The position numbers and the translations under genes are program-made. From Aurantiochytrium sp. KH105 (Eukaryota; Sar; Bigyra; Thraustochytrida; Thraustochytriidae), in assembly GCA_003116975.1 (NCBI GenBank), contig BGKB01000192.1, positions 1-64,000 of the forward strand: a stretch of 64,000 nucleotides of DNA, read 5' to 3'. This document shows positions 1 to 64,000 of the stretch, piece after piece (the first letter of the stretch is position 1; the number at the start of each line of letters is the position of its first letter). The notes beneath the pieces were generated by a model. The model had not been told where the DNA came from and searched no databases. It worked only from the letters and a program-made list of their open reading frames with translations.

Positions 1-2059
1 CAGTGTTGGAGTGGTGTCGGGCGTCCGGCGCAACTCTGATATGATGTTGGAGTGAGTATCAAGCTTTTTAGGATACGTAGAGCGGTGGTGTGTGAATTTA
101 TGTTCGCCTGAGGCCTTGTTAGAGTAGAGTAGCTTTGCCGAACCTTTTTCCGCAACGTAATCTTCCGCGATGCCACTTGCCGCGTTTCAACTTGCTACTC
201 AGAAAGTTGCTGCAATTCAGTCATTTCATGCGGCTGAAAATGTCCTCCAAGCCACTCGCAGCTTCGGATTAAAATAAATTCTGTTGGGTTTTCATTTCAC
301 GCTTTCAGGCTCCAAGTATTCACTTCTATCATATCTCACGTCTTCCTTCATTTGCTGCCAGCGCGTGTGTGCGATAAGTAAGGCGAAAGCTCGCTTGTGC
401 ACCGCGCGCCACGCGTAGAGAGTTTGGCTGTGGGGACGCCTATGAGCTCCCTCGCGCGCCGCCAACTAACCGTCGGTGGCTCATAAGCGATTCCAGGTGA
501 GTCATGATTTCACGTTTCTGCACAGCACCCCAGCAGAGAAAGAAAGCCAAGTTCGGCTCGCGAGTGCAGCGAAAAGTACTAGTTTTCCGAACTTAGCCAG
601 CATACACACTCTGATAGGCCTTGAGGACACGCGCTTGCAATCGTGAAAAGATCGTTTGTGTGCTTCTGGCTCTTTCTTATTTGGAGATGTTTTCCTGCGA
701 ATAGCGATGTCATGATCTCTGAATGCATTGGCGCGATGAGACGGCCGTGTGCGAGCGCGTGCAAGCAAGGAAGTGAACTCGCCGTGCACAGGCGACTTGA
801 GCGCCTGCGACTCTGCGAAAACTCGTAAGTGACAAGGTTGACTGCGGATTTTAGCTCAGGTGTAAGGCGTATGATAAAAAAAAGGCAATGAGCAATCGCT
901 CCGGGATTGGTCACTTCAGTTTGTTTTCCACTAGGCCTATCTTGCGTCTGATCTTCATGAAAGTTGCGTGCTCTTCAATGATGGATATCGTAGCCCCCGA
1001 GCGAGGGCGACAAAATGATTCCAGGTGCTGCAAGCTGAGTGTGTCTTGACCAGCGAACCACGCGTGGAACTTTCAAAGGAGCACGATTTCGTCCTGCTCG
1101 TCAATCATCATGCAGAACAATATGTATCCAATGAGCAAGGCGACACGTGGTGAATAGAGTACCAGACCCTTCTCAACCTCACGCAAGATTCGAGGGTCAA
1201 TGTTCAAGCAAGACGCGTTGAATTCGGGTAGTATCCGGAAACGCGGAAAGCTTGTCGTGGTGAGTCGACCCTTCAATTCTGTGCCCGCAATCCTGTCGCG
1301 AGTTTTATTCATGGTTGACATGGTCACTGGCGCGTTGACGACAGGGGTTTGCGCTTGTATGGTCGTACGTTGTCTCGCTTGGACGCTGATTATAGCGTGA
1401 ATCGAATCGAATCAGCGACGAAGATCTGGTTTCGTTGCTTGTTCTCCCATCTCGTTCAAAACGAGCATGCCGGGCGCAAAGAAAGTATACTATGTTGTGA
1501 CCATTTAGGAGACCGAAAGCCTCTGGTATTGAATGGAGATCTTGCAACGAACAACGGAGATCTTGCAAGGAGCACCGAACAACACACGATGCGACCTGGA
1601 TTATTTCTTTTGAGCAGCATCGCGAGATATTAGCAATAAATAAGCGGGTCTGCTTGCGCTCATAATCGCTTGTAATCGTTTGCTCTTATACCAGGCACCA
1701 ATTTCTTCCCGCGAATCAACAAAGGAGCAACTCATTTCCGTATTCATGCTGCCAATTCTAGGTCTTGGTGAGAGAGACGCCAGATTCATTCTAGCAGGGG
1801 CTCAAGTCTCTCAGAGATCTTACTAACGTGCCGTGACACGCGTACAATGGCGACTGGAAATGCCGAAGCATGAGGCAGGCTGGGCTTGCAGCCAAGCACG
1901 ACGCATACAAGCTGGATCGCTTCAAGGAAAGACGGAGCCGTTTGCTCGTTCTGATTCGTTGACAAGCAATCAGAAATTTATCATCTAAGTGGAATGAATG
2001 TATGCTGCACGCAAGCACTTAGCAGATCGGGATCGCTTTTGTACGGCGAAATCACTTAC
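1..2059. other. gene-poor left end, no confident gene
   Basis: No open frame here has recognisable protein features; the longest are under 115 codons and overlap one another. Base composition is visibly less GC-rich than the gene block that follows. Donor-like strings occur on the plus strand near 493 (GGTGAGT) and 826 (CGTAAGTG), so exons of an unrecognised spliced gene cannot be excluded. A CTAGGCCTA motif lies at 931-939. Confidence 0.5.
931..939. promoter_or_regulatory. CTAGGCCTR motif
   Basis: CTAGGCCTA in the gene-poor left end; one of at least six loci of this motif in the window. Confidence 0.25.
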
Positions 2060-2254
2060 TTCGCCGCCGGAAGGCCATGGGGAAAGCCAGAACACTCTTC
2101 GTTGCCTCCAACCGGGCATAGGTGGCTGGACGCACGGGCCAGCGCTCGCGCCTCTTCCTCTTCGCGCTCCAGTTCAGCCCGGATCTTGGCTTCGGTGAGA
2201 GTCCGTGCATGCATGATTTTAGACGGTGCCATCAGACACTCACTCGGGTATTGT
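2060..2254 (-). CDS. possible internal exon of an unrecognised spliced gene
   Basis: Read on the minus strand, this stretch is open and has a credible protein texture, including a charged helix (TEAKIRAELEREEEEARALA). It is bounded by splice-like signals. At its 3' side is GCGAA|GTAAGT, with the donor at 2059. At its 5' side is a possible 43-nt intron (2255-2297) that starts GTAAGA, holds a branch-point-like CTAAT and ends GGCAG. The upstream flank joins in frame as far as about 2346. No ATG-to-stop gene could be assembled and the family is not recognised, so this may be a gene fragment or chance. Confidence 0.3.
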
Positions 2255-2346
2255 CTGCCGGAATTATTAGCCGCCAATCATACGTGTCATTTCTTACCTC
2301 GGCGTGTATCGGAGAGCTGGGCTCACTAGTATACCTTTTCATCCGT

Positions 2347-3089
2347 GCAGATGTCTTGTTTGGGAAACACCTATTTGTGCCAACCTTCAACCCTTCAACG
2401 TCTCAAGCTTCTAGCTAGCTAGCTTAATCGTCCGCAGCAGTAGGCACGGCTAGACATGACCAAGCATTGCGTCTCGAAACAGCAGCGCGGAAACCTAAGC
2501 CAGCCTTGATGAGAGATCAGAGTCAGAGGAAGCAGACGTGCGTCTGGGGCAGACGCATCCTTGGTTATTCCATCCTGCCGCTCCGTACGGCGAAGGACAG
2601 GCAGCGAGATGGCGCCATTTTCCGAAGATGCACTCAGTGCAGCAAGGGGAAGCACATGATCGAGACTGACTTCTTCACGATTAGGGCTCTCCGACTTCAC
2701 AGTCAATGAAGGCAAACTTAACTTCACTGCTGGCAGCCCGTCCAGGCTGCCTGGCACGGATTACCATACTCCCTTCTCTTCTACATAGCTCTCGCCTGCC
2801 CTCTCTTGCGAAGGTTCGCCTCGCGTTGAGAGACGGGTGTGAGTGTAAATGTACCGGCACATGCATTCCTGCCTGGCCGTGCAATGCATAGCCGTGCATT
2901 GCAGTACATTCCAAGTTGCCCGCCGTGACTGTGTGTGATAGATGATCCCGTCGCGAGGGCTCGGCTCAACGCGACCTCCCTATTGGCGCAGCTATCGATC
3001 ACTCTCTCTCTCTCAATCTCTCAAAAGGAAGCACCAGCCCCGCGGCCCCAACTCCGTGTCCGCGGCTCCGCATTGCATCGCATCCATCC
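2347..3089. other. spacer, nothing recognised
   Basis: This holds only short overlapping open frames with no recognisable domains. A CT-rich run lies near 3001-3022. The TIR element begins at 3090. Confidence 0.4.
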
Positions 3090-3109
3090 GCGCATATCCC
3101 GATAATTTG
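3090..3109 (+). repeat. left terminal inverted repeat
   Basis: This 20-bp end pairs with 4183-4202 with two mismatches. The similarity continues weakly inward through the CAATTGTYTGARTTAAG-like stretch. Confidence 0.75.
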
Positions 3110-3172
3110 TAAGTCAAACAATTGTTTGAATTAAGCTATAAATTTTAACAGGTTAAAAGGAGATTGAGTGCT

Positions 3173-3196
3173 TAAGTCAAACAATTGTTTGACTTA
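3173..3196. repeat. 24-bp perfect palindrome
   Basis: A perfect inverted repeat centred on CAATTG between 3184 and 3185. The inner 16 bp recur at 3114-3129. Probably a subterminal binding site of the transposon. Confidence 0.7.
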
Positions 3197-3757
3197 GGTC
3201 ACCCTTTTCTTGTGTCTGTCTCTCGTGCTGCAGACGTCGGTCCACCTTAAGACCTGGTTTACTGGGTCCCCTGACACGCAGGCATTACGCTTGCAACGTC
3301 CCTCCAAGTAAGGTGGTTTGAAGCTCGTGAATTTCGGTGATTCGTGATCTTCAGTGATGGCACCTAACCACCAAACCGGCACGCGGAGGCAAAGAGCGAA
3401 CGTTGTTGCAGTGCACGTGAGAAGGGTGGGTCACAGAGGTCGCGCATGGTGAGGTCCCTATGTCTGATGCCTCAAGTCATCAGCCTGGCCACCAGCCTGG
3501 CCACGACGTGAGCAGTACGACCGAGAGGCAACCTGATCATCGTCCCGAGACACGTTGAGCCAGGTCTCACGTTAGCGCGCAAGCACAACTTTGGGGGCGC
3601 GAGTTAAACAGTGCAGTGCATGCCACAAGTTTGGCCACCTACGGGTTACGAGTAGGGACTGCGATTTTTATTAGCATAGGTCTCGAAACGCAAGCTCGTC
3701 GCATGGTACCTTGCAAGATCCTGGTCGCTCGGCGCTGCAAAACAGCTTTCAGAGTAG

Positions 3758-4012
3758 CTCAAGTGCAACAGCCAGGAGCACTTCGNGAGCAACATTCAGA
3801 ATCATGAGAGTACCAAGACAGCTCCAAATTGTGTTGTCTGTGGCAAAGGAGCCCGGACCCGTTGTACCTTTTGTAATGTCGTTCTGCATCGTCAGCTCCG
3901 CCATTCTGTCAATCAGGCTGTATCATGCTGGGACCAGTGGCACAGGAATCAATTCGTGAAGCGTAGAGATTATCAAAAGAAGGGTGGCCCAAGAAGCAAC
4001 TCATCAGACTAA
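3758..4012 (+). pseudogene. transposase C-terminal zinc-finger remnant
   Basis: This open stretch follows an in-frame stop at 3755 and ends at TAA 4010-4012. It encodes about 84 residues with the pattern CVVCGKGARTRCTFC and later CWDQWH, then a basic tail. The spacing C-x2-C, C-x2-C, C-x4-H is like the cysteine-rich tail of piggyBac-family transposases (family knowledge from memory). The catalytic DDE part is not visible inside the element, so this looks like a remnant carried by a non-autonomous copy. Confidence 0.45.
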
Positions 4013-4182
4013 AAAGAGTTTAAAATTCTTTTTAACCGAATTCCCTCCTTTTCCCTATATAAATAAATAAGACAATTGTCTAACTTAGCCTATTTTCCCA
4101 TTTTTTACCCCCCAAAAATATTTTCAATTGATAGGAAATTTGCCATATAATTCCTTAACTCAGACAATTGTCTAATTTTTAT

Positions 4183-4202
4183 CAAATCATCGGGATATAC
4201 GC
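4183..4202 (-). repeat. right terminal inverted repeat
   Basis: Reverse-complement partner of 3090-3109. TCC follows immediately, as TCC also precedes the left end. Confidence 0.75.
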
Positions 4203-4673
4203 TCCTTTGTTTCTGAAAAGAAGTCTTTCTCCCATCTTCTGCAGCTGCTGCTGGCGCCAGGCTCCGGCCCCAACTGCGGGCGGCCTCCTCATTTCCTATA
4301 CCTTCCGTGCATTCATGCAGAGAGTGAGAGTCTGAGACAAATAGAAAGTTTAGGTGAAAGAAAGTGTCTCAGGTATACCTCTCGCTCCCTGCTCTCGTCT
4401 GGTCCCCGTCACAGCGGCACGAGTCGGAGGAAGCAGCTCGCTAGCTCTAATTAAAGATAACGTCGGCACGCCTGCAAAATACGGCGAGCAAGGTCGAACG
4501 TGATGGAGAGAGCTGAGCATGTTTCGAGCTCATGTTGCGACAACAGCAGCAGTCAACACGAAGAGAAAATCAAACGACGGAGTCTCTTGTACAGATAAGC
4601 CTTTTGAAGGGATAAGTCTTCTACTGCACAGCAAGTCTTCTTGCTCTTTTCCAAGGGAAAGAGGGATTGTAAA
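4203..4673. other. upstream region of the cupredoxin-DUF305 gene
   Basis: No gene is seen. Coding starts at 4674. The upstream frame back to 4641 opens only at TTG, and the sequence before ATG 4674 (GTAAA) reads as 5' leader. Confidence 0.5.
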
Positions 4674-6035
4674 ATGTCGAAGATCATCGCGGCGCTGGTT
4701 GGGGTCTTGGCGTTGGCTGCAGGCACTCAAGCAGACTACGTCCTTGACGACCTCTGTCTGTCGAATGAGTGTACCGGGACAGGCTCCGAGAGGGTCTGCA
4801 TCTTCAGGTTTCAGCTCGACATCTTCGTCAGCGAGACCGGGTACTTTTTGGTCGAGGGATGCGAGGACAAGGGACACATGCCCACTCTTGGCATGGAGGC
4901 CAACGTCAAGTACATCTTTGACCAAAGCAATAAGACCACCTGGTTTCATCCGCTTGGTTTCGCCTATGCCCCGGACGGCGCTCTGAGCGGCAACGACGAG
5001 CTGGAAAAGGGCGTCGACCCTCCCGGCGGCACGACCTGCAACGAGACTCTTTCCTGCCAATACCCGCAGTACAAGCTCAACGGCGAGATTCTATGCGACG
5101 AGTACGATGAATTGACTGGTCTTTGCGCCGACGAAGAAGACTTTGGCCTCGACCAGTACGAAGGCGTTTGGTTCTCAGGTGGCCGTGACAACTGGATTGA
5201 TGCCGGTAACTTCACCATCGAGGTCAACATCACGGATGACGCCACCAAGGAAATCTTCGCCTTTTGCCACATCCACAAATATATGTCCTTTCGCATCAAG
5301 ATCCTCGACACGGAAACTCTGGCCATCCGGGCCCCGACCGACGAAATTGCCCTTGGATACGAGTACCATGAGGTCGAAGGTTTTGACGCTGGCTGTGGCA
5401 CCTTTAACGTCTCCCAGTACCAGGGCCACGAGCAGTGTGGCGACCACGTCTTTCACTGCAACGGCGACGCCAACACCTTCAATGAGTGCATGGCTGCGAT
5501 CAACTGCAAAATGATGACCGAGATGCGCACCTCTGGTAATTCTGATCCCACGGCGGAGTTCATGTACCAAATGATTCCTCATCATCAGAACGCTGTCAAC
5601 ATGGCCAAGATGCTCCTTCACTTCAACCCTGGCTCGCTCAAGTGCGGCACTTCGTACGACGGTCGCCGTCTCAGTGAGCTCGAGGGACCCGAACTTGCGT
5701 TGTACCAACTCGCTGCCACCAACGGCCGCCGTCTCGATGAATCCTTTTGTAATGACGACAACGATGAGGGTGGAACCCCCGCTGTCACGATGCTCTGGGA
5801 GATTGTTAATGGCCAGAATGCGCAAATCACCTTTATGCGCAGCTGGCTCGAAGACAACCTTGTCCCAGCCTACGACTGGTGTGAGGCCGAGGATGATAAC
5901 TCGACGCTCGTGGCCGTCCTTGCTGGATGCCTCGCGGCCGCGGTCGTTGCCCCTGTCGCCGGATACCTCGTGTACAGGTACAAGTTCCGCAAGCCGACTG
6001 CCACAGTGTCAGCCGTCAAGACCATCTCTCCCTAA
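4674..6035 (+). CDS. secreted/membrane cupredoxin-like and DUF305 protein
   Basis: This is a 453-residue protein. ATG 4674 is chosen because it opens a clear signal peptide (residues 1-20, ending TQA). A first half of about 200 residues has a cupredoxin-like layout: an early His (H92 in FHPLGF) and a late cluster C198-H199-I-H201-K-Y-M204, resembling type-1 copper ligands. The second half is DUF305-like, with MIPHHQNAVNMAKM at residues 300-313 and a later G-Q-x2-QI-x-FMRSWLE stretch. DUF305 proteins such as bacterial CopM are known to bind copper. One transmembrane helix near residues 415-440 is followed by a short basic tail, so most of the protein should lie outside the cytosol. N-glycosylation sites and many cysteines fit a secreted fold. 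Copper storage, sensing or delivery is my inference. The combination of the two domains is unusual. Confidence 0.8.
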   Translation: MSKIIAALVGVLALAAGTQADYVLDDLCLSNECTGTGSERVCIFRFQLDIFVSETGYFLVEGCEDKGHMPTLGMEANVKYIFDQSNKTTWFHPLGFAYAPDGALSGNDELEKGVDPPGGTTCNETLSCQYPQYKLNGEILCDEYDELTGLCADEEDFGLDQYEGVWFSGGRDNWIDAGNFTIEVNITDDATKEIFAFCHIHKYMSFRIKILDTETLAIRAPTDEIALGYEYHEVEGFDAGCGTFNVSQYQGHEQCGDHVFHCNGDANTFNECMAAINCKMMTEMRTSGNSDPTAEFMYQMIPHHQNAVNMAKMLLHFNPGSLKCGTSYDGRRLSELEGPELALYQLAATNGRRLDESFCNDDNDEGGTPAVTMLWEIVNGQNAQITFMRSWLEDNLVPAYDWCEAEDDNSTLVAVLAGCLAAAVVAPVAGYLVYRYKFRKPTATVSAVKTISP

Positions 6036-6739
6036 CCAGACGTTCTCACGTATGGCTTGGTCCAATCCGCTCGAGCGTGCTCACTCGAGCTGTGCGCGAC
6101 TTTGCTAATGTTAACGACGAACAAGAGAGGTACTTTTGCAATCAAAGGAATACATTTTATATCTCCATGGCTTTTGCTCCACCAATGCTTGCATTGTCAG
6201 CAGGAGATCCCTTTTGCAAATGATTCGCTACTGACGGCTTCGTTGTGAATGGAGCACAAAATGCTGGAGGCTGGTGCTCTTTTGGCGTCGACTGACGTTG
6301 CGCGGTGGGGATCTACGACGTTATCAAGGCGTATTGCAGCATTTGTTCCTCACTGTTCATACGAGGAGATAGAATGCTTAAGGCGAAGAAAGCAATTATA
6401 ATTGTGCTAAGAGGCGCAGATAGATGGAAATGCCGGACGCTGAGATGACTAACAGTAAAGTACGTGGTAGCGCTTACAGAAGGAGTGGTAAAAGGTTTTC
6501 ACGATTGCCTCCAGATCAACGAGTAGGTGTGTTGGCTGGTCCACATAACGTCACCGCGGCGGCTGTAAACTCGGTTCTTGCTCTCATGGTGATCCCGTTC
6601 CGTCTAGCGAGCTGTCTGCCCAAAGGCTAGATCGCAAGGAGCTCGTTCATTCCTTCGTTCCATTCGTTCATTGATTGGTTGGTTGGTTGGTTGATTGGTT
6701 GGTCGGATCGCTGGTTCATTCAATCTATCGCCTGTGAAT
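6036..6739. other. convergent 3' spacer
   Basis: This lies between the stop of the cupredoxin gene and the stop of the minus-strand SWIB gene. Frames here are short and featureless. A GGTT-type microsatellite (6671-6703) sits near the SWIB gene 3' end. Confidence 0.5.
6671..6703. repeat. (TTGG)n microsatellite
   Basis: Imperfect tandem GGTT units with GATT interruptions, just downstream of the SWIB gene. Confidence 0.7.
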
Positions 6740-7693
6740 TCACTCATCGTCCTTGATAAAGTGCGGCTGAATGAACTTATTCATGCTGAAGATGGTGACC
6801 TTTTCCTGTCCAAAAAGGTCGCGAAGGGTATCGTCGCAAATGATCTCACGCTTGTTGTCGGGATTTTGGAGTTCGTTCGCGCGGATATGTTCCCAAAGTT
6901 TTTTCGTAACAGCCGTGCGCGCTGCCGTCTCCTCATTCATAAATCTCTGCAAGGGCTCGCTGATTCGCAAAACCTTGCAGAAGCCACCGCCGCCCCCGCC
7001 CCCGCGACGCTTGCGCTTGACACCAGACTTGGTCTTCGGCTTGGAAGGTTTCGCCGTCTTGGGAAACGCCACTTCATCCTTGAGCTTCAGCTTGTAAGTA
7101 TCAAAGGTGCGCTTGCCTTCATTCCAGGCCTTTTGCGAAATGACATGGCAGGTGAGGAGTTTATTCATGTTGAACATGGTAACCTGGTCACGCTGGAAGA
7201 GCTCTCTGAGCGCATCGTCACATCTGATCTCTCGCTTGTCATTGGGATTCTGAAGATCATGTTCCCGAATGTACTCCCAGAGCTTCTTTACGATCTGTGG
7301 GCGGGTCTCTGTTTCCACGCCGAGAAATTTGGCCAGCGGCTTAGAGAGCACGACTTGCGTCCGAGCGAGGCCACCACGGCGAGATTTGCCTGTTCCAGCG
7401 GCATCTGGCGAGGAGGAACTCGAGGCTTCTGACTCCGAGGAGTCATCATTACCATTTCTTTCGTTTATAACAGCTTGTATCGCATTCTTGAAGGCCTTCT
7501 TATCCACAGGCTGCCCCAGGGCCTTGCTGACGGCGGCTCGCGCTACTTTCAATTTGATGTCGTTGATATCTTCGAGCCCATCGAGATATTCATGGATAGG
7601 TTGTTTGAGCGCTTCCTCGGACGTGATGGTCTCTACGCCCGCATCCGATTCATTGGCCGCGCCTGTGGCCCCTTGCGAAGCTTCAGCATCCAT
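6740..7693 (-). CDS. DEK_C plus tandem SWIB/MDM2 domain protein
   Basis: A 317-residue nuclear protein. Residues about 24-78 look like a DEK C-terminal helical domain. Two SWIB/MDM2 folds follow, at about 112-186 and 240-315; each carries the family signature (LWEYIREHDLQNP and LWEHIRANELQNP, then a C-D-D-x-L-R-x-LF motif). A serine/acidic linker (80-100) and a basic KRKRR plus polyglycine stretch (227-237) separate the modules. SWIB proteins are known subunits or partners of SWI/SNF and RNA polymerase complexes, so a chromatin or transcription role is expected. The open frame extends upstream to 8008, but that part is arginine-rich, low-complexity and opens without supporting homology. ATG 7693 starts the plausible protein. 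Confidence 0.88.
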   Translation of the reverse strand: MDAEASQGATGAANESDAGVETITSEEALKQPIHEYLDGLEDINDIKLKVARAAVSKALGQPVDKKAFKNAIQAVINERNGNDDSSESEASSSSSPDAAGTGKSRRGGLARTQVVLSKPLAKFLGVETETRPQIVKKLWEYIREHDLQNPNDKREIRCDDALRELFQRDQVTMFNMNKLLTCHVISQKAWNEGKRTFDTYKLKLKDEVAFPKTAKPSKPKTKSGVKRKRRGGGGGGGFCKVLRISEPLQRFMNEETAARTAVTKKLWEHIRANELQNPDNKREIICDDTLRDLFGQEKVTIFSMNKFIQPHFIKDDE

Positions 7694-8689
7694 GGCCGCG
7701 TTCCCGCGCCCGCAAAGCGACGCCGCTCGACCGCTTTCTGCGCGCGCTGTCCCGCCCGCTGCGCCGCCTGCTACGTTTTGTTGTGCTTTGCTGCTTCGCG
7801 TGGCGTTGCTTTGCTTTACTTTGCCTCTTCCCCTGCCGCTTTGTTGCTCCCTGCTTGACTCGCGCGCGCGAGCGCGAGCGCGCCGGAGCCCTCGCGCTGC
7901 ACGCGGCCACGCGCGGCTTCTTTGTCTGCTGCTCCGCGCAGATCGCCCGCCTCGCTGTTTCGCCTTTATCTCTCTCTCTCCGCTCGGGCTCCTCTCTCTC
8001 TCCCTCACTCTCTCTCACCCTCCCTTTACTAGGCCTGACTCCCCCTCCTCTCTCTGTGTATTTTGCAGATAGATCTTACGGAAAGCTTTGGCATCTACGA
8101 ATCGTCTGTGGAGCCATCCTCGACAGCCGCTCTGCTCTGACGCCAACAACATGCTCGGCGGGGAGAAAAGGAGCCAAGGTGCGCCAGCTTTAAATCTCGC
8201 CGGCGTTTGGACAACGCCACCGGCAAAAGTAGGCAGCAAAACTGCGAGAAAGCTCAAAAGATTGGATAAAATTAACCCTGTACTAGATGTAGAATCAAAA
8301 TCATGGGTGGGGTCAAAGCAGCAGCATGCGAGCAGCATGCGAGCCGTTCATCCCTTCCTCTCTCATTACACGCCACGGCACGGCACGAGGCGACACACGG
8401 TTCAATACGACTGTTCTTCGCGCCATGTGGCGATCAAGTCAAGCGCTTGCAGCACGAACGGCGCCTTGCATTGTCCGAGGTATTTCATCTACAGCAGCAT
8501 GAGCATGGATGCCAGTAAATACGTAAGTTATACATGAAGACCTGTCGTGGTACATGGCCTCTTTTTACCTACACTTCATCATGATATCCGTGCATCGTGA
8601 GCAAATTTTGTGTGTTTACACGGTCGCGGTCCATGTCCATCAATTTATCTGGCGACGAAAGGTGGGCAGATGGAAAGAGAGGAGGCATT
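7694..8689. other. spacer upstream of the SWIB gene
   Basis: The minus-strand SWIB promoter should lie here. CT-rich runs occur at 7971-8025 and a CTAGGCCTG motif at 8029-8037. A plus-strand frame from ATG 8150 codes for about 129 residues without recognisable features and is not called a gene. Confidence 0.5.
8029..8037. promoter_or_regulatory. CTAGGCCTR motif
   Basis: CTAGGCCTG, 336 nt upstream of the SWIB gene ATG (minus strand). Confidence 0.3.
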
Positions 8690-9325
8690 TCAGGACATGA
8701 AGAACGAAAAAACCCGCCGCGTGCAGCCTTGAAGCATATTACGCCCATACGGAATGTAGCTCGCCATGAGCCAGAGATAACTAGAAAACTGGACAATGAT
8801 TAGCACAAAGCAAAGGAGACCCATGTGCAGATATATGGCCGCCACAAAGGTGAGTACAAGCGTGGAAAGGTACAGAATGGCGGCCACGCGACGTGTCTCG
8901 TTGAAGAGAGTCTTGAAGAAGCGTGCAGGTCCCACGAAAAACATGCTCGAACCCATTGAAAGCACGTTTCCAATTGTGTACGGCAGCGCAAACTTCTCCG
9001 GTTTGAGCACGATCGAGGGAACAAAGAAACTCGAGGACAGACTCATTAACGTCCCGATTGCAAAGCAAAAGAGAAAGCCATATAGACGCGTCTCATAGCT
9101 CAGGTCTGCGCACATGGCCGTCACTTCTGCATCGACGTCCGTGGTTTCGGGCGTGACGCGCTCCGCGTCCTCGGCGCGAGAGAGGTTGAATGACGAGGGA
9201 AGCGACGAAAACACCGCCCAGCGACTGCTGCTCGTTCCGCTGCTCTCCCCGAGCTCGGGGTCCCCCTCCTCGACCAAGGTCGCGGCCTCGGCGCCATCGT
9301 CTCGTGAGCGCCCGAACAGCCACAT
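8690..9325 (-). CDS. SFT2-family vesicle transport membrane protein
   Basis: A 211-residue protein with a polar N-terminal tail of about 80 residues followed by four closely packed hydrophobic helices. This is the SFT2/GOT1 arrangement, with LSYETRLYGF before helix 1, FALPYTIGNVLSMGSSMFFVGP around helix 2 and a short basic end after helix 4. SFT2 proteins are known from retrograde traffic between endosomes and the Golgi. The codon at 9343 that opens the longer frame is GTG; the first ATG is 9325 (MWLFGRS) and is preferred. It shares no operon with its neighbours. Its stop lies in the spacer opposite the SWIB gene promoter. Confidence 0.88.
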   Translation of the reverse strand: MWLFGRSRDDGAEAATLVEEGDPELGESSGTSSSRWAVFSSLPSSFNLSRAEDAERVTPETTDVDAEVTAMCADLSYETRLYGFLFCFAIGTLMSLSSSFFVPSIVLKPEKFALPYTIGNVLSMGSSMFFVGPARFFKTLFNETRRVAAILYLSTLVLTFVAAIYLHMGLLCFVLIIVQFSSYLWLMASYIPYGRNMLQGCTRRVFSFFMS

Positions 9326-9745
9326 GGTCCTTGTCAAGCTCACGCTTGCTGACTATACCTACAAGTGAAGCAAGTCTGCTGTGCCACGAGTTCCGCGCGT
9401 CGGGCTGTTCGTAAGGTCACCTCCTCACGACGCACGCTCGCGTTGTTGATCTCGCTGATGAGATCGAGCGAGAATGAGACTGGGATTGTCTCTGGTTGAC
9501 GAAAAATGGTCGCGACCCGACGTCCAAATCAATCCGATTTTACAAACTACGTGCGACAACTGACAAGGCTCTTCCACGACTCGTAAAAGGTGTCCGGCAC
9601 AGGAGAAAGACAGGAAGGAAAATCATAAGAGAAACCACGTGTAAGAGGACAAGGCGAGGGTGAGTGGCGAATGAATACATAAAGAACAAAAACTTGCGAA
9701 ATTATCAAATCTAGGCCTGCCTACGTCGCCGATCTTGGAGATGCC
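9326..9745. other. spacer between SFT2-like and VQTD-repeat genes
   Basis: No gene is seen. It must contain the SFT2-like promoter and the 3' end of the next minus-strand gene. A CTAGGCCTG motif lies at 9711-9719, about 390 nt upstream of the SFT2-like ATG. Confidence 0.45.
9711..9719. promoter_or_regulatory. CTAGGCCTR motif
   Basis: CTAGGCCTG, 386 nt upstream of the SFT2-like ATG and just past the stop of the next gene. Confidence 0.3.
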
Positions 9746-11602
9746 TTACAAAAGCTGATTGATGCGACGAAGATCCGATACCTGATCCGACACAGCGCTT
9801 GAAACGCTGCGGACGTCGTCAATCTTTTGCTTCCAATCTACTTGATCCTCTTGTTGATCGTGGCTCGAGACTCCACGCTGTTGCGACTGTTGCGGCGGCT
9901 GCTGCTGCCTTGCTCGCGATGATCCCAGGTTATCCCGCGTTTTATCAGAGGCAATCTTCCGGCGGTCGAAAGTACCGGCTTCCGTGGGTCTCGAACGAGC
10001 ATCCTCTTGGGCCGGCTCGTCGCTCGAGGCCAACCTACCCGAGGCGGCCCGCGACGGAGCCCGCGAGGGGACTGGCGAGGATTGGTTGCGAATTTCTTCT
10101 TGCAAGACTGCGAGGCGCTCTTCGTATTGAACGGCCATGGAACGCACAAAGCCATCTTCGGGGTTCGAACGAGAGCGCTGCAGCGTGGGCCGAAGGGCGA
10201 ACTTGGCTTCAAGGCGCTCCTGGATGCGGCCCAGCGTCTGACGCAGCGACTCCCCGTCGCTGATGGCCTTGTTGTTGAGAAGATCATGGTCCAAAATCTC
10301 GGCAAGTTCAGGAATTGGGTCCACGCCGGTGCTCATCGTCTCCACTGCGGCGGCATCCGTGCCAACACTGACGACACTTGGCGATTCTTTGGTCTCTGTA
10401 ACATCGTCAGTCTGGACTGCGGCATGAGCAACTTCGACAGGGCTCGACACGTCCGAAGCAACTGCACTTGCGCTCGCATCTTCTGTCTCAGTCGAGGCGT
10501 CTTGCTGAGAGACATGCGCCGTTTGAACGGCCACATCCTGCTGTTCATGAATGGACACCGAGGAGACAGCGCCGGCGGTTTCTGCTTCTCTGTCCTTTTC
10601 CAGCGATGCGTCATCCGTTTGCACTGCCGAGTCTTGCGTCGTACTCGTTGCTACAGGAAGGTTGTGAGCATCTTCATCAGGCTGAGAAACCTGTACGCCG
10701 GCGTCGAGCGCCGGTTGCTCGCGGAGTGTGGCTCTGGAATTGGGTTGGCTTGAGCTTCGTGATGGTCGTACAATTTTGATCTGAATGGCTTTGGCTACAG
10801 GAAGATCTTCGTCTTCAAGGTCTTTGTGTGAATAAGTAAAAGGGCCTTGTTCCACGGCGGCATGGGACTGCGCATCGCCTGTTGGCGGGTGTTCGATCGA
10901 AATTGGATGCACATCTTCTTTGCCTGTGGGCGTTTTTCCTTCGCTGTGCATAGCTTGCTCGTCGTTGAGTTCCATCTCCACAGAAGGCATATCGGTCTCA
11001 ACGTCGGTGAAACCTTCGTCATCGGTATCATCCGCCTCGCCTGGCCCGCTCGCGGCATCGATATCGTCCGTGATTGAGGGCATGGAGGATTTGAGCTTGG
11101 GTGCCAGTTTCTCGAGCAGCTGGCGAGAAGCGCTTGTGGGGTTCAAGGAGACGGGTGCTGGAGGAGCGTTCCGCATACCGTTTTGCTTACGTGGCATCGG
11201 CATTGTCGGTGCAGAGACCGGCGAGGGCGGGCCCCGCCAATACTCGGGCATTGCAAAAGAGGATGTTGCAGATCTTGGTGAGGACAGAGCCGAGGTCCCC
11301 CCAAAGTACTCGTCGTCGTCAAGGAAGTGGCCTCGCGTGGAGACTGCAATGGGCTCTACCCCTGCTGGATGACGTCGTTCGCGCAGTCGCCTTCTCGAGT
11401 GCAGGAGGCGACGCACAGTCTCGCCATAGTCCGGTCCGCCATTGTGTTGTGGCGCGAGGGCATTGCCCAGGTCGAGCGAAGCAAAGCCTGCGAGCGAGCT
11501 CGCGTCAAGATCTCTGCCAGGAGGCTGACCGAGTCCGAGCGACCGCGCCTCGCCGTACCACGTCTGGCTGCCAGCCTCGTGCGGGTCGTCTTGCCAGTCC
11601 AT
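9746..11602 (-). CDS. acidic, disordered VQTD-repeat protein with C-terminal coiled coils
   Basis: A 618-residue protein of unrecognised family. The true start is ATG 11602 (MDWQDDP); the longer frame begins with TTG. Most of the chain is low-complexity, rich in S, P, D, E and T. The middle carries recurring AVQTDD-type motifs (SAVQTDDAS, DVAVQTAHV, AAVQTDDVT, and the variant VSVGTDAAA) at uneven spacing. Residues about 440-540 and the last 40 are heptad-like and may form coiled coils (for example GRIQERLEAKF and QYEERLAVLQEEI). VQTD-type repeats are common in cytoskeletal and centrosomal scaffold proteins, so a scaffold role is possible but unproven. Confidence 0.72.
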   Translation of the reverse strand: MDWQDDPHEAGSQTWYGEARSLGLGQPPGRDLDASSLAGFASLDLGNALAPQHNGGPDYGETVRRLLHSRRRLRERRHPAGVEPIAVSTRGHFLDDDEYFGGTSALSSPRSATSSFAMPEYWRGPPSPVSAPTMPMPRKQNGMRNAPPAPVSLNPTSASRQLLEKLAPKLKSSMPSITDDIDAASGPGEADDTDDEGFTDVETDMPSVEMELNDEQAMHSEGKTPTGKEDVHPISIEHPPTGDAQSHAAVEQGPFTYSHKDLEDEDLPVAKAIQIKIVRPSRSSSQPNSRATLREQPALDAGVQVSQPDEDAHNLPVATSTTQDSAVQTDDASLEKDREAETAGAVSSVSIHEQQDVAVQTAHVSQQDASTETEDASASAVASDVSSPVEVAHAAVQTDDVTETKESPSVVSVGTDAAAVETMSTGVDPIPELAEILDHDLLNNKAISDGESLRQTLGRIQERLEAKFALRPTLQRSRSNPEDGFVRSMAVQYEERLAVLQEEIRNQSSPVPSRAPSRAASGRLASSDEPAQEDARSRPTEAGTFDRRKIASDKTRDNLGSSRARQQQPPQQSQQRGVSSHDQQEDQVDWKQKIDDVRSVSSAVSDQVSDLRRINQLL

Positions 11603-11850
11603 GGTCAGCGAAATCAAACCAAATCAGACCGCGCGCGCCCGGACGATCGACGTCTGCTGCGGCTGGCTGACGCAGCTGAGCTCCCCAGCTCGCTGGCTGC
11701 CTCGGCTGCCTGCCTGCCGGCCTGCGCCCACCCGCGAGGTTGCTCGCCGAGCGCCTCGCGAGCAGTCAGGTCTGCTGTGCTGCGCGCGTGCCCTTCGCTC
11801 GAGCTCGCCTCTGCTCTCCTTCCTCGCGATTGGTATAGTCTATTGGTCTG

Positions 11851-11880
11851 CTAGGCCTGGCTAGGCCTGGCTAGGCCTGG
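11851..11880. repeat. three tandem CTAGGCCTGG decamers
   Basis: Three perfect 10-bp copies lie 249-278 nt upstream of the VQTD gene ATG. The core CTAGGCCTR recurs in other spacers. Confidence 0.8.
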
Positions 11881-12280
11881 CGGGGTCGAGTCTTTTTACT
11901 TCGTCGTGCACAAGCAGCCCTGCGGTGCTCTGCACTGCGTTGCCAGGCACGGACTGCCGCAGCGGTGCTCTGCGCTGCCGTGCGTGCTGTAGAGCGAGCG
12001 TGCAGAGAGAGAGAGGAAGGGCGGCCCCGAAGAACGACGAGAGACAAGCCCGTGCCGCCGTCTCCATCTCTCTGCGCGGCCTTGCTGCCGCGGCGGCTGG
12101 CCGAGCCTGCCTGCACGCGCCAAGCAGGCCAAAATGGATTTTCACTCAGACGCTGACTGTGAGCCTGCCTGCAGCAGCAGCTGCAGCTGCCTGCCTGGGC
12201 TAGCTCATCTATTCTGACCCATGAGATCCACAGCGACGATGAGGCGACGACGACGACGGTGATGCAGATGGATGGCCTCG

Positions 12281-12303
12281 CCAGCAGCAGCAGCAGCAGC
12301 AGC
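12281..12303. repeat. (CAG)n microsatellite
   Basis: About seven CAG units in the spacer, in no supported reading frame. Confidence 0.75.
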
Positions 12304-13573
12304 CACGCAGGGTGCCGGGAATGTGTCAGCCCGTGAATGAATCCAATCACAGTCAGTCAGTCTTTCTGAGAAAGTCACGCGGACTGCCGCTCGTTGAAAA
12401 GTTGAACTCGCGCCGCGAACGGTGTGCGGAGGTGGAGATCTGCCCTGCCCATCCCGGCAGCGCGTGGCACTCGGCATGGCCACGGAGGGAGGGTCCAAGA
12501 CGGCCTCTTCGATGCGTGGAAGGCTACGTAGTCTTTAAAGAAAAGTTGGCCACATTTCCTTCGCTCCAGCTTCTTTCGAGATGGTGCGTCCTGGCTGCTG
12601 CAGAAACCGACCAGCCCTAGCCACAGTCTGTTTGTTCAGGCAGGCTGCGATGGATGGATGAGCCGCGCTCTCACAGTTCGTCGGAGCTAGGCCACACGAA
12701 CCTTGGGACGCACGACCTCGTTCATTTGCTTTGACATGATGTTACTCGATGTGATGTGCTTGATTTGACCGCCCGACGGGACCAACGACGCCGGAGCTGG
12801 CAAAGCAATCGATCGTCCCCGCCTGCCGGGCGCACGAGGCCTCGAACTCATTTGCGATGATGATATATACAACCCTGGCAGCCCGAGACTGACCGACCAC
12901 CGCCGCATGGACACACACACACACACATATACAGGGAGAGAGAGAGGTCGTGACCCACCGCACGGCGGGCGATGCGGCGGGCCTTGCAGATTGTACGACC
13001 GCTGCCATAGTGGCAATGCACCAAGTCGCGCGTGGGACCGACACGCGGGCACAGCGGCGCCCCAGCGCCTCCAAGTAATTGAAGAAATTCGAGGCGAGCA
13101 GAGAACGCAGAGTCGCACAATGGCGAGCGTTTCGCAAGCAAAGCGTCATCTCGGGCCGCGGTTGGTGCTGTACCACTGAGCCCCACGCCCACAAAATCCA
13201 AAGCAGAAAAGAGAACTTCACGGACTGTCCGCCGCACTCACTCGTCAGCCAGAAAGCTCGAATTTCAAGACCTTCCGACAGCTTAGCAAACTTCGAAAAC
13301 CCGCCGCGGGCGCGCGGGTCCTCCACCACTCTGCGAAGAAGGCTTCGCGATTGCGAAGCAAGCAAGTAAGCAAGCAAGCAAGCACAACGAGAGCTCGAGC
13401 GCAGAGCAGCGCAGTGCAGTTCACCAATCCTCGTCATCATCATTATTAGAAAGAAACGCGCGGACCCTGCGGCCGTTGCGACGCCGCCTCTGGTCCAAAC
13501 GCACACTAGCAAGACCGGCGCGCAGGAACAGCAACGGAGCACGCGTGAACACCACCACGGCCAGCGCATCAAC

Positions 13574-14545
13574 ATGGGGGCTTGCGTCTCTGCAAATGTG
13601 CAGAGCGTGCGCATGGCAGCACATGTGAAGAAGGGGCGGGACGCACACAGAGAAGTTGGCTCGATGAAACGTCACGATAGCAGTGGAACTACCTCGAGCG
13701 AAAGCACAGCGAGCTTTTCGCAAGCCTCCCAAGTCGCAGACGGCGCGAGACGTGGCATCAGCAGCATTGAAAGTACAAACGTAAAAGCTCGTCATCAAAA
13801 GCCTGCTCTCGATGCTTCGCAGGGCACTGATACACTGAGCTCGACGCCAATTCCTTGTCACACGCCTTGCCCCTCACCACGAACACGAACTCTATCCAAT
13901 GAGGATTTCAGTCGTGTCGATGACGATGGTGGCGACAATCACGTCGAGACCATGGTCTCGGGGCGCTACGTTCAGGAGATTCCCTTTCCTCGACGCGACC
14001 CGCCTCCATCGCCAGCATCATCCGTCGTCTCGGAAAGAAAAGGGGCCACGGCTGAAACCACGACACAGAAACAAGCATCTGATCAGGATAAAGAGTCTCG
14101 CCAAGGCCGGTTAGTCTCGTTGTCAACCAAATCAGTTCCGCTACGGCTGAACAAGGCTCGTGCGGATAGCCTCCCCATTCGATTACATCACAATGAGAGC
14201 TCAAAGACTACATCAGCGGCAGCAGCAGCAGCGCAAGAGGAGATTGACGAGTTCCGGGATCGCCTCGCCCTGATGCGAAGGTTTTACTCATGGAAAGAGA
14301 TCCCCCTCGACTTTTTCGTCGACTCGCACGTCACCATTGAGGGCTCTGCATCGTGCTCAAGAAGACGAAAGGCTACGCGGCGCGCATCATCGCATCGTCA
14401 TCGCTCGAGTCGCAAGTCTCGCCAGCAGGAAACGTCTGTAGAGTCGTCTGCTTGTCAAAGCAAAACACACCATCACGTAGAGGCGAGTCCTCGCGGGGCA
14501 TGTCCAAGTCCTAAACAACACAATTGCGTTGCGCAGCCAGCATAA
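13574..14545 (+). CDS. putative N-myristoylated protein, family unknown
   Basis: A 323-residue protein. ATG 13574 is supported by the N-terminus MGACVSAN, which fits an N-myristoylation signal (Gly2, Ser6) with Cys4 as a possible palmitoylation site, so membrane anchoring is likely. The rest is serine/threonine- and basic-rich and probably disordered, apart from one compact stretch (residues about 213-258) with FRDRLALMRRFYSWKEIP and LDFFVDSHVTIEG, which looks like a short conserved helix-strand module. The tail is rich in Arg, Ser and His. I do not recognise the family. An adaptor or signalling role at a membrane is only a guess from the N-terminus. Confidence 0.65.
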   Translation: MGACVSANVQSVRMAAHVKKGRDAHREVGSMKRHDSSGTTSSESTASFSQASQVADGARRGISSIESTNVKARHQKPALDASQGTDTLSSTPIPCHTPCPSPRTRTLSNEDFSRVDDDGGDNHVETMVSGRYVQEIPFPRRDPPPSPASSVVSERKGATAETTTQKQASDQDKESRQGRLVSLSTKSVPLRLNKARADSLPIRLHHNESSKTTSAAAAAAQEEIDEFRDRLALMRRFYSWKEIPLDFFVDSHVTIEGSASCSRRRKATRRASSHRHRSSRKSRQQETSVESSACQSKTHHHVEASPRGACPSPKQHNCVAQPA

Positions 14546-15924
14546 AGTGATGATGAATGGCCATCATGATCATAAACGCAGCCACCCAGCCCCTTTACCC
14601 GTTCCCCCCCTCTTCCACTGGCTCATTTTCGTCGTCACCCCACAAGCAACACAATTATTGATCGCGCACTCGACTTGCACCATCTTTGATCTTTCTGAAA
14701 ACTAATAATAGTCAATTTGACCTGAAATGTGACAAGTCCAAAGCAACTCCGTGAAGTCGCGCAGCCAGCATATAAGGTGATGAAGGACAGACAGTGTGCC
14801 TATGATTATAGGACCAAAAAGCCCTTGGCCTATTCCATTTTGCTTTCTTCTGATTGCCCTCCTGGCCAGCTCATTCTTTGCTATCCCAGTCAGCCTGACC
14901 ATCGCGCGCTCATCTTCAGGCTCCTTCCTTCCATCCTCCCTTCCGAGACGCTTTGATAGGGACCCAACCGTGCCTCTGAAATCATATGGCTGTGGCTTTC
15001 TGCTGAGCGACCCCATCCTGTTTGTCGCTCGCGTCGCTCGCTCGCTCGCCACGTTGGTGAGTTCTAGCAGTTTACCTCCACACTGGACACCCATAGTATG
15101 TCTCCTCGCGGTTCTGTGCTCGACCGTTGCGCTCGCTGCCCCACGTGCCGCCGCCGCCTTCAAGTTCCCTGGCAACCACCACGAGCTTGTTATCCTATAA
15201 CAACCATGAACCATGAACTTGGCCACCATGAACTTGAAGACGCCGCGTGCCACAGCGCCTCCGCCTCGCATGCCGCTGCCGGTCTGCTGGAGTCGCTGGG
15301 TAGCACAAGCCAGTCCTGACTGTGAGTGACTCGACGGCCAGCCATCCCAGGAGCCCCGCCCGCCCATCCAGGCCTGGCAGCGAGAGCGCAGAGGGCCTCG
15401 CTCGCTTCTGCCTCGAGAGGGAGGCGCGAAGGAGTGGGCTCGTCGGCGCCTGGCGTCTCCGTCTGACTGTCAGTGGTCGGTCTCTGTCAGTTTGCCTGTC
15501 TCTCTGGGGCCTCTGCTGCCTGGCTCCCCACGTCGTAACGAACAATTTCTCGCCGAGCAAAGGCGGCAAAGCGGGATTGCAGAAAACGACGCGAGGCCGC
15601 GTGTGAGGTGAGAGGGGCGGTGCGTCGCGCGAGGACCGTCGTCGCGCGTTGCTGTTGCTCAGCCTCAATCCTCGCGCCCTGGACTGGTGGGCCGGAGACG
15701 CGCGCGTAGGCAGAGCAGAGCAGAGCAGAGCAGAGCAGAGCAGAGCAGAGCAGAGCAGAGCAGCAGCAGAGGAGACGCAGCACGGAAGAAGAAAGAGGCC
15801 ACGAGCAGGCCCGGACAGAAAGAACTCCGGCCCGCTCCACCGGCAAACGAGCAAAGAGGCAAGGAAGCAAACAAGCAAACACAAGAGCAGGCAGGCCTTG
15901 CAGAGCTCCTACAAAATACTAAAG
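14546..15924. other. spacer upstream of the PH-domain gene
   Basis: No gene is called. Frames on both strands near 14702-15367 and 14796-15200 are open but carry no recognised motif. The last 220 bases before ATG 15925 hold ten perfect CAGAG units (15711-15760) and AAGC-type repeats, probably in the 5' leader or promoter of the next gene. Confidence 0.45.
15711..15760. repeat. (CAGAG)10 pentanucleotide repeat
   Basis: Ten uninterrupted 5-bp units, ending 164 nt before the ATG of the PH-domain gene. The same unit recurs at 23897-23930 (other strand) and, as part of a decamer, at 38831-38890. Confidence 0.9.
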
Positions 15925-18198
15925 ATGGAGAACCAGGTGGGCGCGGCGAATGTGCGCACCGAAGAACATCCAAATCCTAGCTACGAGACAAACAAGCATG
16001 CCAAATCTCGCAAACATATCATCTCGAACGTTGACAATGACAAGATAAAGGTTTCAAGAAAGGCCCTAACCCCCAAAGCTTCCCTGACGCCCTCTACGCA
16101 TGCTCGAGGCTCGCCGCTCGCCGTCTCAAGTCAGAAGTCTCCACGAGAAAAGACGGCAACGCATCGCGTTGCTGCAGAAGGAGAGCGCCAACACTCGCCT
16201 CTGGCGAACAGAGCTCTCGACGCCCGCACCGGCCCGCACACGCCCCCGCCCAAGTCTTCGACAGGATCACCATCTCTCCGAAAATCCTCCTCCGCATCCT
16301 CATCCTCTTCGTCGTCTTCGTCGTCTTCGTCTTCCACCAAAGGGGGCGCAAGCGTAAGGTACTATAATGTGAGTTCCCCTGTGCGGGACTACATTCGTGG
16401 CAAGACGTCGAAAGTATCGAGCCCAGTGTCGGTGCCGAGTCCGCCCTCGCTCGATAGTTCACCGCGCAGCTCACCGTTGAAAAACCAGTCGCAGCGTATC
16501 TCGCCGGGGTCATCAAAGTACACGAGTATCACCTCGCCTGTAGGTCAGTACATTCGAGGGCTCTCGCCCACGGTCCAGAGTCCGTCTCGACGCCCGAAGA
16601 GTGCAAGTGCTAAGCCCCTGCACTCTGCCTACGCGCATTCCCCACGGGTAACCTTGGGTTCGGTGCCAGCCTCGGCGCTCACGGTGTCACCATTTGCTCG
16701 CAACAGCAACACAAGGCCCAAGCCGTCACTTGCAAAAGTAGAATCGCCCATATCGAGCCCGCTGTTGACACCACGACAGCATGATGACGCACGCCTCTCT
16801 GGCAAGACTCGCTTGGACCGTCAAGAACTTTTGCTCTCACCGCAAGCTGTGTCACCAGCGCAAGAGGCCAAGGAGGACCATGCTGCAGAGGACACTCACG
16901 TTGTGATGAAGGTCCCTTCTCCATCGCCGTCGTCGTCTTCGTCGCACCAGCTTGCCAAGGGGACAAAGCCTGTGCTTGACCTTGCTCTTGAGGAGAGGCA
17001 CGCACGACATCAATCTCAGCAAAAGGAGGCCGAACATGAGCGCATGGTCGCCACGCAGCGCCAACATGTGGCCCGTGTCATGGCCACATATGCCATTGCC
17101 CGGGGCCGCGCAAACGCCATGGGGATGCTGCGCACCCAAGCCAAGGCTGAAGCCAAACGTCGAGCCTCACTGGAGCCACCGGTCTGCTCGGAAGATCACG
17201 GGAGCTCCGTCACCTCGGATGCGGTAATGAAGGGCGCCATGCACGAGGTTGTGGACCACTTTGTGGCGTCTGACGAGTCGCACGAATCTGCGCCTGAGGA
17301 GTTGTTTGCAAAGCATCAGTCGCAGGTCCCGCCCATGGACCAAGACGAGCTCGTCGGATTGCTTTTTGTGAAAACTCCGGAAGATGCAGCAACTGCGGGG
17401 CTCTGCGCTTCTCGCCAACTGGACGCGAGGCCTGTCAGCCCGTACGAGTGCCAGCTCAGCCCCGACTCGGAGAACATCGATGAGGTGAGTACCTTGCTGG
17501 CAGAGTTGGAATGCACCACGCCGGGGTCTTGGGTGGTCGATAGCGTTGAGGCGCAATCAAAAGCTCGAGGCAGCAAGGCCATCGAGATCGAGGCCCAGGC
17601 AGGCCAGAACGAAGTCAAGGAGGAGGAGGCCGAGGTCCAGAAACAGGAAGAGGACGACGACGACGAGGAGGAAGGTCTTTTGTCTTGCCGCGAGCTCGCA
17701 ATGCCCTCGTCCGCATTGAACCCGAAACGCATTCGTATCAGCGGCACGCTCAAACTCAAGCCATTGGCCCGTACCTTTTCTTCAGCAGGAGGGACCACGT
17801 CTGCAGCGTGGAAGGCGCATTGGGTCGTCGTTCATTTGAACTTTCTGTTCATCTACCGCACACAAGACTCGAAACGCCCGCTTGTCGTCGCCCTCCTGGA
17901 CAGCGCCGAGGTGGAGCCCGTAGGCAATGACGCAAAGCGTTTCATGGTGCGAACTCGCGTGGGCCGCAAACTCTTTTTCGAGGCTGATTCGCCTCAAAAC
18001 GCTGCACGCTGGCGCAAGGAGCTTGGGCAGAGTGGCTACGAGCACGTCCGGGCCGCTGTCGCTGCGGGATCTCCATTGGTTGGGAGGTCCTCTTCTTTAT
18101 CAAACACGCTTGTGGTTCCGCCGCCGTCGCCTCGGGCAGTCTCTGGCTTTTCGTGGGATGGCGAGCTTTGCAGTTTTTCGCTTTGCGCTGTTCTTTGA
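15925..18198 (+). CDS. Ser-rich protein with C-terminal PH domain
   Basis: A 757-residue protein. ATG 15925 (MENQVGAAN) is the first ATG; the upstream frame to 15649 opens at TTG and crosses a CAGAG repeat. Residues about 602-705 form a pleckstrin-homology domain: the strand KRIRISGTLKLK, then KAHWVVVHLNFLFIYRT, a variable loop, and the C-terminal helix PQNAARWRKELG with its conserved Trp. PH domains bind phosphoinositides or protein partners. The N-terminal half is disordered and Ser/Pro-rich with a polyserine run (about 120-135). It contains two copies of an SPVxxYIRG motif (about 150-158 and 204-211), each followed by Ser-Pro sites, perhaps kinase targets. An acidic stretch (about 565-590) precedes the PH domain. 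Probably a membrane-recruited signalling or cytoskeletal adaptor. Confidence 0.8.
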   Translation: MENQVGAANVRTEEHPNPSYETNKHAKSRKHIISNVDNDKIKVSRKALTPKASLTPSTHARGSPLAVSSQKSPREKTATHRVAAEGERQHSPLANRALDARTGPHTPPPKSSTGSPSLRKSSSASSSSSSSSSSSSSTKGGASVRYYNVSSPVRDYIRGKTSKVSSPVSVPSPPSLDSSPRSSPLKNQSQRISPGSSKYTSITSPVGQYIRGLSPTVQSPSRRPKSASAKPLHSAYAHSPRVTLGSVPASALTVSPFARNSNTRPKPSLAKVESPISSPLLTPRQHDDARLSGKTRLDRQELLLSPQAVSPAQEAKEDHAAEDTHVVMKVPSPSPSSSSSHQLAKGTKPVLDLALEERHARHQSQQKEAEHERMVATQRQHVARVMATYAIARGRANAMGMLRTQAKAEAKRRASLEPPVCSEDHGSSVTSDAVMKGAMHEVVDHFVASDESHESAPEELFAKHQSQVPPMDQDELVGLLFVKTPEDAATAGLCASRQLDARPVSPYECQLSPDSENIDEVSTLLAELECTTPGSWVVDSVEAQSKARGSKAIEIEAQAGQNEVKEEEAEVQKQEEDDDDEEEGLLSCRELAMPSSALNPKRIRISGTLKLKPLARTFSSAGGTTSAAWKAHWVVVHLNFLFIYRTQDSKRPLVVALLDSAEVEPVGNDAKRFMVRTRVGRKLFFEADSPQNAARWRKELGQSGYEHVRAAVAAGSPLVGRSSSLSNTLVVPPPSPRAVSGFSWDGELCSFSLCAVL

Positions 18199-18479
18199 TA
18201 CCAACGTCTGAACTTTGTAACCTTTTCCACTTTCTTTAACCATTTCATGCCCAACGATGACAGCGTCGATTGGATTGCTCTTCTCTTTTCTCTTTTCTTG
18301 TCTTTTCTTTTCGGACATGGTGCGTGTGCACTGACGGCCAGGCAGCCTCAGCCTGCAAACTCTTAACCCCCCTGCCCCCACAAAGCGCCGCGCCGCCGGT
18401 ACGGCACAACGAGCTCTGGCCTCGCTCGCGGAGGCGTAGCAAAGCGGCGAGTGCAGGTGGCGCGCAAAGTGACGGAAGC

Positions 18480-19589
18480 ATGGTTGTTCTCAGCGCGGAC
18501 GAGCGGCGGAAGTGGGCAGAAGAGGGGTTTTGCGTGGTGGCGCCAGGACGCTTGCTCGACAATGCGCTTTGCACTCGCGTGCGCGCAGAGTGCCGGCGAA
18601 CGGCGCAACAAGTAACAGCAGCGGCGACAACGCAAGACGGAGAAGATAGTGGCAAAACGCGCAAGATGCCCTTTGGGTCACAGGGCAAATTCGAGTTTCC
18701 CTCAACACAGGCCTCGTTGAACGAGGTTTTTCTTGCACCGGGGCTTCAGGACGCAGCGCGAGAGCTGCTCCAGACACGCGAAGTGCGTCTTACCCAGGGA
18801 GATGCCTGGTTCAAGTCTGGTGTTCATGAACCGGAAGGACCTGGATCACGCGCGCCTTATGCAAGCGTAGAGCAGCGTATGCACATGGACTTTCCAAATC
18901 ACGATCTCAACCATCCCCCTCCGTTTGATGCGCCCGAGACGGTTGCCATCATTGTGTATTTAGACGACGCCGACGCATGCGACGGGAAAACCGGCGTTGT
19001 GCCGAGACGCGGGGCTTCTGACCCAGCATACGCCTGGCCGTACCGCATGCCAGGCGTAGGTGTCCACCCATGGATCAACGATCGCGCGCAAGCCGAGGCA
19101 CATCTCGCTTCGAGCGACCCCGAACTGTATGCGGCACGGCAAGAACTCTACCGCCGGGAAGAGCTTGTGGACTATCGCATTGGCACAGTGCTGCTGTACC
19201 GACATGATCTATGGCACAGAGGCCGTCCTGTACGTCCCGGCGCTTCTCGGTTGGTGTGCAACCTTGTGTTCAAGAAGTCATCCACGGATCGCGTGAATGC
19301 CTGGAACACCGGCTTTGCACGATTCTTTTACAATATTAAACACGTGCTTGCCGGCGGAGACCTTTACCCTGAGCGACCCACTGTGGGTGCATTTGAGCGA
19401 CTCTTTGTATCTTTGACACCTGCACAGCGTGCTGTTCTCGGCTTTCCTTGGCCGGGCGATTCCTACTGGACGCCAGAAACGCTCGTGGCTGCTGAAGCGC
19501 GCTGGGGCGTACTCGGCATGGACCTCTCCCCGTATATTGCTGCTCTTCCTACCAATCGTGATCGTCTTGAGAGTTATGCTCGTCTCTGA
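18480..19589 (+). CDS. PhyH-type Fe(II)/2-oxoglutarate dioxygenase
   Basis: A 369-residue enzyme. The frame is open from 18270, but that start is TTG and the N-terminal extension is not protein-like; ATG 18480 (MVVLSADERRKWAEEGF) gives the usual phytanoyl-CoA dioxygenase entry helix and the EEGFCVV strand. The iron triad is present: H135 and D137 in MHMDF, and H246 in LWHRGRP. R257 is in the right place to hold 2-oxoglutarate. The family hydroxylates varied substrates (phytanoyl-CoA, lipids, secondary metabolites), so the substrate cannot be told from the sequence. No peroxisomal PTS1 tail is seen (ends YARL). It starts 281 nt after the PH gene on the same strand. Confidence 0.85.
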   Translation: MVVLSADERRKWAEEGFCVVAPGRLLDNALCTRVRAECRRTAQQVTAAATTQDGEDSGKTRKMPFGSQGKFEFPSTQASLNEVFLAPGLQDAARELLQTREVRLTQGDAWFKSGVHEPEGPGSRAPYASVEQRMHMDFPNHDLNHPPPFDAPETVAIIVYLDDADACDGKTGVVPRRGASDPAYAWPYRMPGVGVHPWINDRAQAEAHLASSDPELYAARQELYRREELVDYRIGTVLLYRHDLWHRGRPVRPGASRLVCNLVFKKSSTDRVNAWNTGFARFFYNIKHVLAGGDLYPERPTVGAFERLFVSLTPAQRAVLGFPWPGDSYWTPETLVAAEARWGVLGMDLSPYIAALPTNRDRLESYARL

Positions 19590-20080
19590 GAAGCATGTAG
19601 TCCCAGTTCTCGTCGAACTTCTTCTTATGTGAGCCGTGGGAACGTCCGCAACTTCTTTTTTCTTTGAATGAAAGAAATTGATGAACGAGGTTCATAGGCT
19701 ACATGCCTTTGCGTGTGTACGTGTGTGGTATAGATTTGCCGTCTTGGAATTATTTAGGCTCGCCCTGTCACCTTGTTATCCAGTAGTTTGTTTCAAGATC
19801 TCTCTTGTAGGCCCCCTATTCTTTTTTTCTCGTCGCACTATGAGAAGCCTTTTCCTACTTTTGAAGCTCAAAATCCTTGAGCAAGCGTCCATGGCGATTG
19901 AGACTTGCGTTTGTCACTTTCAGTACCAGCGCTACGTTTTTCATTGAGCCAATCGTTCAAGTTCAAGTTGAAGTTCAAGTTGGGACGAATTTTACCGGCG
20001 AAAAACCTAGTCGCCAGACTCGGTCGGCCCAGACGAAAGCAAAATTTGAGCGCACGAGCGCGCACATGCGCGTTTGAGCG
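19590..20080. other. spacer, nothing recognised
   Basis: T-rich and moderately AT-rich DNA between two plus-strand genes. It should hold the 3' end of the dioxygenase gene and the promoter of the next. A short direct repeat, TCAAGTT[GC]AAGT-like, occurs around 19967-19982. Confidence 0.4.
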
Positions 20081-20851
20081 ATGTCAAGCGAGGATGAAGG
20101 CGACGACAGCCCTGGGCAGCGTGCTGGCGTGAGCTGGCAACAACACACCCGGGAGCCCGTGCAGCGGTCTTTCCGGGTGCTCCCGGAAGGAGGGACGCTC
20201 GAGGTTCTGCGTCCATGTGGCGATCTCTACCGCCACGGCAAGGACGGCGACACCGGGAAAAGGAGAAAGACGCGCGGCGTTGCCTGCGACAGAGAGAACA
20301 CTGACGTTGACGATGATGCACTTGCGCGTTCCATTCGCGAATCGATGCTCTCTGCAAGTGCCCAAGATGCACTGCAACGGCTACGAGGCGGACCGCGTGC
20401 AACAAAGGATGACAGCTTGCAAGCTCAATTTCACGCTGCAGTGCGCAAGTCGACGGCCCAGAGTCAGGACGACGAAGCTCTTTTGAGTCTTGTCCTCCGT
20501 GTCATGACGCGCTTCCAATCTCCTTCGAAGTCAGATCTCCTCACGAGTGACGGACTCGGTTCGACGCAGCGAATGATGTGTGAGGAAAAACATCCGGCAA
20601 CATCTGACCGTGACGCGGAAACAGAGACGTATGAAAGCTCTGACTGCTTTGAAGACGTGTTTTTGGGAATGATGCAACATGTGAGCGCGTTTCCACAGGC
20701 GAGACGTGAAGGCGATGCAAGAGATCGCGAGTGTCTCGTGAAAGCTTTGCGCGAGGTCTTGCTTGACGCGAACTCTGTACTTTCCATTAAGGCGCGCTTC
20801 GCCGCTCTTCGTGCTACAAATGTTGGGTGCGATGGCGATGGCCTTTCTTGA
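20081..20851 (+). CDS. unrecognised acidic protein
   Basis: A 256-residue protein starting at ATG 20081 (MSSEDEGDDSPG). The N-terminus is acidic and disordered. Predicted helices occur at about 95-125 (DDALARSIRESMLSASAQDA) and 145-165, and again near the C-terminus (LVKALREVLLDANSV). There is no signal peptide, membrane segment or known motif. The open frame, plausible amino-acid mix and spacing from the upstream gene support coding. I do not recognise the family. The neighbour downstream is on the opposite strand and convergent. Confidence 0.6.
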   Translation: MSSEDEGDDSPGQRAGVSWQQHTREPVQRSFRVLPEGGTLEVLRPCGDLYRHGKDGDTGKRRKTRGVACDRENTDVDDDALARSIRESMLSASAQDALQRLRGGPRATKDDSLQAQFHAAVRKSTAQSQDDEALLSLVLRVMTRFQSPSKSDLLTSDGLGSTQRMMCEEKHPATSDRDAETETYESSDCFEDVFLGMMQHVSAFPQARREGDARDRECLVKALREVLLDANSVLSIKARFAALRATNVGCDGDGLS

Positions 20852-21115
20852 CGAATATTGCTGCCTTTCTGATCACTGAATGAGGCTTCAAACGTGAGAG
20901 GGACACATTTATGAATCTTTTGTTAAGGTGAATGCTGATGAGAACAGATGGGCAGCATATATGTCGAGCAAAGACTCCAAATGTGGCACAGGAGGACCAG
21001 ATGCTTTTCGTATCGCGTGAACACGCATGTCTGGCAAATTATTCTGGGCAAAAATCATTTCGTAGCAATCGTTTTCATTAGTTTCGTATTTGGCATGTGG
21101 CCGAAGTATCGTAGT

Positions 21116-22249
21116 CTAGTATCCATCTTCGAGCTCATAGGCAGCAAGAGGAAAGTCTGGATAAGGTGATGGCATGTGTCGGCGTCGACGACGGTGAGCT
21201 GCCAAGGTTTTGGACAGCTGGGATTGTGGTTTGGGCCTTGCAAGTCGTTGCAGACGCTTGACAGTGTCAATGTGAACGGCGCGTTTGTCTTGCAAGGTTT
21301 GAATGTATTTGTTTAGCATGCGCTCCTTCGCTTCGCTGTATGCTTCTGGGAGCTCGTGACGAAGCCGCGCTTCGGCGTGCATCTCGGCCTCAAGTGCAGC
21401 AATTTGATCCTCAGCTTTGGTCATTTTCGTCACTGCAAGCTTGATGCGACGAAGAATGCTCGATGGATCATAATTCTCCTCTTGTCGGTCTCGGTGGTCG
21501 TCATCGTCAACGTCATCATCGTTTTCATCCTCTGTTGTACGTGGGTAGATTCGCTCGTTTCGGGTATCTTCGTCGCCATCGTCGTTGTCTTGGTAAAAAT
21601 ACGTTTCGCTGTCACGAGTGGCGCCTCGAGAGGGTGGATGCCGACTTCCCTTTCGCAGGGGAGCGCTCGGACTGTGATGCGAGATATGGGCGTTGCTGAG
21701 CGTTTCAGGGTTGCTGCGCTCGAACTTGCGAGTGCCCTCGAGATCTTCGTCAGTTTCGGCACGCAGCCAGCCGAGGAGGATATCGCCAAGTCGCGTCGAG
21801 CGGCAAAGGCGCACAAAGGCTGCTGGCGAGAGCACCGCGCCGAGCCCGGGATCTGCAAAGCGTTCAAAGGTGCGTCCCGCGTCGAAGACATCAATCTGGT
21901 CTCCAACGAGCGAAATCATGTGCTTGAACTGGGCTGGAGTGACGACATCTGAGGCGCGGTGGACGCTTCTCGCGCCGAATCTCTCAAAGAGTCTTCCCGC
22001 AACAAAATCCGTGCTGCCGCGGTTTTTAAAGGCGGCGCGGCGGTCCGCGTGGAGGTCAAAGAGGACCTGCAGGAAGGCCTCCTGGGAGAGTCCACTGGCC
22101 TTGCGGTGGCGCTCAAAGACGCGACCAGCGTCGAAGGCGCGTAGGTCCTCGTGTTCGAGATCCTCGTCGAGACTTGCATCTTGTGGAGGCGCGTCTGTGT
22201 CGCGCGTGTCGCGCGTGTCGCGCAGCCCGTGGCTCGTGAAATTTTCCAT
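21116..22249 (-). CDS. protein with three degenerate EF-hand-like repeats and a C-terminal coiled coil
   Basis: A 377-residue protein. ATG 22249 (MENFTSHG) is chosen because the longer frame opens at TTG. Three copies of an FDAGRxFER motif (residues 39-47, 82-90, 122-130, period about 41-43) are each followed by an LSxxAFxxL helix, which looks like decayed EF-hand or HLH repeats without a full calcium loop. The middle is acidic (DNDDGDED, then DDDVDDDDH). Residues about 268-345 form a charged coiled coil. The tail is basic (HRRRRRH). The family is not recognised. A structural or calcium-related cytoskeletal role is possible but speculative. Confidence 0.65.
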   Translation of the reverse strand: MENFTSHGLRDTRDTRDTDAPPQDASLDEDLEHEDLRAFDAGRVFERHRKASGLSQEAFLQVLFDLHADRRAAFKNRGSTDFVAGRLFERFGARSVHRASDVVTPAQFKHMISLVGDQIDVFDAGRTFERFADPGLGAVLSPAAFVRLCRSTRLGDILLGWLRAETDEDLEGTRKFERSNPETLSNAHISHHSPSAPLRKGSRHPPSRGATRDSETYFYQDNDDGDEDTRNERIYPRTTEDENDDDVDDDDHRDRQEENYDPSSILRRIKLAVTKMTKAEDQIAALEAEMHAEARLRHELPEAYSEAKERMLNKYIQTLQDKRAVHIDTVKRLQRLARPKPQSQLSKTLAAHRRRRRHMPSPYPDFPLAAYELEDGY

Positions 22250-22388
22250 AGTGTCTGCGAGATCAATCAAGCTAGGGTTCGACTGGTGTTTTCAGGGGAG
22301 AGGCGGAAGGCACGGGCGCGGCTCGGGCGAGCAAACTGCTCGAGTCTGCTCTGCGCTTGCGGTGCTCTGCTCTGCGCTCGCAGTCCTC

Positions 22389-22447
22389 TGCGCTTGCGCT
22401 TGCGCTTGCGCTTGTGCTTGCGCTTGCGCTTGTGCTTGCGCTTGCGG
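22389..22447. repeat. (GCGCTT)n hexamer array
   Basis: About ten GCGCTT/GTGCTT units upstream of the EF-hand-like gene. Confidence 0.85.
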
Positions 22448-23234
22448 TGCTCTCAGGCTATTTTGCAGGGCTCGTATACGCAGTCAAAGCAAGTGACTAC
22501 ATTTGGGTTGCTCACAACCGTCATCGCAGAACGTCTGCGGAACATCTCCGGCACCAGCATTGGCGATGTGTGTCCGGTGTTCCTCCTGTTCTTCCGGGAA
22601 ATCCCGGCCGCCCTCCTTGACGCGCGGAATGTTCTTGCGAGCTGCTGCGGGGCGCGTCAGAGGCGGGTGCCCCCGCAGCGCTCGGACTTGTGTCGCCGCG
22701 GAAATCGCCACGAAAGCGCGCGGAATTGATCGTGCGAGGAATGCAGTAGTATAGTATCCTGTAGGGGCGCTTAGAGCTACTGGGCCTAGCCTAGGATGTT
22801 TGTGAGCTAGGCACTGCTACTGCTAGCGCCCTGACCCTCCGAGGCAGGTAACTAAAGGAGGCGACGGACCTCGGAGGAGGCAGCCGCGCCGAGGCCCGTC
22901 GCCTCCTCTGCATGCCTCCCTCCCTCCCTCTCTTCCTCCCTCCCTCGGCGCTTTGCCCGCGAGCTGCCAGCTTGCTTTCTCGCCTCGTAGCTTGCCGGGG
23001 CGTGCTGGAGGCGCGGCTGCCCTCGCATCGACCCGGCCAATGGCAAGTTGCGCGGTGCTTTCGCGGCGCTTCCGGCTCTGCTTTTTGTGGTCGCGCGCCT
23101 GCGAGGAGGCGACGGTGGAAAACGCGACACACGGGAGCGAGATGCCTCGCCTCTCTCTGCCGGCCGCCACTGTCCGCTGCAGATGCCCGCCGGGTCAACG
23201 CGCGGTCCGGCGTGTCAATGACCTTCCGGGGCCT

Positions 23235-23298
23235 GGCGTGCGTGCGTGCGTGCGTGCGTGCTTGCTTGCTTGCTTGCTTGCTTACTTGCTTGCTTGCT
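23235..23298. repeat. (GCGT)n then (GCTT)n tetranucleotides
   Basis: A run of TGCG units changes into TTGC units without a break, suggesting slippage plus point change. Confidence 0.85.
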
Positions 23299-23896
23299 CA
23301 TGTATAAGTTGCTTGCTTGTGTTGCTTGTTGCAGTTGCCTGCGTTGCTTGCGTCGCCCACGCTTGCCTGGTTGCTGTTGAAAGACACACACAGAGCAGTC
23401 GCAGTCGTGGCAAGGAGATGCGGCGCTCGCCATCGCTGCCGGGGCTGGTGTGGCTGTGGCTGGTGGTGTGGCTGGCCGTGGCACTGTGCGTGCATGCTGT
23501 GGCTGGCGGATGCGGTCACACTGCCACCGGCGGCAGCTGCCGAGTGCAGCTCGCCCTACCTAGCAGGTCGGTCAGTCGGCCTCGCCCGCTCCGCCGCTCC
23601 GGGCCGCGCCGCATTCCCGAGTCCCTGCCTCGCGCAGAGAGTCCCGTCTGCCTCTGCCTTGTTTCTTTTTTCTTTCTTTCATTCTTTCTTTCCTTCTTTC
23701 GTCTCGGCCTCGATGTCGCGATGCGAACCGCGAGGCGCAGACGCTGCGCATCACCTGCGAGGAGCTGCGGGCCCCGACCTGTGGAGGATCCAGGGCGCAA
23801 TGGGGAGGCACGTGCAGCTTGGACTATACCCACAGCTCGCCACAGACGCCCCTATCGTCTTCAGCCCTGACCTTCTGGCTCTGCCCTGCTCGGCTT

Positions 23897-23930
23897 TGCT
23901 CTGCTCTGCTCTGCTCTGCTCTGCTCTGCT
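23897..23930. repeat. (CTCTG)n pentanucleotide repeat
   Basis: The reverse complement of the CAGAG unit found at 15711-15760. About six units. Confidence 0.85.
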
Positions 23931-24621
23931 GTGCTTGTCTAGCTTGCTTGCTTGCTTGCTTCCGCGGCTTGCTTTGTGCTGAGCTTGCAGCCAGTCAGCC
24001 AGCTGGCAGCTGCAGTTGCCTTGGCTTGCCCTGCATGCTAGCTAGCTAGCTAGCAAGCTAGCCAGCTCATCGCGGCAGAGCCAGCCTCCCGAGCCAGCCC
24101 CCTCCGCCTCCCCTGCCTGCCGGTGTCTGTCAGTGTCTGTCTGTCTGTCAGTCTGCCTGTCCGCACTGCGCTGCGCGTGCGTGCTCGCCGAAATCCCCCG
24201 CGCCCTGGCGTGGCCTGGCCCGCCTCGGGTTCCTTTTCCAGGCGTGATGCGTCGTGGCGTTCGTCTCCGCAGTGCGTGCGACGGGGAGACAAGCAGCAGC
24301 AGTGCAGGGAACGAGTGCACGACTTGCGAAGATTCTAATTCATGTTGCTGTTGTTGGTTGATGAAGAATTTGATTGTGCTGCGCGCAGGGCCAGGAAACG
24401 GCAAGGAATTCCTGTCAGCCAGGCTGCCGGGCAGCTAGCTATAGCTAGCTAGCTAGCTGCCAGACAGAAGCCACAAACCCGCCAAACAACAACTATGCAG
24501 CCAGCCAGGCAGCTGGAGCGGTGCACGCGACCACGTGTGGTTGCAAGCTGCCAAGTTTCTTGGAATCCGGCCAGCGCGGAGCGGCCAACATGCGAGCGCC
24601 ACTTGCCATTGGTTGTCGCCA

Positions 24622-24650
24622 CATGCAACATGCAACATGCAACATGCAAC
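24622..24650. repeat. (ACATGCA)n heptamer repeat
   Basis: Four tandem units of 7 bp. Confidence 0.8.
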
Positions 24651-25153
24651 GTGGGAACGGGAGGAGAAGGTTTCCCTGCCCGCGGAGAAATTGAGAAGAA
24701 CGGGCGGGCGTGGTCCGGCTTCCCTCTCCTTCCTCCGGCCCTTCCTCTCCTCTCCTCTCCGCGCTCCCTCGCTCCCTCCCTCCGCCAGGTGCCGGTTTGC
24801 CCGCCGAATCCTCCCTCCTCCCGGGACCAGGCACGCGGCGCCGCTGCGAGACGCGCCGCGCCCTGGCGCCGCCAGCCCCCGCGCCGTCGCTCATGCCTGC
24901 CGTGGCCGCTGCTCTGCCGGAGCACAAGAAAGAAGCGCCGCCCCCGGGAGGAGGAGGAGGGGAGACGCCGCGAGTCTGAGACCTTCGCGCGGCGCTTCCC
25001 GGCGCTTCTTGGGCGGCCGACATTGGGCCGAGGCCGAATCCGCGCGGAGCATCGCAGCGGCCGTGGCGGGCGGCCAGCATGGATTGTGCAAGTCTGATTA
25101 GGCGCGGCGAGGCGAGGGCGCGTGAGGCCCAGCGGCCGCAAGGCGAACGGACG

Positions 25154-25196
25154 CATGGAATGGAATGGAATGGAATGGAATAAAATGGAATGGAAT
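25154..25196. repeat. (ATGGA)n pentanucleotide repeat
   Basis: About eight units with one interruption (TAAAA). Resembles the GGAAT unit of some animal satellites but is far too short to indicate contamination. Confidence 0.85.
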
Positions 25197-25477
25197 GCCA
25201 TCCAGGCAGCACGAGGGAGGATAGAGAGCAGCTGCCATATGGCTGCAGAGCGAGGGACTCGTCAGCGCCGGGCGGAGTGTGCGTGAGGCGACGGCCCCGC
25301 GGGGACAAATCCGAGAGCGCGCGCTCCGTGCCTTGCGCCTTCCTCGCTGCCGCTTGCGCTCCGTGCTCTGCGCCCTCCTCGCATGCCGCTTGCGCTCCGA
25401 GCCCGGAGCAGCCAGCACGGGCGCTGCAGAACTACACGCACATCAAGCGCATTCCATTCCTTTCTTTTTCCTTTCCT

Positions 25478-25491
25478 CCCCCCCCCCCCCC
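25478..25491. repeat. poly-C tract
   Basis: Fourteen C in a row after a polypyrimidine stretch; its length may vary between reads. Confidence 0.8.
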
Positions 25492-25838
25492 TGCCAAAAC
25501 GGCCCACAGCCGCGCGGGACCAGCGCGCGGGCGCTTCCAGAAGAAGCCGGGCTTCCTTCCTTTTGTCCTCCTCGTCGCCGCGCTCCGCGTCAGGGCGTGA
25601 GAGAGAGAGAGAGTGAGTGTGCGAGCGAGCACAAGCTCATGATGTGTAGTGCATGATGAGCGAGGGTCACATACGCGCGCAGCCAGGCAGCCAGGCCGGC
25701 ATGCAAGCAAAATCCAAACCCCCAACGCAAGAATCCAAAGCAAACCCCAAACTCCAAACAGCAAGCAAATCGAATCACAACAAGCTCGACTGTAAGTAGA
25801 GGAAGAACAAGCAAGCAAGCAAGCAAGCAACAGCAAGT

Positions 25839-28265
25839 ATGGCGATCCAGGAAGGTCAGGTCCAGGGCGAGGGCGCACAGGCCGCCGAGCCGCCAATGCT
25901 CGAGCCCAAGGTGATCAAGACCACCGCATCGGAGAGCGATGTGTCCGAGGCAGAGACCAAGATGAGCACCAGCAACAGCTCCGCGGCGCTCAACAACCTC
26001 GACGGCGCCGAGACCCGCTCGCGCGGCGGCTCCGTCGCCTCCCAGGCCACCGCCGCCATCCCACTCCTCGGCTTCGGCACCTTTAACGAGTTCAAAGACG
26101 GCGAGGCCGTCAAGGACGCCGTCAAGGTCGCCGTCAAGGAGGGCTACCGCATGTTCGACTGCGCTGCCCTCTACGGCAACGAAAAGGAGGTCGGCGAGGC
26201 CCTCCACGAGAGCGTCGAGGAGAACGAGGTCGAGCGCGAAGATCTCTTCATCTGCTCCAAGCTTTGGTGCTGGGACGCAGCACCCGAGGACGTCGAGGAT
26301 GCCTGCCGCCGCACCCTCGCCGATCTCCAGGTCGAGTACCTCGACGTGTACATGATGCATTGGCCCAACCGCATGGCCAAGGGCGGCAAGCTCGTCTCCA
26401 AGGACTACGGCGGCAAGTTCGACTACGAGGTCGTCCACGACGGTACCGACATCGAAAAGATCATGGAAACCTACCACGCCATGGAAAAGCTCGTCGACCT
26501 CGGCCTCGTCCGCGCCCTCGGCGTCTCCAACATGGGCCCCCGCACCCTTCAGGGTCTCCTCGCCCGCTGCGAGGTCCGCCCCCTCGTCCTCGAGGTCGAG
26601 ATGCACCCGTACCTCGCCCAGCCCAGCCTCCTCGAGCTCTGTCAGAACGAGGGCGTTAGCGTTATTGCCTACGCCCCCCTCGGCAAGGTCGGCTACCGCG
26701 ACGAGGGCCACCCCTCGCTCCTCGAGGACGAGACCATCCTCGACATTGCCGAGGAGACCGGCAAGGGCCCCGGCCAGATCCTCCTTCGCTGGGGCATCCA
26801 GCGCGGCACCTCCGTCATCCCCAAGAGCCTCCGCCCGGGTCGCATCGCCGCCAACCGTGACGTCCTCGACTGGCGTCTCACCGTCCCGCAAATGGAGCGC
26901 ATCGATGCCCTCGATCGCGGCTTCCGCTTCGTCAGCCCGCCCTGGTTTGACCTCGATACCGACTCCGAGTACTGCGTGCGCGGCGGACACCCCGGTACCC
27001 AGGCCTTCCGCACCCCTTGCGAGGTCGACGACAACGGATGCTTCCGCAACAAGTTCGAGCGCCCCGGCAAGTACCTTGAGACCGAGATTGTCATCCAGCG
27101 CGGCATTCTCGACAACCTCAAGACCATCGGCAAGACCATCATCCCTGAGGTCTCCCACGATGCCCCCAACTACCTCGTCACCGACGAGATCGTCGACAAC
27201 CTCTATGGTGACAAGGTGCTCCAGGGCTTCCGTGACTGCGGTCTCCAGATCGAGAAGATTGTCATCCCCTCGGCTGCCATGGACGACTCTGGCGAGCCTT
27301 CCACCGAGCCCTTCAAGAACAAGAAGCAGTACCACCGCATTGTCGACAGCATTCTCGCCACTGGCGTCTCCAAGCACACCTGCCTCATCTCCCTCGGTGG
27401 CGGCACCGTCGATAACATTACCGGCACCATCGCCGGTACCCTGTACCGCGGTATCCACCTCGTGACCATCCCCACCACCACCATGGGCATGTGCGACGCC
27501 TCGTGCGACTTCAAGAAGGCCTTCAACGTCTCGGACTTTGGCAAGAACCTCCTCGGCTGCTACTTCCCTGCCGACTACCTTGTCATGGACCCAGACTGCC
27601 TCAAGTCTCTCAGCGACCGCCACATTCTCAACGGTATCGCCGAGGCCCTCAAGCATGCTCTCTGCCAGTGCACGGACTTCACGGCTACCATTGTCGACCC
27701 GCTCCGTGATGCCGGCGAGGACAAGAGCAAGGTTCTCCGTGACGGTGACTACCTGCTCAAGCTCATCATCGAGTGCATGGAGAAGAAGGTGTCCACCCTC
27801 GGCCCTGCCTACAACGCTGAGCACGCCTACAACGAGATGGTCCCGCAGTACGGCCACGCCCCCGCACACGCCATCGAGCATCTCTCGTGGCACCACGGCA
27901 ACGACCCTCTCCTCCACGGTGAGGCCGTCGCCATCGGCATGTGCGTCTCTGCCGAGGTCGCCTACATTCTCGGCATCTGCGAAAAGTCTGTCGTCGACGA
28001 GCACTACGAGATCGTTGGTGCCACCGGCCTCCCCTGCTTCGTCCCGGACACCATGACCATTGACCAGGTCCTCGACACCCTCAAGTACGACAAGCACTTT
28101 GTCGGCGGCAAGGCCACCATGGGTCTCGCCAAGAAGATCGGCTGGATGGCCGCCAACGAGGAGAACGACTCGTACGCCTTTATGATCGACAACGAGACTC
28201 TCCGCACCGCTTTTGAGCGCAACATCGAGCGTCGCGAGAACCAGAGCCAGCAAAAGTCGGCATGA
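25839..28265 (+). CDS. aldo-keto reductase fused to DOIS/DHQS-like sugar-phosphate cyclase
   Basis: An 808-residue two-domain enzyme, intron-free from ATG 25839. After a disordered leader (1-68), residues about 72-385 are an aldo-keto reductase: GFGTF near the start and a complete tetrad D107, Y112, K141, H174 with canonical spacing. Residues about 415-795 are a sugar-phosphate cyclase of the dehydroquinate synthase fold: NAD-binding GGG (520-522), PTT at 545-547, E602 in GIAEALKH with K605, H677 in AHAIE and H693 in HGEAVAIGM, so the metal triad is intact. Asn526, in place of the Asp typical of AroB, and RGIxLVxxPTT resemble 2-deoxy-scyllo-inosose synthases more than shikimate enzymes (family comparison from memory). 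Inference: the cyclase makes a cyclitol ketone from a sugar phosphate, and the reductase handles the ketone or a precursor. Strong C-ending codon bias suggests high expression. No targeting peptide is evident. Confidence 0.88.
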   Translation: MAIQEGQVQGEGAQAAEPPMLEPKVIKTTASESDVSEAETKMSTSNSSAALNNLDGAETRSRGGSVASQATAAIPLLGFGTFNEFKDGEAVKDAVKVAVKEGYRMFDCAALYGNEKEVGEALHESVEENEVEREDLFICSKLWCWDAAPEDVEDACRRTLADLQVEYLDVYMMHWPNRMAKGGKLVSKDYGGKFDYEVVHDGTDIEKIMETYHAMEKLVDLGLVRALGVSNMGPRTLQGLLARCEVRPLVLEVEMHPYLAQPSLLELCQNEGVSVIAYAPLGKVGYRDEGHPSLLEDETILDIAEETGKGPGQILLRWGIQRGTSVIPKSLRPGRIAANRDVLDWRLTVPQMERIDALDRGFRFVSPPWFDLDTDSEYCVRGGHPGTQAFRTPCEVDDNGCFRNKFERPGKYLETEIVIQRGILDNLKTIGKTIIPEVSHDAPNYLVTDEIVDNLYGDKVLQGFRDCGLQIEKIVIPSAAMDDSGEPSTEPFKNKKQYHRIVDSILATGVSKHTCLISLGGGTVDNITGTIAGTLYRGIHLVTIPTTTMGMCDASCDFKKAFNVSDFGKNLLGCYFPADYLVMDPDCLKSLSDRHILNGIAEALKHALCQCTDFTATIVDPLRDAGEDKSKVLRDGDYLLKLIIECMEKKVSTLGPAYNAEHAYNEMVPQYGHAPAHAIEHLSWHHGNDPLLHGEAVAIGMCVSAEVAYILGICEKSVVDEHYEIVGATGLPCFVPDTMTIDQVLDTLKYDKHFVGGKATMGLAKKIGWMAANEENDSYAFMIDNETLRTAFERNIERRENQSQQKSA

Positions 28266-28534
28266 TCCATTGTGCCCTCGCCGCACTCTGACTTGCTTGA
28301 ATCATCACACAATTTTTCTCCGTAAACTAGGCCTAAAACACAAAACATAGAATCCTTTTCGTATCAGTCTACGTATACCTACCACACCTTCTATACCACA
28401 GACCATCAGATTCATTTTTCATTGCCTTATCATCTTTTGATGCAAAATTACTTGCCACCGTGGAAAAGTCACGCCAACTTGCAGTCGTTGACAAACAATT
28501 TGTGAAGCGCAACAAAAGAAAAAAGGGAAATATT
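28266..28534. other. convergent 3' spacer
   Basis: A 269-nt AT-richer spacer between two stop codons, with CTAGGCCTA at 28327-28335. Both 3' ends must fall here. No clear polyadenylation consensus is seen. Confidence 0.4.
28327..28335. promoter_or_regulatory. CTAGGCCTR motif in a 3' spacer
   Basis: CTAGGCCTA between two convergent genes. This location does not fit a promoter role. Confidence 0.2.
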
Positions 28535-31500
28535 TCAGATCTCGTCACCGTCAGACTCGTACAAACTGCCGTATTCAAACTCTTCCAAGTTGTCTGTGCG
28601 TGCGATACGAACAGATGTGTCAGACTCCTCCTGGGCCCCACGAGGCGGGCCGCTGCACAGATTGTCTTCGCGAAATATACTTCTGAACGAATCAAAGGTT
28701 AGCGAAGGCGCTTCCAGACCACCACTAGTAGCTGCAGCAGCAGCAGCAGCAGTAGTGGTAGATGACACACGCTGCGACGAAGTTGCACGCGCCGACCGAC
28801 GCCCAAACTCCGAATTCGCTTCATCGATCGCATTCTGTGCGGCAAGACGCGTAGGAAAACTGCCCAGGTACGTATGACGTCCGTCTGCAACGTGATGCGC
28901 ATCAAAGGCTCCATCAATGCGAGCTTCCACCCCTGAAGATGCGCGAGGGTCCCAAGGATCCCGAGAGATGAAAACGTCGCCCATATTGTCCACCTCACGA
29001 GCCTGCAGCTCCTGCAACGCGTTCTCGACCCCAATTGCCAGCTCGCGAATTTCACGCTCCGTCTGCGCGAGGTCATCGAGCTGTTCCCTAAAGCGTCGGC
29101 TTGAAGACTCCAGCTGCAGGCTGTGCACCATGACCATTGACTGGATCAACTCTCCGGACTGCATGTCACGCTGCCAGCGATCCGTTTGTGCAATCTCGAG
29201 ACCCCGCGTGGCGTCCAGTACGGGAAGCTCTGAGGCATCCAATTCGTCGTCGAGGCGGTCCTCGCGTAAGGCAATCTCTCGATCCTTGAAAAGGACGGCC
29301 GCGTCGTCGATTCGAGAGAGTGTCGTTGAGTAGAGAGACATGAGTTCCACGGCAACCTCGCCTGCACGGCGTCGATTGGGAATGGCCTCGGCCACGATGC
29401 GCTGCACCTCTGGGAAGGACAGCAGGTTTCGCGCGCGGGCTTCGGGCACGGATTTTAACTGATTCAGAATCTTACCCTGCTTGGAAACAAGGTACAATTC
29501 GCTCAGCTCCATTTTGATGTAGCGCTGCAGCCAACCCTCTCTCCGAAATCGCTGACTCCGTTGCAATGCCGCATGCTGCTCTCTTCGGAGATCTTCTTCC
29601 TCCTGCACTTGCTCGGCCACCTTTTGATAGCCAAAAATGAGAATCGCCTGAAACATGTTCGTAATGAGAATGATCACCACCGTGGCAAAGACAAAGGCGA
29701 AAAAGAGCCCCTGCACGAACGGAATCGAATACTCCGTGTCAAGGATCTGAAACACTGGCAGACTCAGAGGAACCGAGGTCGCCCCATATCGCAGCGCGAC
29801 AAAACTCAAGGTGCTTTGGCTCGGCGTAGCGACATAATCAGCTTCTGCAAAGGCCGCAAATCCCTCTCCAAAGACCTGCAGAGTGAAGAGGAGAACGCTT
29901 GTCAAAGACTCCGCAAAGCTCGAGAAACGCAACGAATAGTACCCATATGCAAACTTGCAGAAAAGCGTTAGGCCAAGAACCGATACGACTGTAAACACAA
30001 GCCAGCCGGCGAGCCACGTCCCGCTCTCCACCATGCTTGTCATAGCAATGCTGAAGCGTTTGTCCATGTCCATAAATTTGAAGAATTTGAGAAAACAAAT
30101 GATCAACGACCACGCAGAAATCATCTGAGACTGCAGGAGCACGCGCGAGTATGCATCGAAATCAGAGACAAAGACGTCTCGGCCATCGGACATGAGCGAA
30201 ATCAAGGTCGATTCGTCTGTTACCAGAGCGGCCTCTTGATTGGTTCGAAGGTTCATTCGGATCGCCACCGAGACAATTACAAGCGACAGGTTCAAGGTGT
30301 CGTACATGGCCCAGCCGAAGAACAGCTGAATCAACGAACCCTTGCGCACGAGCGGAACGAGATGGAAAAACAAGAGGTAAGCGAGCAACAGCGAGGAGAA
30401 AAGCATGAGCACAAGCTCCAGGACCTCGGTCGTCGATTCCGTTTCTGCGTTCGTCACCAGCTTGAAAGGGCGCGTCTCTGCCGTCGTCGCCGTCACACCG
30501 TATGGATTGAGCTCAATCAAAAATGTCTGGTAGACGTATGTGTCTAGGTTCAAGCTGTAGGCAGCAAATGAGACAAAAAGAGCCACAGTCGAGTCGTCGA
30601 GCCACCGGTCGGCTCTGAGCTCCTCGAAATGAGCGCTTGCAGCCGAGCGATTTCCACCTTGAATGTCAATGACGAAACCTGAGGCCGGGTACACGTAAAA
30701 GATTCCCGCAAATCTCAAATTACTCGTGATTTTCTTCGCATCCAGTATCAGGTTTCGGCCTTCAGAAACTACAGTGCTCCTCGCGAGTGTACTTTCCTCT
30801 TGAAATTCGTACGCTCGCCCTGATATTGGACCCTGAAAGGGGTCCTTGTTCAGATTGACCTCGTCGTATGGCAGGTTGCACTTCTGTTCGCTTTGCTCAC
30901 TCTTTGAATTCGTGCATGGTTCTTGCTTGACACGGAGCTGCCGCAAACGGATGGCGCCAACAGGTACAAAGGCCTCATCTGGCATGATGAGCGGAACTTG
31001 TCGTTGTACTGCCGTCGAAGACGATGATGCTTGCACAGATACAGATGGCCCCATCTCCGTCCCAGACGCTTCGCCCGTAAAGAGCTGCGATTCTTGCAAG
31101 ACAAATTGAAGCCAGCTGTACGTCTCCTCGAGATTGGAAATATGCGCAAAGGTCATGGACCTATTCCCATCGACGCATGGGATGGTGCTTGCGGTCGCCG
31201 ATGATGCGTTAAGGACCACTCCATCCATGCTTGAGAAGGGAAGCACGCAGTGCTGATCAACGCTGCTGTTGGACGAATACATGAAAGATACAGTCTCCGC
31301 GGTGAATGGTCTCGTAGCTAGCGTTTGAGAAAAAAGCAATCGGAATTGATACGCGTCAGGAAGAGAAACATAGTCCAAAAGATAGATGCAATAGTACAGG
31401 ACCAAGACCGAGTACACGATCATCTCAAGGATAAGAAGGCATCGCTTCCGTTTGCGCTCAAGCATTCGAACCGCCAGCTTTTGGTCCAAGAATTTGTTCC

Positions 31501-31708
31501 TAAACTCGTCTGGGGTGCGTGCGTCTTGAAAGCGTCTTCTGTACATCTCGCGCTCCGCGCGACTTTCCGTGTAGGCGCTACTGCGCAGCGCTGGCGGGCG
31601 CACATCTTTCGGCAACACATTAGCCCCTCGGGTTGCAGTTTTTGTTTTCCCTGGTGCCGGGCGCCTCGACTTCTCCTTCTTGGCTCCATAACCCTCGGCT
31701 CTTTCCAT
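28535..31708 (-). CDS. polycystin-2/TRPP-like cation channel
   Basis: A 1057-residue membrane protein from ATG 31708. Helix 1 spans about 90-112. A long extracytosolic polycystin domain (about 115-425) holds the family's IRLRQLRV motif before a Cys and a later WLDDSTVALFVSFAAYSLN-like strand, with several N-glycosylation sites. Five more helices lie at about 426-452, 458-485, 526-550, 563-590 and 661-690, with a pore-helix-like stretch between the last two (FAESLTSVLLFTLQVFGEGF). The cytosolic tail is long, with coiled-coil-like segments. Near residues 933-970, GRHTYLGSFPTRLAAQNAIDEA resembles an AP2-type three-strand/helix module, an unusual feature for this family. PKD2-type channels carry calcium or monovalent cations, often on cilia, which fits the axonemal dynein nearby. 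The encoded alanine run reflects a GCA repeat at 28737-28752. Confidence 0.85.
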   Translation of the reverse strand: MERAEGYGAKKEKSRRPAPGKTKTATRGANVLPKDVRPPALRSSAYTESRAEREMYRRRFQDARTPDEFRNKFLDQKLAVRMLERKRKRCLLILEMIVYSVLVLYYCIYLLDYVSLPDAYQFRLLFSQTLATRPFTAETVSFMYSSNSSVDQHCVLPFSSMDGVVLNASSATASTIPCVDGNRSMTFAHISNLEETYSWLQFVLQESQLFTGEASGTEMGPSVSVQASSSSTAVQRQVPLIMPDEAFVPVGAIRLRQLRVKQEPCTNSKSEQSEQKCNLPYDEVNLNKDPFQGPISGRAYEFQEESTLARSTVVSEGRNLILDAKKITSNLRFAGIFYVYPASGFVIDIQGGNRSAASAHFEELRADRWLDDSTVALFVSFAAYSLNLDTYVYQTFLIELNPYGVTATTAETRPFKLVTNAETESTTEVLELVLMLFSSLLLAYLLFFHLVPLVRKGSLIQLFFGWAMYDTLNLSLVIVSVAIRMNLRTNQEAALVTDESTLISLMSDGRDVFVSDFDAYSRVLLQSQMISAWSLIICFLKFFKFMDMDKRFSIAMTSMVESGTWLAGWLVFTVVSVLGLTLFCKFAYGYYSLRFSSFAESLTSVLLFTLQVFGEGFAAFAEADYVATPSQSTLSFVALRYGATSVPLSLPVFQILDTEYSIPFVQGLFFAFVFATVVIILITNMFQAILIFGYQKVAEQVQEEEDLRREQHAALQRSQRFRREGWLQRYIKMELSELYLVSKQGKILNQLKSVPEARARNLLSFPEVQRIVAEAIPNRRRAGEVAVELMSLYSTTLSRIDDAAVLFKDREIALREDRLDDELDASELPVLDATRGLEIAQTDRWQRDMQSGELIQSMVMVHSLQLESSSRRFREQLDDLAQTEREIRELAIGVENALQELQAREVDNMGDVFISRDPWDPRASSGVEARIDGAFDAHHVADGRHTYLGSFPTRLAAQNAIDEANSEFGRRSARATSSQRVSSTTTAAAAAAATSGGLEAPSLTFDSFRSIFREDNLCSGPPRGAQEESDTSVRIARTDNLEEFEYGSLYESDGDEI

Positions 31709-32547
31709 CGCGTCTCCTGCTTGCCGCGTGGCGGCCGCTCGCCCCGGGTGGCGGCCTCGCTCACGGTCGGCCGTGGTCTCTCTTCACTTGGGTTTGTCCT
31801 GCCATTCGAGTTCTTTGCAAGCAGAGACGAAGCAGAGCGAAAGCAGAGACGAAGGAGAAAGCAAGCACGGTTCATGGCGAGGGACTTGCGCGACCAGCAA
31901 GCCAGCAAGCCAGCCAGCCAGCCAGCCAACGTGACACAACCATGAAATCGCCCGCGCGGCCGGCGCGAAAAGGATGGCGATCGAGGCGACGAGCCAGGTA
32001 TAACACGAGATCAGAAGTCGATCCTTTGAGTGCGCGGGTCATCGGATTTCCGTTCTGCAAGATGAGATCAAGCGAGCGAGCGAAACGACGCCATTCAGGA
32101 AAGGACTTGCGTTACGTGTGTGGGTCAAGCGAGCTCCACATGAACCCTTTGCACAAAGCTTTTTGAGCCAAAATCTCGTGCTTTTGCGCTTGTATTCGCT
32201 GTAATCTGCGGGTCATGGTGGTTCGTAAGCAATGAGCTGAGCGCGGTTGTAAGGCGAAGCTTTTCGTGAGGTCGCGGCTTTCTGGCGCACTTTGTATCTG
32301 ATTATCTCTACAGATCGCCGTGATCTGCACGACCGGAGTGGCAGAAAAGTTGATAGGCTCGCGCCTATTTTGCACGTCATGGTATTCCAAAAAATTGTGC
32401 CTCGGGGCCGGCCGCATTGCGTTGATTTCATACTCGATGACTGTATTATATAGAAAAAGAACAAATGATCACGTGAGCTACTACTTGGACTGCATCAGAG
32501 AGGTTTCATTAGTATTGCAACTGCAAACCAAGCAGCAAATACTCGGC
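31709..32547. other. spacer upstream of the polycystin gene
   Basis: Frames here are overlaps of the channel gene or short. Tandem CAGC/AAGC units occur at 31897-31930. It should contain the polycystin promoter and the 3' end of the MINDY gene. No gene is seen. Confidence 0.45.
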
Positions 32548-34227
32548 TTACAAAAGAGGGTCAGAGCCGTTCCAGTCGACGGTGGCCCCCGGCCAGCGCG
32601 TTCGAATACAGTCGTCAATAGGAGATACAAGGCGAGACGAATCGGTGCTGTGCTCGACGGGGACTTCTGGAGCCGGGTTGACCGTGAGACGGTACTCCTC
32701 GTCTTGGTTTCCAAGCTGGTCAAAGTAAAAGAGATCAAATGGCTCCGCGCTCTGGAGACAGTCCGGAGTATCCGCAAAGAGCACGGAATAGTGAGACTCG
32801 CTGCAAATCACCCAAATGGGGAAAAGCGGATTCTTGAGTCGCGATCCTACCCGCATGTAGCCGTAGTGCTCAAAGAGAGTCAGAAATCCGATCTCGCAGG
32901 TGCGGTCAACGCCACGAAGAACAACCTTTTCCTGTTCATCCCCAAGGTTTCGTGTCCCGTTGAACACGTTTGAGCTTGCGCGGCCAAAGAGAAGCAGATT
33001 GACGAGTTCCTGCCCGGCATAGTTGTGCCTCCCAATGAGAGCGTTCTCGCAATGCTGCATGCCTGCATCCATGTCAACAGAGACGTCGCCACGGGTCATC
33101 ATTACCGAGAAGAGTAGCAGGAGCACACCCGGGCCTTCACGGAGCATAAAGACGTCAAGGTGTTCTGCAATGAGATCTCGAACCTGCGCGCGTGCCTTCA
33201 CCTGGTGGACGCTCATCTCGCCAAGCGCGCTACGCTCTTGGGAAAGGTCGTAGGTGCACACACGGGCGCTGCGGTCGGCGGCCTGCCAGATGACGGTCGT
33301 GAGGGCTTCAGTCAAGGCGGCGCGCTGCTCCGAAGCTGTGGGCCGTTCCCAGTGTTCCGCGCAAGGCGTGTGAATTCCGTACATGAGTTCGAGCAAAACG
33401 AAGGCCTGCACAACGGCCAGCACGCCGCAAGGGCCGCCCTTTAGCTGCACGAGCCCGTAGCGAGGCTGCGGACTTTCGCCAAAGAAGAATCCCTGCTTGC
33501 GCCAAGATGGACCGAGGCCGGCGGACCTTTTCGGTTGGCCCAGCAGAACATCGAGCATGTCGCGGACCTCGTCGGTACGAATAGGACGGACGATGACGCT
33601 GCGCCTGCTGCTCACGGACCCGTTGCTGTCAATCTCGTCGTCCTCGTCGATGGTTCCGTCGAAGCTGTCCCGTGAGACCTTGCTCTCGTCGACCATGATA
33701 TTTTTGGGCTTGCAAGCGCCGAGCGAGCGCGCACTGCCAGAGATAAGCTTTTGCTTGTTGATCGTGTCGCTCGCACGAGAGCCGAGGGACCGGAGAGACC
33801 CTGCGGAGATGAGATTTTCGTCTTGGGTGATTACATTTTTCCTGCTCGATTTGGCGCGCAAGACGCGACGCTCCGCCCTAGTGCTGGTCGAATTCTTTTC
33901 CGAGGCGCCGCTGCTGGTATTGCTGGCCGTCTCGGATGCGTCGGTGGGTGTCGAGCGCGCGCTTGTGCTTGCGCTGGAGCTGCCGCTCGTGCTTGCACTG
34001 GCACTGGCCCGGGTCTCTCCCCCGTCCCGCTGCTGGGACTGACTCGACTTGAGCTCCTTGTACTTGGTGTAGCAGTCGCGTTTGCCCCTGCCGATTTCGT
34101 TGGCGATGAGTTTCCACCGCTCGTTTTTGTCGTGGTACTCGTGGCGCGAAAACCGTTGTGCCGCGGCGCGAAGCTCGCGCAGGGCCTCCGAGGACCATGT
34201 GCGCGCGGCGACCCTTTCTTCCGACAT
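32548..34227 (-). CDS. SANT domain fused to MINDY-3/4-type deubiquitinase
   Basis: A 559-residue protein from ATG 34227. Residues about 10-60 form a SANT/Myb-like helix bundle (TWSSEALRELRAAAQRF, ERWKLIANEIG, CYTKYKELK) of the MIDA1/ZRF1 style. A Ser/Thr-rich linker (61-215) follows. Residues about 218-559 match the MINDY-3/4 (FAM188) catalytic fold: Q261 and C267 in VQLKGGPCGVLA supply the oxyanion and nucleophile positions, and H479 in SESHYSVLFA is the catalytic histidine. MINDY enzymes trim ubiquitin chains, with a preference for K48 chains in known members. A SANT domain could bind histone tails or a ribosome/chaperone partner, so the fusion may aim the enzyme at chromatin or translation complexes (inference). 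All catalytic positions are kept. Confidence 0.87.
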   Translation of the reverse strand: MSEERVAARTWSSEALRELRAAAQRFSRHEYHDKNERWKLIANEIGRGKRDCYTKYKELKSSQSQQRDGGETRASASASTSGSSSASTSARSTPTDASETASNTSSGASEKNSTSTRAERRVLRAKSSRKNVITQDENLISAGSLRSLGSRASDTINKQKLISGSARSLGACKPKNIMVDESKVSRDSFDGTIDEDDEIDSNGSVSSRRSVIVRPIRTDEVRDMLDVLLGQPKRSAGLGPSWRKQGFFFGESPQPRYGLVQLKGGPCGVLAVVQAFVLLELMYGIHTPCAEHWERPTASEQRAALTEALTTVIWQAADRSARVCTYDLSQERSALGEMSVHQVKARAQVRDLIAEHLDVFMLREGPGVLLLLFSVMMTRGDVSVDMDAGMQHCENALIGRHNYAGQELVNLLLFGRASSNVFNGTRNLGDEQEKVVLRGVDRTCEIGFLTLFEHYGYMRVGSRLKNPLFPIWVICSESHYSVLFADTPDCLQSAEPFDLFYFDQLGNQDEEYRLTVNPAPEVPVEHSTDSSRLVSPIDDCIRTRWPGATVDWNGSDPLL

Positions 34228-34623
34228 GGCGCTCTCGGGCCTTGCTATTCCCTTGCAATTCGAGTTTGTCGGACTCGATTCTCCGGCGCGGCACCTGCAC
34301 GCCGAGGGCCTATTTATCGCTCGCTCGCTCGCTCGCTCTGCCTAGTTTGCCTCTCGGCCTCTTTGTGCACTTTGCTTTCTTCGCCTCTTGGCCTGCTGCC
34401 TGGCGGATTGCACCCTCCCTCCCTCCCTCCGTCCTCCTCTTCCCGCGCGATCGAGGCTGGCGCGGCCTCCCGCGCGCCTCGCTTCCGCCGCCTTGCTGCT
34501 CTGCTGCCTGCTGCTGCTGCAGCGCGGCGCTCTCAGCCCGGCTGCTCTGCAGTCTGCGCCGCTCTGCTCGCCAGAGAGAGAGCGAGGGAGAAAGCGAGCG
34601 AGCTGGACGAGCTGAGCGCGCTC

Positions 34624-34668
34624 CAAGCAAGCAAGCGAGCGAGCGAGCGAGCGAGCAAGCAAGCAAGC
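34624..34668. repeat. (AAGC/GAGC)n tetranucleotide repeat
   Basis: AAGC units flank a core of GAGC units, again one 4-bp motif grading into another. Confidence 0.85.
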
Positions 34669-35433
34669 AGCCTGGGGCCCGGCTTGGGCCCTCGCCCCGG
34701 CTGCTCCGCCGCTTCGCCCCTCGCTCGGTCTCTCTCGCTCGCGCCCGGGGGCCGTGTGCGCCTGCCTATCTGGCTGGCTGCCTGCCGCGCCGCAGCCGGG
34801 CTGCCGGCCGTGCTCGCGTGGCTCTCGCGCGCTCGCCGATCGATGCCGCTCTGATCAGCGGCGCCGCGCAGCGTCCGCGTCCGCACCGCGAGACCGAGCA
34901 GTCGCGGCGAAAGGAGGCAAGGACGCAAGGAGGCGAGCAAGGACGCCGCAGCAGGGCGCGATCGGTGTCGATGGATCGGCGGCGAATGCGCGGCACGCGC
35001 TCCCTCCTGCCTGCCTCCCTCCCTTCCTCCCGCTCGCTCGCCGCCGCAGCAGCGGCACAGAGAGCAGAGCAGAGGAGAGGAGATCGACCCTCCATTTGTC
35101 CGGTCACCGGTCACATGACACTTCCTGCTTACTTGCTCGCGTATTCTGCGTCAGCCTGCTTGCCGCGCCAGCCTCGATCCGCCGCTCCAGCAGCAGCAGC
35201 AGCAGCTGGCGCGCGACGAGGAAAAGGATCTCCAGGCACGCGGGCGCAGGCAGGCAGACAGAGACAGACCCGCGTGCAGACGCGGAGGAAGCGAGCGGAG
35301 CAGCGCCGCGCGGGGCTGTGCTGCGAGGGCGGGAGAGAGAGAGGGAGGAGGCAAGCCTGGCTGCGCGGCTCGGCTGGCTGCGCGAGCTTTCTTCGCTTCC
35401 TGCCCCCGCCAGTTCTGCGTGGAGGAGGCAAGG

Positions 35434-35458
35434 GGAGAGAGAGAGAGAGAGAGAGAGA
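35434..35458. repeat. (GA)n microsatellite
   Basis: About twelve GA units in a purine-rich stretch. Confidence 0.85.
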
Positions 35459-37427
35459 AAATGGCAATCGCGGCGACCCTCGCGAGCCAGGCCACGCCAC
35501 GCCATGCCACGCCAGGCCACGCCGCAGCCGCAGCACGGCTCCGCCTCGCGCTGAGACCGACGCCGGCAGGCGCTGACCTGCGCGCTGGGAGACCGGGAGC
35601 GCGTGCGCGGTCGGGCCTCGCGCCGATACAGGCACGCGAGCGCAGCGCGTCGAAGCACCGCAAGTGCTCGCTCGCGTCAGCAGTCTCCTCGCTTGCAGTG
35701 TAACGCAGCCCCAGGTGGAAGTAGCAGAAAGCGCGAGAGAGAGGAGAGCCCGTAGGTGGGCGCTAGAGGCCGTCTACGCCGATACCCCGGCCGAGAGCGC
35801 GCTCCTGCCGCTCGATTGGGACGCGAGGGCTAATCGAGGGAGGGAGGGAGGGCTGATCGGCCAACGCGAGGGGGGACCGGGATGGAGTGCTCTCTGGCAG
35901 CACCGGACGCGGAGAGACCTCCTGCGCAGGCTGCAGCTGGCTGGCTGCCTGGCGGCGCGGAAGAAGAGCAGCAGCGCGGCAGATAAGAACGAAAGTTACG
36001 CGCTGGTTGAGAGATGGCCACGATGACTGCCTCCTCGAGACGCACGCTCGAGCTTGGAGCGCGAGATCGAGACGGGGAGAGGGCAGAAGGAAACGGGACG
36101 CGCGGGAATTGTCTGCCAAAAACGAGGCCGCCAAGACCGACCAGGACCCCGGATCGGACCTTGCTGTGACTTTACCACATGCGGGTGTGGAAGCACGGAA
36201 CTCCATTTAACCGCTGAGACGGGATCCGCTTTGACAACTTCACTGCAAAAACGCCAGCCTCATTCATGGCCAGCAAGACGCGTCTTCGTCGTCCGTGGGG
36301 CGCGAAACAGCCGGCAGATGGAAGACGAGGAGAGACGGAACTTTAGGACGACAACGACGCCGCCGCCGAAGCCGCCGCCGCCGCCGACGACGACTGACGC
36401 GAAGTACAATACCCCGCGACGCGATATTAGCAGGTAGAGCGCCCTGGCCCGGCCGCGTCAACGGTTGGCAAGTTGGCCCGGTCGGCTGGCAGGAACGGGA
36501 GAGTCGGGCTATCTTGCGGGCTGACTGGCTGGCTCACTGGCCGTGGCTGACTATTTGGACGTCTGGCTCACTTGAAGCCAGTCTTACCGGCCGTGCCGGC
36601 CACAAGAGACGTTTTCAAGATTGGCAGAACAAATCATGGTGCTTTTGTTATGAACCACGTCCAAATGTTTCCGTGCGCCTCTTACACGACTGCATCACGG
36701 ACAAGGCACATGATTGAGCCTTGAATGCTCGACTTGATGGGCAAGATCTCCCGCTCATAGAACCATCCACCGAAGGCCCGTGCACGCAGTCGAACGAATA
36801 AATACGATGAGCACAAGGGGGCAAAGATCCGCACGACCAGCGGGCCCGTGCACACAGCCGAATGAATGACTGATCACTGATCGGTAAGCACGATCCTGGA
36901 ACGAGAGTTTATGATTTTCTTGCGTCACGAACCAACTGCGTTGAGAGTGGGACGGAATCGCGGCGAGTCATGGCGTCGAGATCCAGCCATTTTGTCTGAA
37001 GAGCATTTGAGCCATCTTGGCAAGTGCTGGAAAGAGGTCGCCAATTCCAATCAAAAAACCAATTTCTAATCTTGGAATTATCATCAAATGACTTGTTTTT
37101 AAGCAGGCCTTTTGGTCAGAGCCGAAAAGGTGATTTGGCTTAGAGCGAGATAGGCTTGAACATGAAGCATTCTGAGGGATAATATAACACAAATCGTCGC
37201 GCAACACGCGTGAGCGTCCATGAATTGTTCAGCTCGTTTGCGCCCAAGGACTGAAGCGGATCACGCCAAGTGAGCCGGTCTAGCTGTCACATATCTGCCC
37301 AGGTGCGTTCCGCCAAGGCGTCACAATACAGTTTCGCACTGTTAATCCAGGTGTGGCAAGAAAACTAGCCTGCTGCCCATCCAAGCGTCGCGTCACAAAT
37401 TGATCATGCCCAAGCGCCACGTCCAGA

Positions 37428-38717
37428 TTATTTTGCGCGCTTTTTGCGACGCTTAAACTTGACTTTGGCGCGGGCTTCAGCTTCCTGCTCGCCCGAGCGA
37501 GTCGCCTCCTCGTGCGACTTGCTAATATCGATACCCTTGTAGGCGCCGCCGAATGGGTTGAACGTAGAGTACGCGTCGCCGCCATGAATGTCCTCTTCTT
37601 GTCCAGGAGGGGGTGTCGCCGGTGCGACAGGATTTGAGTGCACATTGCCATCACCTGGTCCAGGGGCGGGTGCTGCTGGTGCGACAGGCTTTGCTTCGCT
37701 CCCGGCATCCTTGGATTTACTCGCAGCGTTGAGGACAGCAGCAGTAAGAGAGTTTGAGTTCGAGTTCGACTCTGGATTCAATGCCCCGGGACGACTGTCC
37801 TCAGACTGAGCTGCCGCGTGTGCAGCATCCTCCACTTCGCCCTTGATGAGTCGAGGACCCCCGTCAGCTTCTGCGGGAGGGGTCTGCTCAGAAGCTTCGT
37901 TGTGCTCTTCAAGCTCTGTATATTGGACAGCAACCGTCGACCACCCTCCTTGGGCTTCATTATCGCCTCCAGGCGCTAGAGAGGGCGCCAGAAAGGGGGG
38001 CTTGGGTGCGACAATCCGCAAATCGGTACATTGAATAACCTCTTCGACACCGTCATCATCGAATTTGACAGTGTACTCGCGCTCCCACGCGTTGCTTTCT
38101 GCATTGAAACTTGCACTCACGCGCGCAATGCGAGCAGAACACCAGTCTTCCTCGGGTTCTGGCTCATCTTCTTGGTCTTCATTGACTTGGAGCCCCGAAG
38201 CAGCATCATGGTCCCCCTTGGGAGGCAGCACGCGGACAGCCTCGCACGGACAGCCTTCTTGGAGCAAGTCCTCGTGCAAGACGCCCTCGAGATACAGCAC
38301 GCCGTCGACACTGTACTGTCCGAGGATGAGGTCGCTGTCGACTTGATAGAGCTCGAGGGCGTCGTCGTCGTCTTGTTCTGGGTCCTGTGGCGCCTGTTGC
38401 TCGTGGAGCGCGGTCTCGCCGCTGAGCTTTGGAGTTTTGCCGCGGCTCGGTCTGCGCTCCGCCTCGGGCGCGGGGGCCAAGCCTCTGGCCGCCCGGTCTA
38501 TCCGCGCGAGCTCGCGCTCGAGCCTCGCGCGCTCCCGGGTCTCGCGCTCCCTGTTCTTCTCGCGCTCCTGCTGCTGGCGGCGCAGGTTGTTCTTGTGCCT
38601 GTTGTTGAGCTCGTGGTGCAGGATGCTCTTCTTGTCGGGCTGCACGAAGGTCCTGCAGACCTTGCAGAAGTGCTTCGCCGCGGCCTGCGGCCCCCACCGC
38701 CTCCGCGCCGCCTCCAT
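37428..38717 (-). CDS. WBP4-like U1-type zinc finger and Tudor-like protein
   Basis: A 429-residue protein. ATG 38717 (MEAARRRWGPQ) is chosen; the frame further upstream is a translated decamer repeat. Residues 15-45 hold a U1C/matrin-type zinc finger, C18-x2-C21, H35-x5-H41, in the same place as in WBP4/FBP21, followed by a charged helix (RRQQQEREKNRERETRE). Residues about 191-235 resemble a Tudor/SMN-type barrel (WCSARIARV, YTVKFDDDGVEEVI, DLRIV). No WW domain, characteristic of animal WBP4, is visible. The tail has NPFGGAYKGI and ends in a basic cluster KVKFKRRKKRAK. Known WBP4 acts in the spliceosome, so a pre-mRNA splicing role is likely. It is divergent from the HAD-ABH gene, with 322 nt between the ATGs. 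Confidence 0.78.
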   Translation of the reverse strand: MEAARRRWGPQAAAKHFCKVCRTFVQPDKKSILHHELNNRHKNNLRRQQQEREKNRERETRERARLERELARIDRAARGLAPAPEAERRPSRGKTPKLSGETALHEQQAPQDPEQDDDDALELYQVDSDLILGQYSVDGVLYLEGVLHEDLLQEGCPCEAVRVLPPKGDHDAASGLQVNEDQEDEPEPEEDWCSARIARVSASFNAESNAWEREYTVKFDDDGVEEVIQCTDLRIVAPKPPFLAPSLAPGGDNEAQGGWSTVAVQYTELEEHNEASEQTPPAEADGGPRLIKGEVEDAAHAAAQSEDSRPGALNPESNSNSNSLTAAVLNAASKSKDAGSEAKPVAPAAPAPGPGDGNVHSNPVAPATPPPGQEEDIHGGDAYSTFNPFGGAYKGIDISKSHEEATRSGEQEAEARAKVKFKRRKKRAK

Positions 38718-39039
38718 GCCGCCGCCCGCGCCGCGCCGCCGCGCCGCCGCGCTCCGTCCGGCACCGCCGCGCGAGGAGGCGGAATGATGAGGCCTCCTGA
38801 CTCGCTCGGCCCGACCTCCTCGAGCACAGCAGCGCAGAGCAGCGCAGAGCAGCGCAGAGCAGCGCAGAGCAGCGCAGAGCAGCGCAGAGCACAGCAGAGC
38901 AGAGCAAAGCGCCAAAGGCTTGCTCGCCCCGCGTCACTTCTGCCGTGCCGTGCCTTGCCTTGCCTGCCTTGCCTGACTTGCCTTGCTCTGCCCGTCCGCG
39001 CGCGGCGTCCGGCTCAGTCCAGAGTCTGGGTCTTCGAGG
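38718..39039. promoter_or_regulatory. divergent promoter region with decamer array
   Basis: Both the WBP4-like (minus) and HAD-ABH (plus) genes start from this 322-nt gap. It contains six perfect AGCGCAGAGC decamers (38831-38890) and a TGCCT/TTGCC-rich stretch (38941-38990). No TATA box is obvious. Confidence 0.5.
38831..38890. repeat. six tandem AGCGCAGAGC decamers
   Basis: A perfect 10-bp array inside a bidirectional promoter. The half unit CAGAG/CAGCG relates it to the CAGAG pentamers elsewhere. Confidence 0.9.
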
Positions 39040-40701
39040 ATGGCGACCTTGAACGGGAAGCGGGCCGTGGTCTTCGACCTGGGCGGCGTGGTGCTGGGGT
39101 CGCCGCTGCAAGGTATCGCGGAGCACGAAAAGGAGTTTGGCATCGCGGACGGCTTCGTGAACATCAGCATCGTGCAGCGTGGAAGGCAAGGCGCCTTTGA
39201 GAGGCTGGAGCGCGGGGAACTCCCGCTCGATGACTTTTACCGCGTCTTCAGGGAGGAACTCGGATCCCCCGAGGCGATGGAACAGTTCAAGGCGTACCTG
39301 ACCAAAAAAGGAAAGCCCGTGCCGCCCAATCTGCCGGCATCATACGACATTGACACGGAGAAGATGTTCGGCACGATGATGTCGTGTGCCGCCCAAGTCA
39401 ATCGCGACATGTGCCACGCCCTCTTTGTGCTGCGCGGCCTGGGTCTCAAAGTGTGCGCCTTGACCAACAACTGGAAAATGGGCGGGGACGATGACTCGAG
39501 CTCGACAAAAATTCTTCGAGCGTTTTTCGATCACATCCTCGAAAGCTCCGAACTTGGCCTGCGGAAGCCGGACGAGCGCATCTATCGGCATACGGAAAAG
39601 GTCCTTGGCGTCTCTTCGGAAGAGATTTGCTTTCTCGATGATATTGGCACCAACGTCAAGGCGGCGCGCAAGATTGGCTGGACGACTGTCAAGGTCGAAC
39701 TCGGCAACAAGCTCAAGGCTATTCGCGAGCTCGCCGTCGCCCTCGGACTTCCGGAGGACACCTTGCTGATCCACAACGACCGTCCTACCAAGCTGCAACT
39801 CCCGGTGAGTGCAGCCGGCAACCTCGTCTGCGACCTGTATGGAAGTGCGACGGACCCTATCGTCATCTTCTTGCACGGCGGCGGCCAGACGAGACACACG
39901 TGGGAACGCTCGGCAGCGGCCTTTGTCGCCGAGGGCTTTTGCGCCCTCCTTGTCGACATGAAGGGCCATGGCGAGAGCGACTGGGATGAACGTCCTGGGG
40001 TGGACGATAACGAGCGCTATGCCGTGCGCTCGTACGCCGAGGATCTCGACCGCCTCGTAGCTTTCTTCACACTCAATGAGCACCCCCGTGGCTTTGCCAT
40101 CGTGGGCGCTTCTCTGGGAGGCATCGCTACACTTTCTACGGACCGTGCACGTCACGAAGCCGCAGCCATCGTCCTCGTGGACATTGTGCCGCGTATGCAG
40201 CCCGAGGGCGTGCATCGCGTCCTGAGCTGGATGAAGGAAACCGGCGAGGCTGGCTTTGACACCCTCGATGAGGCGGCTGACGCCATTGCGGCGTACAATC
40301 CTACTCGGACTCCCCGACCCCGCGAGGATGTCCTCGCCGGACTGCAAAAGAATTTGCGCCGTACACCAACGGGTCGCTGGAAGTGGCATTGGGATCCAAA
40401 GTTTGTCGGCTCGCAAAAGCCCGCGAATGCTGATCTCGAGGCGTACCACAGCCGGATTCAGGCCCATGCCAAGGACACCCAGACGCCGTGTCTCCTCGTG
40501 CGGGGCCGCGAGACGGACCTCGTCAGCGAGTCAGCCGCGGAAGAGTTTGTCCAAATCATGCCCAACGCGCGCTTCGTCAACGTCGAGAAGGCGGCTCATA
40601 TGGTGGTTGGGGACCGCAACGACGTCTTTGCCAGCGAGGCGCTCAGTTTTCTTCGCGCGCATCTTGCGCCGGAGCTTGCTTCTCCGACCGCCAAGCTCTA
40701 G
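39040..40701 (+). CDS. HAD-like domain fused to serine-type alpha/beta hydrolase
   Basis: A 553-residue protein. ATG 39040 (MATLNGKRAVVFDLGG) is used; the longer frame starts at TTG. Residues 8-232 are a HAD hydrolase domain of the EPHX2/ACAD10 type: motif I FDLGGVV (D13, but Gly15 where a second Asp is usual), motif II LTNNW (T142), K176 in GLRKPD, and motif III LDDIG (D200, D201). Residues about 260-545 are an alpha/beta hydrolase: HGGG at 279-282, nucleophile elbow GASLGG with S358, then D493 and H520 (KAAHMVV). The order is that of soluble epoxide hydrolase, but a serine stands where EPHX2 has its catalytic Asp, so an esterase, lipase-like or peroxidase-like activity is more likely. Loss of the second motif I Asp also suggests the HAD part may be non-phosphatase or structural. 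Probably soluble; no signal peptide. Confidence 0.87.
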   Translation: MATLNGKRAVVFDLGGVVLGSPLQGIAEHEKEFGIADGFVNISIVQRGRQGAFERLERGELPLDDFYRVFREELGSPEAMEQFKAYLTKKGKPVPPNLPASYDIDTEKMFGTMMSCAAQVNRDMCHALFVLRGLGLKVCALTNNWKMGGDDDSSSTKILRAFFDHILESSELGLRKPDERIYRHTEKVLGVSSEEICFLDDIGTNVKAARKIGWTTVKVELGNKLKAIRELAVALGLPEDTLLIHNDRPTKLQLPVSAAGNLVCDLYGSATDPIVIFLHGGGQTRHTWERSAAAFVAEGFCALLVDMKGHGESDWDERPGVDDNERYAVRSYAEDLDRLVAFFTLNEHPRGFAIVGASLGGIATLSTDRARHEAAAIVLVDIVPRMQPEGVHRVLSWMKETGEAGFDTLDEAADAIAAYNPTRTPRPREDVLAGLQKNLRRTPTGRWKWHWDPKFVGSQKPANADLEAYHSRIQAHAKDTQTPCLLVRGRETDLVSESAAEEFVQIMPNARFVNVEKAAHMVVGDRNDVFASEALSFLRAHLAPELASPTAKL

Positions 40702-40715
40702 CTCGAGCGGCATGG

Positions 40716-40748
40716 CATGACATGACGTGACATGACATGACATGACAT
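40716..40748. repeat. (CATGA)n pentanucleotide repeat
   Basis: About seven units with one change, starting 15 nt after the stop codon, so probably in the 3' UTR. Confidence 0.85.
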
Positions 40749-41645
40749 AATGCCTCGCTTGCTTTGCTCCGACTTGATCTCGTCTGCTCTGCTATGGTCT
40801 GCCGTTTGGGCGGCGCCACTTTTGCCCCAGATCGTGGCATGCGTTTGCATCCCCCTAGCCCGAGGTTCCTATGAATGAACAAAAATGCGAGCTTACCACC
40901 TGTCTGTTGGTTGTGGAGCGCGGCACTACGATAGCGGCGCCGCGTCGTTATTGATCCTTTCTTTCAAGAGCCCGTCCGAACCACCGTCTGCCTGCTCGCT
41001 CTCTTGCTCCTTGCTTGCTTGCTTACTTTGCGCGCCTGGCCAAGCTCCTGCCGTTGGTCCGGCTCGGCCGCGGCGCTCTGCACCGGCCCTGCACGTGCCT
41101 GCCCAGCTTGTTGCTGTCTCTCTCTCTCTCTTTGTCAGTCTGTCTTTCACTGATCTCCTCGTCTGGCTGATTCTCACACCCAGCATCCACCATGGCCAGT
41201 GCAGGCTGATCGACTGTGAAAGACTTCCAGCGAGCCGGACCAGCGCGCGGGACTCGGTTCTGCCCGCCGCCGCCGCCGCGCCGCTCGCCGACCGCCGCCG
41301 CCCCGGGCCCGCCGCCGCGCTTCCTCGCCTCGCCTGCCTGCTGCAGCGCCTGGCTCCCTCCCTCCCGTGCACGAGGCGAGGCGAGACTGGGCAGCTGCAC
41401 AGCAAGAGAGAGACGCGCGAGACACTGCCTGGCTTGCCAGCCTGGTGCACTCACTCACCTATACCATGGCTACTGCTGCTTGCTCGTGCAGGTGCTTGCC
41501 TGCCTGCTTGCGCCCCCGGGGGGCGGGAAGCCGCCTCGTACGCGCCTCGCTCTCGAGGTGGACGGACCCGCCTCCTGCCTGCCTGCCTGCTGCCTGCTGC
41601 CTGCCGCGGAGGAGAGGAGCGCGGGCGACGACGCCGGCGCCGGCG

Positions 41646-41698
41646 CTTGCTTGCTTGCTTGCTTGCGTGCTTGCGTGCGTGCGTGCGTGCCTGCGTGC
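41646..41698. repeat. (GCTT)n then (GCGT)n tetranucleotides
   Basis: The same TTGC/TGCG pair of units as at 23235-23298, in the opposite order. Confidence 0.85.
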
Positions 41699-42389
41699 GC
41701 GTCAAGGCGAGGCCGCAGGCCGCTGCGAGCATCTTTCGAGGGCGCCGCGAGCGTGCCTTCGCATGAGGGTGCGAGGCGAGACCGTCCGTCCTCTCGCCAC
41801 CTCGATCGAGTCCCCGCCGCACAGCGGTGGCAGTGGCCGCGGGTGCGCGCGATGCAATGCGGTGCGGTGCGGTGCGATGCGATGCGAGGTGGCGATTGGG
41901 CAAGCAGTCGGTCGATGCCTGCGGCCGAGCAAGGAGGGAACGAAGGAAGGCGCGCGAGCTCGAGCAGAGGGCTCGCCTCGAAACGCCTCGCAGAGCGCGC
42001 ATCAACCCCTCCCGCCCTCCCTCCCTCCCTCCCTGCGTCCGCATCATCCTCGCCGGGCCGACGCCGTCTGCGCTGCGCGCGGTGCACGGCGAGGCGAGGC
42101 GAGGCGAGGCGGGCCAGACCAAGACCGAGACCCGGCCCGGGCTCGGCTCGAGCTCGTCGCGGCGCGGCAGAGAGCAGGCCAGGCCAGAGCAGGCACTCCA
42201 AGCAGCTAGAGGGCGAAGGAGGAGGAGGCTGGCCGAGCGCTTCTTAGCTGCAGAAAAGGAAGGAGCACCAAACCCGAACTTGCGAAGCCGGCGCGCAAGT
42301 CCCGAGTCGGCGCGGCTTGCGCGGCGACGCGAGAGGCGCGGCCAGGAGAGGCCCAGCGCGCAGGCGCGCGGCGCGGAGACCAGACAGTG

Positions 42390-42422
42390 AGGCGAGGCGA
42401 GACGAGGCGAGGCGAGGCGCGG
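42390..42422. repeat. (GAGGC)n pentanucleotide repeat
   Basis: About six units, ending 37 nt before the KCC start codon. A second patch lies at 42087-42112. Confidence 0.85.
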
Positions 42423-42458
42423 CGAGACCGACCAGGCGCCTCGCAGCGGACGGCAAGG

Positions 42459-45400
42459 ATGCTCGCCGGATGTACAGCAAAACCCCAAGCCGAGGAGGAC
42501 CTGCGACGCACCGCCGCGCTCACAGAAACGGCAGACGCAGCTGGAAGCAGCGGAGAGACCCGCGTCGACACAAATCACAATAACAGCCAAGCGCACGAGG
42601 CCAGCAAGACAGGCAACAGACAGGAATTCCACGACAGCGGCGGCGGCAGCAGCAGCACGAGCGTCAGCTCCAGCACAAGTCGAGGCGTCACGATGCCCAA
42701 CCTCAAAGACCGCATGGTGCACCACGCAGAGCACAAGAGCTTCTACGAGGTGTATGAAGAGAACATCTCGCTGCAAAAGACCCTGCCCTCCGGCAAGTCG
42801 GTCTTTGCCCTCGATGGCCCCAGCGACCCCGAAGCAGGAGGACCTGCGGCTGCGGGAGCTGCCGGCGCGGCTGCCGCTCTTGCGGCTCCCAAGCGCTTCG
42901 GCACCCTCTTTGGCGTCTACTTGCCATGCCTGCAAAACATCCTCGGCGTCATTCTCTTTATTCGCCTGCCTTGGATTGTCGGCCAGGCCGGCACCGTGCT
43001 GACCACGGTCATTATCATGCTCTGCGTCCTGGCCACAGGACTCACCACGCTCTCCATGAGCGCTCTGGCGACCAACGGCAAGGTCGGCGCCGGCGGACCG
43101 TACGGTATCCTTTTGCAGAATCTTGGGCCCGAGTTCGCGGGCAGTATTGGTGTCCTCTTCTATCTTGGCACAACCATCGCCGGAACCATGTACGCCTTGG
43201 GAGGCGTTGAGGCCATGTTTACGAGTTTTGGCATTCAAGAGGGTATTTTCACCTTTGACCGCCAAATCATTGCCATCCTCTGGACCCTCATGCTCGGCTC
43301 CATCGTCTTTGCAGGCATGAAATGGGTGTCCAAGGTCTCGCTCATCTTTCTTGCCGTGGTTCTCATGGCCGTTTTCTTCATGACAGTGGGCGCATTTGCC
43401 TTTGCGGCCGAGTCGTGGGCCCCCGAAGGCGTGCTGCGTGCCGCGTCTGCCTCCGAGAACATGAGCTCCAATTTCACGGCCGATCCCGACACCGGCCGCA
43501 CCCCGAACTTCACCTCCCTTATTGCGCTTTTCTTCCCGTCTGTCACGGGAATCATGGCTGGGTCCAACCGCTCGGGTGTCTTGGAGAACCCAGGTCGGGC
43601 CATCCCCAAGGGCACGCTCGGCGCCATCGCCACCACGACCTCTTTGTACATAATGACGACCTGGCTCTTTGGTCTCGTTGTCGCCAACGAAACGCTACTC
43701 AGTAACAAGCTCGTGGCCTCCACCATCGCATGGCCTCACCAGTACGTTGTCGCGGTCGGTATTATCATGTCTTGCGTCGGAGCCGGTCTCCAATCACTTG
43801 CTGGCGCCCCCCAGCTTCTCAAGAGCATTGCCAACGACGGGCACATTCCCTTTTTGCGCGTCTTTGGCACGGCCAACCCTGACGATGAACCCCGTCGCGC
43901 CGTTGCATTCACCACCGCCATTGCTGCAGCGACCTGTCTGGCCGGCAACCTCGACTACATTACGCCCATCATCACCATGTTTTTCCTCTCCATGTACGGC
44001 GCCATCAACCTGGCCTGTTTCTTGTCAGGCGTACTCCGCTCCCCGAGCTTTCGTCCCACCTGGCGCTACTTCCACTGGTCCACGGCACTGCTTGGCGCCC
44101 TCGTCTGTGCCATCATGATGTTCATCATCTCGGCGCTTTACGCCTTTGTGGCCATGCTCCTCGTCTCCTGCGTGTTTGCCTACATTCGCGCATACCGCGA
44201 AAAGAAGGAATGGGGAAGCGCACTCTTTGGTCTTCGCCTGAACCAGGCCATGAATGCTCTTTTGGATCTCTCCGATATGTCGCAAGACCGCATGCGCCGC
44301 GCGCGTCGCAAACGTCGCCGTCGTATTGCGCGCCGCAAGGCCCTGGGGACCCGCGATGCCAGCGGTGCGCGAGGTGCTCTTTCTTGGCTTCGCTTTCCGG
44401 GTCAAGCGGGTGACGACACAAAAGGAACCAAGGAGGCCGGCGACATCGAAGCACAGAACGATGTCAGCATGCTGCGCAAACCCGACCTCGACAAATACGA
44501 GAGCGATTCGCTTGCATCTTCGGACGAGGAAGACGACCTCGACTGCGCCGACTTGGACACCTTCTCTGTCGACTCGCCTGATCGCGATGACGGTGGCTAC
44601 ATGTCGGCAACAGAGGAGAATGATGCCTTTCTCGACGCGTCCGGCGGCAAGACATCCGAGAAGAACTGGAGGCCCCAGATTCTCGTGCTCTGCAAGCTTG
44701 GCGCATCAGATGGCAAGAGCGAAGGGAACCAGTGCGACACGAAAAAGAAGCAAAAGATGCGTGTCACCAACCCGAGTCTGCTGCGCCTTGCCTCGCAGCT
44801 GAAAAAGGGCCGCGGGCTCACCATCGTCACATCTGTACTCCATGGCGACGTTTTGGACGCTGGGAACAAGATCCGCTGCGCCAAGGCTCGCTACAAGCTG
44901 TCGAACGAGCTCGTCAAGAATGATGTTCGTGGCTTCACGGACGTTATTTTGGGATCGGGGCCGAATCTGCTTGAGCCCCTACGCGTGCTCTTTCAGTCAA
45001 AGGGCCTCGGTATGCTTTCCCCCAACACAGTTATGCTTGCTTGGCCACGACGCTGGCGCGCCGCCGACCTTGCATCAGGCACGCCCTCGGAGCGAGCGTT
45101 GCTGACCTCCCATCAGGAATCGTACGTCAAGCTTCTCAAGGACGCAATTGGATGTCAAAAGGCGCTCATGGTCGTCAAGGGCAAAGCTGTCTTCCCGGAA
45201 GACCCTGGACAATGCAAGAGCACAATTGATGTCTGGTGGCTCATTCACGATGGAGACATGCTCGTGCTTCTCCCGTATCTTCTTCAACGTCACCGCGTGT
45301 GGGCCGGCACCAAGCTGCGCATCTTTGCAATTGCAGACGACCTCGTCAACTTTGCCGCCTCGCAAGCCAATCTTCGTCAGCACCTACAAGAGCTTCGCAT

Positions 45401-46406
45401 CGAGGCTGAAATCGAAATGATCCACGTCGGGGCCTCTCATGCCCGTGACGTTGACCAGAACCGAACGGTCATCGCCCGCAATGCGGAGCAGGGTCGTGCA
45501 GACCAGAACTGTATTCTCTCTGCTGACATGTTCAAGCCTCTTGCCGAAGGCGAGGAAATGGCGCTCGGTGGAGCCCATTCTCATCTCCCGCATACCTCGA
45601 CGCTCTCTGGAACCTCTGACGCCCACATGGCGAGCCCAAGCAAGCAGCGAGGTCCCATCCCGCTGATTCGCTCGCTATCACGCCGGGCATCGCTGGAGCG
45701 TGGCCACCCCCCCGCGGGTGGACTCGACGGCGAAACGGGCGACGCGGTCGACCTCGCGCGTGTTGGCGAAATCGCGCAGCATATTCGCGACAGCAGCGGT
45801 CAGGAGACACAGCGCTGGATTCAAGGCAAGTATGGCTCCGGCCCGTCCCCGGCGCTTCAGTCACTCTTTGCGCCCATGAACGACATTCAAGAAGAAGATG
45901 GCACGTCCATTTCGGAACCAACTACTGGAAATAGCGTCGATGAGATGGAGCGCGTCGAGGAAGCCTCGGCAACACCAGCGCCGGTGCCCCCCGTGCGGGA
46001 GATCGAAAGCGAAGAGAAGCATACCGGCCCGGAGGATGATGTGCAGAGTCCCAGCCGGACGACATCTTGCGGACGGAGTGAGGCAGGAGCGCCTCGCGGG
46101 CCCATGAGCAATCTCGAGGATCCTTTTCGCCCCGAGCTGTATCCTTCGTATCAGCGACGTGAGATCATCCTTGCTTCCAAGTCGGCTGATTTGCAGCGCT
46201 TGGCAAAGCGTCTGCGTACCGCTACGTATTTGAACGAGAAGATTCGGGAGCACTCGAGTTCCGCCGACCTTGTAGTGCTCAATTTGCCTCTCTCGCGAAA
46301 CACGCCCACGCAGGAGTTCATCAAGTACACTGAAGCGCTCACCCAAGGCTTGCCGCGCGTCATTATGTTGCGCGGTCACGGAAGCGAGCACGTCGCGTCG
46401 CTGTAG
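42459..46406 (+). CDS. KCC-type cation-chloride cotransporter (SLC12 family)
   Basis: A 1315-residue membrane transporter. ATG 42459 is the first ATG in frame; the frame before it begins with GTG and is an RRGE-type repeat. Twelve hydrophobic helices follow a polar N-terminus of about 150 residues. Signatures of the K-Cl branch include GTLFGVYLPCLQNILGVILF at helix 1, the Tyr of GAGGPYGILLQNLGPEF (potassium-site position in known structures), GIMAGSNRSG, GLQSLAGAPQLL and RPTWRYFHW. The loop between helices 5 and 6 is short (about 35 residues, two N-glycosylation sites) where animal KCCs have a large folded loop. The long cytosolic C-terminus keeps the KCC nucleotide-fold-like region and ends near VIMLRGHGSEH, but has Ser/acidic insertions. 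Likely role: potassium and chloride export for volume and osmotic control. Convergent with purM. Confidence 0.93.
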   Translation: MLAGCTAKPQAEEDLRRTAALTETADAAGSSGETRVDTNHNNSQAHEASKTGNRQEFHDSGGGSSSTSVSSSTSRGVTMPNLKDRMVHHAEHKSFYEVYEENISLQKTLPSGKSVFALDGPSDPEAGGPAAAGAAGAAAALAAPKRFGTLFGVYLPCLQNILGVILFIRLPWIVGQAGTVLTTVIIMLCVLATGLTTLSMSALATNGKVGAGGPYGILLQNLGPEFAGSIGVLFYLGTTIAGTMYALGGVEAMFTSFGIQEGIFTFDRQIIAILWTLMLGSIVFAGMKWVSKVSLIFLAVVLMAVFFMTVGAFAFAAESWAPEGVLRAASASENMSSNFTADPDTGRTPNFTSLIALFFPSVTGIMAGSNRSGVLENPGRAIPKGTLGAIATTTSLYIMTTWLFGLVVANETLLSNKLVASTIAWPHQYVVAVGIIMSCVGAGLQSLAGAPQLLKSIANDGHIPFLRVFGTANPDDEPRRAVAFTTAIAAATCLAGNLDYITPIITMFFLSMYGAINLACFLSGVLRSPSFRPTWRYFHWSTALLGALVCAIMMFIISALYAFVAMLLVSCVFAYIRAYREKKEWGSALFGLRLNQAMNALLDLSDMSQDRMRRARRKRRRRIARRKALGTRDASGARGALSWLRFPGQAGDDTKGTKEAGDIEAQNDVSMLRKPDLDKYESDSLASSDEEDDLDCADLDTFSVDSPDRDDGGYMSATEENDAFLDASGGKTSEKNWRPQILVLCKLGASDGKSEGNQCDTKKKQKMRVTNPSLLRLASQLKKGRGLTIVTSVLHGDVLDAGNKIRCAKARYKLSNELVKNDVRGFTDVILGSGPNLLEPLRVLFQSKGLGMLSPNTVMLAWPRRWRAADLASGTPSERALLTSHQESYVKLLKDAIGCQKALMVVKGKAVFPEDPGQCKSTIDVWWLIHDGDMLVLLPYLLQRHRVWAGTKLRIFAIADDLVNFAASQANLRQHLQELRIEAEIEMIHVGASHARDVDQNRTVIARNAEQGRADQNCILSADMFKPLAEGEEMALGGAHSHLPHTSTLSGTSDAHMASPSKQRGPIPLIRSLSRRASLERGHPPAGGLDGETGDAVDLARVGEIAQHIRDSSGQETQRWIQGKYGSGPSPALQSLFAPMNDIQEEDGTSISEPTTGNSVDEMERVEEASATPAPVPPVREIESEEKHTGPEDDVQSPSRTTSCGRSEAGAPRGPMSNLEDPFRPELYPSYQRREIILASKSADLQRLAKRLRTATYLNEKIREHSSSADLVVLNLPLSRNTPTQEFIKYTEALTQGLPRVIMLRGHGSEHVASL

Positions 46407-46588
46407 TAGTGTAAATATATGAAGAAAGAAGAAAACAAGCAAAGTTGGCCTTCAGGTGTAATACCATGCACATGAAGTGCAAGTGCAAAATTCGTACATG
46501 TCTTGCTTGCCCAACGCTTCATATCTGACTGCCATGTAGCGGACACGATACGATGTCCATCCGTTCATTTTTAAAATCATTTTTATCA
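46407..46588. other. convergent 3' spacer
   Basis: A 182-nt AT-rich gap between KCC and purM stops, holding both 3' ends. Confidence 0.4.
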
Positions 46589-47809
46589 TCAATCATGCTG
46601 CTTCGTGTACTCAAAGGTACCATGTGGCGACTTGATGGTGAGCTTGCTGCCCGAGGCGCCCTCCTCCAGCGCTTCGACACGACCAACGACCTGCGCATGG
46701 ACAGTGAACGACTTGGAAATGGCAATGATGCTCTCGGCAACAGCTTCGTCAACGTAGAGCTCGAGACGATGACCCATGTTGAAAACCTTGTACATTTCCT
46801 TCCAGTCCGTTCCGGAGCACTCGTGGATGATGCGAAAGAGCGGCGGGATCTCCAGCAAGTCATCCTTGATCGCGTGGCATCCCTCGCGAAGAAAGTGCAG
46901 AATCTTGGTTTGGGCTCCACCACTGCAATGAATGATGCCCTTGATGGCGCTGCGCTCGACCTCGGCGAGAACCTTTTTCAGAATGGGCGCGTAGGTGCGC
47001 GTGGGCGAGAGAACCAGCTTGCCGGCAGGCACAGTGGTGCCAGCCTCGTCGATGGCCACCGGCTCCGTGAGACCGTACTTGCCGCTGTAGACGAGGTCCT
47101 CTGGGGTAGCCGGGTCAAAGCTCTCCGGGTACTTGGCAACAAGCTCCTTGTTAAAGACGTCGTGACGCGCGGAAGTGAGTCCGTTCGATCCCATGCCACC
47201 GTTGTACTCGGTCTCGTACGTAGCCTGGCCGTACGAGGAGAGACCCACGATGACGTTGCCGGCGCAAATGTTGCCATTGTCAATGACCTTGTTAAGCGGC
47301 ATGCGCGTCACAACGGTGGAGTCCACGATCACGGAGCGCACAAGGTCGCCGACGTCAGCAGTCTCACCACCCGAGAGCACGGTGTCAATGCCCTCCTTTC
47401 TCATTTCTGCCAGGAAATCCTCCGTGCCCTGGATCAGCGCTGAGACGACCTCGCCGGGAACCAGGTTCTTGTTGCGGTTGATGATGGAGGAGAGCATGAT
47501 CTTGTCGTCGATAGCACCGCAGCACGCGACATCGTCAAGGTTCATGACGATGGCGTCCTGGGCAATGCCCTTCCACACCGAGAGGTCTCCGGTCTCCTTC
47601 CAGTACATGTACGCGAGCGAGGACTTGGTTCCGGCGCCGTCAGCGTGCATGATGAGCCCGTAGTCTTCCGAGGCGAGGTCCGGGACGATCTTGCAAAACG
47701 CCTTGGGGAAGAGGCCCTTGTCTACATTCTTGATGGCGTTGTGCACGTCCTCCTTGTCCGCGCTCACGCCCCGCGCCGCGTACCGCTGCGCGCCCGCGCT
47801 TTCCGCCAT
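46589..47809 (-). CDS. purM: phosphoribosylformylglycinamidine cyclo-ligase (AIR synthase)
   Basis: A 406-residue stand-alone PurM, which makes aminoimidazole ribotide from FGAM with ATP in purine synthesis. ATG 47809 (MAESAGAQRYAARGVSADKE) is used because the upstream frame is Arg-rich, opens at GTG and lacks homology. Family motifs: MHADGAGTKSSLAYMYWKET, SGGETADVGDLVRSV, GLSSYGQATYETEYNGGMG, CSGGAQTKI and MYKVFNMGHRLE. These strings match, from memory, the long PurM form of Bacteroidota much better than the AIR synthase part of the eukaryotic trifunctional GART protein. Being a separate gene also departs from the animal and fungal layouts. This suggests acquisition from bacteria, later adapted to host codon use. 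No targeting peptide is visible, so it is probably cytosolic. Divergent from CSN5, with 688 nt between ATGs. Confidence 0.92.
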   Translation of the reverse strand: MAESAGAQRYAARGVSADKEDVHNAIKNVDKGLFPKAFCKIVPDLASEDYGLIMHADGAGTKSSLAYMYWKETGDLSVWKGIAQDAIVMNLDDVACCGAIDDKIMLSSIINRNKNLVPGEVVSALIQGTEDFLAEMRKEGIDTVLSGGETADVGDLVRSVIVDSTVVTRMPLNKVIDNGNICAGNVIVGLSSYGQATYETEYNGGMGSNGLTSARHDVFNKELVAKYPESFDPATPEDLVYSGKYGLTEPVAIDEAGTTVPAGKLVLSPTRTYAPILKKVLAEVERSAIKGIIHCSGGAQTKILHFLREGCHAIKDDLLEIPPLFRIIHECSGTDWKEMYKVFNMGHRLELYVDEAVAESIIAISKSFTVHAQVVGRVEALEEGASGSKLTIKSPHGTFEYTKQHD

Positions 47810-48497
47810 CTTTCCTTCCCGCTGCTCCTCCTCCGCAGTCTTCCCGGGCTGCGCCGACCGCAGCTCGCCGACCCGCCGCGCCCGCGCCCTGCCGCGCCCC
47901 GTCTGCTGCGCCCTGCACGCCCGCGCTCTCCGCTGCCGCTCCCGTTTGCACGGAACCACCCAGTCTCGTCGTTGGTTGGCCGCCCCGCAATGTCGCCTTC
48001 GTCGGAGACACTAGACAGACGAACACTAGTCACTAGACAGACACTAGGCCTAGACAGACAGACACAGACAGGCAGCAGGAGCACAACGCCTCTCGCGCTG
48101 CGTATACGTGGCGTAGGAGGGCCTAGGCGCAGGGTGTTGCATGTGTGCCCTGCGCACGGAGGAGCTGCATGGATGGACTCGGTCGGTCGGGACGCGGAGA
48201 GGGAGAAGCCCGGCGCTTCAGCTCGCGATCGCGAGTCTGCTTGCCGTGCAGGTGTATACGGCCAAGCAAGACGCGAGCCAGATGTATTGGGTGCAGGCAG
48301 AATGCTTCTCGAGGCCATGGCTGGGGCCGTCGAATCGTGAAAAAATGAACCCTGCGTTTTTTAGAGCCGAGGCCATCGTGGATGCTCTGCTGCCAAAAAA
48401 ATAAATAAAATTATTTTTTAGTAATAAAAAGAAAGTTTTGGAGCAAACGCAAACAAGCAAAGTATCTTTCGCTTGTTCGCTCGGCAGCGACGCGAAG
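47810..48497. promoter_or_regulatory. divergent purM/CSN5 promoter region
   Basis: No gene is seen. It contains repeated CTAGACAGAC-like words (48011-48060), a perfect CTAGGCCTAG palindrome (48044-48053), GCCTAGG at 48121-48127 and an A/T-rich tract (48399-48431) shortly before the CSN5 start. Confidence 0.45.
48044..48053. promoter_or_regulatory. CTAGGCCTAG palindrome
   Basis: A perfect 10-bp palindrome 235 nt upstream of the purM ATG and 445 nt upstream of CSN5. Confidence 0.3.
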
Positions 48498-50062
48498 ATG
48501 GCGGGGGCTGGCAGCGGGGCTGGCGCAGGCGCAGGCGCGGGCGGCAACGGAGGCGCAGGTGGCGTGGCCGCGGCAAGAGAAGCAGATGTCTTTTTGCGGT
48601 ACGACGAGGCCTCCGTGGCGAAGCTGCGCGACGAAAAGCCGTGGATGCAAGAGTAAGTTGAGGTTCGGAGCGGCCCACCACGGCTTGTCTCGTCTCGTCT
48701 CGTCTCGTCTCGTCTCGTCTCGTCTCGGCGAGTTTGACTGTCGTCGATCACCTTGCACATCGCGCAAAGCCAGACGTCGCAGAAATCATCCAGCCTTCGC
48801 TTGGTCGAGAACTAACGTGTACTCGTGAAACAAATGATCGCAGCGCGAGATATTTCAAAGATGTTCGCGTCTCCGCGTGTGCGGCAATGAAGATGATGGC
48901 TCATGCTGTTTCAGGCGTTGAAAAGGGCATGAACGCCGGCGGAAGGCCCGTCGAAGTGATGGGTCTCATGCTCGGGCACCTCTGCCCAGAAAGCCCAGAA
49001 ACACTCGTGGTGAGCGACTGTTTTGCGCTCCCCATCGAGGGCGCCGAGACGCGCGTTCTCGCCGATGACCAAGAGGTCATTAACTTCATGATCGGCCTTG
49101 GCGAGTCCCTCGAGAAAACGCGACAGGAGCGCTTCATGGGCTGGTACCACAGCCACCCCTTTGATGTCGAAGTTCATTCGCATTGCTTTATGTCTTCCAC
49201 AGATATTTCCACGCAGCTAGGCTGGCAACGCGCCGAAGATCGTAACGGGAACCCGTGGCTGGCCATTGTCATCGACCCCCTTCGCTCGCTCGCCAAGGGG
49301 CGACCCGAGATGGGCGCCTTTCGTGCTTACCCGCCCGAGTACACTGCCCCTGCGAACGAGCTGCCTGACGGCACGACTGAAACGGACGACAAGGCTAGAA
49401 TCGAGAGATGGGGTGCTGCATGGAACCGCTATCACGCTCTCGAGGTCAAATTTTTCATGAGCTCTCTCAGCGCCAATGTTCTCGGTCTCATCTCCAAGAA
49501 CTTTCTCTGGATGAGTGCCATTTCGTCGACACCCACCATTGAAAAGGAGTACCGTGATCGCTTTGCGGAGCGCGTGAATGGAGTTCAGACAAAGCTCGAC
49601 AAGGCTCTACCGATGCTCAAGGCTGGCCGCGGTAATCACCTTGGCGACCTTGGTCTCGTCTCAAGGAGTCTTGGCGGCAACGCCTCTCTCGCCGGCACCA
49701 CCCCCTCACTCGTTGATCTCGACCTTGGCATGGGGACGGGGGCTACCCAAGGTGCATCCTCAGAGCGTGCCGAGGGTGGTCGCGGGAACCCCGATGTTGA
49801 CATGCAAGTCTCGGCCGCTGCTGCTGCCGCAGGTAGCGGGTCTGCTCGCAACTCGAACCAATCGCAAATCGACAAAACCATTCAGGCCGCAAGCGATCTC
49901 TCGATGGAACAGATTCAAACGCAGCTTAGCCAAATATCGAAACACCTTCTCTTCGCGGCCGTGCCAGGGACCACGCGTTCATCTTCATCTACGTCAGCGC
50001 AAACTTTGAGCGGACCAGGCGCGACGGCGCCGGCTGCGCCAGCAACCGCTCCACCGCCCTAA
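48498..50062 (+). CDS. CSN5: COP9 signalosome subunit 5 (JAMM isopeptidase), two exons
   Basis: The gene joins 48498..48652 and 48844..50062 to give 457 residues. Exon 1 encodes a Gly/Ala tail then FLRYDEASVAKLRDEKPWMQ; exon 2 continues DARYFKDVRVSA, rebuilding the CSN5 entry helix (compare EKPW...YFKxVxxS). CSN5 removes Nedd8 from cullins. The catalytic set is present: E89 in VEVMGLMLG, H154 and H156 in WYHSHP, and D172. However, the gap between the second His and the Asp is five residues longer than in human CSN5 (PFDVEVHSHCFMSS replaces PGYGCWLSG). The flanking FALPIEGAETRV, VIDPLRSLAKG and MGAFRAYPPEY are typical. The last 120 residues are Ala/Ser/Gly-rich and low-complexity. The second exon alone would be open from 48734, but only by reading through the intron. 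Confidence 0.93.
48653..48843 (+). other. spliceosomal intron in CSN5
   Basis: A 191-nt GT-AG intron: donor GA|GTAAGT, acceptor GCAG|C, branch-point-like ACTAAC at 48811-48816, 28 nt before the 3' end. Removing it restores the CSN5 frame in phase 2. It carries a CGTCT pentamer array. Confidence 0.92.
48688..48727. repeat. (CGTCT)n pentanucleotide repeat in the intron
   Basis: About eight 5-bp units inside the CSN5 intron. Confidence 0.9.
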
Positions 50063-50315
50063 GCGCGCGCGCGCGCTCTCTCACTCTCTCCTTCTCTTTC
50101 TTTTCTAATTATCTATCTTGAATGGACTCTCGACTCGACGCGATTTGGGAAACTTCCTTCCAGTCATAATGTCAAGTCTATTCCATCGATCTGGTCCGTC
50201 GAATTGGAGTTGGTCAGGGCGTCAAAGCGAGGGTAAAAGCACGAAACTTGTATCTATCTTTTGTGTGTATGTAGGGGAAGCAATCTAATGGGTATCTTCT
50301 ATCAGTGCTCTGGGT

Positions 50316-53300
50316 TTAGTCATCCGTGGATGCCAAAAGGGCCACACCACCACGGATAAAGGTGTCTTGCGTCTTCGTTTCGTCAATGGGCACCGAGATG
50401 AGCATGATAAAGTTTGTCGAATGACCTGTGGTTGACAAGATACCTCGACGCTCGCTTGTACGGTAGCAAGGTGCCTCGTAGACGTGGCTCTTCTTCATGT
50501 CATCCTTCTTGCAAGGTTGGAAAAGCATCATCGGTGCAGGAGAAATAAGCACCTTTGGTAAGGACTCCGTAAGGATCATGCGCTCCTTGCAAAATCTTGC
50601 GCCATCGATAAAGAGACCATAGACGATCACTCCATCCTCGGGCGGTTCCGTCACTTCGTGCGGGTCTTGGCTGAGCATGATAAACTCAAAGTCAATCGTA
50701 TCGATTTCGAGGCCATATTTACGGGCAAAGTTCTGCAGAGAGCCCGTTAAAAACGCCTGCGTAAAGTAGAAGCCGCTGATCCAAAACGTGGGTGGCGGGA
50801 GACCATTCTCATCGTCGAGCCACTTTTGGAAAAAGTCAAGGCGCCCAAGCAAGTCCGAGACGTATCCAGCGAGCGGCTTGAGTGATGGGTAGCTGCTTGC
50901 GAGCCACTTTTTGGGCACGAGACCAAAGAGCAAAGCCTGTGCAACCTTTTCGAGTTCCTCGCTCATCACCACGAGGCCGCGCACAGCCTTCTTTACCTCT
51001 TTTAGGCTGTTGACCACGCAGTTGATGAGATTATTGAAGCGGGAAAGTTCTTGGCAAAGAACCGTATTCATCGACTGCTCCCAGCGGACGGGATACTTGA
51101 GTTCCGCAAGCTCCATGTTGTACGTCGCGGGCATCTTTTCGAGAATACTGTCGGCAATCGAGAAAATGGTGTCTTCGTCACTCATCGGCCCGCTTGCTGC
51201 GGGAGTGGCATCCTCGTCTTCCTTCTTTTCTTCCTCCGCCTTGTCCTTCTCTTCATCATCTCCAGCTTTTTCTTCTTCTTCTTCTTCTTCGCCGCCGGCT
51301 TGCTCCGCCTTTTGACAAAGCAGAAGGCTGTTGAAGAGAAGGTTTGTTTCGCCAATACCCTTGGTAATTGCTGCGTTTTCGTGCAGGCCAAAGACATCGG
51401 GTTTGTCGGCGAGAGGCAGCTTTTCAATGTAAGAGAGATATCCCTGATGATCTGTGTCCTCCGGCATCACATACGCTCCGCTTGGAGAGAACTGGTAGCC
51501 GTCTTCCAACACGCCATCATTGTAAAACAAATTTAGGATGCTCATCAAGCAACGACGGTCCTTGTCGTCCGTGACGCGACCGCCGTAGTTACATTGGCCA
51601 CACGTGTACCGCAGTGCTGCAAATGGAAGCTGATCGTAGAGATCGAGAAACTCGGCAAGCTGTCGCGTTGAAATGATGCGGTCGCTCTCACTGAATTCGT
51701 ACGGAACGTTGTATCCGGAAGGCCCGAACTTGACACGCTCTTGAACAATGGCGTGGAAGAAGGAAAGACTGAAGAGCAACTTTCGCCACTCCACAGGCCG
51801 GGATACAACCATGTCCATGAAGCCGGGCTCTGCAATGGGATCCTGCAGATAGCTACTCAAAATGTTCGCGCGCAAGCCGCGAGGAGGCTCGAGCGTCATT
51901 TTCACACTGTTCTGCAAAATGGAAACCGGAAAGTCATCCGTTGGATACGTCGTACACCAGAGGCGGTATTGGCGATTGCACGTGGCCTCCGAAGTAAGCT
52001 CGACAATGCGCTCCAGCGCAGGCATCCACGAGACGGCCAGATGGCAGTTTTGCAAAACGACCCAAATCTTCTCGTTCTCAGCACCCTGAGCCTTCTCAAT
52101 CATTGCCTCTGCCTTGATACCCTGTCCTTGGCCGAGCGAGATCGATTCGACACGGGCGTGAATCTCTTCACTCAGCTTGATGATCGCCGACATCGGATCA
52201 GAACCGGCAGAAAGAACAAAGACCAATGGCGTCAAGTATGATGCATCGCTGTAGCAGGCACCGAGATTGAAGCTCGGGGGCTTGACAAAACGATCGCCCA
52301 TCTTCTCAATCACAAAGTCCTGCACGGCCAGACTCACCTTGTCTGGACGCAGGCACCGCAGCACAAGCATTTTTTGAAAAGAAGACATTTTGTCCTCCCA
52401 CGTGTCCGGCAATGGCATTTGGTGCGCGTCGGCGGCATCGTAAATGGCCTGGAAACCGGACTTGAAGGCTGCCATGGATTCGCGGAGACCAGAAAATGCT
52501 GGCAGGTCGGCAAGCCGGCAAATTTCACCCCAGCCCTTCTCACCGAGCCACTCTGGGCACGGGTTGGGGTAAGGGTTGTCCGTAGCCACGCCACCGGTGA
52601 GGAGAAAGAGCCACTCTTGCCCGTTGATCTCGTTGCGACCAAAGAGGATTCGCACACATAAAAGAAAGCTAAAGAGGAGCTTGTCCTTTTCAAGCAGACT
52701 CCGGCACACGTTGCAGTACAGTGTGTACGTAAAGAACTCATTGAGAATATCGAGGCGTTTCTCGAGGTCATCGCAAGGCTCCGAGTCGTCGATCGCCTTG
52801 AGAAAAAGATTTCCAAACCATTCGAGCGAGTACTGATAGGTTGGCTCAATATTGGCCAAGTCTGCAATGCAAAAGTAGAGGATCTGGGCGTGGTATGCCA
52901 CTGGAACGTAACCCGCGCGCACTTCGTCGATCTTCTTTTCGGTGACCACTGCCACTGCTTGCTTCTCTTTGATATCATCTGCCAACACTTTACTCGACTT
53001 GAGCGTTTCAATGGCGCTTTCATCCTCGAGAATATTACCCGAGGATGACGAAAGAATCTGAAGAATCTCGTCTTCGCACTGTTTGAGCTTGGCTGCATTG
53101 TTGGCACCATCTACGATCAGGCGCTCCTTCTCTGCAGCAAGCTCAGGCTGCTCTGCTTTTACCACCTTGGCAAGCATTTGGTCCTGCAGACCTGCAGGAG
53201 TAATCATAAAGTTCAGCAGGGTCACTTTCACCGCAACCTCGGGCAAATAGTGAGGATTGCGCAATTTGGTCGTAATGTAGAAGCGAAAGCTATCCGAATA

Positions 53301-56300
53301 CTCGACAACGCTGTCTCCGAGGCGAATACACTGCACACCGCCTTGCTTAAAGGTCGCTTTTTGCAGCAAAGGCTCGAACGAAGGGTCGATTTCCTCGTAA
53401 ATATTCTCAAGAAGAACTGGACTGCCAAATTGCACAGCATTCTCCACGGTACGCATGTAGTTCGGGTCGCTCAGCTTGATAACTTTGAGACCGTTCTCCC
53501 CCTCGAGGTTGCGAATCCACTTGTTCGCCTGACCCTGAGGATCGATCATCAAAGGCCAGCGTCGCGAATTGAACAGGACAATGGCGTTGTCGACGCTGAA
53601 GGCATCTGTAGGCAGGCCGTTTACATTCCACGATCGCACCGTGACAGGGTCTCCAAGTGTCTGGAACAAAGACGGGTCGTCCTTGCTGGGGATCTTCTTT
53701 TCGCGGCACAACGTGGTCCAGCGCTCGACAACGTCATCGCGATACTCGGCCGTGAATGCACCCAGGTAGGCGATAACGCCGGCGGAGATGAGTACATTAC
53801 CCGTGAGAAGCACGTATTCATCCTTGAGATCCGCGACATTCTGTGTCCAGCGAACTTTCTCTCCGCCAAGACCGTCAATGAGCTGCTTGGCACGGACAAG
53901 CTTTTTCTCGCAAAGGTCCACGTCAGACTCAAGCTTGTCCTTCTTCTGTTTGGCTTCCTCGAGGTTGGTCTCGAGAGCAGCGAGATCATCCACCACAGTC
54001 TGCAACTCAGCCTTCTTCTGGTTCAGCTTGTCCATCGTTTCCGAAAGCGTGGCCTCGGTTTCCTTGAGCTTGGCCTTCTTCGGCGCCACGACCTTGGCGA
54101 CTTTGTCGTACGACTCCATTGCGCGAACCCACTTACAGAGACCAAAAGCGGCCACCGAAGCTTGCTTGATCTTGGAGGGTTCAAAGTCGGGGTTGTTGAC
54201 GTACTTGGCACGTAGGATCGCAATGACCTTTTCGCTAATGTTGTCCTTGTCGTAATCCTTGAGTCTCTGCAAAAATTTGGGATCACCCAAGAGATGCTTC
54301 TTTGAGGGACCCCAATAATCCTCAATCTTTTTGGTCGGATCGTTCGGGTCCTTGATGCGCTCTGACTTGACGCCCATCATCTGGCACACCGCGCTCATGA
54401 CGAGCACCACACCTGCGGGCGGCGTCTTCATCGCCTTCACCTCGGTAATATCTCCGGGCTTGAGCGTATCGAGAGCCTTCATAGCGTCCTCAAGCAGCGG
54501 AACGGCTTCGGCGAGGTCGTTCTCGCACTCCTGCTTCATTGCGGAACACTCATCGGCTTGAACCTGGACAATGGCGGCCTCTTCACTCACAGTCTTTTTC
54601 ATGGCTTCTACGCCAGGAAGTTTTTGCTCAATCACTGCCATGAGTTCGTTCGTCTCCTTTTTGGACTTTTCAAGAACGGGAATCAAATCTGTCAGTTCCT
54701 GCTGCATGGTTCCGACCTGCTCCGCAGCAAAAGCGAGTTTTTCGAGACCAATCTCGTACCGACGACGTTGACCATTGACATGGTCACGGCACGATGCCAA
54801 GGAACCCTTGAAGCTGCGGATGAGCTCCAAATAAGACGTTGGGGTCACGTAATTGATGCGTCGGAGCTCGTTTCGCATGCGCTCGCTCAAGTCCGAAATG
54901 GATAGGTGCATGTACTGGCACGTGTCCACAATCTCTTCGCGCACATCGGCGTCCAATTCGACGCTACCCAAAAAGGTACGTGCCACAGCAACGAGAGCGT
55001 CCTTGGGCCAGGCAAAGAACCAGTCAATCGTGCAGCAGTTCACCAGACTCGGGAACTTGCGCAGACGATCGCGGAATGCGCTGCCGATAGGACTGAACGC
55101 CAGAACCACGTGCAGGCGGGATCGCACGCGATCGATGAACATGCGCCACAACTCGTTGAGCGACGCGTCCTTGATGCCAAGCTCCTTGACAATCTTTTGC
55201 ATGCGGTCCAAGATTTCCATTCGCACGTCGAGCGGAAACAGATTCGGCACCTCACCAGTGTTCAGCATGCAATTGATATCCTCGATAAAGCTCTCGTACT
55301 TGATCTGAGTGTCACAAAAGAGAAACACCATCGGCTTGCTGCCGGTACCAGCGCCCTTGAGGACCTCTTGAAGATCCTCACGCCACTCCACCTCGGTGTA
55401 ATTCTTGGCGAGCTCGACCTGAATTAGAGAATAGTCGGCCACAAAGGCCGCCAGACGGGTGAGCGACTGACGTCCACTACCACCGACGCCAACGAGAAGC
55501 AAGTTGCCACGCGGCATACCAAGGACACGCGCGATGCGAGAAATGTGCTCGATAGCAAAGACGAACATCACCAAATCCATGGGCGTCTTGCTCTCTGCGT
55601 TATACAGCTCGAGGTAATCTTGCATGAGCGGAACAAGCCCTGGAACATCGTTCACCTCAACATAAGGGCGTCTGGGATTGTCTGGGTTGGCGTAGCTTCC
55701 GAAAAAGAGCTTGCGTAGTGAATCAAGGACGGTCTCACCTTCGCCGCCCTCCGCGCCGCTCGTCGCATCTGCATCGTCATCGGCACGCAAGTGGCGCGTC
55801 GCCGCCGCGACGCCTCCTGGCTCATCAAGATGATCTGCAAGAGCCTCATCCAGGGCACTCACAAACCATTCCTGATCGTCGACGTCAATGAGGCGATCCA
55901 TCATGACGCGACATGTTTCATGAATCCAGAGTCGCCGAAGCCCTGCGGCGTTAAAGTCATCCGAGCGGCTCACAAGCATGACGCCTTGTACAATGCGGCT
56001 AAAGTCTCGCAGATTAAAGGTGTAGTGCGACTTGAGCGGGGTGGGTAGCAAGTTCTCAATCGCTTGCGTGTACACTTGAAGGGTCGCATCGACGAGCCGC
56101 GTTGAGAGCCCAGCTACGTCTGCAGGCATGTCCTGTGCGCCCATGTGCCACGAAAGAATCGTGTTAAAAATGAGTTTCATCGTGTCGCCGTCAAAGCTGG
56201 ACACGCACAAAATGCTGAAATGACGCAACATTCGTGGTGTGATGTGGTTGCGACTGCCGCCGGGCGGACACATGGCGCTGATGAGCTGGGTATCGACGAT

Positions 56301-59300
56301 TTGATGAAAGTCCTTTTCAACAAGATCAAACCACCCGCCATTGTCCACGAGCTGGCGGAGAATCTCAATGGGGGGTTGCGCGCCATACTCCTCGACCTCG
56401 GGCATGTTCAAGTCATCAACAAAGACAACGCATTTGTTGCCCATGGGCGGGCCATAAATACCGCGCCTCCGCTTGTCAATTTTGCCGTCAACAATTTCCT
56501 GGGTCTGATTCGCGCTTGTTTTGGCCGTAAAGGCAACCGGGACCGTCTTGTAGACGTCCTGGTCGACACTCTGACTGAGGATTTGACCAATGAACATTGA
56601 CTTGCCCGTTCCAGTGGGCCCCACCACCAGTACAGGAAAGCTATTGAGCAGGTTGAGGACGACGATGCGCTCCATTTGTGCGGTGACCTTGGTTGGGATC
56701 ACTAAAGAGCTAAATTCCGCGTCCTTGTCAAGCTGGGGCAACACAAAAGTGTCCGTCCAGGACATCCATGTTTTTGCAGACTTTTTCACCTCCGGGCTGC
56801 CGATGGTTTTGCTCCCGCCGCCGATGAAGCAATAGTCGAACAAAAGCCCTTCGTCGGGCATGGGCGACAGAAATTCGTACGAGCCAGATTCAAAGGGACA
56901 TTTCCAGCCTCGCAGCATGAGGAGAGTATTTACGGCCTTCATCTCAGGCACATCAACCACGGTGGCGTCCTTCATGAAGCGCCGCAAAAAGTCGCTGAGC
57001 AAGGTACGGCTCTCCGCATCGACGATGCCACCAACAGCCCAAACGAGACAAAACAAAAAGGTGTTCTCAATCATGCCCTGATCGATGCTCACCTTTGCTG
57101 CAGTAGCCTCGAGGAGCATGGCTTCCATGAGGCGGAGGAAAGACACAACCAGTGTCTGGTCCAAAGTAGGTACGAAGCTGCGACAATCTTTACGCAAAAA
57201 GGAGATGGCCGGGTCGATGAGCCAGTCGCACAGGGTCATAAGCAGTCGAGTTTGTTCCTCATCGAGGACAAACCCTGGGGCGTCCGGGTCTTCCTCTTCA
57301 GCAGCGTCTTTCTTGCCCTTGGCAGGCTTCTTCTTGCCGTCGCCGCCATTCTTTTCCTCCTCTTCAGCTTTGTCACCGGCGCCCTCCTGGTCATCAATGC
57401 CAATGCGAAAAACGGAAGGCAGGTTGAGTGTACCATATTTCATGAGCCAAGATTTAAGGACAGGCTGCCAGCCAACGCGAAATGGCTCCATGTAAATGAC
57501 GCCGACGCGTGACACAGTGGCTGGAGACGCCACTTCAAGATCCATAGGCTCGAAGATCATGCTCATCGTGGGCGTCATCATGATCATTTCGCCGTTCATG
57601 AGGCAGAGTTTCTTGTTGTCGTCCAGGACAGTATTCATGTTCTCAATCCAAATGGCATCAACGGGTCCGTCGAACCAAACCCACTTTCGGTCCTCGACGG
57701 CACCAATCTTGGGTGGATTGGTCGAAAAATTACGGTAGGCGATCGCCAAGACGCCATCTGTCCACTCGTGCGAGACAGGATCGAACTCACCGTAGAGCTG
57801 ACCCATGGTGATGGATTTGGGATTCATGATGGCCGTGTGGACTTTAGTCCATCGCGGATCCTCGGGAAAGCGCTCTTTCAGCAAGGTGAGGACACGCTGC
57901 AACATCTTGAGCGAAGTCGTCTTGCCGGCAAAGGGAAGGCCCACGACCATGAAACCGTGACGCACAATCATCATTTCGTACACCTCGTGCACCTTTGTCA
58001 GAAAATATTCCGTCGGGTCAAGTCGCCATTCACGGCAAACCTCGCGGATGGCTGAGTCCATGATAGAATAGTCGACATCAGGAAGCTTGATACCGGGGAA
58101 AAGATCCGACACAATGCCATTAAACAGAGGGACGTCCGGGGCGAGGAACTTGGGAAGGTTCACGTCAATAATTGACCTCAGGCAAAGAATGTTCTCGTCC
58201 TCCTCGGGCTGTTGCTGTTTGAGGTTACCGGCCGCGCGCAAGACAGCCATCACGGCACGCATGCCGTAATCGTAATGGGATTGGTTTGAAAGCTGCTCGG
58301 AGCAAAGCTTGTACGTCATGACAATCTTTTTGGCCAGCTTGAAGCCCTCAAGGTAGCCCATGCTGTAGAGAATAATCTGGCCAATCATAGCATAGTCGGG
58401 AACCATCATGGCTACATCGCGAAAGAGCGCCTTGAGATTATCAGGCAGCTCTTGCCGGCCGGCATAACCCGGGTTCATTGTGATAAAGACATTGCAGGTA
58501 ACGCGCAGCTTGATCATCACGCCCTCAAATTCAAAAGTATCGACTTTGGCCACCTTGGCGCGAGAAATAGTCAGAATTTGCTGCGCCACCACCGAAAGCA
58601 CTTCGAGGTTGATGCGATTGAATTCATCAAAACACGCCCAGGCGCCAGTACCCGCAAGTCCCTTGAAAAACTTGCCCATGGCCTTGTAGTCGAGACTATC
58701 GGAACAGTTGTACACGACGCATTGAATGGCAATTGCTTTGCCAAGATCCTTGGTCGTCTCGGTCTTACCCGTTCCTGCAGGTCCTGCCGGAGCACCACCG
58801 TAGTCGAGATGCACTGCACCCATGAGCGTACGGTAGCAGCGATCTGTAAGCGGCGTGATCACCAGACGCATTGAGTTACCGAGGTACTCGTAGCCGTAGA
58901 GACGCTCAGCATTAATCATGCGGCACGAGACCGATCCTGGGTCACCGGAAAGTGCAGAGGCCCGGCCCTCGTACCAATAGTAACGGAGCTGACACAGCCA
59001 GTCGAAATCGTTGGGATCCGACGTACCCAGCCGCGCGAGCTCCTCTGTAACGTCGCGAGCGTGTACATCAAGCACGACGAGGGGACTGACGGTCTTGCGC
59101 ACGAGCTTGTCGATTTTACCGCGCACGAGCTGAATAATGTCATTAATGTACCCTGTAAGTTTGTCTGCGTAGGCCTGGACGGCGGCGGGTCCCTCAGAAA
59201 TGGCTGCTGTGCATTCTTGCGTCCAGTACGTTTGCGTCACGCCGAGAACAACCTGACCAGGCCATAACTGCAGCCATTGAATGCGATCTTTGTCGCGATA

Positions 59301-62300
59301 GTCGACAATGGCCTCGTCGAAAACATGCGCCACGGTCTTGCGCATGATATTTTGGATTTGATCGAGCCAAATCTCGACACAGCCACCAGCTTCATTGGGA
59401 TTGATGATTTTCTCCTTGACCTCATCGTACGTAAAGGGCACGACCTCGCCTTCCGATGAAATCATGGCGCGGATGTCCATCGTGTTGGTGAATTCAAGAC
59501 TGGAGATGCCCTCAAAGCACTTGATAAGGTGTGGCTGCACACGTTTCGGATCCTTGGTCTCACTGAGAATCTCTAGGAGTTCTTCGTTGGAGAGGAAGAA
59601 GAACCGCGGGAAGAAGACACGCTTGGCGTTCAGGTAGTCGGCAAGACCCTTTTGAATCTCATCGAGCATTTCGTTGGCGCGTTTGAGCTTGGGCAAGAGA
59701 CCCTCCTGCTGAAAGACAGCCATGACGTTGAGGTCCTCCATAGTCTTTTCCATGGAGTCGCGCCAAAGACGATCGACCTTTTTGAACATCTTGGCTTCGC
59801 TCGGCATTTGTTTACAAATGTCAGCACTCGAGAAAATAGGTTCGAGGTAAAGCCAGGTGCCCTGCATGGCAAGTCGATTCGAGATGATGGCCTCGAGGTC
59901 CTTGAGCCGCTGTTCCCAGGCAATGCAGCGCTCCTCCATTGTTTTGATGTATCGCGAGGCGCGCATGGCCTGCGTGCGTACAAGTTGATCATCCAAAGTC
60001 TGCTCAATTTCGTCCATTGATCGGAAGATCGAGGTTCCCGTGTCTTTGTACTCAAGTACGGCAAAGGCAAGAGGCTCCCAGTCCTCCTCCATCTTGTCCA
60101 TTGCTTTCATGAGCGAATACTCTTTTGCAGCAGCCCCGCAAATTTCCTCGAGAGGTTCGGTATTCTTTTCTTCAAAGAGACCGTGCTCCGCCATGCCTGC
60201 AATGGTCACAACGGTGGGATCAGGGTCTTCCGCCTCGGCGTCAGCATCGGTCCCCTTGCTCTTCTCGGCGATGAGGTCACCTCCCTCGGCTTGCGGTCCA
60301 CCCGCGTTTTGTGCCTCTGCAGCAGCTTGAGCGGCCGCTGCTGCTGCGGCGGCCGCCTCGTCTTCAGGAATAACCGGGTCATGTACGATGCCCTTTTCAT
60401 CGACAAAAGGGATGCGAAAGACCTCCGTATACATTTGGCGGTAGTGACGCTCGCGAAGCGAAGGATGCCCAAAGAGCGCCACGAAGTCAGCCTTGCTGCG
60501 CGTCACACGAATTGCCGCCAAAAGGATCTCGACCACCTCATCGCCCTTGTACTTGCGATTGTATCCGACGGCCTCTTGAAAGTACTCATCAACAACTCGC
60601 TCGAGCTGCGGGCCGTCGAGGCCGTCTTCGTTGCGTTCTGGGTTGAGAAGGATTGTCATGTCGGTGTTCCACCAGCGGTCATGATCCGCATTCCAGCGCG
60701 CAAGGCAACCCCAAATGCTTTGACGTCGCTCAAGCAGCATACGACAGTTCTCGACGGCGCCGACCTCGAAGTTGTAAGTCGTAGTAGGTTTGTCTTCAGG
60801 CTTCTTTTTCCCACCCACGAGAAGTTCCATCTGGTGAGCGTACTGTTTTGCCTTCTCGAGCTGGACGTCCCATTTGCCCTTGAGCTTGCCAAGAATATCG
60901 ACCATTTCTTCAGGACTCTGCTCAGGGTCATTGAACGGTTCGCGAGTGAGTTGCAGCGTCATTTGGTCACAGAACTCCTCCATCGAGGTAATGCCTGCCT
61001 TGAGCTTGTCCACATAGGCATTGTTGTGCGCTGCAATGTGATTGCGTCCACGAGCCAGCGACTCTTCGAATCGCGTCTTTTCCTCGGCGAGCTCCTCGAG
61101 GCGAGCGGCATCTTCGATGGAGTGCTTGACTTGGAAGGTTTTCATGAGCACATAGATATCCTGTACCAGCTCAAAGCTGCGGTCGTGGAATTTTTGCGCT
61201 CCAACATGAACATTGTAGTGCTCGACATACTCGGCATGGGAGGTGAGCGAAGCGTTTGGATCGACTTCGAGCTCAGTGCATGCTTTACGATACTTTGCAA
61301 TAAGATCAATGACCTGGTCGTGTCCAAGAGTCTCCAGATACGCCTTGCAAGTATCCATTGGCAGGGCCAAATACGCCAGCAGAGCCTCCTTGAAGCTACG
61401 TGTCTCGATGATGACGAGGGAACCGCACTTTGTTTCCAGCTTCATGTTGGCAATGTCCTTGCCCCAGTCCTGGTACATGTGTAAATCCCGCTTCAGGGTC
61501 AAGTAATCGGGTCGATAAGCCACGTACGCCTCTGCATCAAAGGACGTGAGCCCAAGGAAAATCTCTTGGAAGCGATCCTTCACGCTTGTACCAAAGACAT
61601 TACCTTCGGCGTAGGCCTGGGTGATGACGGCGTAGAGCTGACCAAAGGTGTCGGTGAGCGAGTCGAAATCGGCACAGGTTGCTGTGAGAGAGGTCATCTC
61701 GCTCAGTCGATTCTCGGCGGTACCGCGAGCGTATTCAGGATCGTACGGCTGCATTTCCTCCACGGAAGCAGCGCGGTCGGGGATCATGAGCAGAGGAAAG
61801 GAGTCGACCGTGGCCAAAAGTTTTGTGCAAAAGTCTGTGAATGCCCCAAACATTTCTGTCTCGGTAGGATCGATCGCATGAAAGACTACACGAGTCGTTT
61901 TGACTTTCTTCCTTTTGGTTTTCTGCTCACCGTTCCCGTCGGCGTCGATGTCCTCGTCGGCGTCGTCGTCGTCCTCGTCTTCCTCTTCCTCATCTTCTTC
62001 GTCTTCGTCGTCCTCGCCCTCGGGACGCTTGACTTCAACCTCTTCGGAGCGGAGCTCGACATTGACCTTGAAAACGCCTGTGCTCGAAGTAGCGACAAAG
62101 TCCACTAGCTGGGCGTAAGCGTCAATGATGTAGTGAAGCATGCGACCGAGAATGACGTAGTTGACCATGCGACAAAAGTCTGGAAGTCGCAAGAGGTCGT
62201 ATTCGAGGGTCCTGATCGCGCGAATGGTCGTCTCCTTTTCAAGTCGCGCCTCGGCCATGGACTTGGTAGCGACGTTGATGATATTCTTGTTGCGCAAGAG

Positions 62301-63515
62301 TCTTTCCTTGTGCTGACGCAAATCTTTTCGAAGAGCTTGCGTCGCGCGGACAACACCCTGGCCAATCGAAGAGCCCGCATGTTGCAGGCCATGCAGAATC
62401 CTACCTTCGAGCTGATCCGTCTGCTTTTGCGCAAAGTTCGGCAAGAGAGAGGCCCGTCTCGCGTCGAGCTCAAAGGGAGAGTTCTCCATGAAATGATGCA
62501 ATTCACGCATTGCGCTACGGAGAGCCTCGGCAAAGTGAGGGCGAACCATGAGCAGCTGATGCTCGACACGTCGTTTAATGCGACAGAATTTGATGTAGCG
62601 GACAGCCGCGCGCCAGCGACTCATTGCTTTGCGCTCATGCTGATACTTGAACGTACTCAAGTTACTGATGACGCGGAAACAGGTGGACTCATGGATCCAC
62701 TGCGGCATGGTCATGATATCTGTCGGAATGGCGCGGCCCAGTCTTCCTGGGAGCGCGACTTGAGAGACGGCGTTTGCGTCGGGAGCGCCGGCTCTTTTGT
62801 GTTTATCATTGGCACTCGAACCGTTACCAAACTGCATGACACTGGTCGCTGTCATAATGTAGTATTCGTCTGGGTTGATGTGCGCAGGCTCGACGACCAC
62901 GAGGTCATACGGGTTCTGCTTGATCTTGGCTGGGGCGCGGTTGAGCGTAACAAATTTGAGTGGAGCAAACGTCTTTTCTTGGTTTGCCACGAGTGCGAGG
63001 GAGGCGCCGTCTTCTTCTCTGTGTCGTGCAAAGAAGGCAATGGCTTCCTCTGATGTTTTCAGGTCCGGAAGCTGCTTGACGCTCTCGGTAAAAGGAAGTG
63101 GCTCAGCCATGGACGCCTTTTCTGCTCGCGGAGACCGAGCGCTCTGCGTGAAAAGCGCATCCGCGTCGACCTGAACCCGGGGCGATCTCTTGCGCGAGTT
63201 CATTGCGCTGGCAAAGTCATCTTCCTTTGCGAATGCAAGGTCTGGCAAGAGGTTCGGCATGGCAATGTTTGAGCCTCGCAAGCCTTCGTCGCGCTCTTCC
63301 CGATTCGCAGATTGTTTGGCGAATTTTCGCTGAAGCTTGCTCAAACCGCCATTTTTCTTGCTCGTTTTCCCGCCCGCGCTCGATGCCCTTGCGGTTTGTT
63401 CTTGCGAGACAGCCGGGTACTGAAAGCTCAGTTTCACATTTGCGCTGCCGGCATGTTTGCCCTCCTCGACATCGGCGTTGTCGTTCCGAATGCCGGTCGT
63501 GGGTTTCGATGGCAT
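50316..63515 (-). CDS. axonemal inner-arm dynein heavy chain (single-headed type)
   Basis: A 4399-residue motor, uninterrupted from ATG 63515 (MPSKPTTG). After a tail and linker, six AAA modules follow. P-loops are at about 1578 (GPAGTGKT, AAA1, with the Walker B CFDEFNRI after it), 1859 (GLPFAGKT, AAA2), 2299 (GPTGTGKS, AAA3) and 2676 (GVGGSGRQ, AAA4). The antiparallel stalk coiled coils flank a microtubule-binding domain at about 3030-3130. A C-terminal domain ends GVALLASTDD. The N-terminal PYDLVVV...NPDEYYIMTATSVMQF stretch and the MPEVEEYGAQPPIEILRQ motif point to the single-headed inner-arm group (DNAH3/6/7/12-like). Acidic or Ala-rich insertions near residues 488-545, 1050-1095, 2040-2085 and 4075-4110 lengthen loops. 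It drives ciliary bending, so the organism has motile flagella at some stage. Its stop faces CSN5 (254-nt gap). Confidence 0.95.
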   Translation of the reverse strand: MPSKPTTGIRNDNADVEEGKHAGSANVKLSFQYPAVSQEQTARASSAGGKTSKKNGGLSKLQRKFAKQSANREERDEGLRGSNIAMPNLLPDLAFAKEDDFASAMNSRKRSPRVQVDADALFTQSARSPRAEKASMAEPLPFTESVKQLPDLKTSEEAIAFFARHREEDGASLALVANQEKTFAPLKFVTLNRAPAKIKQNPYDLVVVEPAHINPDEYYIMTATSVMQFGNGSSANDKHKRAGAPDANAVSQVALPGRLGRAIPTDIMTMPQWIHESTCFRVISNLSTFKYQHERKAMSRWRAAVRYIKFCRIKRRVEHQLLMVRPHFAEALRSAMRELHHFMENSPFELDARRASLLPNFAQKQTDQLEGRILHGLQHAGSSIGQGVVRATQALRKDLRQHKERLLRNKNIINVATKSMAEARLEKETTIRAIRTLEYDLLRLPDFCRMVNYVILGRMLHYIIDAYAQLVDFVATSSTGVFKVNVELRSEEVEVKRPEGEDDEDEEDEEEEDEDDDDADEDIDADGNGEQKTKRKKVKTTRVVFHAIDPTETEMFGAFTDFCTKLLATVDSFPLLMIPDRAASVEEMQPYDPEYARGTAENRLSEMTSLTATCADFDSLTDTFGQLYAVITQAYAEGNVFGTSVKDRFQEIFLGLTSFDAEAYVAYRPDYLTLKRDLHMYQDWGKDIANMKLETKCGSLVIIETRSFKEALLAYLALPMDTCKAYLETLGHDQVIDLIAKYRKACTELEVDPNASLTSHAEYVEHYNVHVGAQKFHDRSFELVQDIYVLMKTFQVKHSIEDAARLEELAEEKTRFEESLARGRNHIAAHNNAYVDKLKAGITSMEEFCDQMTLQLTREPFNDPEQSPEEMVDILGKLKGKWDVQLEKAKQYAHQMELLVGGKKKPEDKPTTTYNFEVGAVENCRMLLERRQSIWGCLARWNADHDRWWNTDMTILLNPERNEDGLDGPQLERVVDEYFQEAVGYNRKYKGDEVVEILLAAIRVTRSKADFVALFGHPSLRERHYRQMYTEVFRIPFVDEKGIVHDPVIPEDEAAAAAAAAAQAAAEAQNAGGPQAEGGDLIAEKSKGTDADAEAEDPDPTVVTIAGMAEHGLFEEKNTEPLEEICGAAAKEYSLMKAMDKMEEDWEPLAFAVLEYKDTGTSIFRSMDEIEQTLDDQLVRTQAMRASRYIKTMEERCIAWEQRLKDLEAIISNRLAMQGTWLYLEPIFSSADICKQMPSEAKMFKKVDRLWRDSMEKTMEDLNVMAVFQQEGLLPKLKRANEMLDEIQKGLADYLNAKRVFFPRFFFLSNEELLEILSETKDPKRVQPHLIKCFEGISSLEFTNTMDIRAMISSEGEVVPFTYDEVKEKIINPNEAGGCVEIWLDQIQNIMRKTVAHVFDEAIVDYRDKDRIQWLQLWPGQVVLGVTQTYWTQECTAAISEGPAAVQAYADKLTGYINDIIQLVRGKIDKLVRKTVSPLVVLDVHARDVTEELARLGTSDPNDFDWLCQLRYYWYEGRASALSGDPGSVSCRMINAERLYGYEYLGNSMRLVITPLTDRCYRTLMGAVHLDYGGAPAGPAGTGKTETTKDLGKAIAIQCVVYNCSDSLDYKAMGKFFKGLAGTGAWACFDEFNRINLEVLSVVAQQILTISRAKVAKVDTFEFEGVMIKLRVTCNVFITMNPGYAGRQELPDNLKALFRDVAMMVPDYAMIGQIILYSMGYLEGFKLAKKIVMTYKLCSEQLSNQSHYDYGMRAVMAVLRAAGNLKQQQPEEDENILCLRSIIDVNLPKFLAPDVPLFNGIVSDLFPGIKLPDVDYSIMDSAIREVCREWRLDPTEYFLTKVHEVYEMMIVRHGFMVVGLPFAGKTTSLKMLQRVLTLLKERFPEDPRWTKVHTAIMNPKSITMGQLYGEFDPVSHEWTDGVLAIAYRNFSTNPPKIGAVEDRKWVWFDGPVDAIWIENMNTVLDDNKKLCLMNGEMIMMTPTMSMIFEPMDLEVASPATVSRVGVIYMEPFRVGWQPVLKSWLMKYGTLNLPSVFRIGIDDQEGAGDKAEEEEKNGGDGKKKPAKGKKDAAEEEDPDAPGFVLDEEQTRLLMTLCDWLIDPAISFLRKDCRSFVPTLDQTLVVSFLRLMEAMLLEATAAKVSIDQGMIENTFLFCLVWAVGGIVDAESRTLLSDFLRRFMKDATVVDVPEMKAVNTLLMLRGWKCPFESGSYEFLSPMPDEGLLFDYCFIGGGSKTIGSPEVKKSAKTWMSWTDTFVLPQLDKDAEFSSLVIPTKVTAQMERIVVLNLLNSFPVLVVGPTGTGKSMFIGQILSQSVDQDVYKTVPVAFTAKTSANQTQEIVDGKIDKRRRGIYGPPMGNKCVVFVDDLNMPEVEEYGAQPPIEILRQLVDNGGWFDLVEKDFHQIVDTQLISAMCPPGGSRNHITPRMLRHFSILCVSSFDGDTMKLIFNTILSWHMGAQDMPADVAGLSTRLVDATLQVYTQAIENLLPTPLKSHYTFNLRDFSRIVQGVMLVSRSDDFNAAGLRRLWIHETCRVMMDRLIDVDDQEWFVSALDEALADHLDEPGGVAAATRHLRADDDADATSGAEGGEGETVLDSLRKLFFGSYANPDNPRRPYVEVNDVPGLVPLMQDYLELYNAESKTPMDLVMFVFAIEHISRIARVLGMPRGNLLLVGVGGSGRQSLTRLAAFVADYSLIQVELAKNYTEVEWREDLQEVLKGAGTGSKPMVFLFCDTQIKYESFIEDINCMLNTGEVPNLFPLDVRMEILDRMQKIVKELGIKDASLNELWRMFIDRVRSRLHVVLAFSPIGSAFRDRLRKFPSLVNCCTIDWFFAWPKDALVAVARTFLGSVELDADVREEIVDTCQYMHLSISDLSERMRNELRRINYVTPTSYLELIRSFKGSLASCRDHVNGQRRRYEIGLEKLAFAAEQVGTMQQELTDLIPVLEKSKKETNELMAVIEQKLPGVEAMKKTVSEEAAIVQVQADECSAMKQECENDLAEAVPLLEDAMKALDTLKPGDITEVKAMKTPPAGVVLVMSAVCQMMGVKSERIKDPNDPTKKIEDYWGPSKKHLLGDPKFLQRLKDYDKDNISEKVIAILRAKYVNNPDFEPSKIKQASVAAFGLCKWVRAMESYDKVAKVVAPKKAKLKETEATLSETMDKLNQKKAELQTVVDDLAALETNLEEAKQKKDKLESDVDLCEKKLVRAKQLIDGLGGEKVRWTQNVADLKDEYVLLTGNVLISAGVIAYLGAFTAEYRDDVVERWTTLCREKKIPSKDDPSLFQTLGDPVTVRSWNVNGLPTDAFSVDNAIVLFNSRRWPLMIDPQGQANKWIRNLEGENGLKVIKLSDPNYMRTVENAVQFGSPVLLENIYEEIDPSFEPLLQKATFKQGGVQCIRLGDSVVEYSDSFRFYITTKLRNPHYLPEVAVKVTLLNFMITPAGLQDQMLAKVVKAEQPELAAEKERLIVDGANNAAKLKQCEDEILQILSSSSGNILEDESAIETLKSSKVLADDIKEKQAVAVVTEKKIDEVRAGYVPVAYHAQILYFCIADLANIEPTYQYSLEWFGNLFLKAIDDSEPCDDLEKRLDILNEFFTYTLYCNVCRSLLEKDKLLFSFLLCVRILFGRNEINGQEWLFLLTGGVATDNPYPNPCPEWLGEKGWGEICRLADLPAFSGLRESMAAFKSGFQAIYDAADAHQMPLPDTWEDKMSSFQKMLVLRCLRPDKVSLAVQDFVIEKMGDRFVKPPSFNLGACYSDASYLTPLVFVLSAGSDPMSAIIKLSEEIHARVESISLGQGQGIKAEAMIEKAQGAENEKIWVVLQNCHLAVSWMPALERIVELTSEATCNRQYRLWCTTYPTDDFPVSILQNSVKMTLEPPRGLRANILSSYLQDPIAEPGFMDMVVSRPVEWRKLLFSLSFFHAIVQERVKFGPSGYNVPYEFSESDRIISTRQLAEFLDLYDQLPFAALRYTCGQCNYGGRVTDDKDRRCLMSILNLFYNDGVLEDGYQFSPSGAYVMPEDTDHQGYLSYIEKLPLADKPDVFGLHENAAITKGIGETNLLFNSLLLCQKAEQAGGEEEEEEEKAGDDEEKDKAEEEKKEDEDATPAASGPMSDEDTIFSIADSILEKMPATYNMELAELKYPVRWEQSMNTVLCQELSRFNNLINCVVNSLKEVKKAVRGLVVMSEELEKVAQALLFGLVPKKWLASSYPSLKPLAGYVSDLLGRLDFFQKWLDDENGLPPPTFWISGFYFTQAFLTGSLQNFARKYGLEIDTIDFEFIMLSQDPHEVTEPPEDGVIVYGLFIDGARFCKERMILTESLPKVLISPAPMMLFQPCKKDDMKKSHVYEAPCYRTSERRGILSTTGHSTNFIMLISVPIDETKTQDTFIRGGVALLASTDD

Positions 63516-64000
63516 GTTTCACGTGTCTGCTCTGCACCACGAGAAAAAGCAAGCTCGTAGTTGCCACGAACACACGAGCAAGACGAGAGATTCACCAACA
63601 CGATTTAGATTTGGTGTGTCCTCGAGCGCTGCGCTGGCTCGAGGCCTCAACGCAGCCCTGCACACAGGGCGCACGCGCAATCGAGCGCTAACGCGAGCGC
63701 CAGCGCGCTCTGCTTGCAGCAGAGGTTTTTATGCTTTGCCCCACGGCGGTACTCTTTTTCTCTCGGGGTAAGTTGTGGCCGCTTACACTTTGTGCAGAGC
63801 AAGGAGCCTTACCTCTCTATTGCACTAAACCTAGAATACGTTTGTTGCCTGCTTCAGCAACTTCCTTTCCCGTCACCAACGTCTCGACTCCACTCAAGTT
63901 GTCTTGACTTGGTCTTGCTTGTCGCTTGCTTGCTTGCTTGCTTACTAGCTGGTGTATTGCTCGAAAAGCTAGCAGTCTCTCAGCTTTTTTCCACACTCCA
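63516..64000. other. dynein upstream region
   Basis: The dynein promoter should lie here. A GCTT tetramer run occurs at about 63923-63941. No other gene is seen before the window ends. Confidence 0.45.

Follow-up and report, generated by a model that had tools for sequence, protein, structure and literature searches.

A predicted aldo-keto reductase–cyclase fusion in Aurantiochytrium sp. KH105, a candidate two-step quercitol synthase

The fusion gene and its reductase half

The window analyzed here, a stretch of 64,000 nucleotides at positions 1 to 64,000 of contig BGKB01000192.1 of the thraustochytrid Aurantiochytrium sp. KH105, contains one uninterrupted frame of 808 codons at 25839-28265 on the forward strand, for which the coordinates and length listed earlier are exact. 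The gene and its parts are as follows.

25839..28265, + strand: AKR-cyclase fusion gene, stop codon included; GC3 0.87
25839..26054, + strand: N-terminal leader, residues 1-72, outside both domains; matches to the aldo-keto reductase (AKR) begin at residue 70-73
26055..26963, + strand: aldo-keto reductase domain, residues 73-375; PF00248 at 6.7e-50
26964..27044, + strand: linker, residues 376-402, in frame and without a start codon
27045..28262, + strand: sugar-phosphate cyclase domain, residues 403-808, as assigned by Pfam, alignments, tree, AU tests, structure model and Foldseek

In 200 mononucleotide shuffles of positions 22001-32000, scored for the longest frame per strand, the longest frame on one strand reached 429 codons (mean 196), so a frame of 808 codons is not a product of chance. 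The codon bias of the gene is even, with a GC3 of 0.80-0.93 in each of its ten full 80-codon blocks and 0.75 in the final 8 codons, no stop lies between the domains, and no Met occurs between residues 352 and 481, such that the cyclase would be unable to start alone with an intact N-terminus. Together these features rule out two separate genes, and the locus reads as one gene encoding what is almost certainly a single two-enzyme protein. Two complete enzymes in one 808-residue chain had been proposed in an initial annotation of this DNA, and the frame and the Pfam domains confirm it. No AKR-cyclase fusion was found by title or abstract in the literature searched.

The N-terminal half is, as judged from its sequence, a complete AKR1-type aldo-keto reductase. 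The Pfam model Aldo_ket_red matches residues 78-359 (6.7e-50; 170 bits against a cut-off of 24), the catalytic tetrad D107/Y112/K141/H174 is complete, as first annotated, and an IPKSxxxxRxxxN motif at residue 327 presumably reflects the use of NADPH. The best PDB matches of residues 73-375 are mammalian AKR1 aldehyde reductases (1.5e-77); with the AKR1 aldehyde and aldose reductases (2alr) the domain has in common the whole aligned barrel, the tetrad and the cofactor motif, whereas it differs from them in being joined to a cyclase and in carrying the 72-residue leader, which is acidic and, judged by eye, without an obvious organelle targeting peptide.

Codon usage in the fusion gene is the most strongly biased among the 11 window genes compared. 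Arg is encoded by CGC and CGT only and Lys by AAG in 98% of cases, whereas the ten other genes have GC3 values of 0.57-0.79 and spread their Arg codons, and the bias suggests high expression of the predicted enzyme. An antisense frame of 898 codons at 25590-28286 on the reverse strand overlaps the gene; it is most likely a by-product of the codon bias, and we reject a functional meaning for it.

Fold, active-site residues and phylogeny of the cyclase half

The C-terminal half matches the Pfam families DHQ_synthase (residues 488-596, 3.8e-24) and DHQS_C (residues 599-753, 2.4e-18). A phmmer search of PDB with this half returns dehydroquinate synthases (DHQS) first (best 4e-32), with 2-deoxy-scyllo-inosose synthase (DOIS) at 7e-27 and ValA at 1e-22, and matches in a plasmid collection (25.5-31.1% identity in the 40 of 115 listed) are annotated as AroB, DOIS and sedoheptulose-7-phosphate (SH7P) cyclase alike; with such mixed matches, similarity alone leaves the type of cyclase unsettled. 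A model of the cyclase domain from a 28-row alignment has a pLDDT of 89.3 and a pTM of 0.90 (a single-sequence model with a pLDDT of 34 was discarded), and a Foldseek search with it places DHQS first (TMq 0.72-0.80), DOIS at rank 35 (0.77) and ValA at rank 44 (0.77). The fold is confirmed by the predicted structure, which favors no one substrate and does not separate DHQS from DOIS.

The metal ligands E602, H673 and H693 form a Glu-His-His site with the DHQ_synthase fold. In the initial annotation the triad was E602/H677/H693, of which E602 and H693 hold and H677 does not; H677 is the closing His of the GHxxxH motif, and because the SH7P cyclases L003 and L004 keep H673 yet carry Pro at the place of H677, we assign the ligand to H673. 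The 16-residue His spacing that had been taken to match DHQS falls as well, since H673 and H693 are 20 apart here as compared with 16 in Aspergillus DHQS and in the DOIS locus L001, and the spacing of 16 between H677 and H693 is matched by accident.

Residues were surveyed in the query and 88 loci, comprising 11 from Myxococcota, 12 DOIS-like loci, L003, L004, L005, L048, and 61 AroB-like loci that are the remainder once the others are removed. The Asn previously noted in place of the AroB Asp in the GGGxxxD motif is real and informative across these loci: position 526 is Asp in 61/61 AroB-like loci and in L003-L005, and Asn in the query, in L048, in 11/11 Myxococcota loci and in 12/12 DOIS-like loci, a set chosen partly by the surveyed residues and two annotated members, such that its residue counts here and below are not independent of the choice. 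Arg at position 666, the residue that in AroB binds the DAHP carboxylate, is present in 61/61 AroB-like loci and in no other row. The query has Glu at 666 as compared with Gly or Ala in the DOIS-like and Myxococcota loci, a difference that counts against the reading favored below. Position 670 is Asn in 61/61 AroB-like loci, Glu in 12/12 DOIS-like loci, Gln in the query and 11/11 Myxococcota loci, Asp in L003-L005, and Leu in L048. Against the AroB model TIGR01357, with its equivalog cut-off of 305 bits, the query scores 184.9, and the Myxococcota proteins L009, L016 and L017 (274, 269 and 267 bits) also fall below; four of six other proteins scored reach the cut-off, including L048 (312 bits), which lacks the AroB Arg yet passes, so that a missing Arg is not decisive by itself.

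The query aligned to two annotated DOIS served to scan a genome collection, and the best 80 of at least 546 confirmed loci were considered; among these, 11 (L009-L019) stand apart with E values of 8e-64 to 4e-47, the next locus being at 7e-42. Ten of these are assigned to Myxococcota by record title or taxonomy; L012 is recorded simply as 'bacterium', but its genome was drawn among the genomes of that phylum. In a phylogeny reconstructed by IQ-TREE with the C20 mixture (53 rows, including 25 of the 61 AroB-like loci and two labeled SH7P members), the query and the 11 Myxococcota cyclases form a group at 100/99, which joins the 12 DOIS-like rows (one clade at 100/96) with support of 95/81. The next branch to attach is L048 (100/98), and the AroB rows fall outside this assemblage. 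In this tree the query lies beside the DOIS clade rather than within it, and an AU test does not reject its placement with DOIS (p 0.12). Its branch is long (1.59, flagged) and its identity to relatives is at most 38% among the best 80 of at least 546 loci, so its specificity may have shifted. Family assignment by tree, which had been set as a test, puts the query outside AroB and with Myxococcota, and on these alignments the cyclase is a member of a Gln-type clade common with Myxococcota and sister to DOIS. The tree gives no direction for any gene transfer. Viral contigs yielded pattern matches and zero confirmed relatives.

Two readings concern the identity of the cyclase itself. A diverged shikimate-pathway DHQS, with the AKR fusion incidental, would agree with the Pfam name and with the ranking of DHQS above DOIS by both Foldseek and phmmer, and the query does resemble AroB and AROM in fold, metal ligands, Asp 553 and Lys 559/605. 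However, it is without the Asp 526, Arg 666 and Asn 670 of all 61 AroB-like loci, and AroB identity is strongly opposed by rejection of that grouping in the AU test (p 0.0017), by E666 and N526, and by the score below the model cut-off. Moreover, the Myxococcota relatives coexist with a second homologue bearing canonical AroB motifs in 6/6 genomes examined, so the Gln-type clade is not their DHQS. We are confident that the cyclase is not a DHQS, and it would be very surprising if this reading were correct; the DOIS-like, non-AroB character first proposed is backed by tree, AU test, residues and model cut-off. Hardly less improbable is a SH7P cyclase of the EEVS, EVS or DDGS type that would supply a UV screen resembling gadusol or mycosporines, the AKR then tailoring the product by reduction. 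EEVS (ValA, 4p53) and DDGS (5tpr) are of the same superfamily and fold, and EEVS and gadusol-like MT-Ox genes are known in other eukaryotes, including the stramenopile Aureococcus, according to the portions of one report available to us (PMC4426668). Both of these structures nonetheless have Pro at 677, as do L003 and L004, which also carry Asp for Q670; grouping of the query with L003/L004/L005 is rejected (p 0.011, in a tree with only two labeled SH7P members), and zero methyltransferase or ATP-grasp matches occur among 18 other frames of the window. The rejected grouping, the retention of H677 and a position 670 that is not Asp speak strongly against SH7P-cyclase identity, and the UV-screen option of the initial annotation is not upheld.

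Bacterial relatives and their gene neighborhoods

The Myxococcota cyclases L009-L019, the closest relatives among the best 80 of at least 546 loci, are 31-38% identical to the query, with Q670 and N526 in 11/11 and a KHAL motif in most. They differ from it in that a nucleotidyltransferase is fused N-terminally in the same frame (9/11 loci; a contig end truncates L015, and none is seen in L017) and that the reductase is a separate short-chain dehydrogenase (SDR) gene, found directly downstream of the cyclase at 10/11 loci, the contig of L013 ending 140 bases past the gene. There is also an extra PfkB kinase gene, next after the SDR at eight of the 11 (partly cut in L019; not found in L012; L011 and L013 end earlier). 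The nucleotidyltransferase part of L009 is nearest, among NCBIfam models, to inositol-1-phosphate cytidylyltransferase/DIPP synthase at 106 bits, far below a cut-off of 580 that is set for a two-domain protein, and this match suits a cyclitol. A second draw of 187 Myxococcota genomes, which overlaps the first (L091 is L009, L097 is L012, and L089 has the same match figures as L011), includes 14 genomes with the cyclase at E <= 1e-100; among the 12 loci recovered from them, the nucleotidyltransferase and SDR are present in 12/12 and a PfkB match in 9/12.

This gene set points to a nucleotide-activated cyclitol pathway, for which the simplest order would be cyclase, ketone reduction, phosphorylation and nucleotide activation. 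We know of no literature on such a pathway in Myxococcota, and of no name for the L009-L019 proteins.

In the search for the same domain order in other genomes, tblastn over 88 + 12 bacterial loci found no AKR near the relatives, and the case for the AKR step is therefore made by analogy with the SDR; the cyclase-reductase pairing was recovered as gene order at the 10 of 11 loci above. As predicted from these genes, the pairing of cyclase and ketoreductase recurs with two unrelated reductases, as an operon in Myxococcota and as a fusion in the protist, and this recurrence is the main support for ketone reduction by the fused AKR.

Proposed chemistry, alternatives and genomic setting

On balance we favor a bifunctional, one-chain cyclitol synthase that would convert a hexose 6-phosphate to a reduced deoxy-inositol (quercitol). 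The C-terminal NAD/metal cyclase would take an aldohexose 6-phosphate, oxidize C4 transiently, eliminate phosphate, and form the ring by joining C6 to C1, yielding a deoxy-inosose in the manner of DOIS. This step is proposed because of the sister group and the active-site residues, and DOIS-type chemistry on an aldohexose 6-phosphate is likely. The query resembles DOIS (PDB 2d2x, 2gru) in its sister clade, fold, the Asn of GGGxxxN, loss of the AroB Arg, and both His of GHxxxH, and differs in having Gln for Glu at 670 and Lys for Asn at 752, in its AKR fusion, and in being eukaryotic; DOIS feeds aminocyclitol antibiotics. The N-terminal AKR would then use NADPH to reduce the ketone of the ring, yielding a quercitol, as the fusion and the separate reductase gene after the Myxococcota cyclase suggest, and by this analogy we think it just as likely that the fused AKR acts on the cyclase product. 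The protist pathway would end at the free cyclitol, without the bacterial kinase and nucleotidyltransferase, and an end product of the quercitol class is probable. Such a free cyclitol could accumulate as a compatible solute through a codon-biased, presumably abundant enzyme; quercitols serve some plants as protectants. The initial suggestion that the chain leads from a sugar phosphate to a reduced cyclitol, with an osmolyte as one possible role, is still the best reading.

Thraustochytrids reportedly accumulate (-)-proto-quercitol as a main osmolyte, and this compound is the candidate product. The (-) form is the (1S,2R,4R,5S) isomer and the (+) form is (1R,2S,4S,5R). In the DOIS mechanism a D-aldohexose 6-phosphate keeps C2-C4, its C6 becomes CH2, and the ketone lies at C5. 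Enumeration of the stereochemistry on this basis shows that glucose 6-phosphate with reduction gives scyllo- or vibo-quercitol and not proto, that mannose 6-phosphate can give (1S,2R,4R,5S)-proto-quercitol, and that galactose 6-phosphate can give its mirror image; among these three, only mannose leads to the (1S,2R,4R,5S) isomer. Against the mannose route, the new C1 center would be needed in the sense opposite to that in DOIS. That the enzyme makes proto-quercitol as a principal osmolyte is possible, and we lean slightly away from it. More tentative still is the full proposal of a thraustochytrid (-)-proto-quercitol synthase that would start from mannose 6-phosphate and act in two steps. Its Gln-type cyclase would be of new specificity, either held in common with Myxococcota or taken up from them, and fused to an AKR.

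Two other readings accept a cyclitol and differ in its fate or its isomer. A DOIS-type cyclase acting on glucose 6-phosphate to yield scyllo- or vibo-quercitol overlaps the synthase favored above except in the isomer; it is suggested by the DOIS sister group, by the DOIS structure 2gru, which holds carbaglucose-6-phosphate according to its entry title, and by the stereochemistry enumerated for glucose 6-phosphate. However, Q670 replaces the Glu of the DOIS-like loci, so the substrate may differ, and the compound reported for thraustochytrids, in a title, is proto-quercitol; we consider this reading about as doubtful as the mannose route. Less likely again, though well ahead of either the DHQS or the SH7P reading, is that the protein contributes to an activated or lipid-linked cyclitol, through later steps encoded elsewhere in the genome, and is not an osmolyte enzyme. 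The nucleotidyltransferase and PfkB kinase that accompany the Myxococcota cyclases argue for it, whereas neither family is matched in the fusion or in the 18 other frames scanned in this window, and codon usage as strongly biased as here suggests bulk flux more than the supply of a minor head group.

If the favored synthase is correct, a direct enzyme from hexose phosphate to quercitol would be distinct from routes that pass through myo-inositol. It would also define a sugar-phosphate cyclase group of new specificity, offer a one-gene production route for quercitol, and allow the synthesis of a main osmolyte by a marine protist to be tested. A narrow look at the thraustochytrid literature, in the portions available, yielded no named gene for quercitol synthesis, the literature search found no paper pairing thraustochytrids with dehydroquinate synthase, and the accessible part of a proteome paper (PMC12221091) mentions neither quercitol nor the cyclase.

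Elsewhere in the window are a dynein heavy chain of 4400 codons and an SLC12 transporter of 1398 codons, each in a single frame, and 12 of 18 other long frames, which alternate between the strands, match Pfam domains in a survey of long uninterrupted frames that misses genes cut by introns. A flagellate, intron-poor eukaryote is in keeping with the thraustochytrids. Excerpts of published accounts give 4,623 introns in 14,145 genes for one thraustochytrid genome (PMC7073664) and 3.64 introns per gene for the stramenopile Hyphochytrium (PMC5795050). The thraustochytrid genomes covered there and in two similar excerpts have 43-47% GC (PMC10101102, PMC12258536, PMC7073664), as compared with approximately 57% in this window.

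Cyclase relatives in Myxococcota and on plasmids

A gene set of nucleotidyltransferase-cyclase, SDR and PfkB is conserved at the 11 Myxococcota loci that hold the closest relatives found for the fusion protein's cyclase (L009-L019; for example L009:2798-6367), and its composition suggests a nucleotide-activated cyclitol pathway. The cyclase was present in 14 of 187 Myxococcota genomes in a search of a draw from the phylum. On Rhizobium/Agrobacterium plasmids, a ROK-family gene comes after each of the two labelled sedoheptulose 7-phosphate cyclases (L003 and L004), and a gene for a TIM-barrel protein or a dehydrogenase lies in the vicinity.

Thaumarchaeota-labelled and Streptomyces cyclases

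The cyclase at L048:5183-6199, in a MAG labelled Thaumarchaeota, carries Asn, Gly and Leu at the sites aligned to 526, 666 and 670 of the fusion protein, respectively, and lies in the tree beside the DOIS plus Myxococcota group; nevertheless, its 312 bits exceed the AroB equivalog cut-off (TIGR01357, 305 bits). Two DOIS-like Streptomyces enzymes (L060 and L074) share a very long common branch of 1.8 in the tree, and in the alignment their motif is altered to DGSLSNKQAVN.

Other genes of the window

The fusion gene and a polycystin-type channel gene are arranged tail to tail, and three further genes are listed with it.

6743-8014 (-), SWIB/MDM2 protein, two domain matches
28538-31783 (-), polycystin-type channel
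38977-40698 (+), HAD phosphatase plus alpha/beta hydrolase, single frame
50319-63518 (-), dynein heavy chain, 4400 codons in one uninterrupted frame

The HAD phosphatase-alpha/beta hydrolase arrangement is that of mammalian soluble epoxide hydrolase.
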